Shown here: piece after piece, positions 1 to 64,000 of the stretch
How the letters are laid out: every line of letters starts with the position of its first letter
Position numbering within the stretch: the stretch's first letter is position 1
From: Candidatus Hadarchaeales archaeon
GTDB taxonomy: Archaea > Hadarchaeota > Hadarchaeia > Hadarchaeales > WYZ-LMO6
Direction of reading: 5' to 3'
DNA: 64,000 nt
Assembly: GCA_038736355.1 (NCBI GenBank)
Contig: JAVYML010000001.1
Span: 1-64,000, forward strand
Position numbers and translations under genes: made by a program
Notes under the pieces: generated by a model
The model's input: only the letters and a program-made list of their open reading frames with translations
Databases searched by the model: none
Told to the model about the DNA's origin: nothing

Positions 1-633
1 CTCACCCGCCCCTACGTTGGCCTCCCTTCTCCCTGGAAAAACCCACGCGTAACCAAAAGGGGTCAGGAGAGGATCCACGATAAGAGTAGGCTCCGCCTCG
101 CTCACCCTCTCCATTTCCACCCTTTTCCCTACCGCGAACCCGAAATGCCTCACCTTCCCCCCTAAAAAGTTCCTAACCAGCGAGAGGGCTCCATCCGCCC
201 CTATCACCATCTTGGTCCTGAGTTCCCCATTCAGAAGCATATTTCCCTCCTCCCTTTCCAGCAGGTGGACCTTTTCCCTCCTGATCTCTCCTCCCTCTCT
301 CCTCACCTTTTTCGCCAGCTTCTCCTCCCATTTCTTCCTGTTGATGAAGAGGAATCTGAACTCACTACGCCATCCAGGGGCCCTTACCCCCGAGAAGCGA
401 AGTTCCTTGCCGTGGAACCTGACGGTGAGGCTCTCATGGACCTTCTCCACCGCCCCCTTCACCAGCTCCCCCACGTCGAACCCGTAGAGCCTCTCCGCCA
501 TAAGCTCCCCGCATGCCTTGTGCCCGAACTCCGTGCTCCTCTCCAGCACCAACGGAGATATACCCTCTTCCAGTAAGGAGAGGGCCGCGGTAAGGCCCGC
601 TGGCCCTCCCCCCACGATTACCACCTCTTCCAT
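1..633 (-). CDS. Geranylgeranyl reductase family FAD protein (C-terminus cut off by window)
   Basis: Reads as the first 211 residues of a flavoprotein of the archaeal geranylgeranyl reductase family, which saturates isoprenoid chains of membrane ether lipids. The N-terminus has a Rossmann FAD motif (VVIVGGGPAGLTAAL). A KACGE segment follows near residue 40 and GADGA lies near residue 145. A PFGYAWVFPG segment near residue 195 matches the family's PxxYxWxFP substrate-channel motif. The start is the ATG beside the sequence encoding EEVVIVGG, and the gene runs off the left edge. The family is clear; the exact substrate (digeranylgeranylglycerophospholipid or another isoprenoid) is inferred. Confidence 0.85.
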   Translation of the reverse strand, partial: MEEVVIVGGGPAGLTAALSLLEEGISPLVLERSTEFGHKACGELMAERLYGFDVGELVKGAVEKVHESLTVRFHGKELRFSGVRAPGWRSEFRFLFINRKKWEEKLAKKVRREGGEIRREKVHLLEREEGNMLLNGELRTKMVIGADGALSLVRNFLGGKVRHFGFAVGKRVEMERVSEAEPTLIVDPLLTPFGYAWVFPGRREANVGAGE

Positions 634-681
634 CCTCTACTTTCGGAGAGGGGCTTTAAAGGGGAAAGAGGAGCTTTAAAG

Positions 682-1134
682 ATGGAGAGGTCCCTTCAAC
701 TGGTAGTCTTGATAGCACTCGCCCTTACCGGACTGGGTGCTTCCTTCCTTTTTCCTCCCAGCGGACTCATCCTGAAAAACCTAACTATGGAGGCGGGAGA
801 GGGGGACCTCATCGTCAGGGCAGAGGAAATGATCATCACTGGTGCCCTAGTCCCCTCTCAAGGAAAGCTGGTAATTGAACTTTCTGAAATGACAGCGAGA
901 AAGTTCTCCATGGATTGGACAACCAAGATAAGGGCTGACCAATTGAAGGCCAAGAAGGTGAGCATGATAGTGGATCCCTCCAAGCTCGAGAACCGGGGGA
1001 TGGGATCCTTCCTTCTTCTTCTGCTGGAAAGGGGAGAAAACATAGAAGTGAAGGAGCTGAAGATAAGGGGAACGGAATTAAAGGCAGAACGCCTCTATAC
1101 GCGTGAAATCCTGCTGAAAGGTATGAGGCTCTAA
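682..1134 (+). CDS. Hypothetical membrane-anchored protein
   Basis: A 150-residue protein with one hydrophobic N-terminal segment (about residues 8-28) that could be a signal peptide or anchor, then a charged extracytoplasmic domain of alternating polar and hydrophobic residues. No family recognised. Its last 50 residues (a DPSKL segment, a leucine run, then KELKIRG) resemble the end of the convergent 281-residue protein beside it, so the two may be distant paralogues. The stops of the two genes lie 3 bases apart. The gene is divergent from the lipid reductase gene, from which it is separated by about 48 bases. Confidence 0.6.
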   Translation: MERSLQLVVLIALALTGLGASFLFPPSGLILKNLTMEAGEGDLIVRAEEMIITGALVPSQGKLVIELSEMTARKFSMDWTTKIRADQLKAKKVSMIVDPSKLENRGMGSFLLLLLERGENIEVKELKIRGTELKAERLYTREILLKGMRL

Positions 1135-1137
1135 TCC

Positions 1138-1983
1138 TCACATCCCCATTATCTTCATGCTCACCTCTCGGAGCACCGTATTCTCTGCTTGGAGCAGGAG
1201 AAGTTTGAGGCCCACGTTTGTCATGAGGGCTGGATCCTTTGCCAATTCTCTCAAGTTGGGGGGCTGCTGGCTTCCCAACCAAGTCGCCCCAAAACCTAAG
1301 ACCTGACCACGAGTTTCAATAGACCTTATTTCCGCCTTCCTTTGCTCCACCTTTCCACCCAACACGCAACGTTTATAACCCATATACATTTCCCCACTCA
1401 GTTCCTGAACGGAAATGAGGGTGACTTTGACTTCCTTCCCCGATGGCAGACGATAATCCTCTGGACCTCTCATTTCCCAACCCCTCATCCTCACGTAAGG
1501 CATGTTAACTTGCTTGAAATCCGAAAGGGAAGTGGCCTCCACACGGAGGGAAAAAGGAACCATTTCTTCCGCCTCCATGGCGAGGATCTTCATCCTAACT
1601 CCCGTCATCTCAGCATTTTCCCTCGGCAGGAGAAGCTCGAGTATCCGGAGGGGGACATTCCCTTTCTCCCAGCCTGCCTCCACTCCTCCGGCGGTTCCCT
1701 CTACCGAGAGGGCATAAACAGTGAGTTTTCTTACCTCCACCAAGGGAGAGAAGGTACCTAGGGGAGAGAGGGTGAGGTTGGAAAGGATGGAGGAATCTGC
1801 CGTGATTTTGGTGACCTCGTATCCACCGTATTCCGCCGGCTCCATTTTCCAACCGCTCATTACCACCCTTTCAGCTACGAGCTCGAAGAAACACCCTTCT
1901 TCACCCCTCCATTTTGAAAATCCAAGGAAAGCGAGGAGAAGGAAGAGAACCGCCAAAAGACCCCCATTCTTCTTGTCTAGCAC
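1138..1983 (-). CDS. Hypothetical membrane-anchored protein
   Basis: Unrecognised protein of about 281 residues with a single N-terminal membrane segment (LLAVLFLLLAFLGF) followed by a long beta-rich domain outside the membrane. A GTG start preceded by an AAGGA-like site was chosen, because the longer reading frame would run into the neighbouring divergent gene. Its C-terminal part (DPALMTNVGLKLLLLQAENT and following) resembles the end of the smaller convergent protein. Function unknown; a surface or envelope role is only an inference from the topology. Confidence 0.6.
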   Translation of the reverse strand: MLDKKNGGLLAVLFLLLAFLGFSKWRGEEGCFFELVAERVVMSGWKMEPAEYGGYEVTKITADSSILSNLTLSPLGTFSPLVEVRKLTVYALSVEGTAGGVEAGWEKGNVPLRILELLLPRENAEMTGVRMKILAMEAEEMVPFSLRVEATSLSDFKQVNMPYVRMRGWEMRGPEDYRLPSGKEVKVTLISVQELSGEMYMGYKRCVLGGKVEQRKAEIRSIETRGQVLGFGATWLGSQQPPNLRELAKDPALMTNVGLKLLLLQAENTVLREVSMKIMGM

Positions 1984-2058
1984 TTTTTTCCTTTGTAGAG
2001 AACAAATATGAGGTTTCCGGAAGCTGTATTTTCTTTTATTCCGTGGGGATATGAGAAA

Positions 2059-3450
2059 GTGGATCAAAAAGGTGTCTCAGAGACAGTTGGGGCAATAATG
2101 GTCATCTTGGGTACGATAGCCTTAATGCTCATGGTCACGTATGCCATGGGGGTACTCAAGGAACCAGCTCCTAGAGTTCATGGGATTCTGTTTCTTAACT
2201 TAGTGCCCACTGGAGAGAACCTCTGGTCTTTCGAAGTCCTAGGAGGAATACACTCTTCCCCCTCTACGGATGGACAGAGGATATATTTCGGTTCCGATGA
2301 TGGGAAAGTATACGCCCTAACCCTTTCTGGAAATCCTGTCTGGTCCTTCAAGACTGGTGGGCCTGTGGTCTCTTCTCCCCTAGTGCTAGGCGATACCGTT
2401 TACGTGGGGTCCTACGATGGCAAGCTCTATGCCTTGGAGAGCAGTACTGGAAGGGTGAGGTGGGGCTTTCAGACCGAGAGCTCCCTTTTTTATTCCCCTT
2501 CCGCTTGGGAAAATCGCATTTTTCTATCCTCACCTCAAACTGGTGAACTTTATGCCCTTTCAGCTGGGGATGGTCTTCTAGTCTGGAAACAATCTCTTGG
2601 TTCTCCTATCTGCTCTCCTCCCCTAGTCTGGGAAAACAGAATTTACGTCGGCACCTGGGAAGGAATTTATGTCCTACAAGCGGAAGACGGCAAAATCCTC
2701 TGGTCCTTGCCTGCTCCCTTTCCCTCCGTAACCGGCATCTGTCTGGCGAACGGTAGGATTTACCTGCCCGTTGGTCCCTATTTCTTCTGTTTAGATGCGG
2801 AAAACGGGGAAAGGCTATGGTATCACTATTTTGGGGAAACCTCCTATTCCCCGGCTTTTTGGAAGGGTAGAATTTATGTGGGGGATGCAACTGGAATATT
2901 GCACTGTTTAGATGCCGAAAAGGGAGAAGAACGATGGTATTACAGGACGGGTGATGCCATTCTCCATTCACCCTCTTTCCGAGGAGAAGAATTGTACGTC
3001 GGTTCTCGGGATGGAAGGGTCTATTGTCTGGATTCAGAAAACGGGAACTTACGAGGATACTTCCAAACGGGAGGTCCTGTCACATCACCCCTACCCTTGG
3101 AAAATCGCCTCTACGTGGGCTCTTCCGACAAACACCTCTACTGCCTGAACCTTGGAGAGTTGACAATAATGGCAAAGTGGAGGGGGGAAGAAATAAAGGA
3201 CGCTCTTTTGTTGGAAAACGGAAAGATAGAATGGAAGAACTTGAGGCTAAGGATAAACGGAAGGAGACTAAAGACTGAATGGGCTACCCTGAACGGAAAT
3301 CCCAATCCTGGCCTAGTTCCGTTGAGAGATGGGGATTTGTTGGAGCTACTCCCTTCCCCCCCACTAAAGACCGGTGACAAGCTCACCGCAGCTTACGCTC
3401 CTGCCGACCAACTCCTTGGCTTCTGGAGGATTGAGGCCAGAACCTCCTGA
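2059..3450 (+). CDS. Pilin-anchored PQQ-like beta-propeller protein
   Basis: The N-terminus has an archaeal type IV pilin signature: a short charged leader ending in QKG, then VSETVGAIMVILGTIALMLM. Residues of about 60-370 form repeated blades of the PQQ/BamB type, with recurring patterns such as VYVGSYDGKLYALES and IYFGSDDGKVYAL. The last 90 residues match the C-terminal domain of the small pilin-like protein encoded at 4888. A GTG start is preferred because it gives the normal short class III leader; an ATG at 2008 adds 17 residues and crowds the divergent promoter. Probably an extracellular, pilus- or membrane-attached propeller; ligand unknown. Confidence 0.75.
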   Translation: MDQKGVSETVGAIMVILGTIALMLMVTYAMGVLKEPAPRVHGILFLNLVPTGENLWSFEVLGGIHSSPSTDGQRIYFGSDDGKVYALTLSGNPVWSFKTGGPVVSSPLVLGDTVYVGSYDGKLYALESSTGRVRWGFQTESSLFYSPSAWENRIFLSSPQTGELYALSAGDGLLVWKQSLGSPICSPPLVWENRIYVGTWEGIYVLQAEDGKILWSLPAPFPSVTGICLANGRIYLPVGPYFFCLDAENGERLWYHYFGETSYSPAFWKGRIYVGDATGILHCLDAEKGEERWYYRTGDAILHSPSFRGEELYVGSRDGRVYCLDSENGNLRGYFQTGGPVTSPLPLENRLYVGSSDKHLYCLNLGELTIMAKWRGEEIKDALLLENGKIEWKNLRLRINGRRLKTEWATLNGNPNPGLVPLRDGDLLELLPSPPLKTGDKLTAAYAPADQLLGFWRIEARTS

Positions 3451-4177
3451 GTACCCGCCAAAACATGTCCTCAATCTTTTCCCTTCTCTCCCTGATCTGG
3501 TAAAAAACCCATCCTGCAGCTGAAAAATAGAAAATGCCCGCAATCATCCTCCACTTTTCCTCCAAATCTAACCATTCCCTAAAAACGAGCATGAAAGAAC
3601 CCTTACCCACGATATATCCCAGAGGAAGGATGAGGAGTGCGGGGGGGAGGGAGTGAAAAGTATCGAAACCGAAAGCCCTCCTGAAAATTCTAAAAGTTAG
3701 AAAGGAAGCAATGGGGGCGCTCAAAAGGACGGCCCAAGTGACATAGAACCAATCCCCAAAAAGACGCATCTCCTTAACCTTTCCCGGAGGTTCTTCCACC
3801 CCCATCGCTATCAGAACTAGCGAGAAAAGGAGTGGAAGGAGCCAGAGGAAAGAACATGCAAAAACTAGATGCTCTATTTTGGAATAGGAGATTCTCTTAC
3901 CAAGGAGTAGACAACCAAAATATCCAATGACACTAACATAAAGGAGTGTTCCAGCCGCTGCCGCCCCCCCGAAAAGGGAATGCAGCCAGAAGAAAAGACC
4001 GGCATGAAACTCCTCCACGGTATAAACGGGGTAGAGGAAGAAATGGAAGGTGTTGTAGAGAAAACCTAAATAGAAGGAGACTGCTATCATGAAACCCAGA
4101 GAGAACCTTTCTTTCACCCTCTCCGGATGTAGAATCACTTCCTTCCAAGTATAGAAGACCTCCCTCGCTATTCTCAT
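3383..4177 (-). CDS. Polytopic membrane protein of unknown function
   Basis: A 264-residue protein with about five or six hydrophobic helices, including LGFMIAVSFYLGFLY, FACSFLWLLPLLFSLVLIAM and WAVLLSAPIASFLTF. It ends in a basic cytoplasmic tail rich in Arg and Glu. No family assigned with confidence; the layout recalls Yip1-type integral membrane proteins but no diagnostic motif is visible. It overlaps the glycosyltransferase upstream by 4 bases, so the two form an operon. Its 3' end overlaps the end of the convergent propeller gene by about 68 bases. Confidence 0.65.
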   Translation of the reverse strand: MRIAREVFYTWKEVILHPERVKERFSLGFMIAVSFYLGFLYNTFHFFLYPVYTVEEFHAGLFFWLHSLFGGAAAAGTLLYVSVIGYFGCLLLGKRISYSKIEHLVFACSFLWLLPLLFSLVLIAMGVEEPPGKVKEMRLFGDWFYVTWAVLLSAPIASFLTFRIFRRAFGFDTFHSLPPALLILPLGYIVGKGSFMLVFREWLDLEEKWRMIAGIFYFSAAGWVFYQIRERREKIEDMFWRVLRRFWPQSSRSQGVGRQERKLR

Positions 4178-4818
4178 GAACTTCCCCTGAGGAGAGTGAA
4201 GAAGATCTTAATCCCATCCAAGAGCGGCGAGAGTTTGGATTTACCCGTTCTACGGTAGGAAATGGGTACTTCCCCTATCCTAAGACCCTTTCTAACGGCT
4301 TTTACGAAAAGTTCGGTCTCCACTTCGAATCCCCTGCTCTTCAAACCCAAGGACAAGAAATCCTTCTTCCTCATCGCGAACATCCCGGTGAGGAGGTCGG
4401 AGGTGTTGGAATAGAGAAGGGAAGCCAGCCTGCTCAACAACTTGTTTCCCAACTTCCTAAAGGGGGAGAAATTGGATTTTCCCAAAAGCCTTGAACCCCT
4501 CACCAGCTCGGCCCTACCCGACAGTAAAGGGTAGAGAAGGTAAGGAAGAGAAGTCGGTGGATAGCTTCCGTCCCCGTCGAGGAAAAGGAGGATTTCCCCC
4601 TTGGCTTCCTCGGCCCCCCTCTTCAAGGCCAAGCCCTTTCCCCTTACCGCTCCCACCACCCTAGCCCCTGCCTTCCTGGCTTCCTCCACCGTATCATCCT
4701 CGGATCCCCCATCAACTACCAATATCTCGGCCCAAGGTAACACCTTTCTCGCTCCCTCCACCACTCTCCCTATGCGTCCCTCTTCGTTGTAGGCGGGAAT
4801 GATCACCGAAACCTTCAT
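4174..4818 (-). CDS. Family 2 glycosyltransferase
   Basis: A 214-residue GT-A glycosyltransferase, likely dolichyl-phosphate sugar synthase-like. The N-terminus VSVIIPAYNEEGRIG is the nucleotide-sugar binding start of the family. LVVDGGSEDDT and FLDGDGSYPP carry the acidic residues expected to bind the metal and UDP/GDP. SDLLTGMFAMRKKDF matches the acceptor-side segment of DPM1-like enzymes. There is no C-terminal membrane domain, but the next gene encodes a membrane protein overlapping by 4 bases and could supply it. Role inferred: lipid-linked sugar transfer for surface glycosylation. Confidence 0.85.
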   Translation of the reverse strand: MKVSVIIPAYNEEGRIGRVVEGARKVLPWAEILVVDGGSEDDTVEEARKAGARVVGAVRGKGLALKRGAEEAKGEILLFLDGDGSYPPTSLPYLLYPLLSGRAELVRGSRLLGKSNFSPFRKLGNKLLSRLASLLYSNTSDLLTGMFAMRKKDFLSLGLKSRGFEVETELFVKAVRKGLRIGEVPISYRRTGKSKLSPLLDGIKIFFTLLRGSS

Positions 4819-4887
4819 CCTTTTTATTGGGATGGAAGGGGTAAAAGCTCCGTCAGAGTAAAAGCCTTCCCCACCAGATGATAAAAG

Positions 4888-5328
4888 ATGGTATTCCCCA
4901 GTATTTCTCCCACCCTGGCGGAAGTCTTGCTCCTGAGTCTGACCTTAGCCCTAGGTTTTTTTATTGGATGGGCTGTGGGCTCTTCTCAAACTCCAGAACC
5001 CCCATTCTTTCCCTTCCTCACCGTCTCCGGCTTCGGGGAGAATTCCACGGAACTCACGATAAAGCACCTTTACGGAGGAACTATCAAAAAAGCCTTCGAT
5101 TTGGAAAACGGTGCCATCGTTTGGAGAAACCTAGAGGTGAGGATAAACGCCCTGAAAGTTACTGTCAAAGAAGGAGGGAAGCTCAACGGAAGGATGGATG
5201 GGGGAAGGTGCGATTTTAAAGCCGGTGATGTTTTGAGTTTTCCCTTGGGGGGACTGAGGAAAGGGGATGAGCTCTTACTCGTTTACGTCCCACAGGGAAT
5301 ACCCCTCTACAAAAGCGTGCTGGAGTGA
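4888..5328 (+). CDS. Small archaeal pilin-like protein
   Basis: A 146-residue protein with a hydrophobic N-terminal helix (about residues 9-31, LAEVLLLSLTLALGFFIGWA) and an extracellular domain. That domain aligns along its length with the C-terminal 90 residues of the propeller protein encoded just upstream: ELTI, then DLENG/LLENG, WRNLEVRIN/WKNLRLRIN, then GD and a closing VYVPQG-like strand. The shared module looks like the C-terminal domain of archaeal type IV pilins. ATG at 4888 starts directly before the hydrophobic segment. The stop lies 4 bases before the next start, implying co-transcription with the radical SAM genes. Confidence 0.65.
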   Translation: MVFPSISPTLAEVLLLSLTLALGFFIGWAVGSSQTPEPPFFPFLTVSGFGENSTELTIKHLYGGTIKKAFDLENGAIVWRNLEVRINALKVTVKEGGKLNGRMDGGRCDFKAGDVLSFPLGGLRKGDELLLVYVPQGIPLYKSVLE

Positions 5329-5332
5329 GAGA

Positions 5333-6658
5333 TTGCCCAAGGTCCTCTTCACCACCGTGTATAGGGAAAAACCCTTCGACTTCCTAGACTTGGGCTCAAA
5401 GGAACCCATCCGTTTTTCCTCCCCCGCCCAAATTTCTCCAGGTCTCCGCTTCCTCAAGCAGAACGTTCCTGAATTGGAGATCTTGGAGTATCCCACCAAG
5501 GAGGAATACCTGAGGAAGCTGGAGGAAGGGTGGGATGTGGTGGGTTTTTCCTTCTATGGCCATGAAATCCCGGAAATCCTGGAGATGGCGGATCTGGCCA
5601 GGGAGAAGGGGGTGGGAGAACTCTGGGCTGGTAACTACGGGGCCCTCACTCCCGGGATGGAGCTTTACTTCGACAGGGTTTTCAGGGGATATGCGGAGGA
5701 GGAGGTGGCTTCCTTCTTCGGGAGGAAGATCAAGGAGGTGGTACATCCTCCCTTGGTATATTCCTTCACTTCTCCCTTTTGGTTCAAGCTTAACCGCTTT
5801 GGGGTGATTTCCACTTCTAGGGGATGTCCTTTCAGGTGTAACTTCTGCCAAATCAAGCTCTTTTGTCCCAAACCCTACACCCTGCCCCTCCGGAGTATAG
5901 AGAGAGTCTTGGCCTACTATGCTGAGAAAAAAATTTGGCAGGTCTGGATCTTCGATGACACCTTCGGTGTTTTTAGACAGCATGCGGAAAAGGTGATTTC
6001 CCTGCTCGAGGAGTACGGTTTTTACTGGATCCCCATGACCACCATAAGAATTCTGCTGGAGAATTGGGAAGACTGGACGGAAAGGGGAATGGTAGGAGCC
6101 GTCATAGGGGTAGAGAGCCTAAACCAAGAGAACTTGGATTTCCTAAAGAAAGGGCACAGTGTGAGGGAAGTCTATGAACTCGCCCAAAGGGTGAAGGAAA
6201 AGAGGGAAAGTGGAATACCCCCCGAGCTAAGATTTCACAAGTTCCCGCACCTGCTGGCCTTTTACATGCTGGGCTTTGAGAACGAAACGGTAAAGGGGAT
6301 CAAGGAAAGTGTGAGAAAGTTGAAGGAGCTTCCCTTCCTCTTCACCCAGCTCTTCGTTCTCACCCCCATCCCTGGTACGGAGCTGTGGGACTACATAGGG
6401 GAAAAATATGGAATCTTCGAAAGTGATCTCCACAAGTACGATGGAAAACATTTGGTATGGAACCATCCCCACCTCCTCCCAGAAGAGGTGGAAAGACTCG
6501 TAAAGTGGGGCATGAGGGAGTTGAACTCTTGGGCCCTTCCGCGTTATATGCTGAGGGGTCTTCCCGATTATTTCCTCCATCTCAAATGGCACTTCACCCA
6601 TTTCGCCCTCACCAACACCTATGACTACAGGAGGGAGAGATTCTTTGAACTCCGGTGA
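5333..6658 (+). CDS. B12-binding-type radical SAM protein, copy 1
   Basis: About 441 residues. The N-terminal third resembles the cobalamin-binding Rossmann domain found before radical SAM cores (EEGWDVVGFSFYGHEIPEIL and GELWAGNYGAL). The core carries RGCPFRCNFC, the CxxxCxxC cluster motif. A later IGVES segment and GTELWDY fit the SAM barrel and the C-terminal extension of the B12-radical SAM group. The TTG start 4 bases after the previous stop, with a GGAGTGAGAG ribosome site, parallels the start of copy 2; the ATG at 5267 would overlap the pilin gene. Substrate unknown; this class methylates or rearranges unactivated carbons. Confidence 0.8.
   Translation: MPKVLFTTVYREKPFDFLDLGSKEPIRFSSPAQISPGLRFLKQNVPELEILEYPTKEEYLRKLEEGWDVVGFSFYGHEIPEILEMADLAREKGVGELWAGNYGALTPGMELYFDRVFRGYAEEEVASFFGRKIKEVVHPPLVYSFTSPFWFKLNRFGVISTSRGCPFRCNFCQIKLFCPKPYTLPLRSIERVLAYYAEKKIWQVWIFDDTFGVFRQHAEKVISLLEEYGFYWIPMTTIRILLENWEDWTERGMVGAVIGVESLNQENLDFLKKGHSVREVYELAQRVKEKRESGIPPELRFHKFPHLLAFYMLGFENETVKGIKESVRKLKELPFLFTQLFVLTPIPGTELWDYIGEKYGIFESDLHKYDGKHLVWNHPHLLPEEVERLVKWGMRELNSWALPRYMLRGLPDYFLHLKWHFTHFALTNTYDYRRERFFELR
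5444..5752 (+). repeat. Near-identical intragenic repeat, unit 1
   Basis: About 309 bases inside the first radical SAM gene are nearly identical to the unit at 6768, with a constant offset of 1324 bases and at most about ten substitutions, most of them clustered where the protein changes from YGHEI to YVNEI. The flanking sequences differ sharply on both sides. Confidence 0.9.
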
Positions 6659-7961
6659 AAAAGTACTCCTCACCACGGTATACACGAACGGTCAGTACTA
6701 CGACTACATAGAAAGCAACATGCTCTTTCCCCTCAGGATGACTTGGGTGAGGAGAACTTCCTATGGCCTCCGCTTCCTCAAGCAGAACGTTCCTGAATTG
6801 GAGATCTTGGAGTATCCCACCAAGGAGGAATACCTGAGGAAGCTGGAGGAAGGGTGGGATGTGGTGGGTTTTTCCTTTTACGTGAATGAAATCCCGGAAA
6901 TCCTGGAGATGGCGGATCTGGCCAGGGAGAAGGGGGTGGGAGAACTCTGGGCTGGTAACTACGGGGCCCTCACTCCAGGGATGGAGCTTTACTTCGACAG
7001 GGTTTTCAGGGGATATGCGGAGGAGGAGGTGGCTTCCTTCTTCGGGAGGAAGATCAAGGAGGTGGTACATCCTCCCCTTCTGGGCACCGTGGGGACTACT
7101 TTTGGTCTCAAGTTCGCACCAGTAGGAGTACTTTTCACCACCAGAGGATGCCCCATGGGGTGCAAGTTCTGCCAGACCCCTTCCTTTTGCCCCAAACCCA
7201 GTGTCATACCCCTTAAGAGCATAGAGAGGGTGTTGGAGTTCTATAAAAAGCTGGGGCTTGGGTATGTACTCATCCTAGACGAAAACTTCGGCCTCTTCAG
7301 AAAACATGCGGAGGAGGTGGCAGAACTTTTGGGGAAATACGGCTTTATGTGGGCACCCATGATAAGGGCCGACTTGCTGTTGGAGAAACTGGAAGAGTGG
7401 AGAAAGCTAGGGATGAGGGGGGCCCTCTTCGGGATAGAGAGCTTCGACCAACGGGTATTGGACGACCTGGAAAAAAGGGAAAGGGCCGACATCGTGAAGG
7501 AGGTAATACGGAGGATAAGACTTTCTTGGAAAGCTCCCTGGAGAGGGATAGGGGGAATAGGTTATTACATGATAGGCCATGAAGAGGAAACAAAAGAGTC
7601 CATCAAGGCTGCCCTCAAGGAACTGAAGGGGCTGAACCCAGGTTTCGTACAGCTCTGCATTCTTACCCCCTTACCTTCCACCCCCCTCTGGGACTATCTG
7701 GACAAAAGATATGGAATTTTCGAGAAAGACTGGCATAAATTCGATTGCAAGCATCTCGTCTGGAATCATCCTCATCTCTCCCCGAAGGAAATGGAGGAAC
7801 TCCTATGCTGGGGTATGAAGGAAATAAACTCTCCCCACCTCCTTCGCTATCTCCTCCATAGACTCCCAGAATACCTAACAAACGTGGGGTTCTATGTAAA
7901 GGATGTATACCTAGCCCACGTCCTCGATCAGCGAACCCCTTTCTACTTCCCGTTAGACTAG
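6645..7961 (+). CDS. B12-binding-type radical SAM protein, copy 2
   Basis: Tandem paralogue of copy 1, about 438 residues, with the same order: start region VLLTTVY, B12-like Rossmann domain, radical SAM motif RGCPMGCKFC, a FGIES segment, and PLPSTPLWDY. About 100 residues of the N-terminal domain are nearly identical to copy 1 while the catalytic half has diverged strongly, so the two likely act on different substrates through a common cofactor or partner surface. TTG at 6645 is preferred from the GAGGGAGA site and by comparison with copy 1; ATG at 6621 is possible. It overlaps the end of copy 1 and touches the convergent RecA-like gene. Confidence 0.8.
   Translation: MNSGEKVLLTTVYTNGQYYDYIESNMLFPLRMTWVRRTSYGLRFLKQNVPELEILEYPTKEEYLRKLEEGWDVVGFSFYVNEIPEILEMADLAREKGVGELWAGNYGALTPGMELYFDRVFRGYAEEEVASFFGRKIKEVVHPPLLGTVGTTFGLKFAPVGVLFTTRGCPMGCKFCQTPSFCPKPSVIPLKSIERVLEFYKKLGLGYVLILDENFGLFRKHAEEVAELLGKYGFMWAPMIRADLLLEKLEEWRKLGMRGALFGIESFDQRVLDDLEKRERADIVKEVIRRIRLSWKAPWRGIGGIGYYMIGHEEETKESIKAALKELKGLNPGFVQLCILTPLPSTPLWDYLDKRYGIFEKDWHKFDCKHLVWNHPHLSPKEMEELLCWGMKEINSPHLLRYLLHRLPEYLTNVGFYVKDVYLAHVLDQRTPFYFPLD
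6768..7076 (+). repeat. Near-identical intragenic repeat, unit 2
   Basis: Second unit of the repeat pair, in the second radical SAM gene. The sharp drop in similarity at both ends, while the rest of the two genes has diverged, is the pattern left by recent gene conversion rather than by simple recent duplication. Confidence 0.9.
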
Positions 7962-8758
7962 CGTCCTGCCAAGGTCCTGAGACGGGTAAGCTCCACCCCA
8001 TCCGGAGTGATGGTGAGCTCGAAGGGTTCTGGACTTATGGTAGTTCCCCTCATGCGCTTGCAGGAAAACAGGGTTCTCCTAGCTAATTCTTCCCCTTGTA
8101 TTTCAAAGGAAAAGACCCCATCGGCGTTGGAGACGATAAGAGCCTCCACATCCGAACTGAAGATCCCACTCGCCAAGATGGCAAGCACCGTGACACTCCA
8201 CTCCCTACAGATCTCCCTCAAACTTTGCAGGAAACTCACAAACTCCATCTCCTCCCCCTTCCTGAAAAGGAGGGAAAGATCCGTCAGGGTATGGAAGACC
8301 ACCATCATACCCGGACCTTCCCTTTCCAAGAACCTCGCCAAAGAGGAGAAAACCTCCCGGCGGAGTTTCACGTGTCCTCCGTTGCTTATCACGGAAGCTA
8401 CCCACTCATGAAAGGAAGTGAGACGGGAAGGAACGGTGAGGAACTCCCTGAAAAGGGTGCCCCTAGTAAACCTCTCATAGAAATCCTCGCTGAACTTTCC
8501 CCTCACATCGGAGAGTACACCTTCTTCGCTCCTGCTGAAAGTAGCGTACCAAACATGCTCTGGAAGTACCACATCGAAACCTGAAGGGAGAAGGGAAGGA
8601 TCTTCTCTCATGGAGTTAACATTTGCTGTTACGGTATAAGTGAACTCGCTCTTTCCCGCTCCCGACTCTCCTACCAAGAGTATCAGAGAACCTGCCGGTA
8701 TTCCTCCACCCAAAGCCAAATCCAAACTTTCTATCCCAGTGGGTATCCTGGGCATCAT
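7958..8758 (-). CDS. RecA/KaiC-superfamily ATPase
   Basis: A 266-residue single-domain P-loop protein. It begins IPTGIESLDLALGGGIPAGS, the usual opening of archaeal KaiC/RadA-like proteins, followed by Walker A GESGAGKS and a hydrophobic strand GMMVVFHTL at the Walker B position. KaiC-like proteins in archaea often act in signalling or regulate archaella and pili; a type IV pilus-like module lies just to the right on the other strand. The start is the first of two adjacent ATG codons. A TTTAAAAAA element upstream on the minus strand is a plausible TATA box. Confidence 0.75.
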   Translation of the reverse strand: MMPRIPTGIESLDLALGGGIPAGSLILLVGESGAGKSEFTYTVTANVNSMREDPSLLPSGFDVVLPEHVWYATFSRSEEGVLSDVRGKFSEDFYERFTRGTLFREFLTVPSRLTSFHEWVASVISNGGHVKLRREVFSSLARFLEREGPGMMVVFHTLTDLSLLFRKGEEMEFVSFLQSLREICREWSVTVLAILASGIFSSDVEALIVSNADGVFSFEIQGEELARRTLFSCKRMRGTTISPEPFELTITPDGVELTRLRTLAGR

Positions 8759-8851
8759 TTTCTTTAGGTGAGGCTGTTTAAAAAAGGTGGTACCGAAGAA
8801 GGGTTTCCTCTCCCTTTTTAAACCCCTTTTTCTTAGTATTGGGAGAGAAGA

Positions 8852-9580
8852 ATGATCCTCTCGGTGGTCTCTGCGAAAGGGGGAGTGGGCAAAACCACCA
8901 TAACCGCCAATTTGGGAGTTCTCCTGAACAAAAGGGGAATCAAAGTAGTTTTGGTGGATGCGGATTTGGCCTCTGGGGATTTAACTCTCCAACTGGGTGG
9001 AAAAACTGGAACGAAGGGCCTCCACACCCTCCTCCAGTCCGAGAAAATCTCCGAAGAGGAGGTAACCAAAACTCTGAGTACCGCCTATGGCGTTCCCCTC
9101 TTGCCTGTCATCCCCTCGCTTCGGGGATACTTGAAGGCCAAGTTGGACCTTCTTTCCTCCGTCCTCTCCCATTTGAAGGATCAATACGATCTCGTGCTCG
9201 TGGATACCCCCCCCGGTGTGAACAAAAACTCCATAGTACCTTTAACCGAATCCGACAGGGTGCTATTGATTACCACTCCCGATCCCATCGCTGTGTCAGA
9301 TGTCTCCACCAGTAGGGATGTGGCAGTACTCTTGGAGAAGAGCGTGATGGGGGTGGTAATCAATAGGTTCAGAAAAGGTTTCCTCTTCGGTTCCAAGCAA
9401 CTGAAACCCAGGGAAATAGAAAACATCCTGAAGCTGAAGGAAATGGGGGTTATACCCGAAGACAAAGCGGTGGAAGAGTCCATTCTAGCCAAAAAACCCG
9501 TAGTCCTGCACAAACCTCGCTCTCCAGCCTCCAAAGCTTTTCTCTCCCTCGCCAAAAGGGTAACCGAAGAACTGAGTTAG
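8852..9580 (+). CDS. MinD/ParA-type P-loop ATPase
   Basis: A 242-residue deviant-Walker ATPase. The N-terminus MILSVVSAKGGVGKTTITAN has the signature lysine of the MinD/ParA class. VLVDADLASGDLTLQLGG supplies the switch I aspartate and VLVDTPPGV the Walker B region. Such proteins position membrane or DNA cargo, and in pilus systems they localise the machine. The next genes encode a pilus-type ATPase and its membrane partner, so a positioning role for that machine (as TadZ has) is a fair inference. The ATG follows a GGGAGAG site, with a CTTTTTAAA TATA-like element about 35 bases upstream. Confidence 0.85.
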   Translation: MILSVVSAKGGVGKTTITANLGVLLNKRGIKVVLVDADLASGDLTLQLGGKTGTKGLHTLLQSEKISEEEVTKTLSTAYGVPLLPVIPSLRGYLKAKLDLLSSVLSHLKDQYDLVLVDTPPGVNKNSIVPLTESDRVLLITTPDPIAVSDVSTSRDVAVLLEKSVMGVVINRFRKGFLFGSKQLKPREIENILKLKEMGVIPEDKAVEESILAKKPVVLHKPRSPASKAFLSLAKRVTEELS

Positions 9581-9595
9581 GCTGAAAAAGGTCTA

Positions 9596-9612
9596 CCGAA
9601 AGGCTTTTCAAA
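9596..9612 (+). promoter_or_regulatory. BRE/TATA promoter before the secretion ATPase gene
   Basis: CCGAAAGG followed directly by CTTTTCAAA matches an archaeal BRE plus TATA. CCGAAAG also pairs with CTTTCGG at 9616-9622, giving an inverted repeat around the TATA box that could serve as an operator. Confidence 0.45.
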
Positions 9613-9666
9613 CCTCTTTCGGCATATTAATTGACTGCAGGGGTGGGGGGGTCCAGAGGATCCCCC

Positions 9667-11715
9667 GTGGAAGAAAGAGAAAACGGTCTAGAGGAAACCC
9701 CGGAATACGTCCGGAAGCTGGCCGATAGGTATCCGGCTTTTAAAAAACTCTTAGATTCAGGAGAAGAAACCCCCTCTCCTCCAGACCATCCCTTAAATAA
9801 AACAGGAGGAGAAAAGGAGTGGAGAATGGAGAAGGAAGAATTCGCACAAAGGCTGAAGAGATTGCTCTATACCCCGGAGATTCCCGAGGTACCAGAAGAA
9901 CTCTTCCCAAAGGAGGAAACCCCCGAGTCTGCTGAGGGGAGGGAAATCCTCCGCTCCTTCTCGCTCGGTATAGAGTACTTGGAGGAAAAGGAGGTCAAAG
10001 AAGATGTGGTGGAGCTGAGAAGACTCCTTCTCCTCGTAGAGGAAGGAAAAGAACTCAGGGCTCTAGAGGAAAGGGAAAACTTGGTCCACCAGGAACTCCG
10101 GGAGGGAATAAGGGGTCTCCTCCTGCTCTCCGTGGGAATAGAGCACTTGGTGGAGGAGATGCCTCCCCGAAGGGAAGAGGAGGAAATTTCCCTCGAGCTC
10201 ACTTCCCTTGGCATGCCCCCCTATGACATGAGACTGTTCGGGAAGCTGGAGGAGTTCACTTCCTTTCCCAAGGGATATACAGAAGTAGAAAGGTATTGGA
10301 TAGAGAGGCCCTTTTCCTATGCCGTCATCTTACGGGAGGAAGGAACGGGTCGTTTGAGATACCACTTGGTTGAACCCAAGCTCACCTTTGAAGAACAGAG
10401 AATTCTTCAGGAAATGTGGGAAGAACTGAAAAACAAGCTTCCCTATGAAGTACCTCCAGCGCAGAAGGAGGAACTCTTGGTGAGGGAAATGATGGGAATT
10501 GCCAAGAGGATGGGCATCTCCGATCCCAAAACCCTCTATCGCCTTTACTATTTCCTGAGAAGGGAAAATCTCGGCTTTAGGAAAATAGATGCCTTGCTAA
10601 AGGATCCCATGATCGAGGACATTTCCTGTGATGGCCCGGAGATACCCATCTTCATCTACCATCGCAGATACTACAACATGGAAACCAATATACAGTTCGA
10701 AAGGAGTGAACTGGACCACTTCAATTCCCTCCTCGCGGAAAGGAGTGGCAAACACCTTTCCTTCGCTGAACCCGTGGTGGACGCCAAGCTACCGGATGGG
10801 GCCAGGGTGCAGGTAACTTTTGGTGATGAAATCACCGCAAGGGGGGCCTCCTTCTCCATCAGGAAATGGTTGGGGAAGGTCTTTACCCCAGTGGACCTCA
10901 TAAGGTTCCATACCTTCAGTCCTGAAATGCTTGCCTACCTCTGGCTCGCGATAGAAAACAGGTGCAGCGTGATGGTAATAGGGGGGACGGCGAGTGGGAA
11001 GACTTCCACCCTAAACGCGTTGGCTTTCTTCATCCCACCCGACGCCAAAATCATCTCCATAGAAGATACGAGGGAGCTTTCCCTCTATCAGAAGAACTGG
11101 GTTCCCAATGTCACCAGGGAAATGCTGGGGGTAAAACCCATCGACATGAACGAACTCGTGAAGATTGCCATGAGACAGAGACCAGAATGCCTGATCGTGG
11201 GGGAGGTGAGGGGAATAGAAGCCCAAGCCATGTTCCAAGCCATCTGTACTGGACACACCGCTTTTTGCACCATGCATGCTGGATCCGTTCAGGCCGCCGT
11301 GAACAGGTTGGAGGGAGATCCCATCAACATTCCCAGACCCATGTTGGCCGAACTCGATATCGTATGCCTTCAGCTGCTCACCAACTTGGGGAGCGAAAGG
11401 GTGAGACGCAACCTCCAAATCACCGAATTCGCCGGGCTCGATCCCGTTACCGAGGAGATAAGAGTGGTCGACACCTTCCATTGGGATCCAGCCACCGATA
11501 CCTTCAGGAAGGTGGAGGAGTCCTGGGTACTCAGGGAACTGAGAAGGAATCTGGGCCTCACGCCCATTCAACTCAAGAAGGAACTGAAAAATAGGGAAAA
11601 AGTACTGACCTGGCTCGCCAACCAACCCGAAATCACGCCTTCGGAAATAGCGGATGTGCTCAGCCAGTACTATTATAATCCAGAAAGGGTTCTGAGAAGG
11701 ATTGGGGAAAGCTGA
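9667..11715 (+). CDS. Type II/IV secretion (pilus assembly) ATPase, GspE/FlaI family
   Basis: About 682 residues. A long acidic N-terminal region (residues 1-170) is followed by the GspE/VirB11-type ATPase. Walker A is GGTASGKTS, the Asp box IISIEDTREL, Walker B LIVGEVRG, and the His box TGHTAFCTMHAGS. It powers assembly of an archaeal type IV pilus-like structure with the membrane protein encoded next. GTG at 9667 has an AGAGGA ribosome site at the right distance; a TTG at 9631 would add 12 residues. It lacks the inteins that interrupt the second ATPase of this window, and so shows what those sites look like uninterrupted. Confidence 0.9.
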   Translation: MEERENGLEETPEYVRKLADRYPAFKKLLDSGEETPSPPDHPLNKTGGEKEWRMEKEEFAQRLKRLLYTPEIPEVPEELFPKEETPESAEGREILRSFSLGIEYLEEKEVKEDVVELRRLLLLVEEGKELRALEERENLVHQELREGIRGLLLLSVGIEHLVEEMPPRREEEEISLELTSLGMPPYDMRLFGKLEEFTSFPKGYTEVERYWIERPFSYAVILREEGTGRLRYHLVEPKLTFEEQRILQEMWEELKNKLPYEVPPAQKEELLVREMMGIAKRMGISDPKTLYRLYYFLRRENLGFRKIDALLKDPMIEDISCDGPEIPIFIYHRRYYNMETNIQFERSELDHFNSLLAERSGKHLSFAEPVVDAKLPDGARVQVTFGDEITARGASFSIRKWLGKVFTPVDLIRFHTFSPEMLAYLWLAIENRCSVMVIGGTASGKTSTLNALAFFIPPDAKIISIEDTRELSLYQKNWVPNVTREMLGVKPIDMNELVKIAMRQRPECLIVGEVRGIEAQAMFQAICTGHTAFCTMHAGSVQAAVNRLEGDPINIPRPMLAELDIVCLQLLTNLGSERVRRNLQITEFAGLDPVTEEIRVVDTFHWDPATDTFRKVEESWVLRELRRNLGLTPIQLKKELKNREKVLTWLANQPEITPSEIADVLSQYYYNPERVLRRIGES

Positions 11716-13542
11716 ATGTTCCCCACGCAATTCCTGCTCAGGAGGATCAAAAGGGAAAGGATCGAGGAAGTGCGGTTGGCCCTCCGAAGGGCGAGGATTC
11801 CCCGCTCCGCTAGGGAATTCCTGGAAGAAACCATCAACTTCTCCCTCCTCCTCTTCCTGGCTATCTTCCTGCTGGTCCTCTTCTTGGGTATCAGATATGG
11901 GATTCCCTATTCCCCCCTCTTGGCTTTCCTCTCGGGAGCTGGGGCGGGTTATGGGCTCTACCGCCTTTTCCTCCTGAACCTAGACCACACGGGTAAGGCG
12001 AGGAGCAAGGAAATAGAGGCCAGGCTTCCCCACGCCATTGCCTTCATGCTGGCCATGAGCAAGGGAGGAATGGGGATCATAAGGATCTTCAAAGAACTCA
12101 GCAAGAGGAAGGACGATTATGGAGAGATATGCAAAGAAGCTGGCACCATCGTCAGGAACGTGGAAGTCTTCGGTATGTCCCCCGTCCAAGCCATCATGGA
12201 TGTGGCCGAAACCACACCTTCCGAAAAATTCAAGGAATTCCTCAAAACCCTCTCCACGGTGGTGGAAACCGGGACCAGCCTTAGCGATTTCCTCGCCTCC
12301 CGCTGTGAAAAGGCCTACTTCGAAGCCAAGGATGCCCAACTCAAGTCTTTCGAGACAGTGGCCATCATAGCGGAGATTTCCACCATCACCATAGGCCTTC
12401 TTCCCTTCCTCCTACTGGTTACCCTTCTCCCCCTCCAGATGATGAGTCCCATTCCCTCCATCGTCCTTTACGCCACGGTATACTTGGCCATCCCCTTGGG
12501 TTCTGCCCTTTTCATTTTCCTCCTTTCCCAGTACTCACCCTGGGAGGCCAAGCATCCTCCAAAGACCCCAGGAGTTAGAGGTTTGGGAAGGAGGGGAAGC
12601 TTCTGGATGGAGACTCCAAGGAGGCTCTTCTCCTTCCTCAAAACCCTTCCAGAAGACCCCATAAGGGTTTTCTACCTTTCCCTCCCTGCCGCCCTTTTCT
12701 TTTCCCTCCTGAGGTTCATGGGTTTTCTGAACTTGGAAACAGGATTGGGCCTCGAACCCAAGCCCGAAACCACTTTCGTGCTTTCGCTCGTGATCGCCCT
12801 CCTTCCCTTCATCATCCTCCATGAACTGAGGGAGAGAAGGCTGGAGAAGATCATCACCATCACCCCCGATTACCTCTCCTCCTTGGCCGCTGCCGTCTCT
12901 TCCGGCCTGCCTCCAGCCAAAGCCATCAGAACCCTCCCACCCGAACGCTTCGGCGCTTTGGCTCCCGAGTTGGCCAAGGTGAAGAGGGATATAGAGTGGG
13001 GAAGTTCGGCCTCTCAGGCCCTTTCCGAAATGGAGAGGAGGATCAAGAGCGGGCTCCTCATGAGAGTGATTTCGGTCATGAACGTCGCCAGCGCCGCCAC
13101 TAGCAACATAGGCGATGTGTTAAACGTGCTCGCCAAGGATGTTTCGACGGAGGTTCTCCTGAAGAGGGAGCGCAGGGCGCAAACCTTCACCTATGTCCTG
13201 ATAGCCTACATGATCTTCGCCGTTTTCACCATCACGGCCGTCGGAATGGTGGTGGTTTTTGTTCCGGCCCTTCCCACCCAGAACATAGAAATGCCAGGCG
13301 GGATGGGGATAGGGATCAGCCCCATCAACCCGGAGCTGGTGAAAACCCTCTTCTATCATGCCGTACTGATACAAGGATTTGCATTGGGCATCCTGGCTGG
13401 ACAGTTCAGGACCGGTAGGATAAGGGATGGACTCAAACATTCCCTTCTCATGTGCGTGATGGGCTGGCTTATCTTCACGGGAGCAGAACTCCTGCCCCTT
13501 TCTTCCTTCCTGAAACTTCCCACCGTTCCCACTCCGAGGTGA
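11716..13542 (+). CDS. Pilus assembly platform membrane protein with two T2SF domains (TadC/FlaJ-like)
   Basis: A 608-residue polytopic protein starting right after the stop of the ATPase gene. Two type II secretion F domains are visible: one around residues 90-200 (LPHAIAFMLAMSKGGMGI) and a second around residues 375-500 (LSSLAAAVSSGLPPAKAIRTL), each followed by paired membrane helices. It would form the inner-membrane platform on which the ATPase acts. In the KlbA cluster further right the same role is split over two single-domain proteins, so the two clusters differ in gene architecture. Confidence 0.88.
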   Translation: MFPTQFLLRRIKRERIEEVRLALRRARIPRSAREFLEETINFSLLLFLAIFLLVLFLGIRYGIPYSPLLAFLSGAGAGYGLYRLFLLNLDHTGKARSKEIEARLPHAIAFMLAMSKGGMGIIRIFKELSKRKDDYGEICKEAGTIVRNVEVFGMSPVQAIMDVAETTPSEKFKEFLKTLSTVVETGTSLSDFLASRCEKAYFEAKDAQLKSFETVAIIAEISTITIGLLPFLLLVTLLPLQMMSPIPSIVLYATVYLAIPLGSALFIFLLSQYSPWEAKHPPKTPGVRGLGRRGSFWMETPRRLFSFLKTLPEDPIRVFYLSLPAALFFSLLRFMGFLNLETGLGLEPKPETTFVLSLVIALLPFIILHELRERRLEKIITITPDYLSSLAAAVSSGLPPAKAIRTLPPERFGALAPELAKVKRDIEWGSSASQALSEMERRIKSGLLMRVISVMNVASAATSNIGDVLNVLAKDVSTEVLLKRERRAQTFTYVLIAYMIFAVFTITAVGMVVVFVPALPTQNIEMPGGMGIGISPINPELVKTLFYHAVLIQGFALGILAGQFRTGRIRDGLKHSLLMCVMGWLIFTGAELLPLSSFLKLPTVPTPR

Positions 13543-13549
13543 ATCATTA

Positions 13550-13566
13550 CCGAAAAGCATAAAAGG
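13550..13566 (+). promoter_or_regulatory. BRE/TATA promoter of the thermosome gene
   Basis: CCGAAAAG followed by CATAAAAGG is a textbook archaeal BRE/TATA. Transcription would start near 13588, leaving a leader of about 25 nt that contains an AGGTGAT ribosome site before the ATG. Confidence 0.65.
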
Positions 13567-13613
13567 AAGATGTTTCATTTCCAATATGAGCTATCGAGTT
13601 CTAGGTGATAATC

Positions 13614-15260
13614 ATGGCAACTAAGCCCATCCTCATCCTGCCGGAGGGTGCGACGAGGCTGGTGGGAAGGGATGCTAAGCGCATGAACATCGCTGCAGCC
13701 AAGATAGTGGCTGAAGCCGTGAGGACCACCCTCGGTCCCAGGGGAATGGATAAGATGATGGTCGATACCCTGGGAGATGTCACGGTCACCAACGATGGTG
13801 TCACCATCTTGAAGGAAATGGATGTGGAGCATCCAGCCGCCAAGATGATGGTGGAAGTGGCCAAAACCATGGATGAAGAGGTGAAGGATGGAACCACCAC
13901 GGCGGTGGTGTTGGCCGGAGCCCTCCTTCACCAGGCCGAAAGACTTTTGGATCAGGGCATTCATCCCATGATCATCGTTACCGGTTATAGGATGGCCGCC
14001 GATAAGGCCAAGGAAATCTTGGAGGAGTTGGCCGAACAGACTTCCATCGATGACACCGAAACCCTACGCAAGATCGCCATGACCTCCATGACGGGGAAGA
14101 AGTCGGAGGGAGCCAGGGAAAAGCTGGCCGACCTGGCCGTGGAGGCCATCAGGAGGATTGCCGATAAGACCGATGGAAAGTACAGGGTTGATCTCGACTA
14201 CGTGGGAATAGAGAAAAAGGCTGGAGGAAGCATGGAAGATTCCCAACTCGTGAATGGTCTCATTTTGGACAAGGAAAGGGTTCACCCGGGCATGCCTGAA
14301 GTGGTGAAGAATGCGAAAATCGCCCTCCTCGATTTGCCCTTGGAGATAAAGAAGACGGAGACCGATGCCGAAATAAGGGTTACCAGGCCGGAACAGCTCA
14401 GGGCCTTCTTGGACCAGGAGGAAAAGATGCTCAAGGAGATGGTGGAGAAGATCTCCTCTGTGGGGGCCAACGTGGTCTTCTGCCAGAAGGGAATAGACGA
14501 TTTGGCCCAACACTACCTCGCCAAGGCCAAGATCCTGGCCGCCAGGAGGGTGAAGAAGTCTGACATGGAGAAGCTCGCGAGGGCCACTGGAGGAAAGATT
14601 GTGACCAACTTGGATGACCTGACACCCGCAGAGCTTGGAAAGGCTGGGGTGGTAGAGGAGAGGAAGATCGGTGACAAGAAGTTCATCTTCGTGAGGGATT
14701 GTGAGAACCCGAAGGCTGTGGGTATCCTGGTGAGGGGAGGTTCCGAACACGTCACCGATGAGATAGAGAGGGGCCTGACCGATGCCCTAGGAGTGGTGGC
14801 AGCCGTGGTGGAGGATGGCAAGTACGTGTATGGAGGAGGAGCTCCTGAGATGGCCCTCTCCACTAGGCTGAGGGATTATGCAGACACGGTAGGCGGGAGG
14901 GAAGCCCTAGCCGTGAAAGCTTTCGCGGATGCCCTGGAAATCATTCCGAAGACCTTGGCCGAGAACGCAGGTATGGACAGCGTGGATGTTCTGGTAGAGC
15001 TCAGGGCCAAGCATGCCAAGCCCGATGGCAAGTACTATGGGGTGGACGTTTACAGCGGAAAGGTGGAGGACATGAGAAAGCTAGGGGTTTGTGAACCCCT
15101 GAGGGTGAAGACGCAGGCCATCAAATCCGCGGCGGAAGCCGCCATCATGATCCTCAGAATAGACGATGTCATCGCCGCCGCCAAGAAATCTTTCCCCTCA
15201 CCCAAGACGGGAGAGGAGGGTGGCGGGGAGAAGACTGAGACGGAAACGGAAAGTGACTGA
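13614..15260 (+). CDS. ths: Thermosome subunit (group II chaperonin)
   Basis: A 548-residue ATP-dependent folding chaperonin forming double rings in the cytosol. Visible marks are the N-terminal [20 protein letters not shown], the ATP-site LGPRGMDKM and [17 protein letters not shown], and the C-terminal [15 protein letters not shown] segment. The C-terminal tail is glycine- and glutamate-rich and acidic rather than the GGM repeat of some homologues. The ATG after AGGTGATAATC was chosen; a GTG three codons earlier would put the ribosome site inside the gene. It is monocistronic with its own BRE/TATA. The next genes are convergent. Confidence 0.97.
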
Positions 15261-15289
15261 TAGACTTCCCGCTTTTTCTAGGATTTTTC

Positions 15290-15751
15290 TTAGGGAAGGA
15301 AGACGGCTATGGCCACTGCTGCCCCGTGATGCTTCACCACGTGACCTGCTGAAACGGAAGTGACCTTAGTGGGTTCTAATCCCCTTTCCTCCATCATGTA
15401 TTTCACCATGGCCTCTGCAGTCTTACCGGCCGTCCTTTCCGAGACCCCGATATCGTGGTATTCGGAAATCATGCCATGGGAATTCTCGCTCATGGCCACC
15501 CCTAGGGCAGCGGCTATTTTCTGACCGGGGGTGGAGCTACAGATCTTCGAAATGACCACCGGTGTGAGGGTCCCCGGTGGAAGGGAGGGAAGCTCGGAAA
15601 GGACACAACCTTGGGGGAGGATGCTGGATACGGGAATGAGGTTGAGCTCCCCTACCCCCGCCTTCCTCAAAGCATTGTCCAAGGCCACTAGCTCAAAGGG
15701 TCCTTCAGCACTAGCCGAAACCAGTGCGAACCTCTTTGGAGTAGTCCACAC
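15290..15751 (-). CDS. pdaD: Pyruvoyl-dependent arginine decarboxylase
   Basis: A 153-residue proenzyme converting arginine to agmatine for polyamine synthesis. The segment LIPVSSILPQG contains the self-cleavage Ser-Ser pair (residues 42-43), which yields the beta chain and the pyruvoyl-capped alpha chain. KICSSTPGQKIAAALGVA and ISEYHDIG also match the archaeal family, and the length is typical. The GTG start lies one base after the stop of AMP phosphorylase, so the two are almost certainly co-transcribed. Agmatine in archaea also serves modification of the tRNA-Ile wobble base. Confidence 0.93.
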   Translation of the reverse strand: MWTTPKRFALVSASAEGPFELVALDNALRKAGVGELNLIPVSSILPQGCVLSELPSLPPGTLTPVVISKICSSTPGQKIAAALGVAMSENSHGMISEYHDIGVSERTAGKTAEAMVKYMMEERGLEPTKVTSVSAGHVVKHHGAAVAIAVFLP

Positions 15752-15752
15752 C

Positions 15753-17282
15753 CTACCACTCCCTCGGTCTGTCCGTGAGTCTTTCCAGCATCATTCCCTC
15801 TATCCTCATCGGGAAACTGCGCGAGACCACCTTCAACGCCTCCTCGAGCTTGCCCTCATGTTCTGCATAAATTTCAAACAACTTTTCCCCCCTATTAACT
15901 TTATGCCCTCTTTTCACGAAGAGTTTCACTCCTGCTCCCTTACTCCTTGGCGCTCCCGCCGCACAGGCTATGGCCGTGATCCTCTCGTTGTAGATATGGG
16001 TAACATAGCCATCGAGAGGAGCCTCCACCGTGAACCTTTTATCCCCCACTGGGAGGTCCTCGGGCTTCACCTTGGGATCTCCTCCCTGGGCCTCGATCAT
16101 TTCCCTCATCTTGGCCTCCGCCTTTCCCGATTTCAAGAGCTCCCAAGCCACCTCTTTCCCCCTTCCGAGCGGGGCTTTCCCCCCCATCTCCAGCATCACA
16201 CCCGCCAGGCTCAGTGCCTTCTCCCTTAGGCTGTTGGGACCTTCACCCCTAAGGGCTTCCAGGGCCTCCCTAGCCTCCAAGGCCGGACCAACCGTCCTCC
16301 CCAACGGCTGACCACCATAGGTCAGGGCCACCTCCACCCTCACGCGTAACCTCCTTCCCAGTTCCATGAAATCCTGGGCTAGCGAACGTGCCTCTTCCAT
16401 TTCCCTCACCTTCGCACCGGGGCCTGTGGGCAAATCTATGAGGATGTACTGGGCTCCCTCTGCCAGCTTCTTGGCCATCACGCTCGCCAACATCTGGCAG
16501 GGTGGATCGATACGCAATACCCGCTCGGTCCTTATCAGGAGATCATCGGCTGGGGCTAGATTGACTGAACCCCCCCAAGCGATTATTCCTCCCACCCTTT
16601 CCACGATCTCCTTGATTTCTCCCAGACTGAAACTCACGTTGGCTAGAACCTCCATCACATCGGCCGTGCCAGCGGCACTCGTGATGGCCCTGCTGCTGGT
16701 CTTGGGTACGGTCAAACCCCCCGCCACTGCCAAGGGAACCGTCACCAGTGCATACTTGTTCCCCGGGACCCCTCCTATGCTATGAACATCCACCACCGGT
16801 CCCCTCTCCAGCCTCAATTTTTCTCCCGTCTCCACCATGTGAAGGGTAAGGGAAACTATCTCCTCCATGGACATTCCCCTCGTGTATTCCGCCACCACGA
16901 AGGCGGAAATCTCCGTGGGGGTGAGGTTGTTTTGGACGATGTCCCTGATTATTTCCCCTATTTCTTCATGCGTGAGACGCTTTCCCTCCATCTTCTTCCT
17001 TATGGCCTCAACCGAAGGGGGAGGGGGAAGGGGAGAGACCGTTACCCTATCCCCCTTCTTCAATCCCAATCCCCTCGAGACCTCCAGCAGGGTTCCCACT
17101 TCCCCCCTTTCCACCATCTTTCCCGTGAGGTTCACGGCCGCCACCACCGAGGAGGAGGGGGTGGAGAGCTTTACCCTATCTCCGACATAAAGCCCCAGCT
17201 CTTCTGCATCACGTTCGTGGAGGAGGATCAGGTTGTATCCTGATTCCATCTCGATGGGTCTAACCGTGAAGATGGGTGTCAT
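15753..17282 (-). CDS. deoA: AMP phosphorylase
   Basis: About 509 residues. Catalyses phosphorolysis of AMP to ribose-1,5-bisphosphate, the entry to the archaeal pathway feeding type III RuBisCO. An N-terminal domain specific to archaeal AMPpase (about 80 residues, LILLHERDAEELGLYVGDRV) precedes the thymidine-phosphorylase fold. Within that fold are VDVHSIGGVPGNKYA, the phosphate loop KTSSRAITSAAGTADVMEV, and WGGSVNLAPADD. The ATG giving MTPIFTVRP is preferred; the GTG eight codons upstream has no ribosome site. Other genes of the pathway are not in the window. Confidence 0.93.
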   Translation of the reverse strand: MTPIFTVRPIEMESGYNLILLHERDAEELGLYVGDRVKLSTPSSSVVAAVNLTGKMVERGEVGTLLEVSRGLGLKKGDRVTVSPLPPPPSVEAIRKKMEGKRLTHEEIGEIIRDIVQNNLTPTEISAFVVAEYTRGMSMEEIVSLTLHMVETGEKLRLERGPVVDVHSIGGVPGNKYALVTVPLAVAGGLTVPKTSSRAITSAAGTADVMEVLANVSFSLGEIKEIVERVGGIIAWGGSVNLAPADDLLIRTERVLRIDPPCQMLASVMAKKLAEGAQYILIDLPTGPGAKVREMEEARSLAQDFMELGRRLRVRVEVALTYGGQPLGRTVGPALEAREALEALRGEGPNSLREKALSLAGVMLEMGGKAPLGRGKEVAWELLKSGKAEAKMREMIEAQGGDPKVKPEDLPVGDKRFTVEAPLDGYVTHIYNERITAIACAAGAPRSKGAGVKLFVKRGHKVNRGEKLFEIYAEHEGKLEEALKVVSRSFPMRIEGMMLERLTDRPREW

Positions 17283-17322
17283 CCCTTTCTTTTTCCAACT
17301 TTCCACCTAATTTAGTTGTTCC

Positions 17323-18126
17323 CTAGTAAACGATCACGCTGTGCACGCTGGGCAAAGCCCTGAGCTCCTCTATGACCTTTCCCTTCAGGGGTTGGTCGGT
17401 TACTATCGTGATCTTGGGAAAGGGAACGAGGTAGGGATCGTCTGCCACCACCTGCCTCACGCTCACCTTGAACTTAGAAAGGACTTCCGCCACCTCGTGG
17501 AGGATACCTGGTTTGGTGGCATCCTCCGCCGTGATCTCCACCACCCCCAACCCCAGGTGGTGCGCCACGGTTTTGAGGTAGGGAAAGGGTTCGAGGTTGG
17601 AGAAGAGGGGACCAAGTTTCTCATCCCCGAGGAGGGTCATGGCCGTAGTTTCCACGGTCCTCCTGTCCACTCCTGCCTCCTTCGCCACCTGCACGGAGGG
17701 TACCCTCAAGTTCTTGCACATGACCTTTCCCCCCTCCCCCACCCTTAGACCATGGGAGAAGAGAACCTTCGCTACCTGGAGCTGGGCGGGATATTCCCTG
17801 AAGACCCTGTTGAGGTGCTCCCACCACTCGGGCCCACGAAGCCTCTCGGCTTGTTTTTGGGTGGATCGGGAAATGATCACCCTCATGACGGTCTCGGCGA
17901 TCTCCGGGTCCAAACGGAGCTCCTTGGCCATTTTTCTGGCCCTTTCTATTACCTCGGCTTCTCTCCTCTCATCCCTCAGGGGTCTTCCTTCCAACTCCTT
18001 CACCCTCGCTATTTCCTCCGCCAGTTCCATTCTGCGGGCCAAAAGCCCCACGAGCTGACGATCTATTTCGTCTATCTCCGCCCTCAATTCTTCCAGTCCC
18101 TTCCCCTTTCGTTCGGGAGCGGACAC
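17323..18126 (-). CDS. Chorismate mutase fused to a winged-helix/ACT regulatory module
   Basis: A 267-residue protein. Residues of about 10-95 are an AroQ-type chorismate mutase (IDEIDRQLVGLLARRMELAEEI, then IISRSTQKQAER), turning chorismate into prephenate. Residues of about 140-175 look like a helix-turn-helix (VPSVQVAKEAGVDRRTVE). Residues of about 195-267 form an ACT domain (GILHEVAEVLSKFKVSVRQV), the usual amino-acid sensor. It ends the aromatic operon; its start overlaps the shikimate kinase stop by one base. The mutase assignment is firm. Whether the rest only gives feedback control or also binds DNA is open. Confidence 0.85.
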   Translation of the reverse strand: MSAPERKGKGLEELRAEIDEIDRQLVGLLARRMELAEEIARVKELEGRPLRDERREAEVIERARKMAKELRLDPEIAETVMRVIISRSTQKQAERLRGPEWWEHLNRVFREYPAQLQVAKVLFSHGLRVGEGGKVMCKNLRVPSVQVAKEAGVDRRTVETTAMTLLGDEKLGPLFSNLEPFPYLKTVAHHLGLGVVEITAEDATKPGILHEVAEVLSKFKVSVRQVVADDPYLVPFPKITIVTDQPLKGKVIEELRALPSVHSVIVY

Positions 18127-19001
18127 TACCCCACCCTCGCCCCTTCCGGGGAGGGCCGGGTTAAAAGCACCCTACCCTCCCTCCTTTCCCAAGCCTCCTT
18201 TATACGTCGTGTCTTGGAGGGCTCGCAAACTGCCACGGTGGCTGGACCCTTCCCCGTGAGCCCTGCCGCCAAAGCTCCCAAGGAGAGGGCTTCGAGGGCC
18301 ACGGAGGGATCATGCCCCAGCACCTGTGCATACAAGAGGCCGTTCACCGTCATGGCCCCCCAGATGTTTCCCAGCAGGGCTTGGCGATGCAGCTGTTCCA
18401 CCATTCCAACTATCGGCCTTAAGGTCTCCCTCCTCACCTGGGAGGTGTAGAGTTTGTGGGGAGGAAGGTGGACGAGTACCTCCAGCTCGGGATCGACCTC
18501 AAACCTCCTGAGGATCCTCCTCCTCAGGTTATCCGTCAATACCCCTCCCCCCAAGTAAGAAGCGGCGGCATCGTCGAAGGCACCCGTAAGGGTCACACCC
18601 TCCTCCAACGAAGCCTGAATGGCCAGTTCGAGAACCTCCCTCGCCTTGGGTTTCTTTCCCAAGGCATCGAAGGTGGCCAGCACCGCAGCATTACTGGCGG
18701 CACTGCTGCTGGAGAGTCCCACCGCAATGGGGACCCCTGCTGTCGTCTTTACCCTCGCCCCATACTCCCCCCACAAACCCTCCCTTTCCAAGACTTTCCT
18801 CACGCATCTCTCCACCAACGAGGGGCTTTCCCTAGCCCCCCTCACCTCTCCCTTTACCCCCTTCCCACCCTCTATCAGTTCCACCTCCGCTTCCACCCTA
18901 AGCTCCACGGCAAAGGCCCCTCCCTTTCCCGTTGAGAGGGCATTTATCACGGTGGCAGAACCACAGGCAGAAGCCCTCCCCCTCAACCTCTCCCACCCCA
19001 C
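18126..19001 (-). CDS. aroK: Archaeal shikimate kinase (GHMP family)
   Basis: A 291-residue GHMP kinase phosphorylating shikimate in the chorismate pathway, unrelated to the bacterial P-loop enzyme. It begins [15 protein letters not shown] like archaeal AroK. The GHMP ATP loop is [17 protein letters not shown], and the third motif is [12 protein letters not shown]. It overlaps chorismate synthase upstream by 19 bases and chorismate mutase downstream by one base, so the pathway genes are tightly coupled. Other GHMP kinases (homoserine, mevalonate) are unlikely given the N-terminus and neighbours. Confidence 0.93.
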
Positions 19002-20092
19002 CTATCCGGATGGAGCTTCCCCGCCAAGAGCATGTGATCCACCAGCACCATGGCCAGCATGGCTTCCGCCACGGGCACTACCCTCGGGCAGAGGTTGGGG
19101 TCGAACCTCCCCCTCAACTCCAACACCGTCTCTTCCATTCTCTCCAAATCCACCGTACGCTGGGGGAGGGAAATCGAGGGAGTGGGCTTGACCGTCAGAC
19201 GAACCACGATGGGGGTACCCACACTTATCCCACCCAAGATTCCCCCTGCCTTGTTGGTGAGGGTGGTGATCCTTCCTTCCCTGAGCACGATGGGATCGTT
19301 GGCCTCCGAACCCCTCATCCTGGCGAACTTCGTCCCCTCCCCAATTTCCACCGCTTTCACCCCTCCTATGGACATCATGGCATGGGCTATGTCCGCATCC
19401 AGCTTGTTGAAGACGGGATCCCCCAGCCCGGGAGGAACCCCTATGGCCCTGACTTCCACCACCCCTCCCGTGCTATCCCCCAGTCTGGCACATTCGAGCA
19501 CGGCCTCCTCCATCCTTTTGGCAACCTCCGGATCGGCGCATCTCATGGGATTGCGCTCCACGTTCTCCCTTATCTCCCAATCCTCCACCTCCCTTTCCAC
19601 CCTTATCCCCGCGGCCTCAAGGGTGTGCCCCAGGACCTCCACCCCCTCGAAGGAGAGGAGGAGCTTGGCCACCGCTCCCGCCGCCACCCTCCCAACGGTT
19701 TCCCTCCCCGACGATCTACCCCCTCCCCTCCAGTCCACATATCCGTACTTCAGGAAGTAGGTCAAATCGGCATGCCCCGGACGGGGTTTCGTCCTCACCT
19801 GCTCGTAGGCAGAGGAATCCGCCCCTTCATTCCTCACCATCAGACAAAGGGGTGCACCTGTGGTCTTGCCTTGGAAGACTCCGGAAAGGATTTCCACCCT
19901 GTCCCTTTCCTGCCTAGGACTACTCACGGGACTCTGTCCTGGCCTCCTCCTATCCAGCTCCTTCTGGATATCCTCCTCCCGTAGGGGAAGACCCGCCGGT
20001 ACTCCCTCCACCACCACCCCCACGGCTGGACCATGGGATTCCCCAAAGGTCATGACCCTGAACTTCCTGCCGAACAGACTCCCCATCGTCAT
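18983..20092 (-). CDS. aroC: Chorismate synthase
   Basis: A 369-residue enzyme that eliminates phosphate from EPSP to give chorismate, using reduced [22 protein letters not shown] is the N-terminal signature, [20 protein letters not shown] the second, and [17 protein letters not shown] the FMN and active-site stretch. The length is normal. Two ATG codons (MTMGS) compete for the start; the first was used. Gaps to aroA (about 30 bases) and aroK (overlap) show one transcript. Confidence 0.97.
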
Positions 20093-20123
20093 AAGAAAGG
20101 AAGGGCCACCCTAAAAGAACCGT

Positions 20124-21416
20124 CTAAAGGTATTCCATTTTGGCCCCGAGTCTCTTCATGTCCCAAACGAAGGAAGGATAGGAAACGGGTATGGACTCCG
20201 CCCCCTCCACCACGGTGGTCCCCTCTGCCACCAAACCAGCCACCGCCAAAGCCATGGCCATCCTATGATCTCCAAAGGAGTTTACTCTGGCACCTTTGAG
20301 CTTCTTAACCCCCCTTATCCTGAGTTCGTCCGGAAGCTCCTTCACCTCAGCCCCCATTTTCCTGAGCTCGGAGGAGAGGGCATGGAGCCTGTCCGTCTCC
20401 TTCAAGCGGAGATGGGGGATGTTGGTGAGGACCGTCCTTCCCTCCGCCACGGATCCGAGCACGGCCAAGATGGGTACTAAGTCGGGATGATCTCCGCAAT
20501 CAACCTCCATCCCCTCCAACTTTTCCGCCCCCCTCACGGTGAGGGTATGGTCCCCGAACTCCACCTCAGCCCCGAATTCTTCCAACAACTTCACGATGGC
20601 CCTATCCCCTTGGGGATCTTGGGGATCCAAGTTGCTCACCTTTACTTCTGAGCCCACCAAAGCCCCCGCTCCCAACACGAAAGCTGCCGACGAGTAGTCT
20701 CCGGGAATGGAGAGGGAAAGCGGACGGAAGAGCTGTCCACCAGGGATCCTGAATTCGGTAAGCCTCGTATCCCTCCTGATCCTAGCACCGACTTTTTCCA
20801 GGAGGGAAAGGGTGAGCTCTATGTAAGGACGGGAACGTAGCTTCCCCACCACGGTGAGTTTCACCTCCTCCTCGGCATAAGGACAGGAAAGGAGGAGGGC
20901 CGAGATGAACTGGGAACTGACCTCCCCCGTAATCTCCACTTCCCCACCCACCATCCCTCCCCCCACCACGACCGGTGGTCTTCCCCCCTCCCCCTCGCAT
21001 CTCGCCTCCACCCCCAGCTCCTTGAGGGCCTCCACCAAAGGACCCATTGGACGTCTCCTCAGGGATTCGTCGCCTGTGAGTCTGATGAGGGAGGGGGAAT
21101 GGGAGGCCACGGCCGTCATGAGTCTGAGGGTGGTACCGGAGTTCTTCGCATCTATGAGCTTGGTACGGGGTTTGAGCTCGCCCTCGGTACCCCTTATCCT
21201 CCACTCCCTACCCTCCAAAACCGAAACCTCCCCACCGAGCAACTCGCAGGCCTCGAGGGTGGCTCCCGTGTCTAAGCTCTCGAGGGGATTCAGTATCCTG
21301 CTTTCCCCCTCTGCCAGGAGGGCGAGGGTGGCCGCCCGGTGGGTATAGCTTTTCGAGGGAGGGGCCCTAACTTCTCCCTCGAGCTTCGAAGGACGAACGA
21401 GGAGGATTGACATCAC
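20124..21416 (-). CDS. aroA: 3-phosphoshikimate 1-carboxyvinyltransferase (EPSP synthase)
   Basis: A 430-residue enzyme joining shikimate-3-phosphate and phosphoenolpyruvate. Active-site landmarks are all present: PSKSYTHRAATLALLAEG, DAKNSGTTLRLM, GDESLRRRPMGPL, and LRLKETDRLHAL. It is the catalytically complete copy, in contrast to the paralogue at 34920. It heads the aromatic operon and lies 34 bases after dnaJ on the same strand, so it may share transcripts with the chaperone genes. Confidence 0.96.
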   Translation of the reverse strand: MMSILLVRPSKLEGEVRAPPSKSYTHRAATLALLAEGESRILNPLESLDTGATLEACELLGGEVSVLEGREWRIRGTEGELKPRTKLIDAKNSGTTLRLMTAVASHSPSLIRLTGDESLRRRPMGPLVEALKELGVEARCEGEGGRPPVVVGGGMVGGEVEITGEVSSQFISALLLSCPYAEEEVKLTVVGKLRSRPYIELTLSLLEKVGARIRRDTRLTEFRIPGGQLFRPLSLSIPGDYSSAAFVLGAGALVGSEVKVSNLDPQDPQGDRAIVKLLEEFGAEVEFGDHTLTVRGAEKLEGMEVDCGDHPDLVPILAVLGSVAEGRTVLTNIPHLRLKETDRLHALSSELRKMGAEVKELPDELRIRGVKKLKGARVNSFGDHRMAMALAVAGLVAEGTTVVEGAESIPVSYPSFVWDMKRLGAKMEYL

Positions 21417-21450
21417 CCTCTCTTAACCAAGGCCCTAAATAGGGATACCT

Positions 21451-22500
21451 CTAGGAACCGAAGATCCTCTCGTACTCCCTCAGGTACCTCTTCTGTTCCT
21501 CCGTCAGATGGGTGGGCACCTTGATCACCACCCTCACCTGTAAATCCCCCCTTCCCCCCTCAGGTCTGGGCATTCCTTCCCTCCTGATCCTGAAGATATG
21601 ACCGCACTGGGTTCCGGGAGGAATGCGGAGGGTGGTTTTTCCCCTGAGGGTGGGCACCTCCACCGTGCATCCCAAGGCCGCTTGGGGAAGGGTCAAAGGA
21701 AGCTCGTAGAGGAGGTCGCTCCCTACACGCTCGAACAGTGGATGTTTTTTGATTTTCACGGTGAGGTAGAGGTCGCCCGGCGGACCCCTTTCTCCCCTTT
21801 CACCTTCTCCCCTCACCCTAAGCACGGAACCTTCCTCCACGCCCGGGGGAATCCTCACCCTGACCTTTTTCTTTCTCACCACCCTACCCGAACCCCTGCA
21901 TTCCCCACATGGTTTCACCACTACCTTTCCCACCCCTCCGCACGCCTGACAGGAGGTCCTCACACTGGTGAAGAGGGTTCCCAGATTCCTAGTGAACTCC
22001 TTCCATCCCGATCCACCACAGGACCCGCAGATCCGAAGACCGCCAGGAGCAGCCCCGGAACCGGAACAGGAAGAACACTCCTCCATCCTTTCCACTTCCA
22101 CCTCCTTTTCACCTCCAAAGGCCACTTCTTCCAACTCCAACTCCACCTCCCCCACCAAATCCCTTCCACCCCTTTCCCTCTTCCCGAAGAAGATCTCGAA
22201 GATGCGGTCCAGATCGGAAAAACCGAAGCCCCTCAGGAGATCGAAGTCGAAATCCCTGAGCAAATCCTCCGTGCTGTACCTTCCCGTGAAACCCACATGT
22301 CCCCACCTATCGTATTCCGCCCTCTTCTGGTCATCGGAAAGAACGGCATAGGCTTCAGAAATTTCCTTGAACTTCTCCTCCGCCTCGGGTGATTTGTTCC
22401 TGTCGGGATGGTACTTCATCGCCAGCTCCCTGTAGGCCCTCTTTATTTCCTCCTTGCTGGCGTTCCTGCTGACGCCCAAGATTTCGTAGTAGTCCTTCAT
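21451..22500 (-). CDS. dnaJ: Chaperone DnaJ
   Basis: A 349-residue type I Hsp40 that loads substrate onto DnaK and stimulates its ATPase. The J domain occupies residues 1-65 with HPD at 31-33. Four CxxCxGxG-type zinc motifs ([32 protein letters not shown]) and C-terminal substrate-binding domains follow. The Gly/Phe linker is short and replaced by an aspartate- and phenylalanine-rich stretch ([19 protein letters not shown]). The start is 7 bases after the dnaK stop. DnaK systems in archaea were acquired from bacteria, and this set keeps the grpE-dnaK-dnaJ order. Confidence 0.96.
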
Positions 22501-22506
22501 GTTTCC

Positions 22507-24276
22507 TCAATCTTGTTTCTCCCTTCCGGAAGAACGGTAAATTCTGGAAGTGGCCTCTCCCAGCACCTTTTTGAGAGCCTCCATCCTTTCCTTGACCTTC
22601 CCTATGTCCTTTCCAGCCAAAGCCTCCCTGAGTTCCTCCACTGCCTTCTCTATTCCCCTCCTTTCCTCCTCGGAAAGCTTCTCCCCAAGCTCCTTCACCG
22701 TCTTCTCGGCGGTATAGGCGAGGGAATCGGCTTCGTTCCTGAGTTCCGCCTCTTCCCTCCTCTTCCTATCCTGCTCCGCGAACTGTTCTGCCTCCTTTAT
22801 CATCCTCTCTATTTCCTCCTTCGAGAGTTTCATCGGTGCGGTGATCTTGATAGCCTGTTCCTTTCCCGTTGCCAAATCCCTAGCCGTAACCTTCAAGATA
22901 CCATCGGCATCGATGTCGAAGATTACCTCTATTTGGGGAACCCCTCTGGGAGCTGGGGGTATCCCCACCAAGTCGAAACGTCCCAAGGAGACATTATCCG
23001 CTGCCATCGGCCTTTCTCCTTGGAGCACGTGGATGGTCACGGCCGTCTGGAAGTCCGTGGCCGTGGTGAAGATCTGGCTCCTCCTAGTTGGAATGGTGGT
23101 GTTCCTGGGAATGATGGGAGTGAAGATACCACCCAGAGTTTCGATGCCTAGGGTGAGGGGAGTAACATCCAGAAGAAGGATGTCCTTCAGCTCCCCCGCG
23201 ATTACCCCTGCCTGAATGGCCGCCCCCATGGCCACGCACTCCATTGGATCCACCCCCCTCTCCACCTTTTTTCCCAGGAGTTCCTCCACAAAGCGCTGGA
23301 CGATGGGCATGCGGGTGGGCCCACCCACCAAGATTACCTTGTCTATCTCCTCGGGTGTGAGCTTCGCATCCTTCAAAGCCTGCTCCACGCAGGGCCTGCA
23401 CCTCTCAACGATCGGTCTAACCAGCTCCTCCAGCTTTGCCCTAGTCAATTCCATCCTCAGGTGCTTGGGCCCGGTGGAATCGGAATAAATGAAGGGGAGG
23501 TTGATTTCCGTTATGGGAGTGGTCGAAAGCTCTATCTTGGCCCTCTCCGCCGCCTCCCTGAGTCTTATCATCGCCATCTTATCCTTGGTCAAATCCACCC
23601 CTTCCTTCTTCCTGAACTCCTCGCAGAGGTACCTCACTATGGCCTCATCCATGTCCGTTCCACCGAGCTGGGTATCCCCGCTCGTGCTCTTCACCTCGAA
23701 AACCCCTCCTCCGAATTCCAGGATGGTAACGTCCAACGTTCCTCCACCCAAGTCGAAAACCAGGATCTTCTGTTCCTTATCCAGCTTGTCCAGCCCGTAA
23801 GCGAGGGAGGCTGCGGTGGGTTCGTTGATGATCCTCACCACCTCCAATCCAGCTATCGTACCCGCATCCTTGGTGGCCTGCCTTTGGTTGTCGTTGAAGT
23901 AGGCGGGGACTGTGATTACCGCCTTTTTTACCTCCTGTCCCAGAAAGGCCTCCGCATCCCTTTTGATCTTCTGGAGGAGGAAGGCTGAAAGTTGCTGGGG
24001 GGTGTACTCCTTATCCCCTATCTTGTATTTGTAGTCCGTTCCCATCTTCCTCTTGAATCCCGTCACCGTGCGCTCGGGGTTAAGGGCAGCCTGCCTCCTG
24101 GCGGGCTCACCCACCAGGAGCTGTCCATCTGGGGTGAAGGCCACATAGGAGGGAAACATCTTCCCATAGGGTGTGAGACCCTCGGCGCTGGGGATGAGCA
24201 CGGGCCTTCCACCCTGAAGGACTGCGGCTGCGGAGTTGGAAGTACCCAAGTCTATCCCTATGATCTTTTCGGGCAT
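22507..24276 (-). CDS. dnaK: Chaperone DnaK (Hsp70)
   Basis: A 589-residue Hsp70. The nucleotide-binding domain starts [15 protein letters not shown], with [15 protein letters not shown] and [14 protein letters not shown] as later phosphate and adenosine motifs; the linker [14 protein letters not shown] precedes the substrate domain. It is shorter than most bacterial DnaK because the C-terminal disordered tail is missing. NSAAAV in the first motif replaces the more common NSCVAV. It lies 14 bases downstream of grpE. Confidence 0.97.
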
Positions 24277-24289
24277 CCACCCACCTCCC

Positions 24290-24802
24290 TCAGGATTTGG
24301 TCACCCTCACCTTCGAGGCCCTCAGGATCTTCGACCTAAACCTATACCCCCTCTGGAGTTCCTCCACCACCGTCCCCTCCTCCATCCCAGGTATTTCCAC
24401 CCGATCCACCGCTTCGTGGAGGAAGGGATCGAACTTCTTACCCACCGCTTGGATGGGTTCCAGCCCTTCTTCCTCCAGCACCTTCAGAAGCTGCTTGTAG
24501 ATCATCTCCACCCCTTCCGCGAAGGCCTTTCCCTCCTCCTTGTTCTTCAGGGCCCTCTCGAAGTTATCCAGCACCTCGAGGAGCCTCAAAACCAGCCTCC
24601 CGAGGGCTGCCTGTGAAGCCTCCTCCCTTTCCCTTTCCATCCTCTTCAGGAGGTTTTCGAGCTCCGCCTGTGCCCACCTCAGCTTGGAAAGATAATCCTC
24701 CATCCTCCCCTCCAGTCCCCTCACCAGAGAACTCACCCTCTCCCAGTACCCGCAGAACTTGCAAACCGCCGGCAGTCCCCTCTCTACTTCTGAGACTGCC
24801 AA
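24290..24802 (-). CDS. grpE: Nucleotide exchange factor GrpE with an N-terminal CxxC
   Basis: A 170-residue DnaK exchange factor. A coiled coil occupies about residues 25-75, followed by the GrpE head with [42 protein letters not shown], and the closing [21 protein letters not shown]. The TTG start fits a GGGTGAG ribosome site. The first 20 residues contain CKFCGYW, a CxxC not typical of GrpE, which could bind zinc or be redox active. The gene heads the chaperone operon and lies about 50 bases after a pilus gene of the same strand. Confidence 0.93.
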
Positions 24803-24853
24803 AATCTCACCCTTAATTTTGTGGACTGCTTCTTCTTCTAAAATTTTACTCCT

Positions 24854-25753
24854 TCATACCAGAAAACCTGAGAGTTTGAATACCAGTGCTGCTGCTACCA
24901 CGAAGGGAACGAGGAAGGTGAGTCCCTTGGACACCTTTCCGTACCTCACGATTCCCACTGCCAAGGAACAGAGGGAGGCCTGGATGAGGATATAACCCAA
25001 CACGATGAAGTCCATACCCTCCGGCATCCTCACCCCCCCTCCCCCCTTCCCTATGGAAACGGTGAGCCCCAAGATGAAGGGGCAGGCAAAGAGGGAAACT
25101 GCCACCAGGAAAAGGACCTGCTGCGTGGTGGTGGCCCTCCTTTCCCTCTGGAGGGCATGGACTTCCCCGATGTCCCTCGCGACGGCCTGAAGGACATCCG
25201 CCAAAGCCACCCCCCTTTCTATGCCCTCTATGAGGAGTCCGAAGGCCCTCTCGCAAAGGGGTGAGCCGGATCTAAGGGAGATGGCCCAAAGGGCTTCCAC
25301 CAACGGACGTCCCCTCCTCACCTCCGCCAAGGCCCTTTCGAACTCCGCCGAGAGCACCCCATAGCCCGACCTAGCTACTTCCTCCATCGCCACGTCTATG
25401 CTCATTCCCGCCCTCAGGGTGCTGGCCATTTGTCTGAGCGCATCGGGGAGTTCCCTCTCCAGTTTGGCCGCCCTCCGCTGGACGAGATAGGAAGGAACAC
25501 CAAAGGTTCCACCCAAGAAGGTCGCCACGGCTCCCAAGAGGAAGAAGGGGAGAAAGAGGGAGGGGGAGAGGAAGAGGAAGGCCAAACTCCCCGCCACCAC
25601 CCCCCCCACCAAGGAAAAGAGAAAACAGATCCCAGCATATTCCTCCGCACTCAAGAGGATGCCCGTGGAGAGGAGTTTGCGATCTATCTTCTCCAGGAAC
25701 CCGCTGGGCAGGAAGCGTTTGGAAATCTCCGCTGCCCTCTTCACCATCCCCAT
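24854..25753 (-). CDS. Type II secretion F-domain membrane protein (TadC-like)
   Basis: A 299-residue pilus platform protein with one T2SF domain (LPDALRQMASTLRAGMSIDVAMEEVARSG, given here in part as LRQMASTLRAGMS). Membrane helices lie before it (two, in about residues 35-85) and after it (three). It is paired with the preceding T2SF gene, from which its start is separated by one base, and both serve the KlbA ATPase upstream. Together they would form the membrane base for assembling pilin-like subunits. Confidence 0.85.
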   Translation of the reverse strand: MGMVKRAAEISKRFLPSGFLEKIDRKLLSTGILLSAEEYAGICFLFSLVGGVVAGSLAFLFLSPSLFLPFFLLGAVATFLGGTFGVPSYLVQRRAAKLERELPDALRQMASTLRAGMSIDVAMEEVARSGYGVLSAEFERALAEVRRGRPLVEALWAISLRSGSPLCERAFGLLIEGIERGVALADVLQAVARDIGEVHALQRERRATTTQQVLFLVAVSLFACPFILGLTVSIGKGGGGVRMPEGMDFIVLGYILIQASLCSLAVGIVRYGKVSKGLTFLVPFVVAAALVFKLSGFLV

Positions 25754-25754
25754 T

Positions 25755-26840
25755 TCACAACCTCGGCTCGAACCTTTTCACCATGAAGAGGAAAACCACG
25801 AGGAGGAAGGGTACCAGGAGGAGGAAGAGGACGGCGGCGGACTGGGTGCTCATGGCAGCCCCTCCCATCCCGGAGGTCACGGTGGTCATGATGATGAGAA
25901 GGGCTGGAACCACCGAAGAGGCGAACATGTAGATCAGGGTCAACATGTTCAGGGACTGGGTGTAGTCCCTGAGTTTCATACGCATCTCGAAGGAAGTTTC
26001 ATCCGCCAAAGAATTGAGGAGATGGGAGAGATCCCCTCCCACCCTCAGGGTCCTCACCACCTGTCTGACGAAGCGCTTCAGGGGTTCGGACTCCACCCTC
26101 TGGGCCAGGGAGGTGAGTGCCTCCTCCATGCTCATTCCCCCATTCATGTCCCTCACTACCCTTCCGAATTCCTCCGAGAGCACACCGTAGTTGGCCTTGC
26201 TCACCGAGGTCACACTCTCCGGAAGACCTATTCCAGAGGAGAGATGGGTGGCCATGTGCCTGAGCGCATAGGGCATTTCCCTGTTGATGGCCACCGCCCG
26301 GCTCTTCACCCTGCTCCTGGGATAAATCCTGCCGAACGTGAAGGAGAAGAGGAAGGAGAGGGGGGCCACCAAGAGGGCTAGGAAGGTGGAAAAGAGGAGG
26401 AAGGAAAAAAGGAAGGAGAAGAGGGCTACCAAAATGCTCACTCCCAGCACCAGGGAAACATACCTCTCCGGTGAAAGGGGGAGGTTCGCACGGTAAAGAT
26501 CTTGGTCTATCCCCTTGAAGAAGCCCATGAGCCTCTCCGCCGGGTGCCTAAGGGGTCCGTAGAAGGTCTGGGAAAGACGTTCGGAGAGGGGTTTCCTCAG
26601 TTCCTCCTTCCTTTCCTCCCTCAACCTCCTTTCCCTGCTTTCCCTTTCGGCTTCCCTCCTTTCCTCTTCCACCCTCAGCTCCAGCTCCTTCAGCTCCCTC
26701 AGCCTCCTCGTCATCTCGTCTTCCTTGGGGGGTCCGAGCCTGGCTAAATCCCTCGCCTTGCTCACCACCTCCCCCGTCCTCATCACCCCTCCCCCCACCC
26801 TCGAGAACCACCGGGAGAGCCTACCCCGCTTCCCCCCCAC
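25755..26840 (-). CDS. Type II secretion F-domain membrane protein (TadB-like)
   Basis: A 361-residue pilus platform protein. The first 95 residues are highly charged and probably coiled-coil (repeats of Arg and Glu such as RELKELELRVEEERRE). Two membrane helices near residues 125-165, the T2SF domain (MPYALRHMATHLSSGIGLPE), and two C-terminal helices follow. It starts one base after the KlbA stop. The charged N-terminal extension is longer than in most TadB/TadC proteins and may contact the ATPase. Confidence 0.85.
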   Translation of the reverse strand: MGGKRGRLSRWFSRVGGGVMRTGEVVSKARDLARLGPPKEDEMTRRLRELKELELRVEEERREAERESRERRLREERKEELRKPLSERLSQTFYGPLRHPAERLMGFFKGIDQDLYRANLPLSPERYVSLVLGVSILVALFSFLFSFLLFSTFLALLVAPLSFLFSFTFGRIYPRSRVKSRAVAINREMPYALRHMATHLSSGIGLPESVTSVSKANYGVLSEEFGRVVRDMNGGMSMEEALTSLAQRVESEPLKRFVRQVVRTLRVGGDLSHLLNSLADETSFEMRMKLRDYTQSLNMLTLIYMFASSVVPALLIIMTTVTSGMGGAAMSTQSAAVLFLLLVPFLLVVFLFMVKRFEPRL

Positions 26841-26841
26841 C

Positions 26842-29800
26842 TTACCCCCCCTTCACCTTCTTGAGCAGACCCTCAGGATCCTGGTAGTACTCCTGAATGA
26901 CCTTCCCCACTTCGAACACGTTCCTTATCCCCTTCTGCCTCATCCACTCGAGCACCATGGCCCTCCTCTTGAGCTCCAGCTCTATTTCCGTCCCGCTCCT
27001 CCCGCTGAGCTCCGAAAGAACCTGCCTGAACTTCAGGGGGACTCCCGTGGGCTCCACCCTGTCCGTTCTTGGATTCCACTTGAAGATCCTGCTGAGCTGG
27101 GGCTTACCCCCCTCCAAGCCCGTGATTTCGGCTATCTCCGTGATCCTTCGGATGTGCCCCTTCTGTCTATGATAGATGCGCTGGAGCATCACGATCACGT
27201 CCAGCGCTGGAATCATGATGGGTGGAACGCTCATGGGTGGTTCGGTGAGGCGGGTGATGGTTTCAGCCGCACTGTTGGCGTGTAGGGTACCCATACAGTT
27301 AGAAACTAGGACCCCGTTGGCCACGTAGTTGTGGTCCTCTTCCACCGTCAGGTCGTAAACGGTCTTTCCCTCCAGCTCCACCTCCTCCACCCTCTCCACC
27401 TCATCCCAGTAAACGTCCGAAGATGCCAGCAAACCGAGCTTGCACGCAACCTCCACTGCCCCCACATCCCCCCTCTTTTTCGCCTCCTCCAGCATGGCGG
27501 ATGCCATGGCGCCCAAGGCCCTCCTGCCCACCGCCAGGCTCCTCCCCTTCTCGAGGTGGCGGATGAGGCTCTCGCTCACCCTCCAGTACCTGGAAGCTCT
27601 CCTGGAGAGCTCCGCCACGCTCAGTCCCAGGGACTCCCTCAGTCTCCTGAGGCTCTCCCCTACCCCCGGCACCCTCTCCACGTAGGTCCCACGATACGAC
27701 CTCTGCTCCCTGACCACCCTCTCAAGCTCCCTCCGCTTGCGTCCGTGGTGCATGGGGATGGTCCTCAGAAATCTCTCCAGGTTCTCCACTCCCCTGACCA
27801 TGACCCGGTAAAGCGCGCCCTTCCCCCCGTTCTCGTACTTCCTCACCACGGCCGGAATGCCCAGCCTCTGCAGACCGTACCAGACTTTCCTCGCTCCCTC
27901 CTCGCTCTTGGTGGTGAGCATGATGGAAGGGGTCCCCGCATCCACCGACCCATCGGCATCGAAGAGCCCAGCCAGGTAGCTCGAGAGGATCTCCCTCCGC
28001 ACCAGCACGAGATCGGGCACGGTCCAGCTGGCGGCTTTACTCCCTCTGGGGATTCCAAAGACCTTAGCCAGCACCTCGGAGAAAATCTTGGACCCCAGGT
28101 CCAGTCTGCAGAACTTCCCCTCCCTCCTCCCCCGGAACTCGTAGCCCGGCAGGTAAATCCTGGCGCACCTGATGAACTCCTCCAGATACTCCTCGTCGTC
28201 AAAGGTCACAGAGGTGAAGTACCCGTCGGACGAGAGGTACCCGTCCCCGCACACCACCCCGGCAAGGTAAGCCAGCTCAGTGGAAATGGAAGAGGGGATG
28301 CGCACGGGATGGCTGTTGGGGCTCAGCATGAACTCCGCCCTCCAAAGCTCCTCACCCCCATTGTTCGGGACCTTCCTGTACCTCCTCCCGAGGAAGGTGA
28401 CCTCTCCCTCCCCGTCCGGCACAAGGAGATACCGGCTCAGGCCTCTGAAGAGCTCCAGGTCCACCCGCGGTTCCCTCTCCTCCACGGGAGGGGAGAGCAG
28501 GCAGGCCACGAACTCCCCGGGTTTCAGGGAGCCTGCCTCCTTTCTCACCACCTCACCTCCCGCTATGGTGAAGAGCGGGTGGTTCCTCGTGAGGATCACT
28601 TCCTGACCGGACCTCGTCAGGATCCTAACCATCTTCTCTCCCTTCCTGACCTTCCTGCGCCAGACCCTCGTCACGGTGTGCACGCCCGCCTTCAGCCTCC
28701 CGTCCACGCTGACCACGTCGAACCTGTCCCCCTCCTCAAGTTCGATGAACTCCAGGTCCCCGTACTTCCTCTCCCTTCCGGCGTACTTTCGGAAGAGCTC
28801 CTCGCATACCTCCCCGATCAGCCTGTGGCTTCCATCGGGGAACTGAATGACCGAGGTATCGAAGAGGGCGCCATTATGTCCCGTGTTCATGGCCGTGAAC
28901 ATCGTCCTGGCCTCGGGCCCCCTTACCTCCCCCACCACGATCCGATCGGGTCTCATGCGGAGGGCATTTTTAACGAGATCGTCCATGGTGATCTCCCCGC
29001 GCCCCTCGATGTTGGGGGGACGGGTGTTGGGGTTGGTGGCTATCAGACCCGTCTCCCCCGCCGGGTAATAATGGGAGGAAGCCGGGGCCACGTTATAGGA
29101 GGGTGTGGCCCGCCAGTTCCTCTCCCTCCTCACCTCCACCACCTTGCACCACAGGACATCGCCCTCCCCCCCCAGGACCCCCCTGGGACGGTGCTGCCAG
29201 TCCCTCCCCAGCATGGCGCGGGCCCGCTTCCTATTACGATCCTCCAGGTAAGGGAGGAGCTTTGAGGCGAGGCTCTCGCTCTCCCCGCCGCTCACCACCA
29301 CCTGGTACCCGAAGCTCCGCTTGAAACCACCTTTCCTCCTCCGGAGCTTGCTGAAGACCCCCAACCGGAGGAGGAGGTATCTCACCCCGAAAGCCAGCTC
29401 CCGGCTCGAGGTGCTCAGGAAGATCCTGTTGTTCCTCCAGTCCACGCACCCATCCGTGTCGACCAGCCCGGCGAGATAGGCGGCTATCACCCCCTCTCCC
29501 GACCTCTGGATTACCTCCGGAACCCTCACCGACTTCGCCTTCTTCCCCACGGGCAGGCCAAAGACCTTCCTGAAGAAGTGGCTAACCACCGCAGAGTCCA
29601 CCACGTAGCACCACTCGGTCTTGCCTTTCCTCACCCTCTTCCTCACCACTGGCAACAGGCCGAAGCTCTCCCTGAAGAGGGTGGAAATCCGACCCATCCT
29701 CCTTCCAGGGTAAATCTTTATCCGGTACTCCTCCAGACTTCCGTCACCAGAGATGACGCCGACGAGATAGGAGAGCCCTTCGTCCACCTTCCCGGGAATC

Positions 29801-32800
29801 CTCACCGGGACTTTCCCCCTTCTCCCCACCAGCATGCGTACACGGGGGGGTCTCTCCCCGACACCTTCTGAGAGCCTGATCAAAACTCCTAGGGGAATGT
29901 GGTTCGGGTTCCCCTTCTTGTAGAGGAAGCCCTCCAAGCTCTTGAGGGAGACCCCGGCCATCCTCGCCAGCTCCCGATTGGTGAGCCCACGCTTCTTGAG
30001 CTTCCCAACCAGCCTCCGGAGCTTGGGGAGGGCCTCCTCGCTCGGGACCCTCCAGCGGGGCCCAAAAATCGAGTATGGGTCAATCCCGACAGCACGTCCC
30101 CTGGCCTTTATTCTCCTGAGGACGGGGAGGTAATCGCCTGGCCTCAGGTCCTCCGCCCTCACCCGCACCTTTCTCCCTCCCGAGAGGGCGATGAGGGGTG
30201 AACCAGGGGTTAGTCTCAACTCAGAACCGTCGGAGGTTCTCACCCTAACCCAGTACTCGGGTATGTGCGTTCTGCCCAAAAGCTCCACCCTGTCCCTGAA
30301 AACCCTCAGGCGAGCAGTCTCCGTGGCCAGCAAAGTCCGCAGCAGATTGGGCTTCCTGAGGTAGAGATTGGCACCCGAGAGAAGGATTTCCCCCCTCTGA
30401 CTCTTCAGCTCAAGCTCGAAGGTCTTCCCCACCTCCCTCAACACGCCCTCCCCGTCCACGAAGTGGGTGGACGGATGAACGCACTCAAGCCTCACCCAGT
30501 GGGGATGGGGCAATTGAAGCTCCGCGGTGTTGTGGCAGAGGATCTGGTTGCACACGAAGCTCTGGGTTTCGGGCAGGCTGAGGTCGTAGACATATCCCTC
30601 CCACTCCTCCTCTTCCACGCCCACGACCCTGTCGAAGTAGAGATCGCTCCTGGCCAGCCTGTAAAGGGACGTCCTCCTGAAGGCGGGGGAAAGCTCTCCC
30701 AGCACCAGCACTTCCTCCCTCCCCACCCTCCCCCTCCGAAGGGCCCTCCTGAGGCGGGAGAGGAACCAATGGTTCTTCCCCAGCTTTCCGGCCAACCCGG
30801 CTGTATGCTCCCTCAGCTCCTCCCTCAACCTCCCCGCGAGAGGGAGGGGATCCGTTTCCTGTCCCGTCCTGCGGGAAGCGGCCTGCTCCAACTTCCTCCT
30901 CTTTTCCTCCCCTATCAGCCCTATCTTCTCCCTCAGGAGGCGGAGGAACCTGGCGCCGGAGATGGAACCCCTGTATACCCCCCTCCCACCGTTGCTTCCC
31001 ACCATCCCCTCCTCCAGCCTCAGGCGGGAGATGATGCCGAACCTGAGGAGGAGGGCCTGGAGGTCCCGCAGGAGAGCTGGGGAGGCGGAAGAGAACTGAA
31101 CCTCGTATCTTGTCACGCATCCATTGGCGCTCAGGTAACCACGCAGGAGCCCAGCCACCACCTCCTCCGTGGCCCCGAGGAAAACCTCCGGGACCCTGCG
31201 CTCGTGGTCTTCCCTTAGCCCCAGCACCTCCTGGAAGAAGGTCTTGAAAACGGCGGAGTTTATGAGGAGGGAGTGCCCGTCGCTGTGCTCTCGCACCCTA
31301 AGCCCCAGCCGGGAGGCGAGCCTCCTCACGGTTTCGGCCAGCTCACCCTTCTGTCCGACGGAAAAGCCCACGGAGTTCTTGTCGTAGAAACCGTCCGCCA
31401 ACCAGATACCGGCCAGAATCCCCAGCTCCTCGCACAGCTTGATCCTGGGGGGGAGGATTTGGGGGGAGGTCGCGTGGGGCACGTACATCCCCCCGTCGGC
31501 CGCCAGCTTGAACCTCCCAAACCTGGAATCGCTGGTCAAATCGAAGGTGGGGTCTTCCCCCTCTATCCTGATTCTCCCCGGAACCGCCAGATAGTCCCCA
31601 ATCCTCAGCTCCCCACCCCTGATGGGACGAAGCTCCCCTCCTCTCACCCCAAAAAGGGAATGATCCTTGGTAACCCTGATCTCCCTCCCCGTAGCCGTGC
31701 GAATCCTGACCAGCGGCTTCCTCACCCAGTGCCTGATGAAGAGGCTGGGCCTCTCGAAGCGCACCTTACCCTCCCCATCCAGGGTCAGGACCTCCCAGGG
31801 GGCCTCTCCCACCTCGTGACCGGAGACCGCCCTCCATCCCCTCTCCCGCAGGGCCCTTTCCACCAGCTCACCCAGCGTGGTCCTGATCACCCTACCCTCC
31901 ACCTTGGCCAGCACCTCCGCCTCCCCACTCACGCTGTCCTCTATCGAGATGATCCTCTCGTGTGCCGGAACGAAGGTGGTGGCGGCATTCAGGAGGGTGG
32001 TCTTTCCGCTCCCCGTTCCCCCCGAGAAGAGGATGTTGGCAGGCTTGACATCCAAACCGTGTACCAAAAGCCAGAGGAAGGCCCCCACCTCGGGAGAAAG
32101 GGTGCCGAAGTTCATGAGATCCACCACGGTGAGGGGATCCTTCCTGAACTTCCTGATGGAGAGGGTGGGACCTTCCAGGGAAACCGGAGGAATGGTGGCG
32201 TTGATCCTGCTACCATCGGGAAGACGGGCATCCAGAAGGGGCATTTGGTGGTCTATCCTCCTACCCACCAGTCTTGCCATCTTGTCTATGTAGTATCTTA
32301 TCGTGTCCTCATCCTCGAAAACGATGTTGGTGGAACACATCCCATACCTGCTGTGGTAGACGTAAACGGGTTTGTTCACCCCTATCACAAGGATGTCTTC
32401 CAACTTGTCATCGGCGATGAGGTAATCCAAGGGCCCATAACCAATCATGTCGTGGAAGGCCAGTTCGGAGAGTTCTTTCAACCTTCCCGAAGGCAAACGC
32501 ATTCCTTTGCTCTCCCTCTCCAGGATCTTCATGAGTTCCTGCATGAAGATCCTACGGCGTTCGGAGGGATCCGTTATGCTATCTGGATCGATCTTGATCT
32601 CCTCAACTGCCTTTTTCTTACAGAGGGCCAGCAATTCCCTTTCCTTCTGTGTTAGCTCTGGAATCCTCAACCTGTAGAGGGGAAGGCTCTCCCCTTCGAG
32701 TTTTAGGATTTCTGCCGTACCATACCTATCCAAAACCTTCTCCACCTTCCCCTTCACTTCGGGGGAGAGGAGGGGACCCGCCTTCCTTTCTTCAAGCTTG

Positions 32801-32913
32801 GAAACTTCGGGTGTCTCACCGAGCAAACGGGAGAGGACTTCCTTTCCCCCGGGCTTTTCTTCCTTAAGCCTCAGGAGTCTCTCGATCTCCTTGCGTTTTT
32901 CCTTTCCTACCAC
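26842..32913 (-). CDS. klbA: KlbA-type secretion ATPase interrupted by three inteins
   Basis: The 2023-residue precursor should splice to a 544-residue ATPase. N-extein residues 1-326 hold the N-terminal domain and Walker A GGTGSGKT (298-305). Extein pieces follow at 796-810, 1297-1348 (Walker [10 protein letters not shown]) and 1873-2023 (His box GTLHANS). Rejoined, they restore IISIEDTAELQ, WVRLETRPPN and GHNGCMGT, as in uninterrupted homologues. All three inteins sit in the catalytic core between Walker A and the His box. The third occupies the site known for the Methanocaldococcus KlbA intein. The gene powers the pilus-like machine with the two T2SF genes downstream and a membrane protein upstream. 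Confidence 0.95.
27298..28869 (-). mobile_element. Intein 3 (Ala1, class 2, KlbA site), 524 residues
   Basis: Precursor residues 1349-1872, between NTGHNG and CMGT. It starts with Ala instead of Cys or Ser, like the known KlbA class 2 inteins that splice by direct attack of the +1 Cys, and it ends VLVSN. Block B is LTRNHPLF. Both LAGLIDADG motifs ([18 protein letters not shown]) keep their acidic residues. A helix-turn-helix segment ([17 protein letters not shown]) follows the endonuclease. Confidence 0.93.
29026..30483 (-). mobile_element. Intein 2 (Cys1) with unusual splice residues and an internal HTH, 486 residues
   Basis: Precursor residues 811-1296, between WVRLE and TRPPN. It starts with Cys and ends ATNPN. 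The block B His is replaced ([10 protein letters not shown] where TxxH is usual), and the penultimate His is Pro. LAGLIDADG motifs VGVISGDG and LAGLVDTDG look complete. A helix-turn-helix ([20 protein letters not shown]) is inserted before the endonuclease. The boundary is set by the extein continuity seen in related ATPases. Confidence 0.88.
30529..31935 (-). mobile_element. Intein 1 (Ser1, LAGLIDADG type), 469 residues
   Basis: Precursor residues 327-795. It begins [12 protein letters not shown] after IISIED and ends ILCHN before Thr. Block B is VTKDHSLF with the expected Thr and His. Two degenerate LAGLIDADG motifs (LAGIWLADG and GYLSANG) show a dodecapeptide homing endonuclease; the second has lost its acidic residue to Asn, so cleavage activity is doubtful. 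Splicing residues look intact. Confidence 0.92.
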
Positions 32914-32962
32914 TTCCTCCCCTTATTTCCCTCGACGCCTGGGGATAAAAGGTAGAATCAAC

Positions 32963-34060
32963 TCAAAGCACTAAAGCCAAAATTATGTCCTTCAAGTTGG
33001 TCTGGTAAAACTCGTATCTCAGGATGAGCTCCCCAGCCTCCCTGGGAACCCTCACCAAGTATACCATGGTCAGGTCCAGGTTTCCTGCACCCACTCCCTG
33101 GAGGGAACCAAGCACCTTTAAGAGGTAATCCTTGAGGTTTAGGGCTTCGGCTTCCGTGGATCCTCCTGCCGCCGCTTTGAGGGTTTCCCAGATATCAATA
33201 CTATAGGAGGAGGAGGTCGTGCCCACCGTCCTATTCCAGTTGATGGTCCGGAGATCGGCTTCGGAACTCATCACCTTCGTCACGGTGGCATTGCCCACCA
33301 GCAGAAACATGTTATCCCTTTGGAGATCGTAAACGTAGAGGTTCACCCTAGAGCCCGGGAGAACGGAAGGTGACATTTTAAGGGGGGAGAGAACGGGCAC
33401 CTCTAACTCCTCCGTCCCTTCGAAATGTAATTCTCTGAGGAAGGTCCAATCGCTGGAGAGCACAAGCTCCCTGGCATTCTCCTTGGTGAGGTAAGTCCAG
33501 GAAGTGGGGGAATTGTGTTTCATGATTACCCTTTCGTTCTCTATGGAAGAGATGAGGCCGAGCAGGTATTCCCTCCAGACGGCGGTGGCCCTCCTACCTA
33601 TTTCCTCCTGCATAACTTGGAGCTCCGAAAGGGTATTCTTCGAATTGACCTCCGCCCTCAGCTCGGAAGCCAGGGAGGAAAGGAGGGACACGTTGGAGGC
33701 GGAGTGATAGGTTCCGTTGGAGGCGAGCTCTACCAACCTCAAAAGGTTTTCCCTTGTCCTTTCCCTCACCAGGGCTGCGTTGACCTCCACCAGGATGGAT
33801 CCAACCTCTCCGACCGACTTGGCCTTCTTTATCCTAGCGGAAAACTGTTGGGCCAAGGTCTTTGCCTGATCCGTCGGTACCCTTGCTAAACCCGAAGCTA
33901 CCTGTTGTAAGGCCGAAGTCTTGGCCTCCCTGAGATCCTCCGCGGCGGGCCTCGCCCAAAGGAAAAGATAGGCGGAGAAAAAAGCAAGACCTATGAGGGA
34001 AAAAATCACCGCCGCCCCAAGGATGGGTCTCCAATCCTTTACCTTTCGGCGAGTAACCAT
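32963..34060 (-). CDS. Membrane-anchored pilus-cluster protein of unknown function
   Basis: A 365-residue protein with a basic N-terminus, one membrane helix (residues 13-35, ILGAAVIFSLIGLAFFSAYL), then a helical and beta-containing extracytoplasmic domain. The helical part (residues 40-170) is rich in Ala, Glu and Arg and likely coiled-coil; the rest includes VNLYVYDLQRDNMFLLVGN. It is the first gene of the KlbA operon, 49 bases before klbA, and divergent from the prepilin peptidase. Probably an accessory or structural part of the pilus machine; no family assigned. Confidence 0.65.
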   Translation of the reverse strand: MVTRRKVKDWRPILGAAVIFSLIGLAFFSAYLFLWARPAAEDLREAKTSALQQVASGLARVPTDQAKTLAQQFSARIKKAKSVGEVGSILVEVNAALVRERTRENLLRLVELASNGTYHSASNVSLLSSLASELRAEVNSKNTLSELQVMQEEIGRRATAVWREYLLGLISSIENERVIMKHNSPTSWTYLTKENARELVLSSDWTFLRELHFEGTEELEVPVLSPLKMSPSVLPGSRVNLYVYDLQRDNMFLLVGNATVTKVMSSEADLRTINWNRTVGTTSSSYSIDIWETLKAAAGGSTEAEALNLKDYLLKVLGSLQGVGAGNLDLTMVYLVRVPREAGELILRYEFYQTNLKDIILALVL

Positions 34061-34146
34061 TCTTACTCCTCGGAGGGATGACTTTTAATAACTACCGAAA
34101 AGGGAATCACGGGAGCCTTAAATGTGGGAGAGGAGAGAGGAAAGAA

Positions 34147-34917
34147 GTGCTGGAGTTCCTCCCCACTGCTCTGGCTCTTTTAACGGCCACGGTGGCGATT
34201 TATACGGATGTTTTCAAGAATAGGATCATCCCGGACACCCTCACCCTTCCCATGATAGGGATAGGAATCCTCTTCCATCTCTTCTTGGGGGTATGGAAAG
34301 GGAATCTTTACCTAGCCCTTTCCGGGATGATGGGGGCAATCCTGGCCTTCTCCCTTTCCTACCTCCTCTGGCTCTTGGGGGGATGGGCGGGAGGGGACGT
34401 GAAACTCCTCACGGCCTTCGGTGCCCTTCTACCCTCCTACACACCCCCACATTCCAATCCCCCTTATTCCGGTCTACCCCTCTTTCCCCTCACCATCCTC
34501 TTCAACACCGTACTCCTCACCCTTCCCCTGCTTTTCGCCTACGCCCTTTTCTGTTTCCTGAGGGGACGCCATCCTTTCTTCGAAGAAGTCAAGATCACGG
34601 AACTGAAGGAAGGAATGATCCCAGCGGAATACATCTATGAGAGGGGGGGGAGGATAGGGAGGGAAGAGGCCCCGCTGGGAATAGCCCCTCCCCCCAAGGC
34701 CGATGTTTTCTTCACCAACCCGCGCAGGGCCTCTGGTCTTACTAGGGCCCAAATTGCTAAACTCAGAAAGTTGGTGGCGGGAAAGAGACTGGAAAATCGT
34801 CTTAAGATAAAGAAGGGCATCCCCTTTGCCCCCTCCCTTGCCGTCGGGCTCTTCTCCGCCCTTTTTTATGGGGATCTCTATTGGTCCCTCATCCTCTGGC
34901 TGGGGAGTCTCCTCTGA
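34147..34917 (+). CDS. Archaeal prepilin peptidase (A24 aspartic protease)
   Basis: About 256 residues, polytopic. The two catalytic aspartates are visible: one in VAIYTDVFKNRIIPDTLTLP near the N-terminus and one in the GxGD motif, here WAGGDVKLLTAFG. The enzyme cleaves class III leader peptides of pilins such as those predicted at 2059 and 4888. A hydrophilic insertion of about 90 residues lies before a final pair of membrane helices. GTG at 34147 behind GAGAGGA was chosen; a longer frame from 34078 has no supporting conservation. Its position beside the klbA operon supports the assignment. Confidence 0.85.
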   Translation: MLEFLPTALALLTATVAIYTDVFKNRIIPDTLTLPMIGIGILFHLFLGVWKGNLYLALSGMMGAILAFSLSYLLWLLGGWAGGDVKLLTAFGALLPSYTPPHSNPPYSGLPLFPLTILFNTVLLTLPLLFAYALFCFLRGRHPFFEEVKITELKEGMIPAEYIYERGGRIGREEAPLGIAPPPKADVFFTNPRRASGLTRAQIAKLRKLVAGKRLENRLKIKKGIPFAPSLAVGLFSALFYGDLYWSLILWLGSLL

Positions 34918-34919
34918 AC

Positions 34920-36170
34920 TCAGAACCCCACGATTTCCGCTTCCCCACCCAATCTTTTCCATTCGGAGAGAAAACCCGAATAGGAGGAACGAAAGGCCCT
35001 AGGACCGTCCACTATTCTCGTCTCCCCTTCCGCCGCCAATCCTGCCGCCAAGAAGGCACCCACCAGTACGTAATCGTTACCTCCCTCCACCTTGGCCCCC
35101 TTCAACCCCCTTACCCCCTCCACCACCACCCTCTCCCCCTCCTTCTCTATTCTCGCCCCCATCTTCCTGAGATTTTCCACCGTCAAAGTCAACCTATCAG
35201 CTTTCATTTCCTTCGCCCTATCCACTCCCTTGAAAATGGTCCTGCCCTCCCCTAGGGAGGCCAAAACAGCGGCATAGGGAAAGAGCTCGGCCCTTCCCGA
35301 AAGATCTAACTTGGTACCTCTGGGTCTTTGGGGTCCCTTCACCCACCATCCCTTCCTCCCCTTCACCAGCCTTATCCCCATCTCCTGCAGGAGTCTGAGG
35401 AAAGCCCCCCCTTCCTCTCTTCCTCCCCTCAACTTGAGCTTGGAATCCGTGAGGAGGGAGGCCACCACGAAGGGGGCTGCAGCGTAAAGACTGGGGGGGA
35501 CGGTCAGGACATGCGACCTCAACACGCTCGATACGATCTTTATCCTCCTCCCCCTCCCCAAAATTTTCACCCCAGCCTTTCTCATCGTTTCCACCATTCT
35601 CTCCCCTTCACCGGAAAGTTCCACTTCCACCCCCTCTCTGGTATAGGGGGCCACGGGAAGGAGGGGATAAAGCTCGGAAGGCTCCACCCCTTCCAACCTC
35701 CCTCCCCTCAAACCTCCCCCGAAAACGATGAAAGGCGCGGTCCCCCTCGATCCCGAAGAACTCACCTCCCCGCCCATTTCCCTCACCATCTTCAGTAAGG
35801 GAATCATGCAACGGCGACGGAGTTGGGAGTCTCCCGTGACCACGAGTACTCTGGAGGAAAGGGTGGCGAGGAAAACCAACATACCGAAGACCGTACCCGA
35901 ATTCCCTGCTTCCAACACATTTCCCTTCGGTTGAACTTTACCCCCCATGCCCCAGATAGTCCATTCACCCTTCCCCCTCTGCACGACGGCCCCCAGTTTT
36001 TCCAATTCCCTGAGGAGGGGAAGGGTATCCCCTGCCACCAGGGGTTTCCTCACCACGATCTTACCCTCGGAAAGAAAGGCGAGGACCGAAAAGAATTGGG
36101 TGTAAAGCTTGGAGGGCTGAAGCTCCATCTCACCATGGAGCGCACCTCCCCCCTTGATGAAAAGCTCCAT
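34920..36170 (-). CDS. EPSP synthase-like paralogue with altered active site
   Basis: A 416-residue protein with the whole enolpyruvyl-transferase fold but changed key segments compared with the true AroA in this window. PSKSYTHRA is PSKLYTQFF, DAKNSGTTLRLM is EAGNSGTVFGML, LRRRPMGPL is LRRRCMIPL, and LKETDRL is AKEMKADRL. The lysine after Pro-Ser and the paired arginines are kept. It may use another phosphorylated substrate or be non-catalytic. UDP-GlcNAc enolpyruvyl transferase is unlikely in an archaeon. The stop lies 2 bases from that of the convergent prepilin peptidase gene, and its start faces tbp. Confidence 0.75.
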   Translation of the reverse strand: MELFIKGGGALHGEMELQPSKLYTQFFSVLAFLSEGKIVVRKPLVAGDTLPLLRELEKLGAVVQRGKGEWTIWGMGGKVQPKGNVLEAGNSGTVFGMLVFLATLSSRVLVVTGDSQLRRRCMIPLLKMVREMGGEVSSSGSRGTAPFIVFGGGLRGGRLEGVEPSELYPLLPVAPYTREGVEVELSGEGERMVETMRKAGVKILGRGRRIKIVSSVLRSHVLTVPPSLYAAAPFVVASLLTDSKLKLRGGREEGGAFLRLLQEMGIRLVKGRKGWWVKGPQRPRGTKLDLSGRAELFPYAAVLASLGEGRTIFKGVDRAKEMKADRLTLTVENLRKMGARIEKEGERVVVEGVRGLKGAKVEGGNDYVLVGAFLAAGLAAEGETRIVDGPRAFRSSYSGFLSEWKRLGGEAEIVGF

Positions 36171-36197
36171 CCTTCTTGGCTAGGGAAGAGAGGATTT

Positions 36198-36737
36198 TTA
36201 TTTGAGGATCTTGAGAATGGCCCTAGCCGCGGCCTCTATATCCTTCATGGTCTTGGCACCCGCACAAACCCCCTTCCCCGAGACGAAGAGGAGGACCACG
36301 GCCTTGGGTTTTTCCAATCTGAAAACCAAGCCAGGAAAAACCTCGGGTTCGTACTCGGTATTTTCATACATCCTAGAAATCTTTTCCAGATCGAATTCCC
36401 TCTTGAAGTCGAAAGAAGCCACGATGTTCTGTACCTGAACCTTGGGCTCCGATTTTATCTTGGCCCCAGCCTTTTTCAGTTTCTGGGTGAGCTTCTTGAT
36501 GGCCAATTTGGCGTCCCTCATGCTCCTCGCCCCTACGCAGTTCATCTTTCCGGAGGAGAAAATCAGGAAGGAAGCCGGGGGATCCTCAGACTTATAGGCT
36601 ATTCCAGGAAAAACCTCGGGATCGTACCTAGCATTGTCCAGCATCTTCGCCAATCTCTCCAAGTTGAAGGTGACTCCTTCGTAGGCCACGGAAAGGACTA
36701 TGTTCTGAATCTCGATATCCACCCCGGGGACCGGCAT
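36198..36737 (-). CDS. tbp: TATA-box-binding protein
   Basis: A 179-residue general transcription factor that nucleates the archaeal preinitiation complex. Two direct repeats of about 88 residues are evident: IQNIVLSVAYEG with YDPEVFPGIAYK and SSGKMNCVGAR, then VQNIVASFDFKR with YEPEVFPGLVFR and SGKGVCAGAK. The DNA-contacting phenylalanines precede PG in both repeats. The ATG giving MPVPGVDIEIQNIV is chosen; upstream in-frame codons cross the promoter. No acidic C-terminal tail; it ends ARAILKILK. Confidence 0.97.
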   Translation of the reverse strand: MPVPGVDIEIQNIVLSVAYEGVTFNLERLAKMLDNARYDPEVFPGIAYKSEDPPASFLIFSSGKMNCVGARSMRDAKLAIKKLTQKLKKAGAKIKSEPKVQVQNIVASFDFKREFDLEKISRMYENTEYEPEVFPGLVFRLEKPKAVVLLFVSGKGVCAGAKTMKDIEAAARAILKILK

Positions 36738-36761
36738 CCAAACTTTTCTAAGCCATGGAAG

Positions 36762-36770
36762 ATTTAAAAG
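36762..36770 (-). promoter_or_regulatory. TATA box of tbp
   Basis: CTTTTAAAT on the minus strand lies 25-33 bases before the tbp ATG, so the transcript should start at or just before the start codon (leaderless). The AAAGG on the other strand also acts as the ribosome site of the divergent radical SAM gene. Confidence 0.5.
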
Positions 36771-36777
36771 GTTGGGA

Positions 36778-37863
36778 ATGACCCTCCAACCAAACAGGTT
36801 CGGCTCCTTCGTGGTGGGTGAGATGCCTGAGGGATGCAGGCTTTGTGTCAGGGGAGCCAAGATGGTCCTCTTCTTGACGGGCCTCTGTCACCGTTCTTGC
36901 TTCTACTGTCCCCTTTCTTCCCTGAGAAAAAACAAGGATGTTATCTACGCCAACGAGCGCCCCATTCATTCCACAAGGGAGATGCTGAAGGAAGCGGAGC
37001 TCATGGATGCCTTGGGAACGGGTATCACGGGCGGTGATCCTTCCCTGAGGTTCAGAAGACTCCTGCGCTATCTAAGGGTGTTGAAAGAAGAACTGGGGAA
37101 AGACCATCACGTCCATCTCTATTGTTCGGAGCTCTCGAGGGAAAGACTGAGAAGACTGAGGGAAGAGGGCTTGGACGAAATAAGGTTTCACACTTGGAAT
37201 CCAGAACCCGTACGGAAGGGGGTGGAGGAGGGATTGAACTGCGGGGTGGAACTTCCTTCTCTTCCCGGGAGCTTCAGAATCCTCACCAAACTCCTCAAGG
37301 AGCTGGAAAAGGTGGGATGCTCCTTCGTTAACCTGAACGAGTTGGAGTTCTCAGAAACCAACTCTGAAGAATTGAAGAAGAGAGGCTTCAAACTCAAGTC
37401 GGATACTTCCGTTGCCGTGAAAGGGAGCGAAGAATTGGCCCTGAGGGTGCTGGAATGGGCTTCGGAAAACACCGAGCTGAACCTCCACTACTGTCCCAGC
37501 CGTCTGAAGGATGGAGTACAGCTCCGAAACCGTCTTAAAAGAAGGGCCAAGAAGGTTGCCAAACCCTACGAGGTCCTCACCCCTGAGGGTCTGCTCGTGA
37601 AGGGGATCATCACCGGGATACCGTTGGAAAGATTGGTGTTGGAAAGGAGAAGACTCTTGAGGAAGTATGGAATACCCCCCGAACTCCTCTCCGTCAACCG
37701 CCGAAAGGGCAGGTTGGAAACCTCTCCTGAAATCTCTGAAAAACTTTCTGAACTGGAAAGGGGAATGAATTTCGCCTGGGTGGAAAGTTATCCCACCTTC
37801 GACGGGCTCGAGGTAACGGTTATTCCCTTACCCTTAGCTTCTAGCCCGAGGAAGTCTCTTTGA
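36778..37863 (+). CDS. Radical SAM protein related to pyruvate formate-lyase activase
   Basis: A 361-residue archaeal radical SAM enzyme. GLCHRSCFYCPLS holds the CxxxCxxC iron-sulfur motif. GTGITGGDPSLRFRRLL follows as the SAM-binding GGDP segment, and upstream are two cysteines in EGCRLCVRG that could bind another metal. The C-terminal half (LNLHYCPSRLKDGVQLRNRL) is typical of the conserved archaeal group COG2108, whose substrate is unknown. ATG at 36778 has an AAAGG ribosome site; TTG six bases earlier is possible. Confidence 0.82.
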   Translation: MTLQPNRFGSFVVGEMPEGCRLCVRGAKMVLFLTGLCHRSCFYCPLSSLRKNKDVIYANERPIHSTREMLKEAELMDALGTGITGGDPSLRFRRLLRYLRVLKEELGKDHHVHLYCSELSRERLRRLREEGLDEIRFHTWNPEPVRKGVEEGLNCGVELPSLPGSFRILTKLLKELEKVGCSFVNLNELEFSETNSEELKKRGFKLKSDTSVAVKGSEELALRVLEWASENTELNLHYCPSRLKDGVQLRNRLKRRAKKVAKPYEVLTPEGLLVKGIITGIPLERLVLERRRLLRKYGIPPELLSVNRRKGRLETSPEISEKLSELERGMNFAWVESYPTFDGLEVTVIPLPLASSPRKSL

Positions 37864-38071
37864 GGGAAGCACTGCTCCTGGCCAAAATGATGTCCCCAAT
37901 GGCCAAGACTTGGGAGAAGGGGAGGGAGAGAAGGGTATTGCCCCTCTTGCCCAGAACCAATCCTACCACCTTTCCCTCCTCGTCACTCAAGAGGATGTCC
38001 CTTACCGATCCCACATATTTTGCCTTATCGTTGTAGATTTGGAGCCCCTGTATTTTGGAAAGTCTGAGCAT
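37841..38071 (-). CDS. PRC-barrel domain protein
   Basis: A 76-residue single-domain protein: KIQGLQIYNDKAKYVGSVRD, LSDEEGKVVGLVLG and LLSLPFSQVLAIGDIILA outline the PRC beta-barrel. Small archaeal PRC-barrel proteins bind RNA-processing or cell-division partners; which one is not deducible here. The start was placed at the ATG before LRLSKIQG, because longer readings overlap the divergent reductase gene. Its 3' end overlaps the radical SAM gene by about 23 bases. Confidence 0.75.
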   Translation of the reverse strand: MLRLSKIQGLQIYNDKAKYVGSVRDILLSDEEGKVVGLVLGKRGNTLLSLPFSQVLAIGDIILARSSASLKETSSG

Positions 38072-38150
38072 CTGTGATTTTAGGTCCCTTTCGATATAAA
38101 CCTGACGGAAAAGACGCGGTAGGTTAAAGAGAAACGATGTGAAAGAAAGG

Positions 38151-38825
38151 ATGATGCGTCGTCCATATGTCATCATGAACGCCGCCATGACGCTGGATGG
38201 AAAAATTGCCACCAAGGAGGGAGATAGCAAAATCTCTTGTCCCGAAGACCTAGACAGGGTTCACAGGTTGAGGGCGGAAGTGGATGCCATCATGGTAGGA
38301 GCGGGTACTGTCCTTTCCGACGATCCCTCTTTGACCGTGAGGAGGGCCAAGGGAAAGAACCCCCTAAGGGTGGTGGTGGACGGAAGGGCCAGCATCCCTC
38401 CCACCGCCAGGATCCTGGACCGCTCCTCACCCACGCTCGTGGTGGTTTCGGAGAGGGCTCCTGAAGCCAGGGTAAGAGAGCTGAGAAGAAGGGGGGCTGA
38501 GGTAATAAGGAAGGGAAGGGAGAAGGTGGATCTTCCCCGCCTGCTGGAAGAATTGGGGAAGAGGGGGATAAGGAAGATTTTGCTGGAGGGTGGATCCACC
38601 CTCAACTGGTACATGCTCTCCTCGGGTCTGGTGGATGAGATCAGGGTGGCCGTTTCACCCATGATCGTGGGAGGTGAAAAGGCCAAGACTCTGGTGGGGG
38701 GTGAGGGTTTTGGAAGGGTAGAGGAGGGGATAAGGCTGGAACTGAAGAAAGTTTCTAAGGTGGGAAAGGACCTCCTCCTCGTCTACAAGGTGAAGGCTTT
38801 AAGAAGGGGAATTAAAGGAAAATGA
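38151..38825 (+). CDS. RibD C-domain-type reductase (diaminohydroxy-ribosylaminopyrimidine phosphate reductase)
   Basis: A 224-residue NADPH-dependent reductase in archaeal riboflavin synthesis, which also feeds F420. Landmarks are RPYVIMNAAMTLDGKIAT, VDAIMVGAGTVLSDDPSLTV, LRVVVDGRASIP, KILLEGGSTLNWYML, and SPMIVGGEKAKTLVGGEG. Like archaeal and fungal (Rib7) enzymes it lacks the deaminase half of bacterial RibD. ATG at 38151 follows AAAGAAAGG. Its stop overlaps the next start (ATGA), so the two genes are coupled. Confidence 0.88.
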   Translation: MMRRPYVIMNAAMTLDGKIATKEGDSKISCPEDLDRVHRLRAEVDAIMVGAGTVLSDDPSLTVRRAKGKNPLRVVVDGRASIPPTARILDRSSPTLVVVSERAPEARVRELRRRGAEVIRKGREKVDLPRLLEELGKRGIRKILLEGGSTLNWYMLSSGLVDEIRVAVSPMIVGGEKAKTLVGGEGFGRVEEGIRLELKKVSKVGKDLLLVYKVKALRRGIKGK

Positions 38826-39055
38826 TGCTAGCCTATGTCCTCATCACGGCTGCCATAGGAAAGGTCCAAGCGGTGATGAAGGAACTTAAAAAGATACCTG
38901 GTGTCAAATCCGCCCATGTGGTGACTGGACCCTACGACATCATCGCCTTCGTTGAAACCAAGGATCTGGCTTCCCTCAGTAACACCGTGATAAAGGGTAT
39001 CCACAGCATAAAGGGCGTGGTGGACACCAACACCGCCATTGTCGTAGAGCTCTAA
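38822..39055 (+). CDS. Stand-alone Lrp/AsnC ligand-binding (RAM) domain protein
   Basis: A 77-residue alpha/beta domain with no DNA-binding helix-turn-helix. AYVLITAAIGKVQAVMKEL, VKSAHVVTGPYDIIAFVETKD and GVVDTNTAIVV match the C-terminal effector domain of Lrp-family regulators. Such proteins form rings, bind amino acids and can pair with full-length Lrp proteins. It is coupled to the reductase gene before it and overlaps the hydrolase end on the other strand by 4 bases. Confidence 0.88.
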   Translation: MMLAYVLITAAIGKVQAVMKELKKIPGVKSAHVVTGPYDIIAFVETKDLASLSNTVIKGIHSIKGVVDTNTAIVVEL

Positions 39056-39900
39056 GCTCCAGCGAGGAACTCGAGGAGAAGACGGTTGACCAATTCGGGT
39101 TCTTCGTTCTGTACCCAGTGGCCACAATTTTCCAAATAGACTACCTTGTAAGGGGCCTCCACGTACTCATCCGCCCTACTCACTTCCAAGCTCAGAAAAG
39201 CATCCTCCTTACCCCAGATCACCAGGGTAGGAACCTTTACCTTCGGAAGTTTCCTGGCTTGACTCTCAGGACCGTTAGCCCGATAGTAGTTGATTCCCGC
39301 CCTGAGGGCTCCGGGCTTGGACCAAGCTTCCACGAACTTCTCCAGGTCCTCCTCTTTGAAAGCCGGTTTGATGGCCGTGCTTCTCAGCACCTCCTTCAGC
39401 ACCGCATAGTTCTCCGCCTCAAGGAATTTCTCTGGCTCCTTTTCCTTTCTGAAAAAGAAGATGTACCAACTCCTCCTGGACTGCTCAGGGCTTGAGATCC
39501 TCCTCGCCATGACCGAGGGATGGGGGGCGTTCATTATTACCAGCTTTTCTGTGAGGTCGGGATGTAAAGAGGCGAAGGCCCAAGCGATTACCCCTCCCCA
39601 ATCATGTCCCACCACCATTCCCCTTCCACCTCCCAGCTTCTCCACCAACCCAGCCACATCCTCTACGAGGATCTCCAGTCTGTAGTTTTCTTCCCCTTCT
39701 GGTCTGTCGCTCTCGTTGTATCCTCTCAGATCCGGTGCCACTGCCCTGAAGTATTTACCCAAAACGGGGAGTTGATGTCTCCAAGAATACCAAAATTCTG
39801 GAAATCCATGGAGGAGGAGTACCAGTTTACCCTTTCCTTCACCCACGCAGTGCAATCTAACACCATTCGTCTCCACGAAGAAATGCTCCATCCTATCCAC
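39052..39900 (-). CDS. Alpha/beta hydrolase, epoxide hydrolase/haloalkane dehalogenase type
   Basis: A 282-residue hydrolase. HGFPEFWYSWR provides the oxyanion HGxP motif. The nucleophile is the aspartate in VVGHDWGGVIAW, which separates this group from serine esterases. The acid is in IWGKEDAFL and the base is the His in NCGHWVQ. The exact substrate is not predictable; epoxides or halocarbons are the known choices. The first ATG overlaps the stop of the DUF169 gene by 8 bases, so both are expressed together. Confidence 0.85.
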   Translation of the reverse strand: MDRMEHFFVETNGVRLHCVGEGKGKLVLLLHGFPEFWYSWRHQLPVLGKYFRAVAPDLRGYNESDRPEGEENYRLEILVEDVAGLVEKLGGGRGMVVGHDWGGVIAWAFASLHPDLTEKLVIMNAPHPSVMARRISSPEQSRRSWYIFFFRKEKEPEKFLEAENYAVLKEVLRSTAIKPAFKEEDLEKFVEAWSKPGALRAGINYYRANGPESQARKLPKVKVPTLVIWGKEDAFLSLEVSRADEYVEAPYKVVYLENCGHWVQNEEPELVNRLLLEFLAGA

Positions 39901-40609
39901 CCGGGAAGAAGGGGGGAAGGAGTCTGGGGGGAACGGGATATTTTATCAGCTTCTGTTCCTTCATCCCCTCCAGTAAGGGACGGAGCTTAAAAGCAGGGAG
40001 AGTGAAAACGATTTCGGTCTCTTGGGTAGCCGCAAAAACCCTGTCACCCGTTCCTGGTATGGCCAGGTCATACTTTCCCTCTGCATAGGACCTCAACACA
40101 CTCCCACAGGAACCCATCAAACCCGCCATCCTCACCTCTATCCTCCTCCCCTGCTCACAAACCGCACCCTGTATTAGTCTCATCATTTGAGCGGAATTGC
40201 CGTAAATCACCACCACTTCGGGAACCACCTTTGTGCGCGTGAGGGGGGAGACTACCACCCTTCTTATTCCCTCCAGCCCAAGGTTTTCCAACTCCCTCAG
40301 GAGCCCCTCCGCCGCTTCCTTGCCCTTCACATAACCGGCCGCTTGAAGGAAGTCTATCACCATTTCCCTCTCGGCTGGCCAACCCAGTATCGAATTCAGA
40401 GCGGGACAGCCACTGTTTTCAGGCTCCAAAACCATGGTCCAGCCATGGGTTCTGGAAAGGGTGAAGAGCTGGCAAAGGGAAAACTTCTCCTCTGGTCTCC
40501 TCACACCCTCAGGCACCTCTTCCCCCTTGAGAAAAGTCACTGCCAAAGGATAGGTAGCAGGCCTCAGCCTCTCCTCAAGTTCTTTCCCCAGTGTCCTCCA
40601 TTCCTCCAT
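39893..40609 (-). CDS. DUF169 family protein
   Basis: A 238-residue protein of the DUF169 family, common in anaerobic archaea and bacteria. Typical features are the LAVTFLKGEEVPEGV opening, a pair of cysteines (SLCQLFTLSR and NSGCPALN), PEVVVIYGNSAQMMRLIQ, and a GSCGSV segment near residue 170. The conserved cysteines suggest a metal or cofactor site, but the family role is not established. The ATG follows GAGAGG. It lies just downstream of the two tRNA-Gln genes on the same strand. Confidence 0.82.
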   Translation of the reverse strand: MEEWRTLGKELEERLRPATYPLAVTFLKGEEVPEGVRRPEEKFSLCQLFTLSRTHGWTMVLEPENSGCPALNSILGWPAEREMVIDFLQAAGYVKGKEAAEGLLRELENLGLEGIRRVVVSPLTRTKVVPEVVVIYGNSAQMMRLIQGAVCEQGRRIEVRMAGLMGSCGSVLRSYAEGKYDLAIPGTGDRVFAATQETEIVFTLPAFKLRPLLEGMKEQKLIKYPVPPRLLPPFFPGG

Positions 40610-40626
40610 CCTCTCGCCTTCTGGGA

Positions 40627-40719
40627 TGGTAGCCCCGCCCGGATTCGAACCGGGGTCGCGAGGTCCAGAGCCTCGCAGGATTGACCGTTGGGCCCGTCTT
40701 GGGTCTACCCCACGGGGCT
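40627..40719 (-). tRNA. tRNA-Gln (CTG) with predicted 17-nt D-loop intron
   Basis: Acceptor AGCCCCG pairs with CGGGGCT, followed by an encoded ACCA end. The anticodon stem-loop is CGAGG CTCTGGA CCTCG with anticodon CTG; the T arm is normal. The D loop is 17 nt too long. Removing 40688-40704 restores AGCGGTCAA, the archaeal consensus, and a total of 76 nt including CCA. Confidence 0.9.
40688..40704 (-). other. Predicted intron in tRNA-Gln (CTG) D loop
   Basis: Bases GGGT before the intron can pair with GCCC near its 3' end, with 3-nt bulges AGA and AAC on opposite strands and a short CC/GG hairpin inside. This is the relaxed bulge-helix-bulge cut by archaeal splicing endonuclease. Predicted cuts are AG^A and AA^C. 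Confidence 0.7.
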
Positions 40720-40761
40720 ACCATTTCCTTCTTCACCCTCCTTCTCAAAAACTTACCGAAC

Positions 40762-40854
40762 TGGTAGCCCCGCCCGGATTCGAACCGGGGTCGGCGGCTC
40801 CAAAGGCCGCCATGCTTGACCATTGTGCTCCTTGCGGATCTACACCACGGGGCT
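40762..40854 (-). tRNA. tRNA-Gln (TTG) with predicted 17-nt D-loop intron
   Basis: Acceptor AGCCCCG/CGGGGCT with encoded ACCA; anticodon stem-loop GCGGC CTTTGGA GCCGC with anticodon TTG. The D loop again carries 17 extra bases at the same position as in the neighbouring tRNA-Gln. Removing 40823-40839 gives GTGTAGTGGTCAAGCAT, a standard archaeal D arm. Confidence 0.9.
40823..40839 (-). other. Predicted intron in tRNA-Gln (TTG) D loop
   Basis: GTGT before the intron pairs with GCAC near its 3' end. Bulges AGA and AAT flank this 4-bp helix, and TCC-GCAA-GGA forms an internal tetraloop hairpin. Predicted cuts are AG^A and AA^T, matching the layout of the intron in the neighbouring gene although the bases differ. 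Confidence 0.72.
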
Positions 40855-40870
40855 ACCAATAATTTTCCCC

Positions 40871-41560
40871 TCACCATCCTATTTCTCTTTCTTCTCTCCA
40901 CTTAGAGGGATCTATCTCTCCCTCCACCCTTCCCCTCTTCAAAAGATAGACCCTATCGCACATTTCCATTAACCCCACATCGTGCCCCGCCATTACAAGA
41001 GTCCTTCCCCTCCTCAATTTGCGAAGGAGGGAAAGCAGCCTTTTCCTCATCCAAGGATCTAGGCCGAGGGTAGGCTCATCGAGCACCAAGAGAGGAGGTT
41101 CCATGGAAAGGACGGTGGCTATGGCCACCCTCTTCTTTTCACCGTAACTCAGATGCTGCGGACTCCTTTTCTCGAATCCCTTCATTCCCACCTCCTCCAA
41201 GGCCTTCCTCACCCTCCTCCTGACTTCCCCCTTTCCCAGTCCCAAGTGAAGGGGACCAAAGGCCACATCCTCGAAAACCGTGGGCATGAAGAGCTGATCA
41301 TCCGGATCCTGAAAAACCAACCCTACCTTCTTCCTTATCTCCTCCACCCCATTCCTTGGATCCAAGCCAAAAACCCTCACCTCCCCCCTCTGCGGAAGGA
41401 GGAGTCCGTTGAGATGGAGGAGGAGTGTGGACTTACCCGAACCATTGGGACCCATGAGGAAAACGCTTTCCCCCTCCTCTACCTCGAGGTCCACCCCCCT
41501 CAAGGCCACGGTCCCATCGGGATAGGTATACCAGAGTTTTCTTACCTCGACCACCCTCAT
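40871..41560 (-). CDS. cbiO: Cobalt/nickel ECF transporter ATPase
   Basis: A 229-residue ABC ATPase energising the CbiMNQO importer. Walker A is GPNGSGKSTLL, the Q-loop VFQDPDDQLFMPTV, the signature LSYGEKKRVAIA, and Walker B LLVLDEPTLGLDP; DDQLF is diagnostic for ECF ATPases. It overlaps cbiQ by 4 bases as last gene of the operon. Cobalt would serve corrinoids and nickel would serve F430, both relevant to the methyl-CoM-type proteins in this window. Confidence 0.93.
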   Translation of the reverse strand: MRVVEVRKLWYTYPDGTVALRGVDLEVEEGESVFLMGPNGSGKSTLLLHLNGLLLPQRGEVRVFGLDPRNGVEEIRKKVGLVFQDPDDQLFMPTVFEDVAFGPLHLGLGKGEVRRRVRKALEEVGMKGFEKRSPQHLSYGEKKRVAIATVLSMEPPLLVLDEPTLGLDPWMRKRLLSLLRKLRRGRTLVMAGHDVGLMEMCDRVYLLKRGRVEGEIDPSKWREEREIGW

Positions 41561-42309
41561 ATCATCACCGGGAGAAGGAGGAGTGGAATGAAGAGGGAGA
41601 GGAAGAGAAAATCCGATCTCCCCATCCTCAACTCTTGCATCACCTCGATCTTCCTTTCGAAGCCCCTCGCCCGCATGGCCAAATAGATGCGTTCTCCCCT
41701 CTCATAACTCCTCAGGAAAGCCGCCCCGATCATGTTCCCCAGAATCCTCATCCTCTCCAGCCTGCCCATCCTCCAAGCCCTTGCATCCCTTGCCCTCATC
41801 ATCCTTTCGAACTCATCCGAGAGGAGGTAAAGGTACCGGTACATGAAGGAAAGGATCGTGGTGAAAAGGGAAGGGAGACCAAAGGTCTGGAAACCGCGTA
41901 AAAGATGGGTAAAGGGAGTGGTGGAAACGAGGAGACCCATCACCATCACCGAGAACCAAGCTTTGAGAAGAACGTTCGTGAAGATGAGGAGGGCGGAACG
42001 GGTCACGTGGAAGGGTCCTAGGTTGTAGGATCCACCGCTCCCACCCAAAAAGGGCAGACCAACCGCCACCAAGCCCACAAAGGGTAGCACCACGGCCGAC
42101 CTCTTGAGGAGAAAGATTGGGGGAACCCCGGAAAGGAGAATGAGGAGGAAGAGGAGTAGAAGATAGAAGAGGAAACGAAAGGGTGGGAGAAGGGGGGTAA
42201 GGACCACCACTATTACGAAGGAGAGAAGGGCCACGATCTTGGTCCTAGGGTCCAAGGAATGAAGGGGACTTTTCCTACCGCTGTACTGATCCAGGAAATG
42301 GTGCTTCAT
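41557..42309 (-). CDS. cbiQ: Cobalt/nickel ECF transporter transmembrane T component
   Basis: A 250-residue polytopic protein. LHSLDPRTKIVALLSFVIVV is the usual N-terminus of the T component, and the coupling helices appear as MRARDARAW and LAMRARGFE, each with the Ala-Arg-Gly/Ala motif that contacts the ATPase. About six membrane helices. It overlaps both the CbiN-like gene and cbiO by 4 bases, so the operon is translationally coupled. Confidence 0.92.
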   Translation of the reverse strand: MKHHFLDQYSGRKSPLHSLDPRTKIVALLSFVIVVVLTPLLPPFRFLFYLLLLFLLILLSGVPPIFLLKRSAVVLPFVGLVAVGLPFLGGSGGSYNLGPFHVTRSALLIFTNVLLKAWFSVMVMGLLVSTTPFTHLLRGFQTFGLPSLFTTILSFMYRYLYLLSDEFERMMRARDARAWRMGRLERMRILGNMIGAAFLRSYERGERIYLAMRARGFERKIEVMQELRMGRSDFLFLSLFIPLLLLPVMI

Positions 42310-42584
42310 TTCCTCTTCCTGAGAACCCTAGCCCACAAGAGGGTTAAGAGGAGGACGAGGGAAACACCCAAAAGTCCGGCTAGGGAGGTGGAAAGGGCCC
42401 CGCCTAGGATGGGAAAGGAATAATCGGGGAAGGGGGAGGAGAAGAGCTCCTTGGCCTTCTCGGCAAACCCATGATCCTCCGCAACCCTTTCCAGACCGTC
42501 TGGAAGGGGGGAGGCGAAGAGGGAGAGAACCCCTGCCATGAAGAAGCAAATCGCCAAACCCACCATCCACCACCTCAGTTCCAT
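42306..42584 (-). CDS. CbiN-like PDGLE-domain protein
   Basis: A 92-residue protein with two membrane helices. Between them is SPLPDGLERVAEDHGFAEKA, the PDGLE motif of the extracytoplasmic loop in CbiN-like and NikN-like subunits, and it ends in a second helix plus RVLRKRK. It assists the CbiM core in metal capture. ATG at 42584 is 9 bases after cbiM; longer frames are shadows of cbiM. Confidence 0.85.
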   Translation of the reverse strand: MELRWWMVGLAICFFMAGVLSLFASPLPDGLERVAEDHGFAEKAKELFSSPFPDYSFPILGGALSTSLAGLLGVSLVLLLTLLWARVLRKRK

Positions 42585-42592
42585 CCTCCCAC

Positions 42593-43228
42593 CTAAACCT
42601 TCGGTAGTTCTAGGAGATCCGGTCTGGTCCTCGAAACAAAACTCACCACGGCCATGGTCACCACGGCCTCCACTACCCCTATGATCACATGATATCCCAC
42701 CATGGCGGGAAGGGCAACCCGAAGGGGGGAGGTACCGGAAGCCGCCAGTTCCAAAGAACATGCTACGGCACCCAAAACAATGGCCATCCAACCCGCTACT
42801 CCCGCCCCCATCAGCTTTCCCTTCTTTCCCCCTACAGCACTCGAAACCAACCGATAAAGCCAGTATCCCAAAATGGTTCCTATCAATCCCATGTTCACAA
42901 TGTTGGCCCCCAAAGCCGTGATGCCACCATCTTGAAAGAAGAGGGCCTGCACGGAGAGAATGGAGGCCATCACGAGAGAACCAGTCAAGGGACCCACGAA
43001 GAGGGCAATGAGCACTCCCCCCACTACATGTCCGCTGGTTCCCCCGGCCACAGGGACGTTGAGCATTTGAACGGCAAAAACGAAGGCTGCAAGCACTCCT
43101 AGGAGGGGTACCTGTCTGTCCTCAAGCTTTTTGTTCACCCTTCGAGTGGAGAACCCCAAGACTCCTGCTGCCAGAAGCCAAAGGGGGATCCACACGCTGG
43201 GTACGAGGAAACCGTCGGGGATGTGCAT
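42593..43228 (-). CDS. cbiM: Cobalt/nickel ECF transporter substrate-binding membrane component
   Basis: A 211-residue membrane protein beginning MHIPDGFL; the free N-terminal amine, His2 and a second conserved His bind Co2+ or Ni2+ in this family. VPVAGGTSGHVVGGVL is the core signature. Seven hydrophobic stretches. CbiM and NikM are hard to separate by eye, so cobalt versus nickel is open. It leads the operon with the CbiN-like, CbiQ and CbiO genes. Confidence 0.92.
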   Translation of the reverse strand: MHIPDGFLVPSVWIPLWLLAAGVLGFSTRRVNKKLEDRQVPLLGVLAAFVFAVQMLNVPVAGGTSGHVVGGVLIALFVGPLTGSLVMASILSVQALFFQDGGITALGANIVNMGLIGTILGYWLYRLVSSAVGGKKGKLMGAGVAGWMAIVLGAVACSLELAASGTSPLRVALPAMVGYHVIIGVVEAVVTMAVVSFVSRTRPDLLELPKV

Positions 43229-43353
43229 CCTTTGAGTATTATTTTCTTCTATTTAAGTATTAAGGAAAGCTTGCTTCCTTTTTCTTTCCTCTTTTTCCGA
43301 GAAAACGCTGTAATACCGATTTCTTTTTCCTCTTTGTCCAGAAAAACCATCAC

Positions 43354-43362
43354 ATTTAAATA
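43354..43362 (+). promoter_or_regulatory. TATA box of the sulfonate-type ABC operon
   Basis: ATTTAAATA lies 23-31 bases before the ATG of the binding-protein gene, consistent with a leaderless or very short-leader mRNA. A CTTTGTCCAGAAAA element sits immediately upstream (43332-43345). Confidence 0.5.
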
Positions 43363-43384
43363 GAGTCGTAGGAAAGGGGGAAAG

Positions 43385-44362
43385 ATGACCGGTAAGATGC
43401 TTGGTCTCCTCCTTTCTTTCCTCGTCATCCTCTCCATCGTTTCCTATGCCAGTTACCGGTTGGGATACCAGAAGGGCAGGGAAGCCATAACTACGGTGAG
43501 GATGGGTTATCTCGTGGGGGACATCCACCAGATAGGGTGCTTTGTGGGGAGGGAACTGGAACTCTTCGAGAAAGAAGCGGGTGCGGGTTTCAGGTTCAGA
43601 TACTTGGAATATGTCAACGGTCCTACGCAGATGAATGAATTCATGGCTGGGGGATTGGACGCGGGATATGTGGGAGTAGTTCCTGCCCTCATCGCCTTCT
43701 CGCAGGGTGCTGACTTGAAGATCGTGGCTTCAGCCAATCTGGAGGGCTCGGCACTGGTAGCCCGAAAGGATCTCGAAAACATCAGAAGCTTGGACGGAAA
43801 AACCGTTGGAACTCCCGGTGCAGGCACCATCCAGAACGCCATGCTCTCCATGATAGAGAACCAGCTGGGTATTACCTTCAGCCGTAAGCATTACGCCGGT
43901 CCCTCCACCCTTCCCCTCGCTTTGGAAAAAGGGGATATAGACGGCTACATAGCCTGGGAACCCTTCTGTGCGGAAGCGGTGGTGAATGGTACGGGAAAGG
44001 TGGTCTATACCTCCCATGAAATCCTGCCAGGACACCAATGCTGTGTTCTCTATATCTCCGGAAAGCTCCTAAGGGAGGACAGGGACCTAGCCCTCTCCAT
44101 AGTTAGAGCCCATGTAAAAGCCATGCAATTGGTGAAAGAAAATGAGAATAGGGCCATGCAAATCTTCTCCTCCCGTACCGGAAAACCCATGGGCGTAGTC
44201 CAAGAAGCCTGGAAGAGGATGGTCTGGGAGTACAGACCCAACGTGGAAAGCATCAGGACCTTTGCCAAGCTCCTCATAGAAACGGGGGCCATCAAAGGAG
44301 TGGAAAATGTGGATGCCTTTGTGGAGAATGCCCTTGACCTCACCCTTTTAGGGGAAATCTAA
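43385..44362 (+). CDS. Sulfonate/taurine/nitrate-type ABC transporter binding protein
   Basis: A 325-residue lipoprotein-like or membrane-anchored solute receptor with an N-terminal helix (residues 5-25). The NMT1/SsuA-like fold shows in VRMGYLVGDIHQIGCFVGRELELF, GGLDAGYVGVVPALIAFSQGA, LDGKTVGTPGAGTIQNAML, and GDIDGYIAWEPFC. A cysteine pair GHQCCVLY lies near the ligand cleft. The family imports sulfonates, taurine, nitrate or pyrimidine precursors; sulfonate is attractive because coenzyme M is 2-mercaptoethanesulfonate, but this is inference. Confidence 0.85.
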   Translation: MTGKMLGLLLSFLVILSIVSYASYRLGYQKGREAITTVRMGYLVGDIHQIGCFVGRELELFEKEAGAGFRFRYLEYVNGPTQMNEFMAGGLDAGYVGVVPALIAFSQGADLKIVASANLEGSALVARKDLENIRSLDGKTVGTPGAGTIQNAMLSMIENQLGITFSRKHYAGPSTLPLALEKGDIDGYIAWEPFCAEAVVNGTGKVVYTSHEILPGHQCCVLYISGKLLREDRDLALSIVRAHVKAMQLVKENENRAMQIFSSRTGKPMGVVQEAWKRMVWEYRPNVESIRTFAKLLIETGAIKGVENVDAFVENALDLTLLGEI

Positions 44363-44373
44363 ATAGGTTTTGG

Positions 44374-45153
44374 ATGAAGACCTCCCGTCTCAGGGAAGTG
44401 TTCTACCTCCTTCTCCCCCTACTAGCCGTGATGCTCCTATGGGAATTCTCCTCCAGAACCATACATTCATCCTTTTTTCCAAGTCCGGAGGAAGTTTTCC
44501 GCTCCTTCTTTACCCTCCTAACCAAGGGAGACATGGAAAAAATCAGGTTACACGAACACATCTTCTATAGCCTCCTCAGGGTGTTGGGGGGATTCACCAT
44601 AGCCTGCTCCACCGCCATACCCCTTGGCATCCTGATGGGGTTGAGGGAAGGTGTTTATCGCTCCTCCAAGTCCGTGCTGGAACCCATCCGTTTCATTCCG
44701 CCCCTAGCCTGGATACCTTTGGTTTTTCTCCTCCTTTCCGGAACCTGGCGCTATCTCTTCGTGATATGGCTGGGAGCTTTCTTTCCCATCCTCATCAATA
44801 CCATGGGGGGTATCAAAAGGACCAACCCAACGTTGGTAGAAGTCTCGAAGAGCTTTGGGGCCAAAAACAGGACCACGGTGAAAAAGGTGGTGATACCCAG
44901 CGCCCTCCCAGAAATCCTCTCCGGAATGAGGGTGGGACTGGGAGTGGGTTGGATGTGCATCGTGGCGGCCGAGATGATGAGCGGGGAAAGCGTGGGTCTG
45001 GGTAAGCTCATCCTGAAAGCCTCGGAATTCATGAGGGTAGACATGGTCGTAGCGGGAATGATCACGATAGGGATGCTCGGGCTCCTGATGAACGAAATCC
45101 TTCTACGTACGGAGAAGCGTCTCTTCTTGTGGAGAAAGGAAATCCTCCTCTGA
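44374..45153 (+). CDS. Sulfonate-type ABC transporter permease
   Basis: A 259-residue inner-membrane permease of the SsuC/TauC type with about six helices. The coupling motif that touches the ATPase is visible as EVSKSFGAKNRTTVKKVVIPSALPEI (here VSKSFGAKNRTT), followed by GMRVGLGVGWMCIVAAEMM. The start is 12 bases after the binding-protein gene and it is in operon with the ATPase gene. Confidence 0.9.
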   Translation: MKTSRLREVFYLLLPLLAVMLLWEFSSRTIHSSFFPSPEEVFRSFFTLLTKGDMEKIRLHEHIFYSLLRVLGGFTIACSTAIPLGILMGLREGVYRSSKSVLEPIRFIPPLAWIPLVFLLLSGTWRYLFVIWLGAFFPILINTMGGIKRTNPTLVEVSKSFGAKNRTTVKKVVIPSALPEILSGMRVGLGVGWMCIVAAEMMSGESVGLGKLILKASEFMRVDMVVAGMITIGMLGLLMNEILLRTEKRLFLWRKEILL

Positions 45154-45162
45154 GGTGAAACC

Positions 45163-45921
45163 TTGCCCGCAAAGATAAAGGTCAAGATAGAAAACCTTTA
45201 CAAGAGTTTCGACACGAGTGAGGGAAAACTGGAAGTCCTGAGGGGAATCTCCCTGGGGATAAAGGAGGGGGAGTTCGTTTCCGTGGTGGGTCCCTCCGGT
45301 TGCGGAAAAACCACCCTGTTAAGGCTTGTGGGAGGCCTAGAAAAACCTTCTTCCGGAAAAATCATCATAGACGGAAAGCCACCCAATCCCTCCCTACACC
45401 GCTTGGGTTTCGTCTTCCAAGAAGATTCTCTTTTCCCTTGGAGAACCGTCTGGGAAAACATAAGGTTCGGAAGGGAAGTGAGGGGGATGGAAGGGGAGGA
45501 AAGGGTAAAGGAGCTGGTGGAGATGGTTGGCTTGAGGGGTTTTGAAAACTGCTATCCCCACCAGCTCTCAGGGGGGATGAAACAAAGGGTAGCCATCGCT
45601 AGGGCCCTAGCCGTGGATCCCGATCTCCTGCTCATGGATGAGCCCTTCGCCAACCTCGATGCCCAGACCCGCTGGATTCTCCATCAAGATCTAACCAAGA
45701 TCTGGGAAGAGGTGAGGAAAACCATCCTCTTCGTGACCCATAACGTGGAGGAAGCCGTCTATCTTTCCGATAGGGTGATCGTGCTCACTTCCCGACCGGC
45801 CAGGATAAAGAGGATACTGGAGGTGGGTCTCCCCCGTCCAAGGGACAAGTTGAGCAAAGAACTTGTGGAACTCAGGAAAAGGGTGGTGGAGCTCCTCAGG
45901 GAAGAAGTACCTTACCTCTGA
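45163..45921 (+). CDS. Sulfonate-type ABC transporter ATPase
   Basis: A 252-residue ABC ATPase of the SsuB/TauB type. Walker A is [13 protein letters not shown], the Q-loop [17 protein letters not shown], the signature [15 protein letters not shown], Walker [17 protein letters not shown] and the switch His FVTHNVEEA. The TTG start follows GAGGTG. It completes the three-gene importer and its last bases overlap the end of the convergent carrier gene. Confidence 0.92.
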
Positions 45922-47258
45922 GGACCCCTCGCTATCCAGAGACCCATCTTCTTCCACATCAAGAGGAAGAAAAACAGGGAAAGGAGAAGGCCTAAGAGAG
46001 TTAGGGAGTAAAAGAGGGGTGCCTCCGCGGAACCATAGCCCCTCAAGGGGAAGAAGAGAAGACCGTAAAGGGGAAGGATGAGGAGGAACATGAGGGGCAT
46101 GCCCTTTACGTAGTCCTCCACCGCAGGCGTGCGCAAATCTGGATCCACCACCCTGCATAGGGCTATGCCAGAATCCATGGTACCCGTAAGGGTACCGTAG
46201 GTCACCAGTGTCCTTTCGAACCTATAGTTCCTCCAAACCCTCTTGGGCAACCAGAGGAAAACCGAGACCGTAACCACTCCTCCCGCCAGGGAGAGTAGGA
46301 TGAGGGGACCAGCGTACATCCTCAAAGCCGGCAGGGAAATGGCGGCCACGGAGGCGGCCACGGCATAATCCACGCATACACCGGCCAAATGCTTCTGGAC
46401 CTCTGGAGAAAGGAGATGTTCTGCCCCCATTTTCTCCATGAGTTTCCTAACCGCCATACCCACCATTACCGTCACCACGAACATGGCCCCCCAGGCCGTT
46501 TCCGAACCTAGGGAAAGGAACTTCCCAACCAGATAAGCTAGGGCATAGACCAAACCGCAGAGGGCCACTTGTAGACTCAGGGTATCCACCGCCTCGGAAG
46601 AAGAAACGGTCTCCCCGAAGGCTTTTCTCCTATGCTTGGGTATGATACCCGTCCATACCTCCTCGGGTACCCTGCGCAAATCCTTGAGGAGGGTAGCCTT
46701 TCCCCTCCTCACCCCCAAGTTGAGCCATATCGTCCCCACACCATAGGCCCAGAGAAAACCTACTGCCCCGAAGATCAGTCCCACCTCCCCTCCATGCAAA
46801 AAACCTTCCTTCTCCCAGGAGGAGCCGAAAGAAAAGGCCTGACCAGGACCCGAGGCATATCCTATGGCCATGAGGGAACCGAAGTTGGGAAAGAGATCGG
46901 GATAGAGGGTATCGATGAGGAAGAAGGTCAGGACAAAACCCACGAGCAGCTGGAGAGAAAAAACAAAAGACATCAGAATGCCCGTGCTCGCTGCCTGCCC
47001 ATAACTCCTTCCCTTCCCTATCATCCCCAAGGCTAGGGCGGCGAAGGTGAAGTTGAGGAGATGGTAGATCAGGTCTTCTAGGTAGTGGAAGGAAACTATT
47101 CCCAAAACCTGGGCTAGGAGGAAACCCAAGAAACCCGCTACCAAAGCATTGGGTATGAGCAACCTCTGTAGGAGCCTGATCCTCAAGCGGAGAAAAGTGG
47201 CCAGGAGTAGTAGGAGGCTGAGGAGGAGGAAGTCGAAAAGGGGAGACCATTCTACCAA
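45912..47258 (-). CDS. Sodium/glutamate symporter (GltS)-like carrier
   Basis: About 448 residues and 10-12 membrane helices in two inverted halves. The pore-loop signatures are [14 protein letters not shown] in the first half and [15 protein letters not shown] in the second, matching the reentrant glycine-rich loops of the ESS/GltS family, which moves glutamate or other carboxylates with sodium. The TTG start behind GGGTGGGAAC was chosen because longer frames run into the divergent regulator promoter. Substrate is not provable from sequence. Confidence 0.8.
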
Positions 47259-47304
47259 GTTCCCACCCCTCTTTCCCTCCTTCCCTTTCTCTAAAATAGT
47301 GTTC

Positions 47305-47312
47305 TTTTTATG
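47305..47312 (+). promoter_or_regulatory. TATA box of the regulator gene at 47334
   Basis: TTTTTATG lies 22-29 bases before the GTG start, so the mRNA should be leaderless. The element GGACAAAG (47312-47319) overlapping its end is the reverse of the CTTTGTCC found before the ABC operon and, as CTTTGTCT, near mcrA. Confidence 0.45.
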
Positions 47313-47333
47313 GACAAAGGGGAAAACTAGAAT

Positions 47334-47924
47334 GTGACCCTGCAAAAATGGGAAGAAGTGCTCAACTCCGCCCTAGATTCCGATGAGAAGTTCAGGGAAA
47401 CCCTGAGGAGAACCCTAAAGGAGCTCCATTTGGACATGAAGGAATTCAGCAAACTTTCAGGTGTTTCTGAGAGTTCCCTTTACAAAATCCTCTCTGGGCA
47501 TAGGGTCAATCCCAGGCTCTCCACTCTCCGGGACATCCTCAAGACCCTCAGGAACCTCGAAAGCCCTAAGGAGGAGGAACCCTTCATCGCCCTCATAGCC
47601 TCGAGATCCTCCCTCGATGCCCTAACCACTTCCCACGTGACGGTGGGAAACTTCAGGATAAAGATCAAGGGATATGGTGCCTCCAGCATCGAGGATGCCA
47701 TTGTCGCCGCTCTCAGTGCCGAGCAAGAGGGAGCCAAAGCCATCGTTTGCGGACCCGTGGTGGCAACCATCTTAGAAAAAATAGTGAAGGTACCTATTTC
47801 CTCTTGTCCCGTTTCCCTTTGCAACCAACCCCTCTTAGAAGCAGCCAAAAATGCCGCCAAAAAAATCGCGGAAGAACTCGCTGTGACTAAGAGAGAGGCT
47901 GAGAGACGAAAAGTAATACGGTAA
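47334..47924 (+). CDS. HTH transcriptional regulator with PrpR-like sensor domain
   Basis: A 196-residue putative regulator. Residues of about 20-75 are an XRE-like helix-turn-helix (FSKLSGVSESSLYKILSGHR). Residues of about 85-190 form an alpha/beta domain (GASSIEDAIVAALSAEQEGA, then VCGPVVATIL and SSCPVSLCNQPLLEAA) that resembles the N-terminal sensory domain of PrpR-type activators. A CPVSLC motif could bind a metal or ligand. It opens the island containing SCP2-like, AOR and McrA genes, so local control is plausible. Confidence 0.75.
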   Translation: MTLQKWEEVLNSALDSDEKFRETLRRTLKELHLDMKEFSKLSGVSESSLYKILSGHRVNPRLSTLRDILKTLRNLESPKEEEPFIALIASRSSLDALTTSHVTVGNFRIKIKGYGASSIEDAIVAALSAEQEGAKAIVCGPVVATILEKIVKVPISSCPVSLCNQPLLEAAKNAAKKIAEELAVTKREAERRKVIR

Positions 47925-47955
47925 GGTTAAATATCCCCCCTACCTTGAAAAAAAG

Positions 47956-48402
47956 ATGCCTGGAGTGGAATCGGATCTTTTCATAGCAGGGGTGAGGAGT
48001 TTTCTCAACGTCCTGATAAGCAACATAGAGGCCGACCCACAGTTCCAAGAAAAGACCAAGGGAAAGAACTTTTATCTTACCAACGTGATAAGACTTCCAC
48101 CATCTTTTAAGGAAAAAGGCATGGAAGACGCCTACATGCGCATTCACCTCTCGGAAGGTAAGGTGGAAGCCGAAGTGGGAACGAGTCCCCTAGAGGCGGA
48201 CTTGGTGCTGGAGGGGGACTGGGAGACTTGGAAGAGCGTGATCTCGGGTCAGGAAGAACTTTCCAACGCGGTGGTGGAGGGAAAAATACAAGTCGTACAA
48301 GGAGCGGAGAAAATGGATTTTGAAGTCATCTCGCTGATCGCCAACGCCATCATGCGTTCCACCGTTCCCATGGACGTCTTCAAGCTGATAGAACCTTCTT
48401 AA
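47956..48402 (+). CDS. SCP2-like lipid-binding protein, copy 1
   Basis: A 148-residue single-domain protein matching sterol-carrier-protein-2 folds. The GKNFYLTNVIRLPP strand, AYMRIHLSEGKVEAEVG, PLEADLVLEGDWETWKSVISG and NAVVEGKIQVVQGAEKMDF follow the usual SCP2 order, in which the polar face covers a hydrophobic tunnel. In other organisms SCP2 domains carry fatty acyl-CoA or lipids. It follows the regulator gene by about 30 bases, with a TTAAATA between them, and converges on AOR with a 4-base overlap. Confidence 0.75.
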   Translation: MPGVESDLFIAGVRSFLNVLISNIEADPQFQEKTKGKNFYLTNVIRLPPSFKEKGMEDAYMRIHLSEGKVEAEVGTSPLEADLVLEGDWETWKSVISGQEELSNAVVEGKIQVVQGAEKMDFEVISLIANAIMRSTVPMDVFKLIEPS

Positions 48403-50342
48403 AGGGCAGGAAGTCTAAAGCCTTCACCCTCCAACCCCAATTCTCTGAGCTTCTGGGGAGTAGGTAGGCCCGTGGCCCCATCCCAGCCCCTCTCTTCGTA
48501 GTAATCCTTCAACAAGTTCTCCATGTCTTTTTCCGATAGGACTACCTCCCCATAATAATCCCTCAGGAGGACTTCTCCCTCCGGTGTCTTTCGAGGTATG
48601 AGCCATATCTTAGAGCACTTGTAATCTTCCTTGCGCAGTCCCTCCTCCGCGTTCAGCATTTTCCAGAAGGTAAAGATCCTCTCCCCTTTCTTCCTCAACT
48701 CTTCCACTCCCACCTCAAAACCTGTAACGAGGGAGTAGAGTTCCGCTGCCAAGTTCAAGTTGAGATATTTAATACCCAAAAAGCCCCAGAGGGCATGAAC
48801 GATGCAAGTACCCAAGCTGTTGTAGATCACCATCCTGTCCTCCGCATATCTCGCATATCTCGCGGGATTGAACTTCATGGGTCCCCCAAAAATCCTATCC
48901 AACTCCCCTTCGGAAAGCCCCATTTCCTTGGCGTCCACTTCCCTCAGCACTTGGGGATCCACCATTGGAACGGTGTAGAGGGACTGGGTTCCCCCGTGAT
49001 GGGGTCGAGGAGAAGTGAGGTGGGAGAAGGCCTGAGGATGGAGTCTGGTGAACCTGGCATCCTGAATGGCGTCAACACCCCTGAAGAGGCCCGTTCCCTC
49101 CTCGAATTCATCCGGGTCAGCTCCCAGCTTCTCGGAAGCCGGATACCATCCATCCGAAAGCAACCCTCCAAAACCTTCCCTTTCCGCTATCTCCTTGAAA
49201 AGGCGCCGATAAGTTTCGAAGTTCCTTTCCAACTTTTCTTTGAGCTTTCCCGTCTTGGAGAGTCTGGTAACCCAATTCACCAATTGGCTGGTGGTAAAAT
49301 AACACATTCCCTCCCTGTTACACAGGTCCAAGAGGGCTACCGCATCCCTCGGATCCTCCAACTCCAACCTCTGACCCACTCTCGCAGGCAACATGTAGGA
49401 TCCCGTAAAGGTGGAAAGTCCGGCATGTCTTCCTTCCCTGATGTGGAAGTCCACCCTACATCCCATCGGACAGCCCCAGCACGAAGAGTTCCTTCCCCCT
49501 TTGAACTTCAACCAAGTCTCCGGACCATAGAGCTCGTTCCACTTGGAGTATTCCCACACACCCTCCCTGACGAGGGGAGAGTGGGCGGGCCATCCAGCTG
49601 CTATCCCCAACACCCTCCACTGGGGAAGAAGGGGATTCTTCTCTATGTCCTCCCTCCACTTCTTGACCAACTCCGAGAGCTCCTCTTCCTTTGCCACCGC
49701 TATTCTTCCCTCACCCCTGGCCACCACGGCCTTCAGATGCTTGGAACCCATCACTGCCCCCACCCCGAATCTTCCCAGTGTTGCCACCCTGTCCACGATG
49801 GCCATCGCATGTCTCACCCTTCTCTCGCCCGCCCTCCCTATCACCGCTAACCCTGCCCCCGGATGCTCACGAAGGAGCCATTCCGTAGTCTCGTAGGTAT
49901 CCTTCCCCCAAAGGGCTGAAGCATCGAGGAGTTCCGCCCTTCCATTCTCCAAATTCAGATACACGGGCTCCTCCGCCTTCCCTACTATTACCACATGGTC
50001 GTAACCAGCTCTCTTGAGCTGTACTCCCAGTCTACCTCCACAAACGGCTCCATCCACGAAGTGCTTCCCCCCTCTCGAGAAAATGGGTGATTTGGTGGTG
50101 GCCACCAACTTGGTGGCTCCAGGAACTTCCGTTCCAACCAAGGGGCCTGCCCCCAAAACTAAGGGGTTGGCGGGAGAAAGGGGATCGGAGAGGGGTTTGG
50201 CCTCCTCCCTATAAAGCTTCAAGTTTATTCCCAACCCTCCAAGAAAACCCTTTACCAAATCCTGGGGAAGATCCCTTCTCCGGATCTCGCCCGTGCTTAG
50301 ATCCACTTTCAGTATAGAACCAACGTAACCGAAATGACCCAC
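48399..50342 (-). CDS. Aldehyde:ferredoxin oxidoreductase family protein
   Basis: A 647-residue tungsten- or molybdenum-pterin enzyme that interconverts aldehydes and carboxylates with ferredoxin. The N-terminal domain (YVGSILKVDLSTGEIRRRDLP, FLGGLGINLKLY, and NPLVLGAGPLVGTEVPGAT) is typical. The iron-sulfur cluster ligands appear as CWGCPMGC near residue 295, with a further cysteine downstream. Compared with classic AOR the segment near residue 360 (DLCNREGMCYFTT) is changed, so the substrate may differ. In this island it could oxidise a fatty or short aldehyde. Confidence 0.92.
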   Translation of the reverse strand: MGHFGYVGSILKVDLSTGEIRRRDLPQDLVKGFLGGLGINLKLYREEAKPLSDPLSPANPLVLGAGPLVGTEVPGATKLVATTKSPIFSRGGKHFVDGAVCGGRLGVQLKRAGYDHVVIVGKAEEPVYLNLENGRAELLDASALWGKDTYETTEWLLREHPGAGLAVIGRAGERRVRHAMAIVDRVATLGRFGVGAVMGSKHLKAVVARGEGRIAVAKEEELSELVKKWREDIEKNPLLPQWRVLGIAAGWPAHSPLVREGVWEYSKWNELYGPETWLKFKGGRNSSCWGCPMGCRVDFHIREGRHAGLSTFTGSYMLPARVGQRLELEDPRDAVALLDLCNREGMCYFTTSQLVNWVTRLSKTGKLKEKLERNFETYRRLFKEIAEREGFGGLLSDGWYPASEKLGADPDEFEEGTGLFRGVDAIQDARFTRLHPQAFSHLTSPRPHHGGTQSLYTVPMVDPQVLREVDAKEMGLSEGELDRIFGGPMKFNPARYARYAEDRMVIYNSLGTCIVHALWGFLGIKYLNLNLAAELYSLVTGFEVGVEELRKKGERIFTFWKMLNAEEGLRKEDYKCSKIWLIPRKTPEGEVLLRDYYGEVVLSEKDMENLLKDYYEERGWDGATGLPTPQKLRELGLEGEGFRLPAL

Positions 50343-50388
50343 ATCTTTCCCTCACCTGAGAGACTAAAAATGTGCGTTTCCAACAAAA

Positions 50389-50397
50389 TTTATAAAC
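50389..50397 (+). promoter_or_regulatory. TATA box of SCP2-like copy 2
   Basis: TTTATAAAC lies 22-30 bases before the GTG start of the SCP2-like gene, in the 76-base divergent gap to the AOR gene. Confidence 0.5.
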
Positions 50398-50418
50398 TCC
50401 TTTTTCAAAAAGAAAGGC

Positions 50419-50985
50419 GTGGGGGAGGATTTAAAGAAAATCGTTGAAGAAGCCTTCCAACTTCCTTTAGACGAGCTGAGGGGGAACCTCCCCACCCTTC
50501 TCAACGGCATAAAGGAATTTGGAGTTTCCAAACTCATGGAGCTGGTCCCAGATCTCATACCGAGGTTGGCAAGTAGGCTCAAGGAAGTAAACGTGACCCA
50601 GTTCATTAAAGATGATCCCGAAACCTCTGCTAAGTTCATGGATATCCTTTGGGAGGGAATTAGTTTGCTCGCCGAAAAGAATCCGGATGTGAAGGAGGCC
50701 CTAGAGAGGGTGGGAGAGGTGTCCGTGAACTTGGAAGCGATAGATAGTCCCATGAGGGGTCATTTCAGGATAAGCGGGGGTAAGCTTTCTGGCGGATCCG
50801 GATTGTTAGAAAAAGCCGATCTCACGGTAAAAGGCTACACCCAAGTCATGATAGAATTGTTTTTGGGAGAAAGGGATCCAACGGAGGCCTTTTTCAAACA
50901 GCTCATAAGAACGGATGGAAGTATACCTTTGGCCATGAAAGTCTCCTCAGCCATGATGGAGGTCTCCCAGCTCCTCAAGGGTTAA
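50419..50985 (+). CDS. SCP2-like protein with N-terminal helical extension, copy 2
   Basis: A 188-residue protein. The first 90 residues are helical (LPTLLNGIKEFGVSKLMELV and FMDILWEGISLLAEKNP). The last 95 residues form a shortened SCP2-like domain (GHFRISGGKLSGGSGLLEKA, ADLTVKGYTQVMIELFLGE, DGSIPLAMKVSSAMMEV). The GTG start follows AAAGAAAGG. Its stop lies one base from the stop of the convergent 490-residue unknown. The domain call rests on pattern, not on a strong motif. Confidence 0.6.
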   Translation: MGEDLKKIVEEAFQLPLDELRGNLPTLLNGIKEFGVSKLMELVPDLIPRLASRLKEVNVTQFIKDDPETSAKFMDILWEGISLLAEKNPDVKEALERVGEVSVNLEAIDSPMRGHFRISGGKLSGGSGLLEKADLTVKGYTQVMIELFLGERDPTEAFFKQLIRTDGSIPLAMKVSSAMMEVSQLLKG

Positions 50986-50986
50986 T

Positions 50987-52459
50987 TCAATCTACCTTCT
51001 TCCCCATTTTTTTGTCTGCCAGCTTGCTGTAATATTCTAGGTTTTTCCCTGAACCGTCGTAACCTTCCTCCACCATGATCTCCACTTTCTCCCTAGTGAT
51101 GTCGAAGGGCCATATCTGACCTTTGTTGGGATCGAGGGGAGGAAAGTCCTTAGGCTGGAGGGGCTCCACGGAAGGATCGAAGAGGAAGTGGAATCTACCC
51201 GTCTCCTCTATGGATGGCAATTGGCCCGTTTCCTTGTTCAGACCTCCCTCGCTCTCCAGCAATTCCAGGAACTCTTTGCTGGGTGGGGTCTCCAAGTACT
51301 GCCTGATATTGATAGGCTCCAGAGAGGGTGGAATGGCCCTCGCCAAAACGAAGGGCGGAAGGATTCCCTTTACGTGGGGATAGAACTGACCATGCTCCCA
51401 CTGGAACTTCCTTATCTTGAAGAGGTTGGGAATCTTTTTCTCACTGCAGGCATATTTGTGGATGGTGTTATACCCTCCCAAGAAAAGTTCACTCATCCTC
51501 TTCACGAAGGTCTCTTGCGTAAGACCCAACAAAGTTCTCAGGATGGGGGGCAAGGGCACGTAGGAGAAGAGGTTGTACCTGACCCCAAGGGCAGCCGTGT
51601 TCAGGCCATAGTAAACGTAAAGGAAGAACTCGCTACTCATGAGGGCATTCTGGGCGATGGTGCTGATGTAAGCCGAAACACCCGAGATGTAAAGTGTGGC
51701 GTGTAACCACTTGGAGAAGAGCTCCGTACGCATATCCATGATCACGTCTCTTACCCCCATCCCCCAATCGTAAGGATCCCAATAATACTTGGGAACATCC
51801 CTCACCTTGACCCCCGTCCTGAGGTGTCTACGGTTTAACCTATCGTCCAGCTCTTCTTTGCTACTGGCTCCCGTCCAAGTCTCCGTTGAGGTCAGGAAGC
51901 ACTTCTCATCCTCCTCATCAAAGTATTGGGAAATGTCCTTCGAGGCTCCCAGAAGCCAACGATGTACTGGGATGCCATCCTCGTTATGATAACCTAGGAT
52001 CCAATAGACTTCCCTAGTAAAGTCATCCACATGAACATACTCCACGGTAGCATATTTTCCATAAAGCATCTGACAAGTGGTCCTCCCCACATCCGATCTG
52101 CAAAGGTAAGCGGGTGGGTGACTCAGATAGCAGAGGTTGTCCATGAGATAAAGTTCTTCCCTGGGTGGAGGATTTTTGAGCAGCCTTCTGGAAGTCTCCA
52201 CCGCATGGTCTACGCGGTAGGACCACTCCACGAAGTTCTCGTACTTGAGTCTCTGCCATTTTTCTGGGGTCATGCCCAAGTATCTGAAGATGTGCCTCCA
52301 AACCGGCATAGAAGTGAAGATTTCCAAGCTAAGGGGCATTTGTCCTGGGAAGGGGTTGATGGCACTGAGATAATGCCAAATCTTATCCAAACCCATGCGT
52401 TTGATCCACTCTTCCCATTCCGCCTTTTGCTTGGCACTCCTTTCCTCCATTGTTTCCAT
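50987..52459 (-). CDS. Unrecognised 490-residue protein of the McrA island
   Basis: No family recognised. The protein is rich in Trp, Tyr, Phe and Met, and the N-terminal 100 residues are helical. A middle block holds several cysteines (DNLCYLSHPPAYLCRSDV, GRTTCQMLYG). A more hydrophobic part (residues 260-330, LHATLYISGVSAYISTIAQN then SSEFFLYVYYGLNTAALGV) is not a clear membrane domain. No McrB or McrG signature was found. It follows SCP2-like copy 3 by 9 bases behind a GGTGGGAAG site, so both act together. A soluble enzyme acting on a hydrophobic substrate is a guess only. Confidence 0.7.
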   Translation of the reverse strand: METMEERSAKQKAEWEEWIKRMGLDKIWHYLSAINPFPGQMPLSLEIFTSMPVWRHIFRYLGMTPEKWQRLKYENFVEWSYRVDHAVETSRRLLKNPPPREELYLMDNLCYLSHPPAYLCRSDVGRTTCQMLYGKYATVEYVHVDDFTREVYWILGYHNEDGIPVHRWLLGASKDISQYFDEEDEKCFLTSTETWTGASSKEELDDRLNRRHLRTGVKVRDVPKYYWDPYDWGMGVRDVIMDMRTELFSKWLHATLYISGVSAYISTIAQNALMSSEFFLYVYYGLNTAALGVRYNLFSYVPLPPILRTLLGLTQETFVKRMSELFLGGYNTIHKYACSEKKIPNLFKIRKFQWEHGQFYPHVKGILPPFVLARAIPPSLEPINIRQYLETPPSKEFLELLESEGGLNKETGQLPSIEETGRFHFLFDPSVEPLQPKDFPPLDPNKGQIWPFDITREKVEIMVEEGYDGSGKNLEYYSKLADKKMGKKVD

Positions 52460-52468
52460 CTTCCCACC

Positions 52469-52939
52469 TCACACGAACTCCGTTTTCGATACTAAGAGGA
52501 GCGTGAACTTCGTATATCCATCCAATCTCCTCGTAAACTCAAACATTCTCCCCCTGAACTCGATTTCCCTGTCCATGGTAGCCCATAGGAAATCCTCACC
52601 CGTCTTTATCTTCTCGAAGGTGGAATATTTTCCCTTCATCATCGCCGTATATGATTCTCCTTCCTTGGCCGGTCTGAAATCCACCAACTTCCCCTCTTTC
52701 CATTCCAAGAGAAGCGTCACCCTATCCGTTTCTTTGGCCTTCTTGAAGAGTGCCTCATCTATCATTCCCCCATCCAAGATGGCCTTCTCTAACTCTGGGG
52801 AGAGTCTGGAGATGGGAAGTTCCTCAACTATCCAAAGGATCTTCTCGCTGGCTCCCTCGAGGCTCCCCACATTAGAAGGATCGGAATTCCAACCTTCCTT
52901 GATGCTCTCAAACCATTCCTTCGTTAGCACCAAGGGCAC
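52469..52939 (-). CDS. SCP2-like protein, copy 3
   Basis: A 156-residue protein whose last 110 residues follow an SCP2-like strand order (VTLLLEWKEGKLVDFRPAKE, SYTAMMKGKYSTFEKIKTGE, DREIEFRGRMFEFTRRLDGY, KFTLLLV). The N-terminal 45 residues are helical. It is the first gene of a two-gene unit with the 490-residue unknown. A CTTTTTAAA element 20-28 bases before the ATG suggests a leaderless transcript, divergent from the acyl-CoA synthetase gene. Confidence 0.6.
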   Translation of the reverse strand: MPLVLTKEWFESIKEGWNSDPSNVGSLEGASEKILWIVEELPISRLSPELEKAILDGGMIDEALFKKAKETDRVTLLLEWKEGKLVDFRPAKEGESYTAMMKGKYSTFEKIKTGEDFLWATMDREIEFRGRMFEFTRRLDGYTKFTLLLVSKTEFV

Positions 52940-52994
52940 AAAAAATATAATCTTGAGGTGTTTAAAAAGATTAGGTTCTAAGAAACTCGGAGAA

Positions 52995-53003
52995 TTTATA
53001 AAG
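52995..53003 (+). promoter_or_regulatory. TATA box of the acyl-CoA synthetase gene
   Basis: TTTATAAAG lies 22-30 bases before the ATG; a strong AAAGGAGGAGAGG ribosome site sits between the two, so the true transcription start may be slightly further upstream. Confidence 0.4.
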
Positions 53004-53024
53004 AATTACGGAAAGGAGGAGAGG

Positions 53025-54470
53025 ATGAGTTGTGGTGAGTCAAAAGAATTACCCAAAAGAACTCTAGAGAATCTAAGATACCTCTTCGATCCCCAATCGG
53101 TAGCGGTGATAGGAGCCTCCCGCTCTCCCATCAAGTGGGGAAGTATCATCCTAAAACACGTCATCGAGGGGGGTTTCAAGGGGGAAATATATCCCGTCAA
53201 TCCCCACGAAGAGAACATTATGGGGCTTAAAGCCCATCCGAAGGTTCCGGAGGAAACGGACCTGGCCCTCATCGTCACCCCTGCCAAAACCGTTCCTTCC
53301 CTTTTGAGAGAATGTGCCGAAAGGGGAGTGAAGTCCGTGGTAGTTATTTCGGCGGGTTTCAAGGAAACTGGAAAAGAGGGAGAAGAACTGGAAAGGGAAC
53401 TCGTGAAAATCGCGGAGGAGGAAGGTTTACCTTTTGTGGGCCCCAACTGCATGGGTATTTTCTCGGCTACTTCTAGCCTCTGTGCCCTCATGGCTTCCGT
53501 CAAACCGCTCAAAGGTAATATTTCCTTTCTTTCTCAAAGCGGGAATCTCGGCACCCAGCTGCTCGATCGAGGAACCTACTACCACATAGGTTTTGATATC
53601 TTCGTGAGCACCGGGAATGAAGCCTTCCTGAGATGTGAGGACTTCATAGAGGTACTGAGGGAGAGAAAATCCACAAAGGTCATCCTCACTTATATAGAAG
53701 GGGTAAAGAACGGCAGGAAATTCTTCGAAGTGGCAAGGAAAACCACTCCCCTCAAACCCATCATAGCCCTTAAAGTGGGAAAGACCCAAGCCGGAAGCAG
53801 GGCTGCCAAGTCCCATACGGGTTCTCTTTCGGGCTCCACCCAAGTCTATCGGGGTGTCTTCAAACAGGCGGGGGTAATAGAGGTGGAAACTACCGAAGAC
53901 CTACTTAAGGTAGCCATGGCCTTGGAGCAACCCCTTCCCAGAAACAACCAAGTGATCATCCTCACCAGGGGAGGAGGATGGGGGGTGGCCGCCACCGATT
54001 CCTGCCAAGAAGGTCTGGTGGAGGTACCTCCTCCTCCACCTTCCATCTTGGAAGAGCTGAATTCTTTCATGCCTCCCTACTGGAGCAAAGGTAATCCCAT
54101 CGATACGGTGGCTGAGTTGGATCCTTCTCTCGAATTCAAAATCCTGAAAACCATAGAGAAATGGGATGCCGGAGGACTCATAGTACTTGGGGGACTGGAC
54201 GCTTACGCCACCAGATTCCTAGACCCAGAACTGAGGAAAGTTTATGTGAAGGAAGTACAGATCCCCCTCATCAAAAGACTCATAGATCTCAACCGGAAAG
54301 GTAAAACTGTCTTCGCCGTTGCTCTTAAACCCTTGGACAAATCCAGATCCGTCAAACTCCTCCGAAAAAACCACATTCCCGTTTACTTCTCACCGGAAGA
54401 TGCCGGGAGAGCCTATTCCAAATTAATAGAGTACAAGAAGATGAAGGAGAAGTTGGAAGCCTACGGGTGA
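53025..54470 (+). CDS. ADP-forming acyl-CoA synthetase, alpha subunit
   Basis: A 481-residue CoA-binding subunit of the NDP-forming acetyl/acyl-CoA synthetase. It starts DPQSVAVIGASRSPIKWGS (CoA-binding Rossmann fold), continues GPNCMGIF and LSQSGNLGTQLLD, and has AKSHTGSLSG carrying the histidine phosphorylated during catalysis. The ATP-grasp beta subunit is not in the window. In archaea the enzyme conserves acyl-CoA energy as ATP or activates acids. The ATG after a GGAGGAGAGG ribosome site was chosen; an upstream extension is antisense to the SCP2-like gene. It converges on SCP2-like copy 4 with a 10-base overlap. Confidence 0.9.
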   Translation: MSCGESKELPKRTLENLRYLFDPQSVAVIGASRSPIKWGSIILKHVIEGGFKGEIYPVNPHEENIMGLKAHPKVPEETDLALIVTPAKTVPSLLRECAERGVKSVVVISAGFKETGKEGEELERELVKIAEEEGLPFVGPNCMGIFSATSSLCALMASVKPLKGNISFLSQSGNLGTQLLDRGTYYHIGFDIFVSTGNEAFLRCEDFIEVLRERKSTKVILTYIEGVKNGRKFFEVARKTTPLKPIIALKVGKTQAGSRAAKSHTGSLSGSTQVYRGVFKQAGVIEVETTEDLLKVAMALEQPLPRNNQVIILTRGGGWGVAATDSCQEGLVEVPPPPPSILEELNSFMPPYWSKGNPIDTVAELDPSLEFKILKTIEKWDAGGLIVLGGLDAYATRFLDPELRKVYVKEVQIPLIKRLIDLNRKGKTVFAVALKPLDKSRSVKLLRKNHIPVYFSPEDAGRAYSKLIEYKKMKEKLEAYG

Positions 54471-55045
54471 CCTCTAGGCCAGCACCTTGGTCTGGGAACT
54501 TCGAATCCCAGAATGGCCGTCATCACATCGTATTGGTCCAATCCCGCCGTGGTATTCCCTATGATTTCCGCCCTTCCCTCGTACACAGCGTTGAAGACGC
54601 TTATTTCCCCTCCCAGAATGGGAACGAAATCGTAGTATCCCATCTTAATCCAGAGATCGGGCTCCTCTTCTGGTGGACCCTCCAGCACTTGAGTGGGATT
54701 CAAGAACATCCTCACGAACTCCGTCCCACGTTTGGGGTGTATTATCTCATAAACGATTAGACGGGTGGGCGCCGAGGCGGCCAGCTCCATGGCCTTGGGA
54801 CTCGAGATCGCCCTTCCTATGATGAAATCCATGAAGAGCTCGTATGCCGTCGGCTCCCTTCCCCTATCCTGAACCCATTTGGAATAGGGGGGCTCCCTCC
54901 ACCACCCATCCGGACGAGGACGGCACATGCTTGGAGGGGGAAGGGGTTCTGGAGTAACCCTGTCCAAAACGGATGGAAGTTTGGTTTTTTCATATTCCTC
55001 TGCAAACTTGGGATACATCTCCCGAAGGGAAGGCAACTTTCCCAT
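54461..55045 (-). CDS. SCP2-like protein cotranscribed with mcrA, copy 4
   Basis: A 194-residue protein beginning 9 bases after the mcrA stop behind GGTGAGAGG, so it is translated from the mcrA transcript. Residues of about 85-180 look SCP2-like (TRLIVYEIIHPKRGTEFVRM, EEEPDLWIKMGYYDFVPILGG, NAVYEGRAEIIGNTTAG). The first 70 residues are Pro- and Trp-rich (PPPSMCRPRPDGWWREPPYS). It was compared by eye with McrG and McrC and shows no resemblance to either. Its coupling to mcrA makes it the best candidate partner. Confidence 0.65.
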   Translation of the reverse strand: MGKLPSLREMYPKFAEEYEKTKLPSVLDRVTPEPLPPPSMCRPRPDGWWREPPYSKWVQDRGREPTAYELFMDFIIGRAISSPKAMELAASAPTRLIVYEIIHPKRGTEFVRMFLNPTQVLEGPPEEEPDLWIKMGYYDFVPILGGEISVFNAVYEGRAEIIGNTTAGLDQYDVMTAILGFEVPRPRCWPRGHP

Positions 55046-55054
55046 CCTCTCACC

Positions 55055-56878
55055 TCAGTGGGGCGGGAGTACTGGGTCCCTCTCCCCCGCAGGCATGAAC
55101 TGTCTTATGCCTGCCTTGGCGATACAGAGCCTGGGATGTTTGAAGTCGAAAACCAGATGGGGATCGGCGAAGGCCACCTTTACGATGGGGCTCAGGCACC
55201 AGGCGCTTCCCCTTCCTATCATCGCAGCATATACGGCGGCGCCCCTAATGGCTCCATGGGCTGCGGTATAGGACTGCATGGGATAGTTCAATCCCCTCAA
55301 TTCCACTAGGTTCCCCTCCTCCGGCCTGAAGCTGCACAGATAGGGGAGGCCTATGTGGTCTTGAACTTCCTGCCCCGCCCAGCCCGTTCTGAGCCAACCC
55401 TCCTTCATGGCAAAGGCGATGGCATAATGGGCCGCCATCAACCCCATCGTGGAACTTCCCGTGAGCAAGGCGGCAGAAGAGGCCGCTATGGAACCTATCA
55501 CGGAAACCCTGTGGGCACCTCCCCAGTGGAATTCCGTAAGGGTGGGGAACTTCTCATAGCTTTCCATTGCGTACTGGACGATCGAATTCACCATCGTCCT
55601 CACCGTTTCCCAGCGGAGTGGAACCTTTCGAACTCCCTGCATGTAACGGTGGGAGAGCTCTATGAGCTCCATGGAGATTTCGTTCATCACCTCTGAATAA
55701 GCAGCGGAAGCCACGGTGTTGGAGAAACCTATACCCCCACTCATGTAGAAACCCAACCAAAGCACGTTGTCTATCACCGCCGCTATTCCTCCTACCCCTT
55801 CCTGTACGGCATGCGAATATTTCAGGGCCTCCTCCTCATCCTCCTGGGCTACCTCCAGGAACCTCCTGGCCGGGAGATCCCTTTCCGCCTGCATGAAGTC
55901 GCAGATGTAACCGTCGGGGAAGCCTCCGGGTTCGTTCGTTCCCCTCATCCTCTGATACCACATCTTGTTCCCCATCCTCACCACCCTGGCGTGCTTGAAG
56001 GAATAGGCCAGATCAGAGATGATGTGTTCTCCGGAGAGACCATAGGAGGCTATGAAGGCCATGGTGTTCTGCATGGCCGCCCACCTGGCGGCCTCATCCC
56101 CATCCGCCATGCGAACGGCTAGGGTGGGGATGCGGAGGACCACCCAGATGGCATCCCCTATGGCTGCCTTGAGCCTCTCGGCCCTGGTCGGATGGAAGAG
56201 CTTGTCTATGTCTATGAGGAAGCGCTTGTCCAGGGCATCCTTCACCTCATCCGAACCCGTGATGACCTTCGCATAGGCATCCTTGACCAGGAGGGGGTTG
56301 ATCTCTGACATGTGTTCCTGGGCCACGGCCCCCCCACACATGGTGTGCTGGAGGGTTTCGAGGTAGAGGTTGATGGTTTCTGGGGTGACCTCCTTTCCAG
56401 CCCTTACGGTGAGCATCCGATGGGCTATGTCCAGGTTCACTATGACCGTGCGTTTTATGTCATCCAGCATCTGCTGGATGGCCACGTTGTTGAGGTGGTG
56501 GGTATCATCCTGTTCCACCACGATGTTGGTTCCAGAGATGAGGAAAGGTTCCAACTGTCTTTGACCTATGGGTAGACCCACTGCCCTGTTGTAGGCTGGA
56601 AGACCCCTCTCTATGGCCACCTGTCTTCCCAACCTGGCGAACTCCTGCTTGCGCTTTGACTGCCTGTAACCTCCCCTCTTGTACATCTGGGAATCTTGGA
56701 GGGCAAAGGGATCGGTACCGAAAGTATTTTTCAAGCTTTCGTAAAGGACTCTTTCTTTTTCTATAGGAAGAAATCTAGCAGAAACAGCGTAAAGTTCTCT
56801 CACATATTCCCTTTCTCTAGCCTCTATCTGCCCTCTTTCCTGAAAGGCTTTTTCACCCCTTTTCTCCGAAGTGGACAT
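55055..56878 (-). CDS. mcrA: Divergent methyl/alkyl-coenzyme M reductase alpha subunit
   Basis: A 607-residue McrA homologue recognisable along its whole length: KRKQEFARLGRQVAIERGLP, GQRQLEPFLISGTN, GGAVAQEHM, RMRGTNEPGGFPDGY, GFYMSGGIGFS, and PIVKVAFADPHLVFDF. The F430 axial glutamine is kept (Q187), as are the equivalents of methyl-His257 (H296), Arg271 (R310), Tyr333 (Y378) and thio-Gly445 (G502). Changed positions are Arg270 to Gln, methyl-Gln400 to His, Phe443-Tyr444 to Trp-Ala, and Cys452 to Ile. About 50 residues extend the N-terminus. No mcrB, mcrG, mcrC or mcrD lies nearby. It is first gene of a two-gene operon. Confidence 0.93.
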   Translation of the reverse strand: MSTSEKRGEKAFQERGQIEAREREYVRELYAVSARFLPIEKERVLYESLKNTFGTDPFALQDSQMYKRGGYRQSKRKQEFARLGRQVAIERGLPAYNRAVGLPIGQRQLEPFLISGTNIVVEQDDTHHLNNVAIQQMLDDIKRTVIVNLDIAHRMLTVRAGKEVTPETINLYLETLQHTMCGGAVAQEHMSEINPLLVKDAYAKVITGSDEVKDALDKRFLIDIDKLFHPTRAERLKAAIGDAIWVVLRIPTLAVRMADGDEAARWAAMQNTMAFIASYGLSGEHIISDLAYSFKHARVVRMGNKMWYQRMRGTNEPGGFPDGYICDFMQAERDLPARRFLEVAQEDEEEALKYSHAVQEGVGGIAAVIDNVLWLGFYMSGGIGFSNTVASAAYSEVMNEISMELIELSHRYMQGVRKVPLRWETVRTMVNSIVQYAMESYEKFPTLTEFHWGGAHRVSVIGSIAASSAALLTGSSTMGLMAAHYAIAFAMKEGWLRTGWAGQEVQDHIGLPYLCSFRPEEGNLVELRGLNYPMQSYTAAHGAIRGAAVYAAMIGRGSAWCLSPIVKVAFADPHLVFDFKHPRLCIAKAGIRQFMPAGERDPVLPPH

Positions 56879-56880
56879 TC

Positions 56881-56932
56881 AGAGGTTTTCTCCTCTTCCC
56901 ATAAAAACTTTCCCCTCTTGGAAAAAACCTCT
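56881..56932 (-). promoter_or_regulatory. mcrA promoter: TATA box centred in a 9-bp inverted repeat
   Basis: TTTTTATG on the minus strand (56901-56908) lies 23-30 bases before the mcrA ATG. It is flanked almost symmetrically by AGAGGTTTT (56881-56889) and AAAACCTCT (56924-56932), a perfect 9-bp inverted repeat. This arrangement could be a dyad operator overlapping the start site. Confidence 0.5.
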
Positions 56933-56972
56933 AATTTTTTCTTTGTCTAGAAGGAAAATTTTTCCCAAAATT

Positions 56973-56988
56973 TGGCACAAAAGTGCCA
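56973..56988. repeat. Inverted repeat TGGCAC-AAAA-GTGCCA
   Basis: A perfect 6-bp palindrome with a 4-base spacer, in the 183-base gap between tRNA-Thr and mcrA, both on the minus strand. It may be a hairpin near the tRNA 3' end or a binding site upstream of mcrA. Confidence 0.45.
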
Positions 56989-57061
56989 TCCTCAGCTGGG
57001 CTCAGGAAGCCAAGGTTCCAGCGGGAAAACCACATGTTTAGGCCAAAGGCCCCGACCTTAG

Positions 57062-57134
57062 AGCCCCGGGTGGGATTTGAACCCACGACCCATCGCTTAC
57101 AAGGCGATTGCTCTACCCGCTGAGCTACCGGGGC
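57062..57134 (-). tRNA. tRNA-Thr (TGT)
   Basis: A complete cloverleaf: acceptor GCCCCGG with CCGGGGC, D arm AGCTCAGCGGGTAGAGC, anticodon stem-loop ATCGC CTTGTAA GCGAT with anticodon TGT, and T loop TTCAAAT. The 73-nt gene has no intron and no encoded CCA, unlike the tRNA-Gln genes of this window. Confidence 0.93.
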
Positions 57135-57232
57135 CTTTTTATTTTCTCCTTTTTTCCTTTTAGCCTTCCGAAACTCAAAAAAGAATCCTCTCCGAAAAAA
57201 AAGAGGAGAACATTCCAAGGAAAAAGAAAAAG

Positions 57233-57328
57233 ATGGTGGATCTCTTGCTGGCTTCGGAGGTTATGGCCTCAGGTAAGGAACTGAATAGGGAACTAACCAA
57301 AAGAAAGAAATCAAGAGATAAGGGGTAA
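57233..57328 (+). CDS. Possible 31-residue small protein
   Basis: An ATG after an AAGGAAAAAGAAAAAG purine run opens a 31-codon frame (begins MVDLLLASEVMASGK, ends in a Lys/Arg-rich tail). It lies in the otherwise empty 176 bases between tRNA-Thr and the next gene and overlaps that convergent gene's end by 18 bases. Nothing supports function beyond start site and codon pattern; chance is quite possible. Confidence 0.2.
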   Translation: MVDLLLASEVMASGKELNRELTKRKKSRDKG

Positions 57329-58015
57329 GATTTCCCCAAACACACAGTCGAGAAAATCCTTGAGTTCCACCCTACTGAAGGTGGTTATTACACAATTCCT
57401 GGTAATTCCCACCACCATGTTGTACTTGCGGAATTCGAAGACGGCATACCAAATCTTGCCATGTTCTAGATATTCCCTGTAAAGCTTGCTGTCGGCTAGG
57501 GCCGATCCAGCCAGGGCCACCTTTCCCACGTTTGGGATATCTATATCGTCGAACCAAATGAGTTTGGTGGCCTGTGGATTGGATTCATGTAATTCTTTCA
57601 AAGTCTCGTGCGTGATCCTTCCTTCCACGATGGCCCCCGTTTTCAGGAAGAGTATCTCGCTCAGCTTGTTGGCCACGTAATTGGTGAGGAGTTTCTTCAC
57701 ACCCCTAGCCCTCGAAGGGGCTAGAACCGTCAGAAAATTCCTCCCCTTAAAGGGCCTTATCCAGAAAGGCACCTCCTCGGTAACCGGTACCTCCACCAAA
57801 CCCCTACGATAATATCTGCTCAGGATGAAATCCCTACTGAAAACACCCACAAGGCTGCCCCCCTCCATTTTCAAATCCAAGATTTCCGTCGTGAGGTCGA
57901 GCTTCCTGCCCCCGCTCTCATAGGGTTCCACTTCTTTGAAGTCCCTCAGCTTACGGGCCATCAGGGGCAACTCCATTTTTTCCTTGATCTCAAAGATCTT
58001 TGCCGCTAGAACCAT
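57311..58015 (-). CDS. Conserved-looking protein of unknown function beside the SMC operon
   Basis: A 234-residue soluble protein. No family recognised. Patterns include EVEPYESGGRKLDLTTEILD, SRARGVKKLLTNYVANKLSEI, TKLIWFDDIDIPNVGKVALAG and a strand-rich C-terminus ending DFLDCVFGEILPL. The acidic WFDDIDIP segment could be a metal or nucleic-acid site, but this is speculative. It is divergent from the SMC-like gene with 94 bases between starts, so joint regulation with that operon is possible. Confidence 0.65.
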   Translation of the reverse strand: MVLAAKIFEIKEKMELPLMARKLRDFKEVEPYESGGRKLDLTTEILDLKMEGGSLVGVFSRDFILSRYYRRGLVEVPVTEEVPFWIRPFKGRNFLTVLAPSRARGVKKLLTNYVANKLSEILFLKTGAIVEGRITHETLKELHESNPQATKLIWFDDIDIPNVGKVALAGSALADSKLYREYLEHGKIWYAVFEFRKYNMVVGITRNCVITTFSRVELKDFLDCVFGEILPLIS

Positions 58016-58109
58016 CGGAACACCGGCAATATTCTCCCTTCAAACTTTAATTCCCAACGCCTCCTCCACCCATCTTTTAAGAACATGGGAAGAGCATACT
58101 GCTGAGGTG

Positions 58110-59969
58110 ATGAATACGATCAGGGAGCTCATCCTAGAAAACTTCATGAGCCATTCCTACAGCAGGATCCCCCTCAAGCCAGGGTTGAACCTCATATGTG
58201 GTCCCAACGGGGCAGGGAAATCCTCCATCCTCCTGGGACTTTCCGTGGCGCTGGGACAAACCTATACGGAGAGGTCCAGGAAGCTCAGCGACCTGATCCA
58301 GAGGGGTAAGGACCTAGCCAGGGTCAGCGTGGTTTTCGATAATTCTCCTACGGACGGAAAGAGGCCCCTCCCCCACTTCCCCACCGACACGGTAGTGCTC
58401 TCCCGTTACCTCAGCAAGGATGGGACCTACTGGCACGAGATAAATTCTAAGGGCATCACGAAAGGGGAACTACTCAGGTTCCTGAAACATCTCTCCATCA
58501 ACCCCGACAACATGCTCATCATCATGCACCAAAATATGGTGGATACCTTCGGAGCCATAGACATGAAGGAAAGGCTGAAGTTGGTGGAGGAGGCCGTGGG
58601 GCTGCATGAATACAGGGAAAACATCCTAAGTGCCATGCAAAAGCTCTCCCACACCCTCAGCGAGGAGGAGGCTGTGAAGAGGCTGTTGGAAAAGGCGGAG
58701 GAGACCTTGAAGTATTGGGAGGGCGAATACCAGCGCCTGAAGAGGAGGAGGGAACTGGAGAAAAGGAAGAAGGAGCTGGAGGCGGAATACCTTTGGTCCA
58801 AGTACCTCAGGAAGGAAGAGGAACTCCAAGAACTGGAGACCGACCTTGAAGAACTGAGAGTCCAATTGGAGGAGCTGAGGGAGGAAACGGGAAAGGAGAG
58901 GAGAAAAGTGGAGGGACTGGAAGGAGAAATAAGCAGGTTGGAGTTCGAACTGGAGGCCTCCTACGAGGAACTGATCGCGGGCGAAAAACTCAGGGCGGAA
59001 GGGGAAATCTACCTCACCCTGGCCGAAAAACTTTCGGGGATCACGTTGCCCTTCCCCCTCAGTTATGACAGGGGAAGGGTGGAAGCCAGGATAGGGGAGA
59101 TCAGGGGAAGGATTGCCAGGCTGAAGGGGGAGCTCTCGGAGAAGAGGAAAGCCTACGTGGACAGCAGGGTGAGGGAAGCCCTTCTAGAGATGAGACAGGA
59201 TCTCCTGCGCAAGGAAATGGACTCCCTCTCTGGGGAGATGAGAAGGGTGAGGAGGGAGCTCGAGGTTCTCAGGAGGGAAGCCGAAAGCGTGGGGGAAAGG
59301 GTGGAAACGAAGAGAAAACCCCAAGAGGTGCTGGAGGAGCTGAAGATAGTGGGAGCCCATCTGAGCACCTTGGGAGAGGTTTCACCAGATGTGGAGCAGA
59401 TGTACCTGAACTACAAGGCCACCATGGAGGAATTGAAGGAGAGGGCAAAAATAGCGGAGGAAAACCGCAGGAAGGCCCTCGAAGAAGTGGAAGAAAGGAA
59501 GAGGCGCTGGAGGAAAGAAGTGGAGAAGCTCCTCCATCAGGTGAGGGAAGAATACGTGAAATTGCTGGAAAGGGTGAACGCGAGGGGGGACCTTAAGCTG
59601 GTGAATCCCGAGGATATCGAGGGCGCCGGGCTCGAACTCTACGTGGGCTTCAGGGGTACCACCCCCCAGCTCCTCGATGCTTATACCCAGAGCGGTGGTG
59701 AGAGAACCACCGCCATCATGTTCTTCCTCCTCGCCCTTCAAAAGCAGATCAAATCCCCCGTCAGGGCGGTGGACGAATTCGAAACCCACCTCGACCCACG
59801 CAATAGGGAAACCATCTTCCGTTCTCTCATAGAAGCCACCAAGGGGGAAAAAGTTCAATATTTGGTAATAACTCCGGGCTACCTCTTGGGGGTGGAAGAA
59901 GTACCCAACATCATCATGGTCCAAAACGTGGGGGGTGTCTCCCAGGTAAGGGTGGTGACGGGTGCGTAA
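58110..59969 (+). CDS. SMC5/6-like chromosome ATPase
   Basis: A 619-residue SMC-family ATPase. The N-terminus IRELILENFMSHS and Walker A GPNGAGKSS (31-39) resemble Smc6. The C-terminal signature TQSGGERTTAIMFFLLALQK, Walker B SPVRAVDEFETHLDPRNRE and closing VQYLVITPGYLL resemble Smc5, including the PxRxVDE and DPRN features absent from ordinary archaeal SMC and Rad50. Two coiled-coil arms of about 120-180 residues flank a small centre (SGITLPFPLSYDRGR) without a zinc hook and with no full-size hinge, so it is about half the usual length. It is the first gene of the operon; ATG at 58110 was chosen over the adjacent GTG. Confidence 0.85.
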   Translation: MNTIRELILENFMSHSYSRIPLKPGLNLICGPNGAGKSSILLGLSVALGQTYTERSRKLSDLIQRGKDLARVSVVFDNSPTDGKRPLPHFPTDTVVLSRYLSKDGTYWHEINSKGITKGELLRFLKHLSINPDNMLIIMHQNMVDTFGAIDMKERLKLVEEAVGLHEYRENILSAMQKLSHTLSEEEAVKRLLEKAEETLKYWEGEYQRLKRRRELEKRKKELEAEYLWSKYLRKEEELQELETDLEELRVQLEELREETGKERRKVEGLEGEISRLEFELEASYEELIAGEKLRAEGEIYLTLAEKLSGITLPFPLSYDRGRVEARIGEIRGRIARLKGELSEKRKAYVDSRVREALLEMRQDLLRKEMDSLSGEMRRVRRELEVLRREAESVGERVETKRKPQEVLEELKIVGAHLSTLGEVSPDVEQMYLNYKATMEELKERAKIAEENRRKALEEVEERKRRWRKEVEKLLHQVREEYVKLLERVNARGDLKLVNPEDIEGAGLELYVGFRGTTPQLLDAYTQSGGERTTAIMFFLLALQKQIKSPVRAVDEFETHLDPRNRETIFRSLIEATKGEKVQYLVITPGYLLGVEEVPNIIMVQNVGGVSQVRVVTGA

Positions 59970-60765
59970 GGAAAAGAGGGAACTACTCCTGAGGGTAATA
60001 GACCTTTGCGAGAGTGTTAGGAAGCATGAGCTGGATCCCTTCGAAGTCCAGGTAGGGGAGTTCCTGCGCAGGTTGAGGGAACTCCTCCCCAAACTTAAGG
60101 ATTTACAGGACCTCTATCTGGACTTGCAAGCCCTGCTCGGTCTCACCGAGGTAATCCTCCACCAAGGAGAATGGATCAAACATCGATCCTCCCTTCTCTA
60201 TTTGGATCCCCTTCTGATTTCCCTGAAGGTCCAGGTAATGTCCAATCGCGACCTTGCGGAAATCTTTGTGAGGGCATGGCATCCCATCGTGGAACTGGAA
60301 ATCCTTTCCCCACCAGCCCTCTCTGAGGCCAAAGAGTACTGGACCAACCTTCCACCTCTGGAGGAGAGAAGAAGGGAGCTGGAAGGAGGGGGAGAAGGGA
60401 GGGGGGAACTCTCTGTGGAAGAACTCTCCAGGATGGGAATAGTGAGTAAGGAGGAATTCCAGAGGTTGCTCAACGAACTCTGGGAGGAACTGAAGAAGGT
60501 TGGCGGAAGGGGCATATCCTATTGGAAGTTCATATCCGCTCCCACTTTCGAGGAAACGGTGAGGAGGGCCTGGCTGGTGAGCTTTCTGGTGAGTTATGGC
60601 TATGCCGGGATGGAACTGAAACCCTTGGAGGACGACATGATCCTCTTCCCCTATTCCTCTCCCCAGCGGAGGGAGGAGAGCATGTCCCTTCCCGTCTCTA
60701 TTTCAAGGGAAAAATGGAGGAGAAAACGTGGAAGGGGAGGCCGAGCTGAGGGAGAAGCTGGCTAG
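59962..60765 (+). CDS. Nse4-like kleisin
   Basis: A 267-residue protein overlapping the SMC gene end by 8 bases. Residues of about 8-40 (LLLRVIDLCESVRKHELDPF) recall the N-terminal helix of ScpA/kleisins. Residues 184-233 match the C-terminal domain of Nse4: YWKFISAPTFEETVRRAW, then VSFLVSYGYAGMEL, then EDDMILFPYSS. Eukaryotic Nse4 has the same order of FxFxxxP, T-x-E, SFxxxxG and D-x-x-P elements. It would bridge the ATPase heads. The basic tail (KWRRKRGRGGR) may touch DNA. The Nse4 reading rests on pattern by eye. Confidence 0.72.
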   Translation: MRKEKRELLLRVIDLCESVRKHELDPFEVQVGEFLRRLRELLPKLKDLQDLYLDLQALLGLTEVILHQGEWIKHRSSLLYLDPLLISLKVQVMSNRDLAEIFVRAWHPIVELEILSPPALSEAKEYWTNLPPLEERRRELEGGGEGRGELSVEELSRMGIVSKEEFQRLLNELWEELKKVGGRGISYWKFISAPTFEETVRRAWLVSFLVSYGYAGMELKPLEDDMILFPYSSPQRREESMSLPVSISREKWRRKRGRGGRAEGEAG

Positions 60766-61336
60766 GGCTGCCCAGCTCCTTTTTTTCAAACACCATGCCC
60801 AACCTGGAGCTAGGGGATGGGAGCTGAAGAGGGCCCTGGGAAGGGAGTACGAGCAGGTGCTGAAGGTGCTGGAGGAAGAAGTGGGAAAGCTTGGTCTCAC
60901 CATCAAGAAGGTGAGTGAGGGTGGAGAGCCGGAAAGCGACAGGTACTTCCTCACCCTGAAAGGTCATCCCACCCTCACGGAGGCCAGGACCTTCGGCTGG
61001 AGGATAGACGACATGGCCATGCTCACCGTGACCTTAGCCCACCTACTGGCCAAAGGAGGGAAGGCACCCTTCAGGGAGGTGGAGAGCATCCTGGAGGAGA
61101 AGTTTCCCAAGTTCAGGGTGGAGCCCACGCTTGAGAAGTTCATCAGGATGGGCTACCTCTCGGAGGATGAACAGGGGACTCTGTATGTGGGGTGGAGGAC
61201 CAGGGCGGAGATCGACCAGCAGACCCTCCTCACCCTTCTCCTGGGGAAGGAAGTGAGGGGGGAAAAGTCTCCGGCGGAGCAGGGGGAAGCTACTCAGAGC
61301 GACGAGACCTCCCAATCCTCTCCGCCGCCCTCCTGA
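60728..61336 (+). CDS. Nse3/MAGE-like tandem winged-helix (KITE) protein
   Basis: A 202-residue protein whose GTG start lies inside the kleisin gene (38-base overlap, GGAGGAG site), so it is coupled. The first winged helix (AAQLLFFKHHAQPGARGWEL to LGLTIKKV) is followed by YFLTLKG. A second winged helix (ARTFGWRIDDMAMLTVTLAH, then FIRMGYLSED, then LYVGWRTRAEID) follows the MAGE homology domain, whose end reads WGPRA in eukaryotes. The last 30 residues are low-complexity Ser/Glu/Gln. KITE proteins bind kleisins, as expected from the operon. Confidence 0.72.
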   Translation: MEGEAELREKLARAAQLLFFKHHAQPGARGWELKRALGREYEQVLKVLEEEVGKLGLTIKKVSEGGEPESDRYFLTLKGHPTLTEARTFGWRIDDMAMLTVTLAHLLAKGGKAPFREVESILEEKFPKFRVEPTLEKFIRMGYLSEDEQGTLYVGWRTRAEIDQQTLLTLLLGKEVRGEKSPAEQGEATQSDETSQSSPPPS

Positions 61337-62189
61337 TGCGCTCCAAGGTATCGGCTTCCTCCTCGGTGAGCTCAGGCCTCCAGGGCTCCCTCACTCTCAT
61401 GGAGAGCTTCTCGCAGATGGGTGGTTCGGGCCAGGCCCCAGGATCCCAGAGGGTGTACCCCATGAACTCCACGGGCTTCTCCTGAAGGCAGGCCCAAACG
61501 GCCTTCTTCACGTTTTCAGGATCCATTCCCCTCCTAGGTTCTTCCTCCGAGATGAGGTTCACAATGGTGATTTGCTTCCTGAATCTCTCGATGGAGCGGA
61601 GGGGGAGGTTGGGAAGGTAGGGGGCCGGGGCTCTAGACCCCAGGATGGTCCTGCGCTTGTCGTTGGCCACGCCTTTCTCCACCAGCTGTAGGAGGGAGTG
61701 GGCAGGCAGGTGACCCTGTGACTCCCTCCAGCACAGCACCAGGTAGCGTATGTTGGGGTTTGCCACCACGTTGGCCACCAGCTTTTCTATCCCTATGTTC
61801 TCGGTCTGGAGGGTTCCCGCCAGGGCAGCACCCGCTTCCACGCCCACCTCCACGAGCCTCAGGAGTTCTGGCGGTATCCTGAAGTCGTAGGTGTCCAAGA
61901 TGGCACAGACCGCGACCGGGGAATAGTCGTTGCCCCTGAGGTATCTCCCTTCCTCGGGAGGATAGTCGGGGGGAGGATCCACCTTCAGGAGCTGGTATCC
62001 CTCCACCTCGATGGCCCCCTCTGGGCACTTCAGCTCGCATGCCCTACAGGCACAGCACTCCTCCCCCCTCACCACCTTCGCGACCTTCCTTCCCCTCCCC
62101 TCCTCGAGCCCGAAGACCCCGGCGGGGCAGACCTCTACACACCTTGCACACCCTGTGCACTTCTCCTCCCTTATCCTTACCCCCACCAT
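61290..62189 (-). CDS. Ferredoxin-MtrA fusion, corrinoid protein
   Basis: A 299-residue protein. Residues 8-60 hold two 4Fe-4S motifs (CTGCARCVEVCP and CCACRACELKCP). Residues of about 85-215 match MtrA, the corrinoid subunit of methyl-H4MPT:CoM methyltransferase: YSPVAVCAILD, LAGTLQTENIGIEKLVANVV, NPNIRYLVLCWRESQGHLPA. His160 is the likely cobalt ligand. The C-terminal membrane helix of classical MtrA is missing and a charged tail replaces it, so the protein is soluble. The ferredoxin part could reactivate Co(II). It converges on the Nse3-like gene with a 47-base overlap. Confidence 0.85.
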   Translation of the reverse strand: MVGVRIREEKCTGCARCVEVCPAGVFGLEEGRGRKVAKVVRGEECCACRACELKCPEGAIEVEGYQLLKVDPPPDYPPEEGRYLRGNDYSPVAVCAILDTYDFRIPPELLRLVEVGVEAGAALAGTLQTENIGIEKLVANVVANPNIRYLVLCWRESQGHLPAHSLLQLVEKGVANDKRRTILGSRAPAPYLPNLPLRSIERFRKQITIVNLISEEEPRRGMDPENVKKAVWACLQEKPVEFMGYTLWDPGAWPEPPICEKLSMRVREPWRPELTEEEADTLERIRRAAERIGRSRRSE

Positions 62190-62240
62190 CCAGCTCTCTG
62201 GTCTCCCCTAGAATATAATGGTAGCTTTCACCAAAAAACT

Positions 62241-62256
62241 TTTATATAAATTTATA
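62241..62256 (+). promoter_or_regulatory. AT-rich promoter of the arsenic locus
   Basis: TTTATATAAATTTATA is the most AT-rich segment in the area and fits one or two overlapping TATA boxes. If transcription starts 25 bases on, the first usable codon would be an ATG at 62269 or 62308. Confidence 0.5.
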
Positions 62257-62259
62257 TTG

Positions 62260-63341
62260 ATGAAAACGATGCCCAAGCACCAGACCCCCGACTTTCAGGC
62301 AAAAAAGATGGTGGTGAAAAGGGGACTGGGTCTCTGGGAAAAGTACCTCTCGGTGTGGGTGGCCCTCTGCATCCTCACCGGAATCTTTCTGGGCCGGACC
62401 TTCCCGGAAATCTCCGACGCCCTGGCGAAGGTGGAGGTGGCCCACGTCTCCATCCCCATCGCGGCCTGCCTCTTCGCCATGATTTACCCCATCATGGTCC
62501 AGATAAGCTTCGAGGAGATCAAAAGGGCCAGCCGCTCCCCCAAGCCCATAGGGCTCACCCTCTTCATGAACTGGGCCGTCAAGCCCTTCACCATGACCTT
62601 CTTCGCCTGGCTCTTCCTCGCGGGAGTCTTCTCAGGCTTTCTTTCCCCCGAACAGGTCGAGCAGTAGAGCCGGGATGATCCTGCTGGGGGTGGCCCCCTG
62701 CACGGCCATGGTGCTGGTGTGGAGCTACCTGGCGAGGGGAAACATGGGACACACGCTGGTGATGACCGCCATCAACTCCCTCACCATGGTCTTACTCTAC
62801 GCCCCCCTCGCCACCTTCCTGCTGGGAGTCTCGGGGATAAGGGTGCCCTGGGAAACCATAGCCTTCTCGGTGATGGTCTACATCTGCACCCCCCTGGTCG
62901 CGGGGTACTACACCAGGAGAGAGGTCCTGGAGCGGAAGGGGGAGGAGTGGTTCAGCAGAAGGCTGGTGCCGGCGCTCGGCAGGATGGCCATCGCCGCCCT
63001 CCTCATCACCCTAGTGATCCTCTTCGCCTACCAGGGGCACCTCATCACCGAGATACCGGGCATCATAGGGATGATCACCGCCGGGATCTTCGCCAACATC
63101 CTCCTGGTCTTCGGCATCCTATGTGGTAGCCAGGATCATCCACTTGGGATACGAAGACGCCGCCCCAGCCGCCATCATAGCGGGGAGCAACCACTTCGAG
63201 GTGGCCATCGCCGTGGCCATCTCCCTCTTCGGGGTGGAGTCTGGGGCTGCCCTGGCCACGGTGGTAGGGGTGCTGACGGAGGTACCCCTCATGCTCTTCC
63301 TGGTGTTCCTTTGCAGAAAAACAAGAGGTTTTTTCGGCTGA
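62260..63341 (+). pseudogene. acr3: Arsenite efflux permease (Acr3 type), broken by two frameshifts
   Basis: The three reading-frame pieces together match a full Acr3 permease of about ten helices: WEKYLSVWVALCILTGIFLG, then MILLGVAPCTAMVLVWSYLA (with the conserved cysteine), then [20 protein letters not shown]. The first break is at a premature TAG near 62666. The second is near 63118-63125, where ILC should continue into [12 protein letters not shown]. Each can be repaired by a one- or two-base change. Either a real pseudogene or assembly errors; protein-level conservation on both sides of each break favours very recent loss or sequencing error. Confidence 0.85.
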
Positions 63342-63357
63342 GGGGAGAGGAACTAAG

Positions 63358-63618
63358 ATGGGTACCCGAGAACTCAGGGTGCTGAAATGTTTAAGCGACG
63401 AGACCAGGTACAGGATCTTCCTCCTTCTGGGGGAGGGGGAAAAGTGCGTGTGCGAGCTGGTGAGGGAACTCAGGAAAGAACAGCCGCTGATCTCCCACCA
63501 CCTGAGGCTGATGAAGAAGTGCGGTCTGGTCTCCAGCAGGAATGAGGGGAGGAGGACCTACTACAGGATCAGCAAGCCCGAACTTTCAGAGCTCCTGGAG
63601 GTCCTCAAGAAGCTCTGA
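63358..63618 (+). CDS. arsR: ArsR-family metalloregulator
   Basis: An 86-residue winged-helix repressor. The DNA-binding part is PLISHHLRLMKKCGLVSSRN with the wing GRRTYYRIS. The CVCEL sequence in the third helix is the classic cysteine pair that binds arsenite and releases DNA. It lies 16 bases after the permease gene, so it would control arsenic efflux. The intact regulator beside a broken permease is notable. Confidence 0.92.
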   Translation: MGTRELRVLKCLSDETRYRIFLLLGEGEKCVCELVRELRKEQPLISHHLRLMKKCGLVSSRNEGRRTYYRISKPELSELLEVLKKL

Positions 63619-63644
63619 GCCATCCCTCCAAGAGGGCCCCTTTT

Positions 63645-64000
63645 ATGGAGGGAGGAGAGAAATCGGAGATGCTCACCCTCGAGGATCTGGCCAGGATGGC
63701 CCAGCTCTCCTCCGCCCTCGAGGTGTGCGGTCATCCCAAGCCCGGAAACGTGCACCGCACCTCAGACTTTCCGGATGCCACCTTCGAGCAGTTCGTGGCC
63801 AGCACCATCGCGATAGGCCCCGCCATGCTCCTCGCCGCCCGCAGGGGCTTCTCGGTGGGGAAGGGGGAACTGCGGAAGGAGGAGGTGGGACTGGGGGGGA
63901 TCATGGAGGAAGCCATGAGGGAAACTAGGAAATGGCAAAAAGATGGAAACACCAACCTGGGAACGATCCTCCTCCTCACCCCCCTCACTGCCGCCGCCGG
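63645..64000 (+). CDS. CitG-like triphosphoribosyl-dephospho-CoA synthase family protein (truncated by window)
   Basis: The first 118 residues of a protein running off the right edge. CGHPKPGNVHRTSDFPDATF and the glycine after NLGTILLLTPL match the archaeal branch of the CitG family, which in bacteria makes the citrate lyase prosthetic group; its archaeal role is not settled. ATG at 63645 was taken; another ATG eight codons later with the GGAGGAGAG site is possible. TTTTATGG precedes the first ATG too closely to be its TATA. Confidence 0.75.
   Translation, partial: MEGGEKSEMLTLEDLARMAQLSSALEVCGHPKPGNVHRTSDFPDATFEQFVASTIAIGPAMLLAARRGFSVGKGELRKEEVGLGGIMEEAMRETRKWQKDGNTNLGTILLLTPLTAAA

Follow-up and report, generated by a model that had tools for sequence, protein, structure and literature searches.

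A gene island around an alkyl-coenzyme M reductase gene in a Hadarchaeales genome and candidate proteins for the conversion of alkyl-coenzyme M

How archaea convert alkyl-coenzyme M (alkyl-CoM) to acyl-CoA has been named an open question (PMC10322722, PMC9118554 and PMC10811742) and called uncharted chemistry (PMC9118554). Does the compact group of genes around mcrA in an uncultured, thermophilic Candidatus Hadarchaeales archaeon bear on it? The window analysed here comprises 64,000 nucleotides of contig JAVYML010000001.1 (assembly GCA_038736355.1). An earlier note on this DNA had proposed an alkane/lipid-metabolism island, representing only the first part of a pathway, for uptake, binding and oxidation of a hydrophobic substrate. 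An island of putative long-chain alkane/lipid genes around mcrA, encoding the pathway front only, is well supported by the ACR (alkyl-CoM reductase) type of McrA, by synteny and by the recurrence of the same neighbours near ACR genes.

The island and its conservation

All genes named in the earlier note were found at their positions and in the order described (Table 1), using Pfam/NCBIfam models and open reading frames. The tight packing with short divergent promoters was confirmed as well, the divergent gaps being ~77 and ~80 bp and the convergent ends touching or overlapping. A foreign origin of the island was rejected on composition, as its G+C content (0.518 versus 0.546 for the window) shows nothing marked.

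Table 1. Features of the island and its border (positions in the window)
Feature	Position	Strand	Evidence
Membrane protein, weak Glt_symporter match	45912-47345	-	Pfam; HD70 synteny, 58%
HTH_3 regulator with PrpR_N-like C-terminal part (sub-threshold)	47334-47924	+	Pfam
scpA, weakly SCP2-like	47956-48402	+	PF02036 E 0.012, orthologue 0.0025
AOR, predicted tungsten-type aldehyde:ferredoxin oxidoreductase	48399-50342	-	AFOR_N 2.5e-63, AFOR_C 2.4e-52
scpB, SCP2-family protein	50419-50985	+	PF02036 2.6e-9
U490, 490-residue protein, uncharacterised family	50987-52459	-	co-distribution with long-chain-type ACR
scpC, SCP2-like (borderline)	52469-52939	-	profile-profile E 5.5e-4, 30%
ACD alpha-like, ADP-forming acyl-CoA synthetase alpha subunit	53019-54470	+	TIGR02717, KSHTGS histidine motif
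scpD, SCP2-family protein directly after mcrA	54461-55045	-	SCP2 via orthologue and family profile
mcrA, alkyl-CoM reductase alpha	55055-56878	-	MCR_alpha_N 1e-98
mcrA core, 890 bp, probable collapsed direct repeat	55826-56715	-	exact matches to both C4 ends

The same ten genes occur in identical order and orientation on a contig (L006) of S4B3_HD70 (HD70), which belongs to the same Hadarchaeota family but to another genus; the whole island is syntenic there, and parts of it are syntenic in S1_Bin and WYZ-LMO6. As this ten-gene arrangement recurs in HD70, the gene set is not a product of chance. Several archaeal groups have these gene families next to ACR genes of the long-chain type as well. 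The proposal had been made to depend on co-occurrence with this mcrA in other genomes, and such co-occurrence was found, HD70 with all ten genes being one example.

The AOR matches AFOR_N (213.9 bits) and AFOR_C (178.8 bits) over its full length, carries a CxxCxxxC motif, and shares 51% identity with the AOR encoded beside a U490 gene in Methanoliparum. Judging from its domains, it is a tungsten aldehyde:ferredoxin oxidoreductase with putative metal and substrate. In the shorter-chain Alkanophaga, expression of AOR genes was only moderate (PMC10322722). The ACD alpha subunit contains Succ_CoA_lig and CoA_binding_2 domains and matches TIGR02717 with an E-value of 3e-130 (435 bits, cut-off 567); since this score lies under the cut-off of an acetate-specific equivalog, its substrate is left unassigned. 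The ACD beta subunit, the sole PF13549 (ATP-grasp_5) match over the cut-off in the genome (273 bits), is encoded on another contig (C3), and few other genomes have ACD close to ACR. AOR and ACD as a pair fit the end of an alkyl-to-acyl conversion, not general oxidation, and no evidence for uptake was found within the island.

The mcrA type and a probable assembly collapse

By sequence comparison, the window mcrA is assigned to the ACR type (Mcr group IV) linked to long-chain alkanes, where "long-chain" denotes a similarity-based class and not tests of these organisms. McrA scored 520 bits against the NCBIfam methyl-type equivalog model (cut-off 768), which is what an ACR-type alpha subunit should give. 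Its best matches are in Hadesarchaea, Bathyarchaeota BA2, Methanolliviera/Methanoliparum and Helarchaeota (56-93% identity; 93% to WYZ-LMO6 and 77% to BA2). The ACR profile splits the McrA proteins of Halobacteriota into those with 798-1170 bits and those with at most 600 bits. The alpha, beta and gamma subunits are complete in the genome, with mcrB and mcrG on a separate contig (C4).

This 5.6-kb contig carries the 3' end of one mcrA (mcrA1), an SCP2 gene, mcrB, mcrG, a U490 paralogue and the 5' end of another (mcrA2), and the mcrA core in the window is bounded by exact matches (127 and 111 nt) to the C4 ends. Two tandem mcrA copies have probably been collapsed by the assembly into the one seen in the window. 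The reading frame of the latter is probably a chimera that runs from the 5' part of mcrA1 into the 3' part of mcrA2, and ~6.2 kb has probably been lost from the window in this way. Such a collapse would account for the lack of mcrB, of mcrG and of a second mcrA there. Contigs also break within mcrA in three further metagenome-assembled genomes (MAGs), with exact shared ends in two, HD70 and S1_Bin (127 and 141 nt). These breaks and shared ends suggest mcrA copies with a near-identical core and diverged ends. In WYZ-LMO6, a single contig (L002) holds in one piece the mcrA1 3' end, scpD1, mcrB, mcrG, a U490 paralogue, the full mcrA2, scpD2 and the ACD alpha gene.

The window contig runs unbroken through mcrA, as would be the case if a single mcrA were the true arrangement (a deletion variant or strain mixture) and C4 came from another strain. 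However, we consider this very unlikely, given that the contigs broken within mcrA in HD70 and S1_Bin share exact end sequences, that L002 holds the mcrA1 3' end together with a full mcrA2, and that a second mcrA was already published for Hadesarchaeota in 2019 (PMC6783470). In those Hadesarchaeota genomes (JZ-1 bin_103 and JZ-2 bin_199) the second mcrA lies, as it probably does here, in one mcr operon, whereas here it would be hidden by the assembly. The probable collapse of the two copies calls for caution with MAGs of this family, in which the number of mcrA genes and the location of mcrBG may be wrong.

The U490 family and the SCP2-like proteins

The earlier note had listed the 490-residue protein merely as an unknown. 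It proved to be the most informative part of the island. Among 805 genomes of four archaeal groups, each of the 18 that have this ACR also has the U490 family, as does just one genome without it (G060, ACR not detected). Within Hadarchaeota it occurs in four of 28 genomes, all from the window's family, and is absent from the other 24; the ACR-bearing contigs of this phylum were recovered from the same family. It is present in 10 of 294 Halobacteriota, including all nine genomes with McrA of at least 798 bits against the ACR profile, and in four of 227 Asgard genomes and one of 256 Bathyarchaeia, these being the same genomes as those with McrA matches. The U490 family therefore follows a single ACR clade in these four groups of archaea, a co-distribution inflated by shared descent and possible block transfer of the cluster. 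Fisher p values for it were set aside, as they take no account of descent.

In the loci compared, U490 genes lie ~1-17 kb from the ACR mcrA. The window genome has six genes of this family, and one Helarchaeota genome has 24 matches. Paralogues adjoin the ACD-beta gene in the window's own genome, HD70 and WYZ-LMO6, adjoin an AMP-forming ligase in four genomes, and sit between acyl-CoA dehydrogenases in two. As the family tracks one ACR clade, sits nearby and has paralogues adjoining acyl-CoA-forming genes, U490 is a candidate for the alkyl-CoM conversion step, or for an alkyl-chain carrier.

U490 had no match in Pfam or NCBIfam, and no recognised cofactor motif was seen. Its conserved residues are R82, E150, H158, E160, R210-R211, D242, R244 and E246, with E150, H158, E160, D242, R244 and E246 present in 39-45 of 46 members. 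The full-length model is poor outside residues 60-260 (pLDDT 61), and the core was folded alone (pLDDT 79). In VIA-align, the eight best rows for the core model were all SCP2-fold chains with Z 4.7-5.6, values below 8 that may reflect a common arrangement only; the next rows had 4.2. The alignment to 6ovp covered as many as 111 of its 118 residues. Foldseek searches of the PDB yielded no usable match for the full-length model or for the core, the latter giving nothing at E <= 0.001, and hhalign against the local SCP2 families A4 and A5 gave a probability of 0.2%. Three other readings were dropped: an FtsA/MreB-like fold (Foldseek rows from the PDB with TM-scores near 0.15); a metal hydrolase (PDE4D rows, E 0.09, at chance level, with ~70 positions aligned); and a diiron or heme-oxygenase-like reading of the E/H motifs, as the model is an alpha/beta fold and not a helical bundle.

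The four SCP2-like carriers previously proposed were upheld in part. scpB exceeds the PF02036 cut-off (37.7 versus 21.3 bits), and its family profile matches solved SCP2 structures (2e-8). The scpD sequence itself did not match PF02036, but its BA2 orthologue did (34.6 bits, 2.5e-8), and its family profile matches 4uei (4.4e-5); 12 of the compared loci have a relative of scpD near the ACR mcrA. scpA (16.4 bits; orthologue 18.5) falls under the PF02036 cut-off, and scpC, which precedes the U490 gene in BA2 and HD70 too, has no match to it. These two proteins look SCP2-like but are not counted as PF02036 members. Small genes adjoining U490 elsewhere (cluster c9) were also considered as SCP2-like and dropped, the scanned members having no Pfam match.

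A proposed pathway and comparison with known systems

We consider it probable, on the basis of these comparisons, that in Ca. Cerberiarchaeaceae, as this family of Hadarchaeota has been described, the island belongs to the initial part of long-chain alkane oxidation, with participation of U490 and SCP2 proteins. Most likely, its products make alkyl-CoM and convert it to acyl-CoA, with AOR and ACD catalysing the last steps. In the following scheme, we infer the order of the steps, the SCP2 ligand and every role of U490, AOR and ACD: ACR, with two alpha copies, McrB and McrG, would add coenzyme M to the alkane; SCP2-fold proteins may bind the alkyl-CoM, which is detergent-like with its long chain and sulfonate head; alkyl-CoM would be converted to an aldehyde-level compound, with the U490 family as enzyme or chain-binding partner; AOR would oxidise this aldehyde, yielding a fatty acid; ACD (with its alpha subunit encoded in the island and its beta subunit on C3) or AMP-forming ligases would form acyl-CoA; and acyl-CoA would enter beta-oxidation encoded elsewhere in the genome.

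U490 might be the enzyme, or one enzyme, that converts alkyl-CoM toward acyl-CoA together with long-chain-type ACRs, using an SCP2-like, chain-binding core that has acquired a catalytic cluster of charged residues; its paralogues would serve different steps or chain lengths. We regard this as possible, but rather unlikely. An alternative, in which we have somewhat less than even confidence, is that U490 has no catalytic function and acts as a carrier or chaperone: as an SCP2-like protein of increased size, it would sequester alkyl-CoM or acyl chains while another enzyme performs the chemistry. The SCP2-fold rows, the adjacency of U490 copies to several kinds of acyl-handling genes and the lack of a recognised cofactor motif are consistent with such a carrier, but the low Z scores, the Foldseek result and the negative profile comparison with local SCP2 families are not in its favour, and the conserved charged set seems to exceed the needs of a plain carrier. 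That U490 and scpD assist assembly or maturation of the long-chain ACR, comparable to McrD/McrC, appears improbable: both genes stand beside mcrA in many loci, which also hold genes for maturation and activation, namely Mmp3, Mmp15, an McrA methyltransferase, a YcaO thioamidation protein and an A2-like ATPase, but several of the six U490 genes of this genome adjoin genes for acyl-CoA ligase, ACD-beta or acyl-CoA dehydrogenase and not acr, and the 24 Helarchaeota matches also argue against it. Ordinary fatty-acid or membrane-lipid metabolism with mcrA merely adjacent is highly improbable, as U490 is confined to one family among the 28 Hadarchaeota genomes searched and follows ACR in four groups, even though SCP2, AOR and ACD families are unspecific to alkane oxidation. 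The U490 family offers a specific, testable candidate for the question of how alkyl-CoM becomes acyl-CoA.

Our search of the open literature (subscription papers and preprints lay outside it) found no SCP2 proteins described together with ACR-island enzymes. Ca. Cerberiarchaeum oleivorans (Cerberiarchaeaceae), in culture reported to form hexadecyl-CoM and use beta-oxidation, belongs to the same family as the window, judging from the McrA of the window, which is 93% identical to that of WYZ-LMO6, the name given to the family in GTDB. According to PMC10811742, its system shares ACR, AOR and an NDP-forming acyl-CoA synthetase with the island. That paper reports one complete Acr operon, in contrast to the probable two mcrA copies here, and neither SCP2 genes nor the U490 family were found in the sections consulted. 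The Methanoliparia model (PMC6703427) shares the proposed route from alkyl-CoM through alcohol, aldehyde and fatty acid to acyl-CoA. The enzymes put forward for it are corrinoid methyltransferases, dehydrogenases for alcohol and aldehyde, and CoA ligases; a term search of that paper found no mention of sterol carrier proteins. In M. thermophilum NM1a, the AOR gene adjoins a U490-family gene, comparable to the island. As for SCP2 proteins and the C-terminal SCP2 domain of alkylsulfatase, scpB and scpD share this family by sequence, and the U490 core resembles it by a weak structural match (Z ~5); U490-family proteins differ from SCP2 in being several times longer (~370-580 residues), with insertions, conserved charged residues and no sequence-level link.

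Gene content and conservation of the mcrA island

An earlier note had proposed an alkane/lipid-metabolism island around mcrA, and all of the genes that it named were found in the window. The genes are indeed closely packed: the convergent pairs AOR (aldehyde:ferredoxin oxidoreductase)/scpA and ACD alpha (ADP-forming acyl-CoA synthetase subunit)/scpD overlap by 4 and 10 bp, and the divergent pairs AOR/scpB and scpC/ACD alpha are separated by about 77 and 80 bp. The claim of four SCP2-like carriers held in part, as scpB is clear and scpD is assigned through its family, while scpA fell below the cut-off and scpC gave a borderline profile match only. The suggested synteny search recovered the gene set from HD70, which belongs to another genus, in the same order and orientation (locus L006: mcrA, scpD, ACD alpha, scpC, U490, scpB, AOR, scpA, regulator, membrane protein) and with 58-89% amino-acid identity.

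The genes of a sulfonate-type ABC transporter (SsuA family; binding protein, permease and ATPase) lie just outside the island; coenzyme M belongs to the sulfonates. Elsewhere in the window, a stretch rich in G+C (0.62 at 28-32 kb) contains an ORF of 2023 residues, and ARAGORN predicts a tRNA whose two-base anticodon is undefined and which may be spurious or split.

Coordinates of genes and regions (in the window unless a locus is named)
Feature	Position	Strand
2023-residue ORF	26842-32913	
tRNA prediction	40762-40854	
ABC transporter	43385-45921	
Island	47334-56878	
scpA	47956..48402	+
AOR	48399..50342	-
scpB	50419..50985	+
U490	50987..52459	-
scpC	52469..52939	-
ACD alpha	53019..54470	+
scpD	54461..55045	-
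mcrA	55055..56878	-
Pilin-like run	L085 (G000 C3) 1-10480	
U490 copy by scpB	L112 (WYZ-LMO6) 1575-3474	
FAD and CCG proteins	L005 (BA2) 4657-7307	

Co-distribution of the U490 family with ACR

U490, the uncharacterised 490-residue protein of the island, is matched by no Pfam or NCBIfam family. Its family profile detected 4/28 genomes in Hadarchaeota, all within the window's family (U490 occurs in three further genomes of that family, two of them of the same genus), 10/294 in Halobacteriota, 4/227 in Asgard and 1/256 in Bathyarchaeia. A profile for McrA of the alkyl-CoM reductase (ACR) type was run over the latter three groups; Hadarchaeota ACR contigs were recovered from the window's family only, in line with PMC10811742. 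Nine Halobacteriota genomes scored at least 798 bits (next best, 598), and all nine are among the ten with U490. Four Asgard genomes, two of them scoring lower (506 and 645 bits), and one from Bathyarchaeia were detected; in both groups the U490 and McrA genomes are identical sets, and the other Asgard genomes among the 227 searched have no McrA of any sort. In total, U490 is present in 18/18 ACR genomes plus one further genome, the tenth from Halobacteriota, whose McrA is canonical-scoring only; as its U490 clusters with the Methanoliparum sequence, its ACR could possibly lie on a missing contig. U490 is absent from about 147 Halobacteriota genomes with canonical-scoring McrA only, including one with four McrA genes. 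Because these genomes are related by descent, hence non-independent, and the cluster may be transferred as one unit, no p value is attached to these counts. One Helarchaeota genome, G029, has 24 U490-family matches (loci L041, L047, L051 and L053).

Where compared genomes have both genes on one contig, the distance between U490 and the ACR mcrA is about 1-17 kb. Relatives adjoin mcrA in Bathyarchaeota BA2 (68%), in Helarchaeota (about 23%) and in a euryarchaeal MAG, and scpD-type genes occur near the ACR mcrA in 12 loci, mostly as immediate neighbours. An AOR with 51% identity to the window enzyme comes after the U490 gene in Methanoliparum; the best solved-structure relatives of the window AOR are ordinary AOR/FOR enzymes. 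Within the window's own genome, two U490 paralogues flank the sole ACD-beta gene found, and others lie next to an AMP-forming ligase or are enclosed by two acyl-CoA dehydrogenases; across four genomes, such settings recur for the ligase in 4/4, ACD-beta in 3/4 and the dehydrogenase in 2/4. A run of proteins whose N-termini are pilin/archaellin-like (GISPLVATILLL type) adjoins the pair flanking ACD beta. In WYZ-LMO6, a U490 copy closest to that on the window genome's contig C3 (78%) adjoins scpB (81%), which suggests exchange among paralogues. In BA2, a glycolate-oxidase-like FAD protein and a CCG iron-sulfur protein, possibly redox partners, immediately precede scpC and U490.

The predicted fold of the U490 core (269 residues; pLDDT 79, pTM 0.81) returned nothing significant in Foldseek. 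With VIA-align the best eight rows were all SCP2-fold chains (Z 4.7-5.6; next, 4.2). As such Z values may reflect a common arrangement and sequence-profile comparison gave no link to SCP2, the predicted SCP2-like core is a lead rather than a finding. Residues conserved in 39 to 46 of the 46 family members compared are R82, P115, P116, G134, E150, H158, E160, R210, R211, G216, D242, R244, E246, G292, P302 and P304.

A probable assembly collapse within mcrA

The window's genome (1.27 Mb, four contigs, 95.8% complete) carries mcrB and mcrG on a 5,574-bp contig, C4, in the order mcrA 3' part, scpD1, mcrB, mcrG, U525 (a 525-residue U490 paralogue), mcrA 5' part. Both ends of C4 agree exactly with the window mcrA: the initial 127 nt coincide with the gene from nt 927 onward and the final 111 nt with the stretch up to nt 274, with divergence beyond in both cases. 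The window mcrA is probably an assembly collapse. Its McrA, which shares 93% identity with the protein from Hadesarchaea WYZ-LMO6, is in its N-terminal part 92% identical to the copy after the smc/o234 genes versus 80% to the other, and the gene that follows it is scpD2 (91% versus 55-57%). A single WYZ-LMO6 contig (L002) holds the mcrA1 3' end, scpD1, mcrB, mcrG, U525, a complete mcrA2, scpD2 and ACD alpha. In HD70 and S1_Bin the contigs break within mcrA, and the pieces on either side of the break have exactly the same terminal sequence (127 and 141 nt), as is typical of an unresolved repeat. Joining the pieces would lengthen the window by 6,226 bp. Only 127 + 111 nt are directly seen as identical between the copies; from the single assembled version we infer an identical core of 890 bp.

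A proposed place for U490 and SCP2 proteins in the alkyl-CoM route

Long-chain alkyl-CoM is detergent-like and SCP2-type domains bind such chains, so SCP2 carriers beside ACR would make chemical sense. The addition of the present analysis is to propose a specific place for U490 and the SCP2 proteins in the alkyl-CoM route; in the open-access papers searched, we did not find the U490 family or the SCP2 genes described as consistently accompanying this type of ACR. Other parts are already known, namely ACR in this family, AOR as a candidate, and mcrA duplication as such, a second mcrA within one mcr operon having been reported for Hadesarchaeota MAGs (PMC6783470). For Methanoliparia, alcohol, aldehyde, fatty acid and CoA-ligase steps have been proposed (PMC6703427), and a role for AOR has also been proposed for Ca. 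Ethanoperedens. The name Ca. Cerberiarchaeaceae has been proposed for the family listed in GTDB as WYZ-LMO6 (PMC10811742). In the relative described there, production of alkyl-CoM (hexadecyl-CoM) by ACR is established and a role for AOR was proposed; a single complete operon was described for that organism, unlike the Hadesarchaeota MAGs with a second mcrA.
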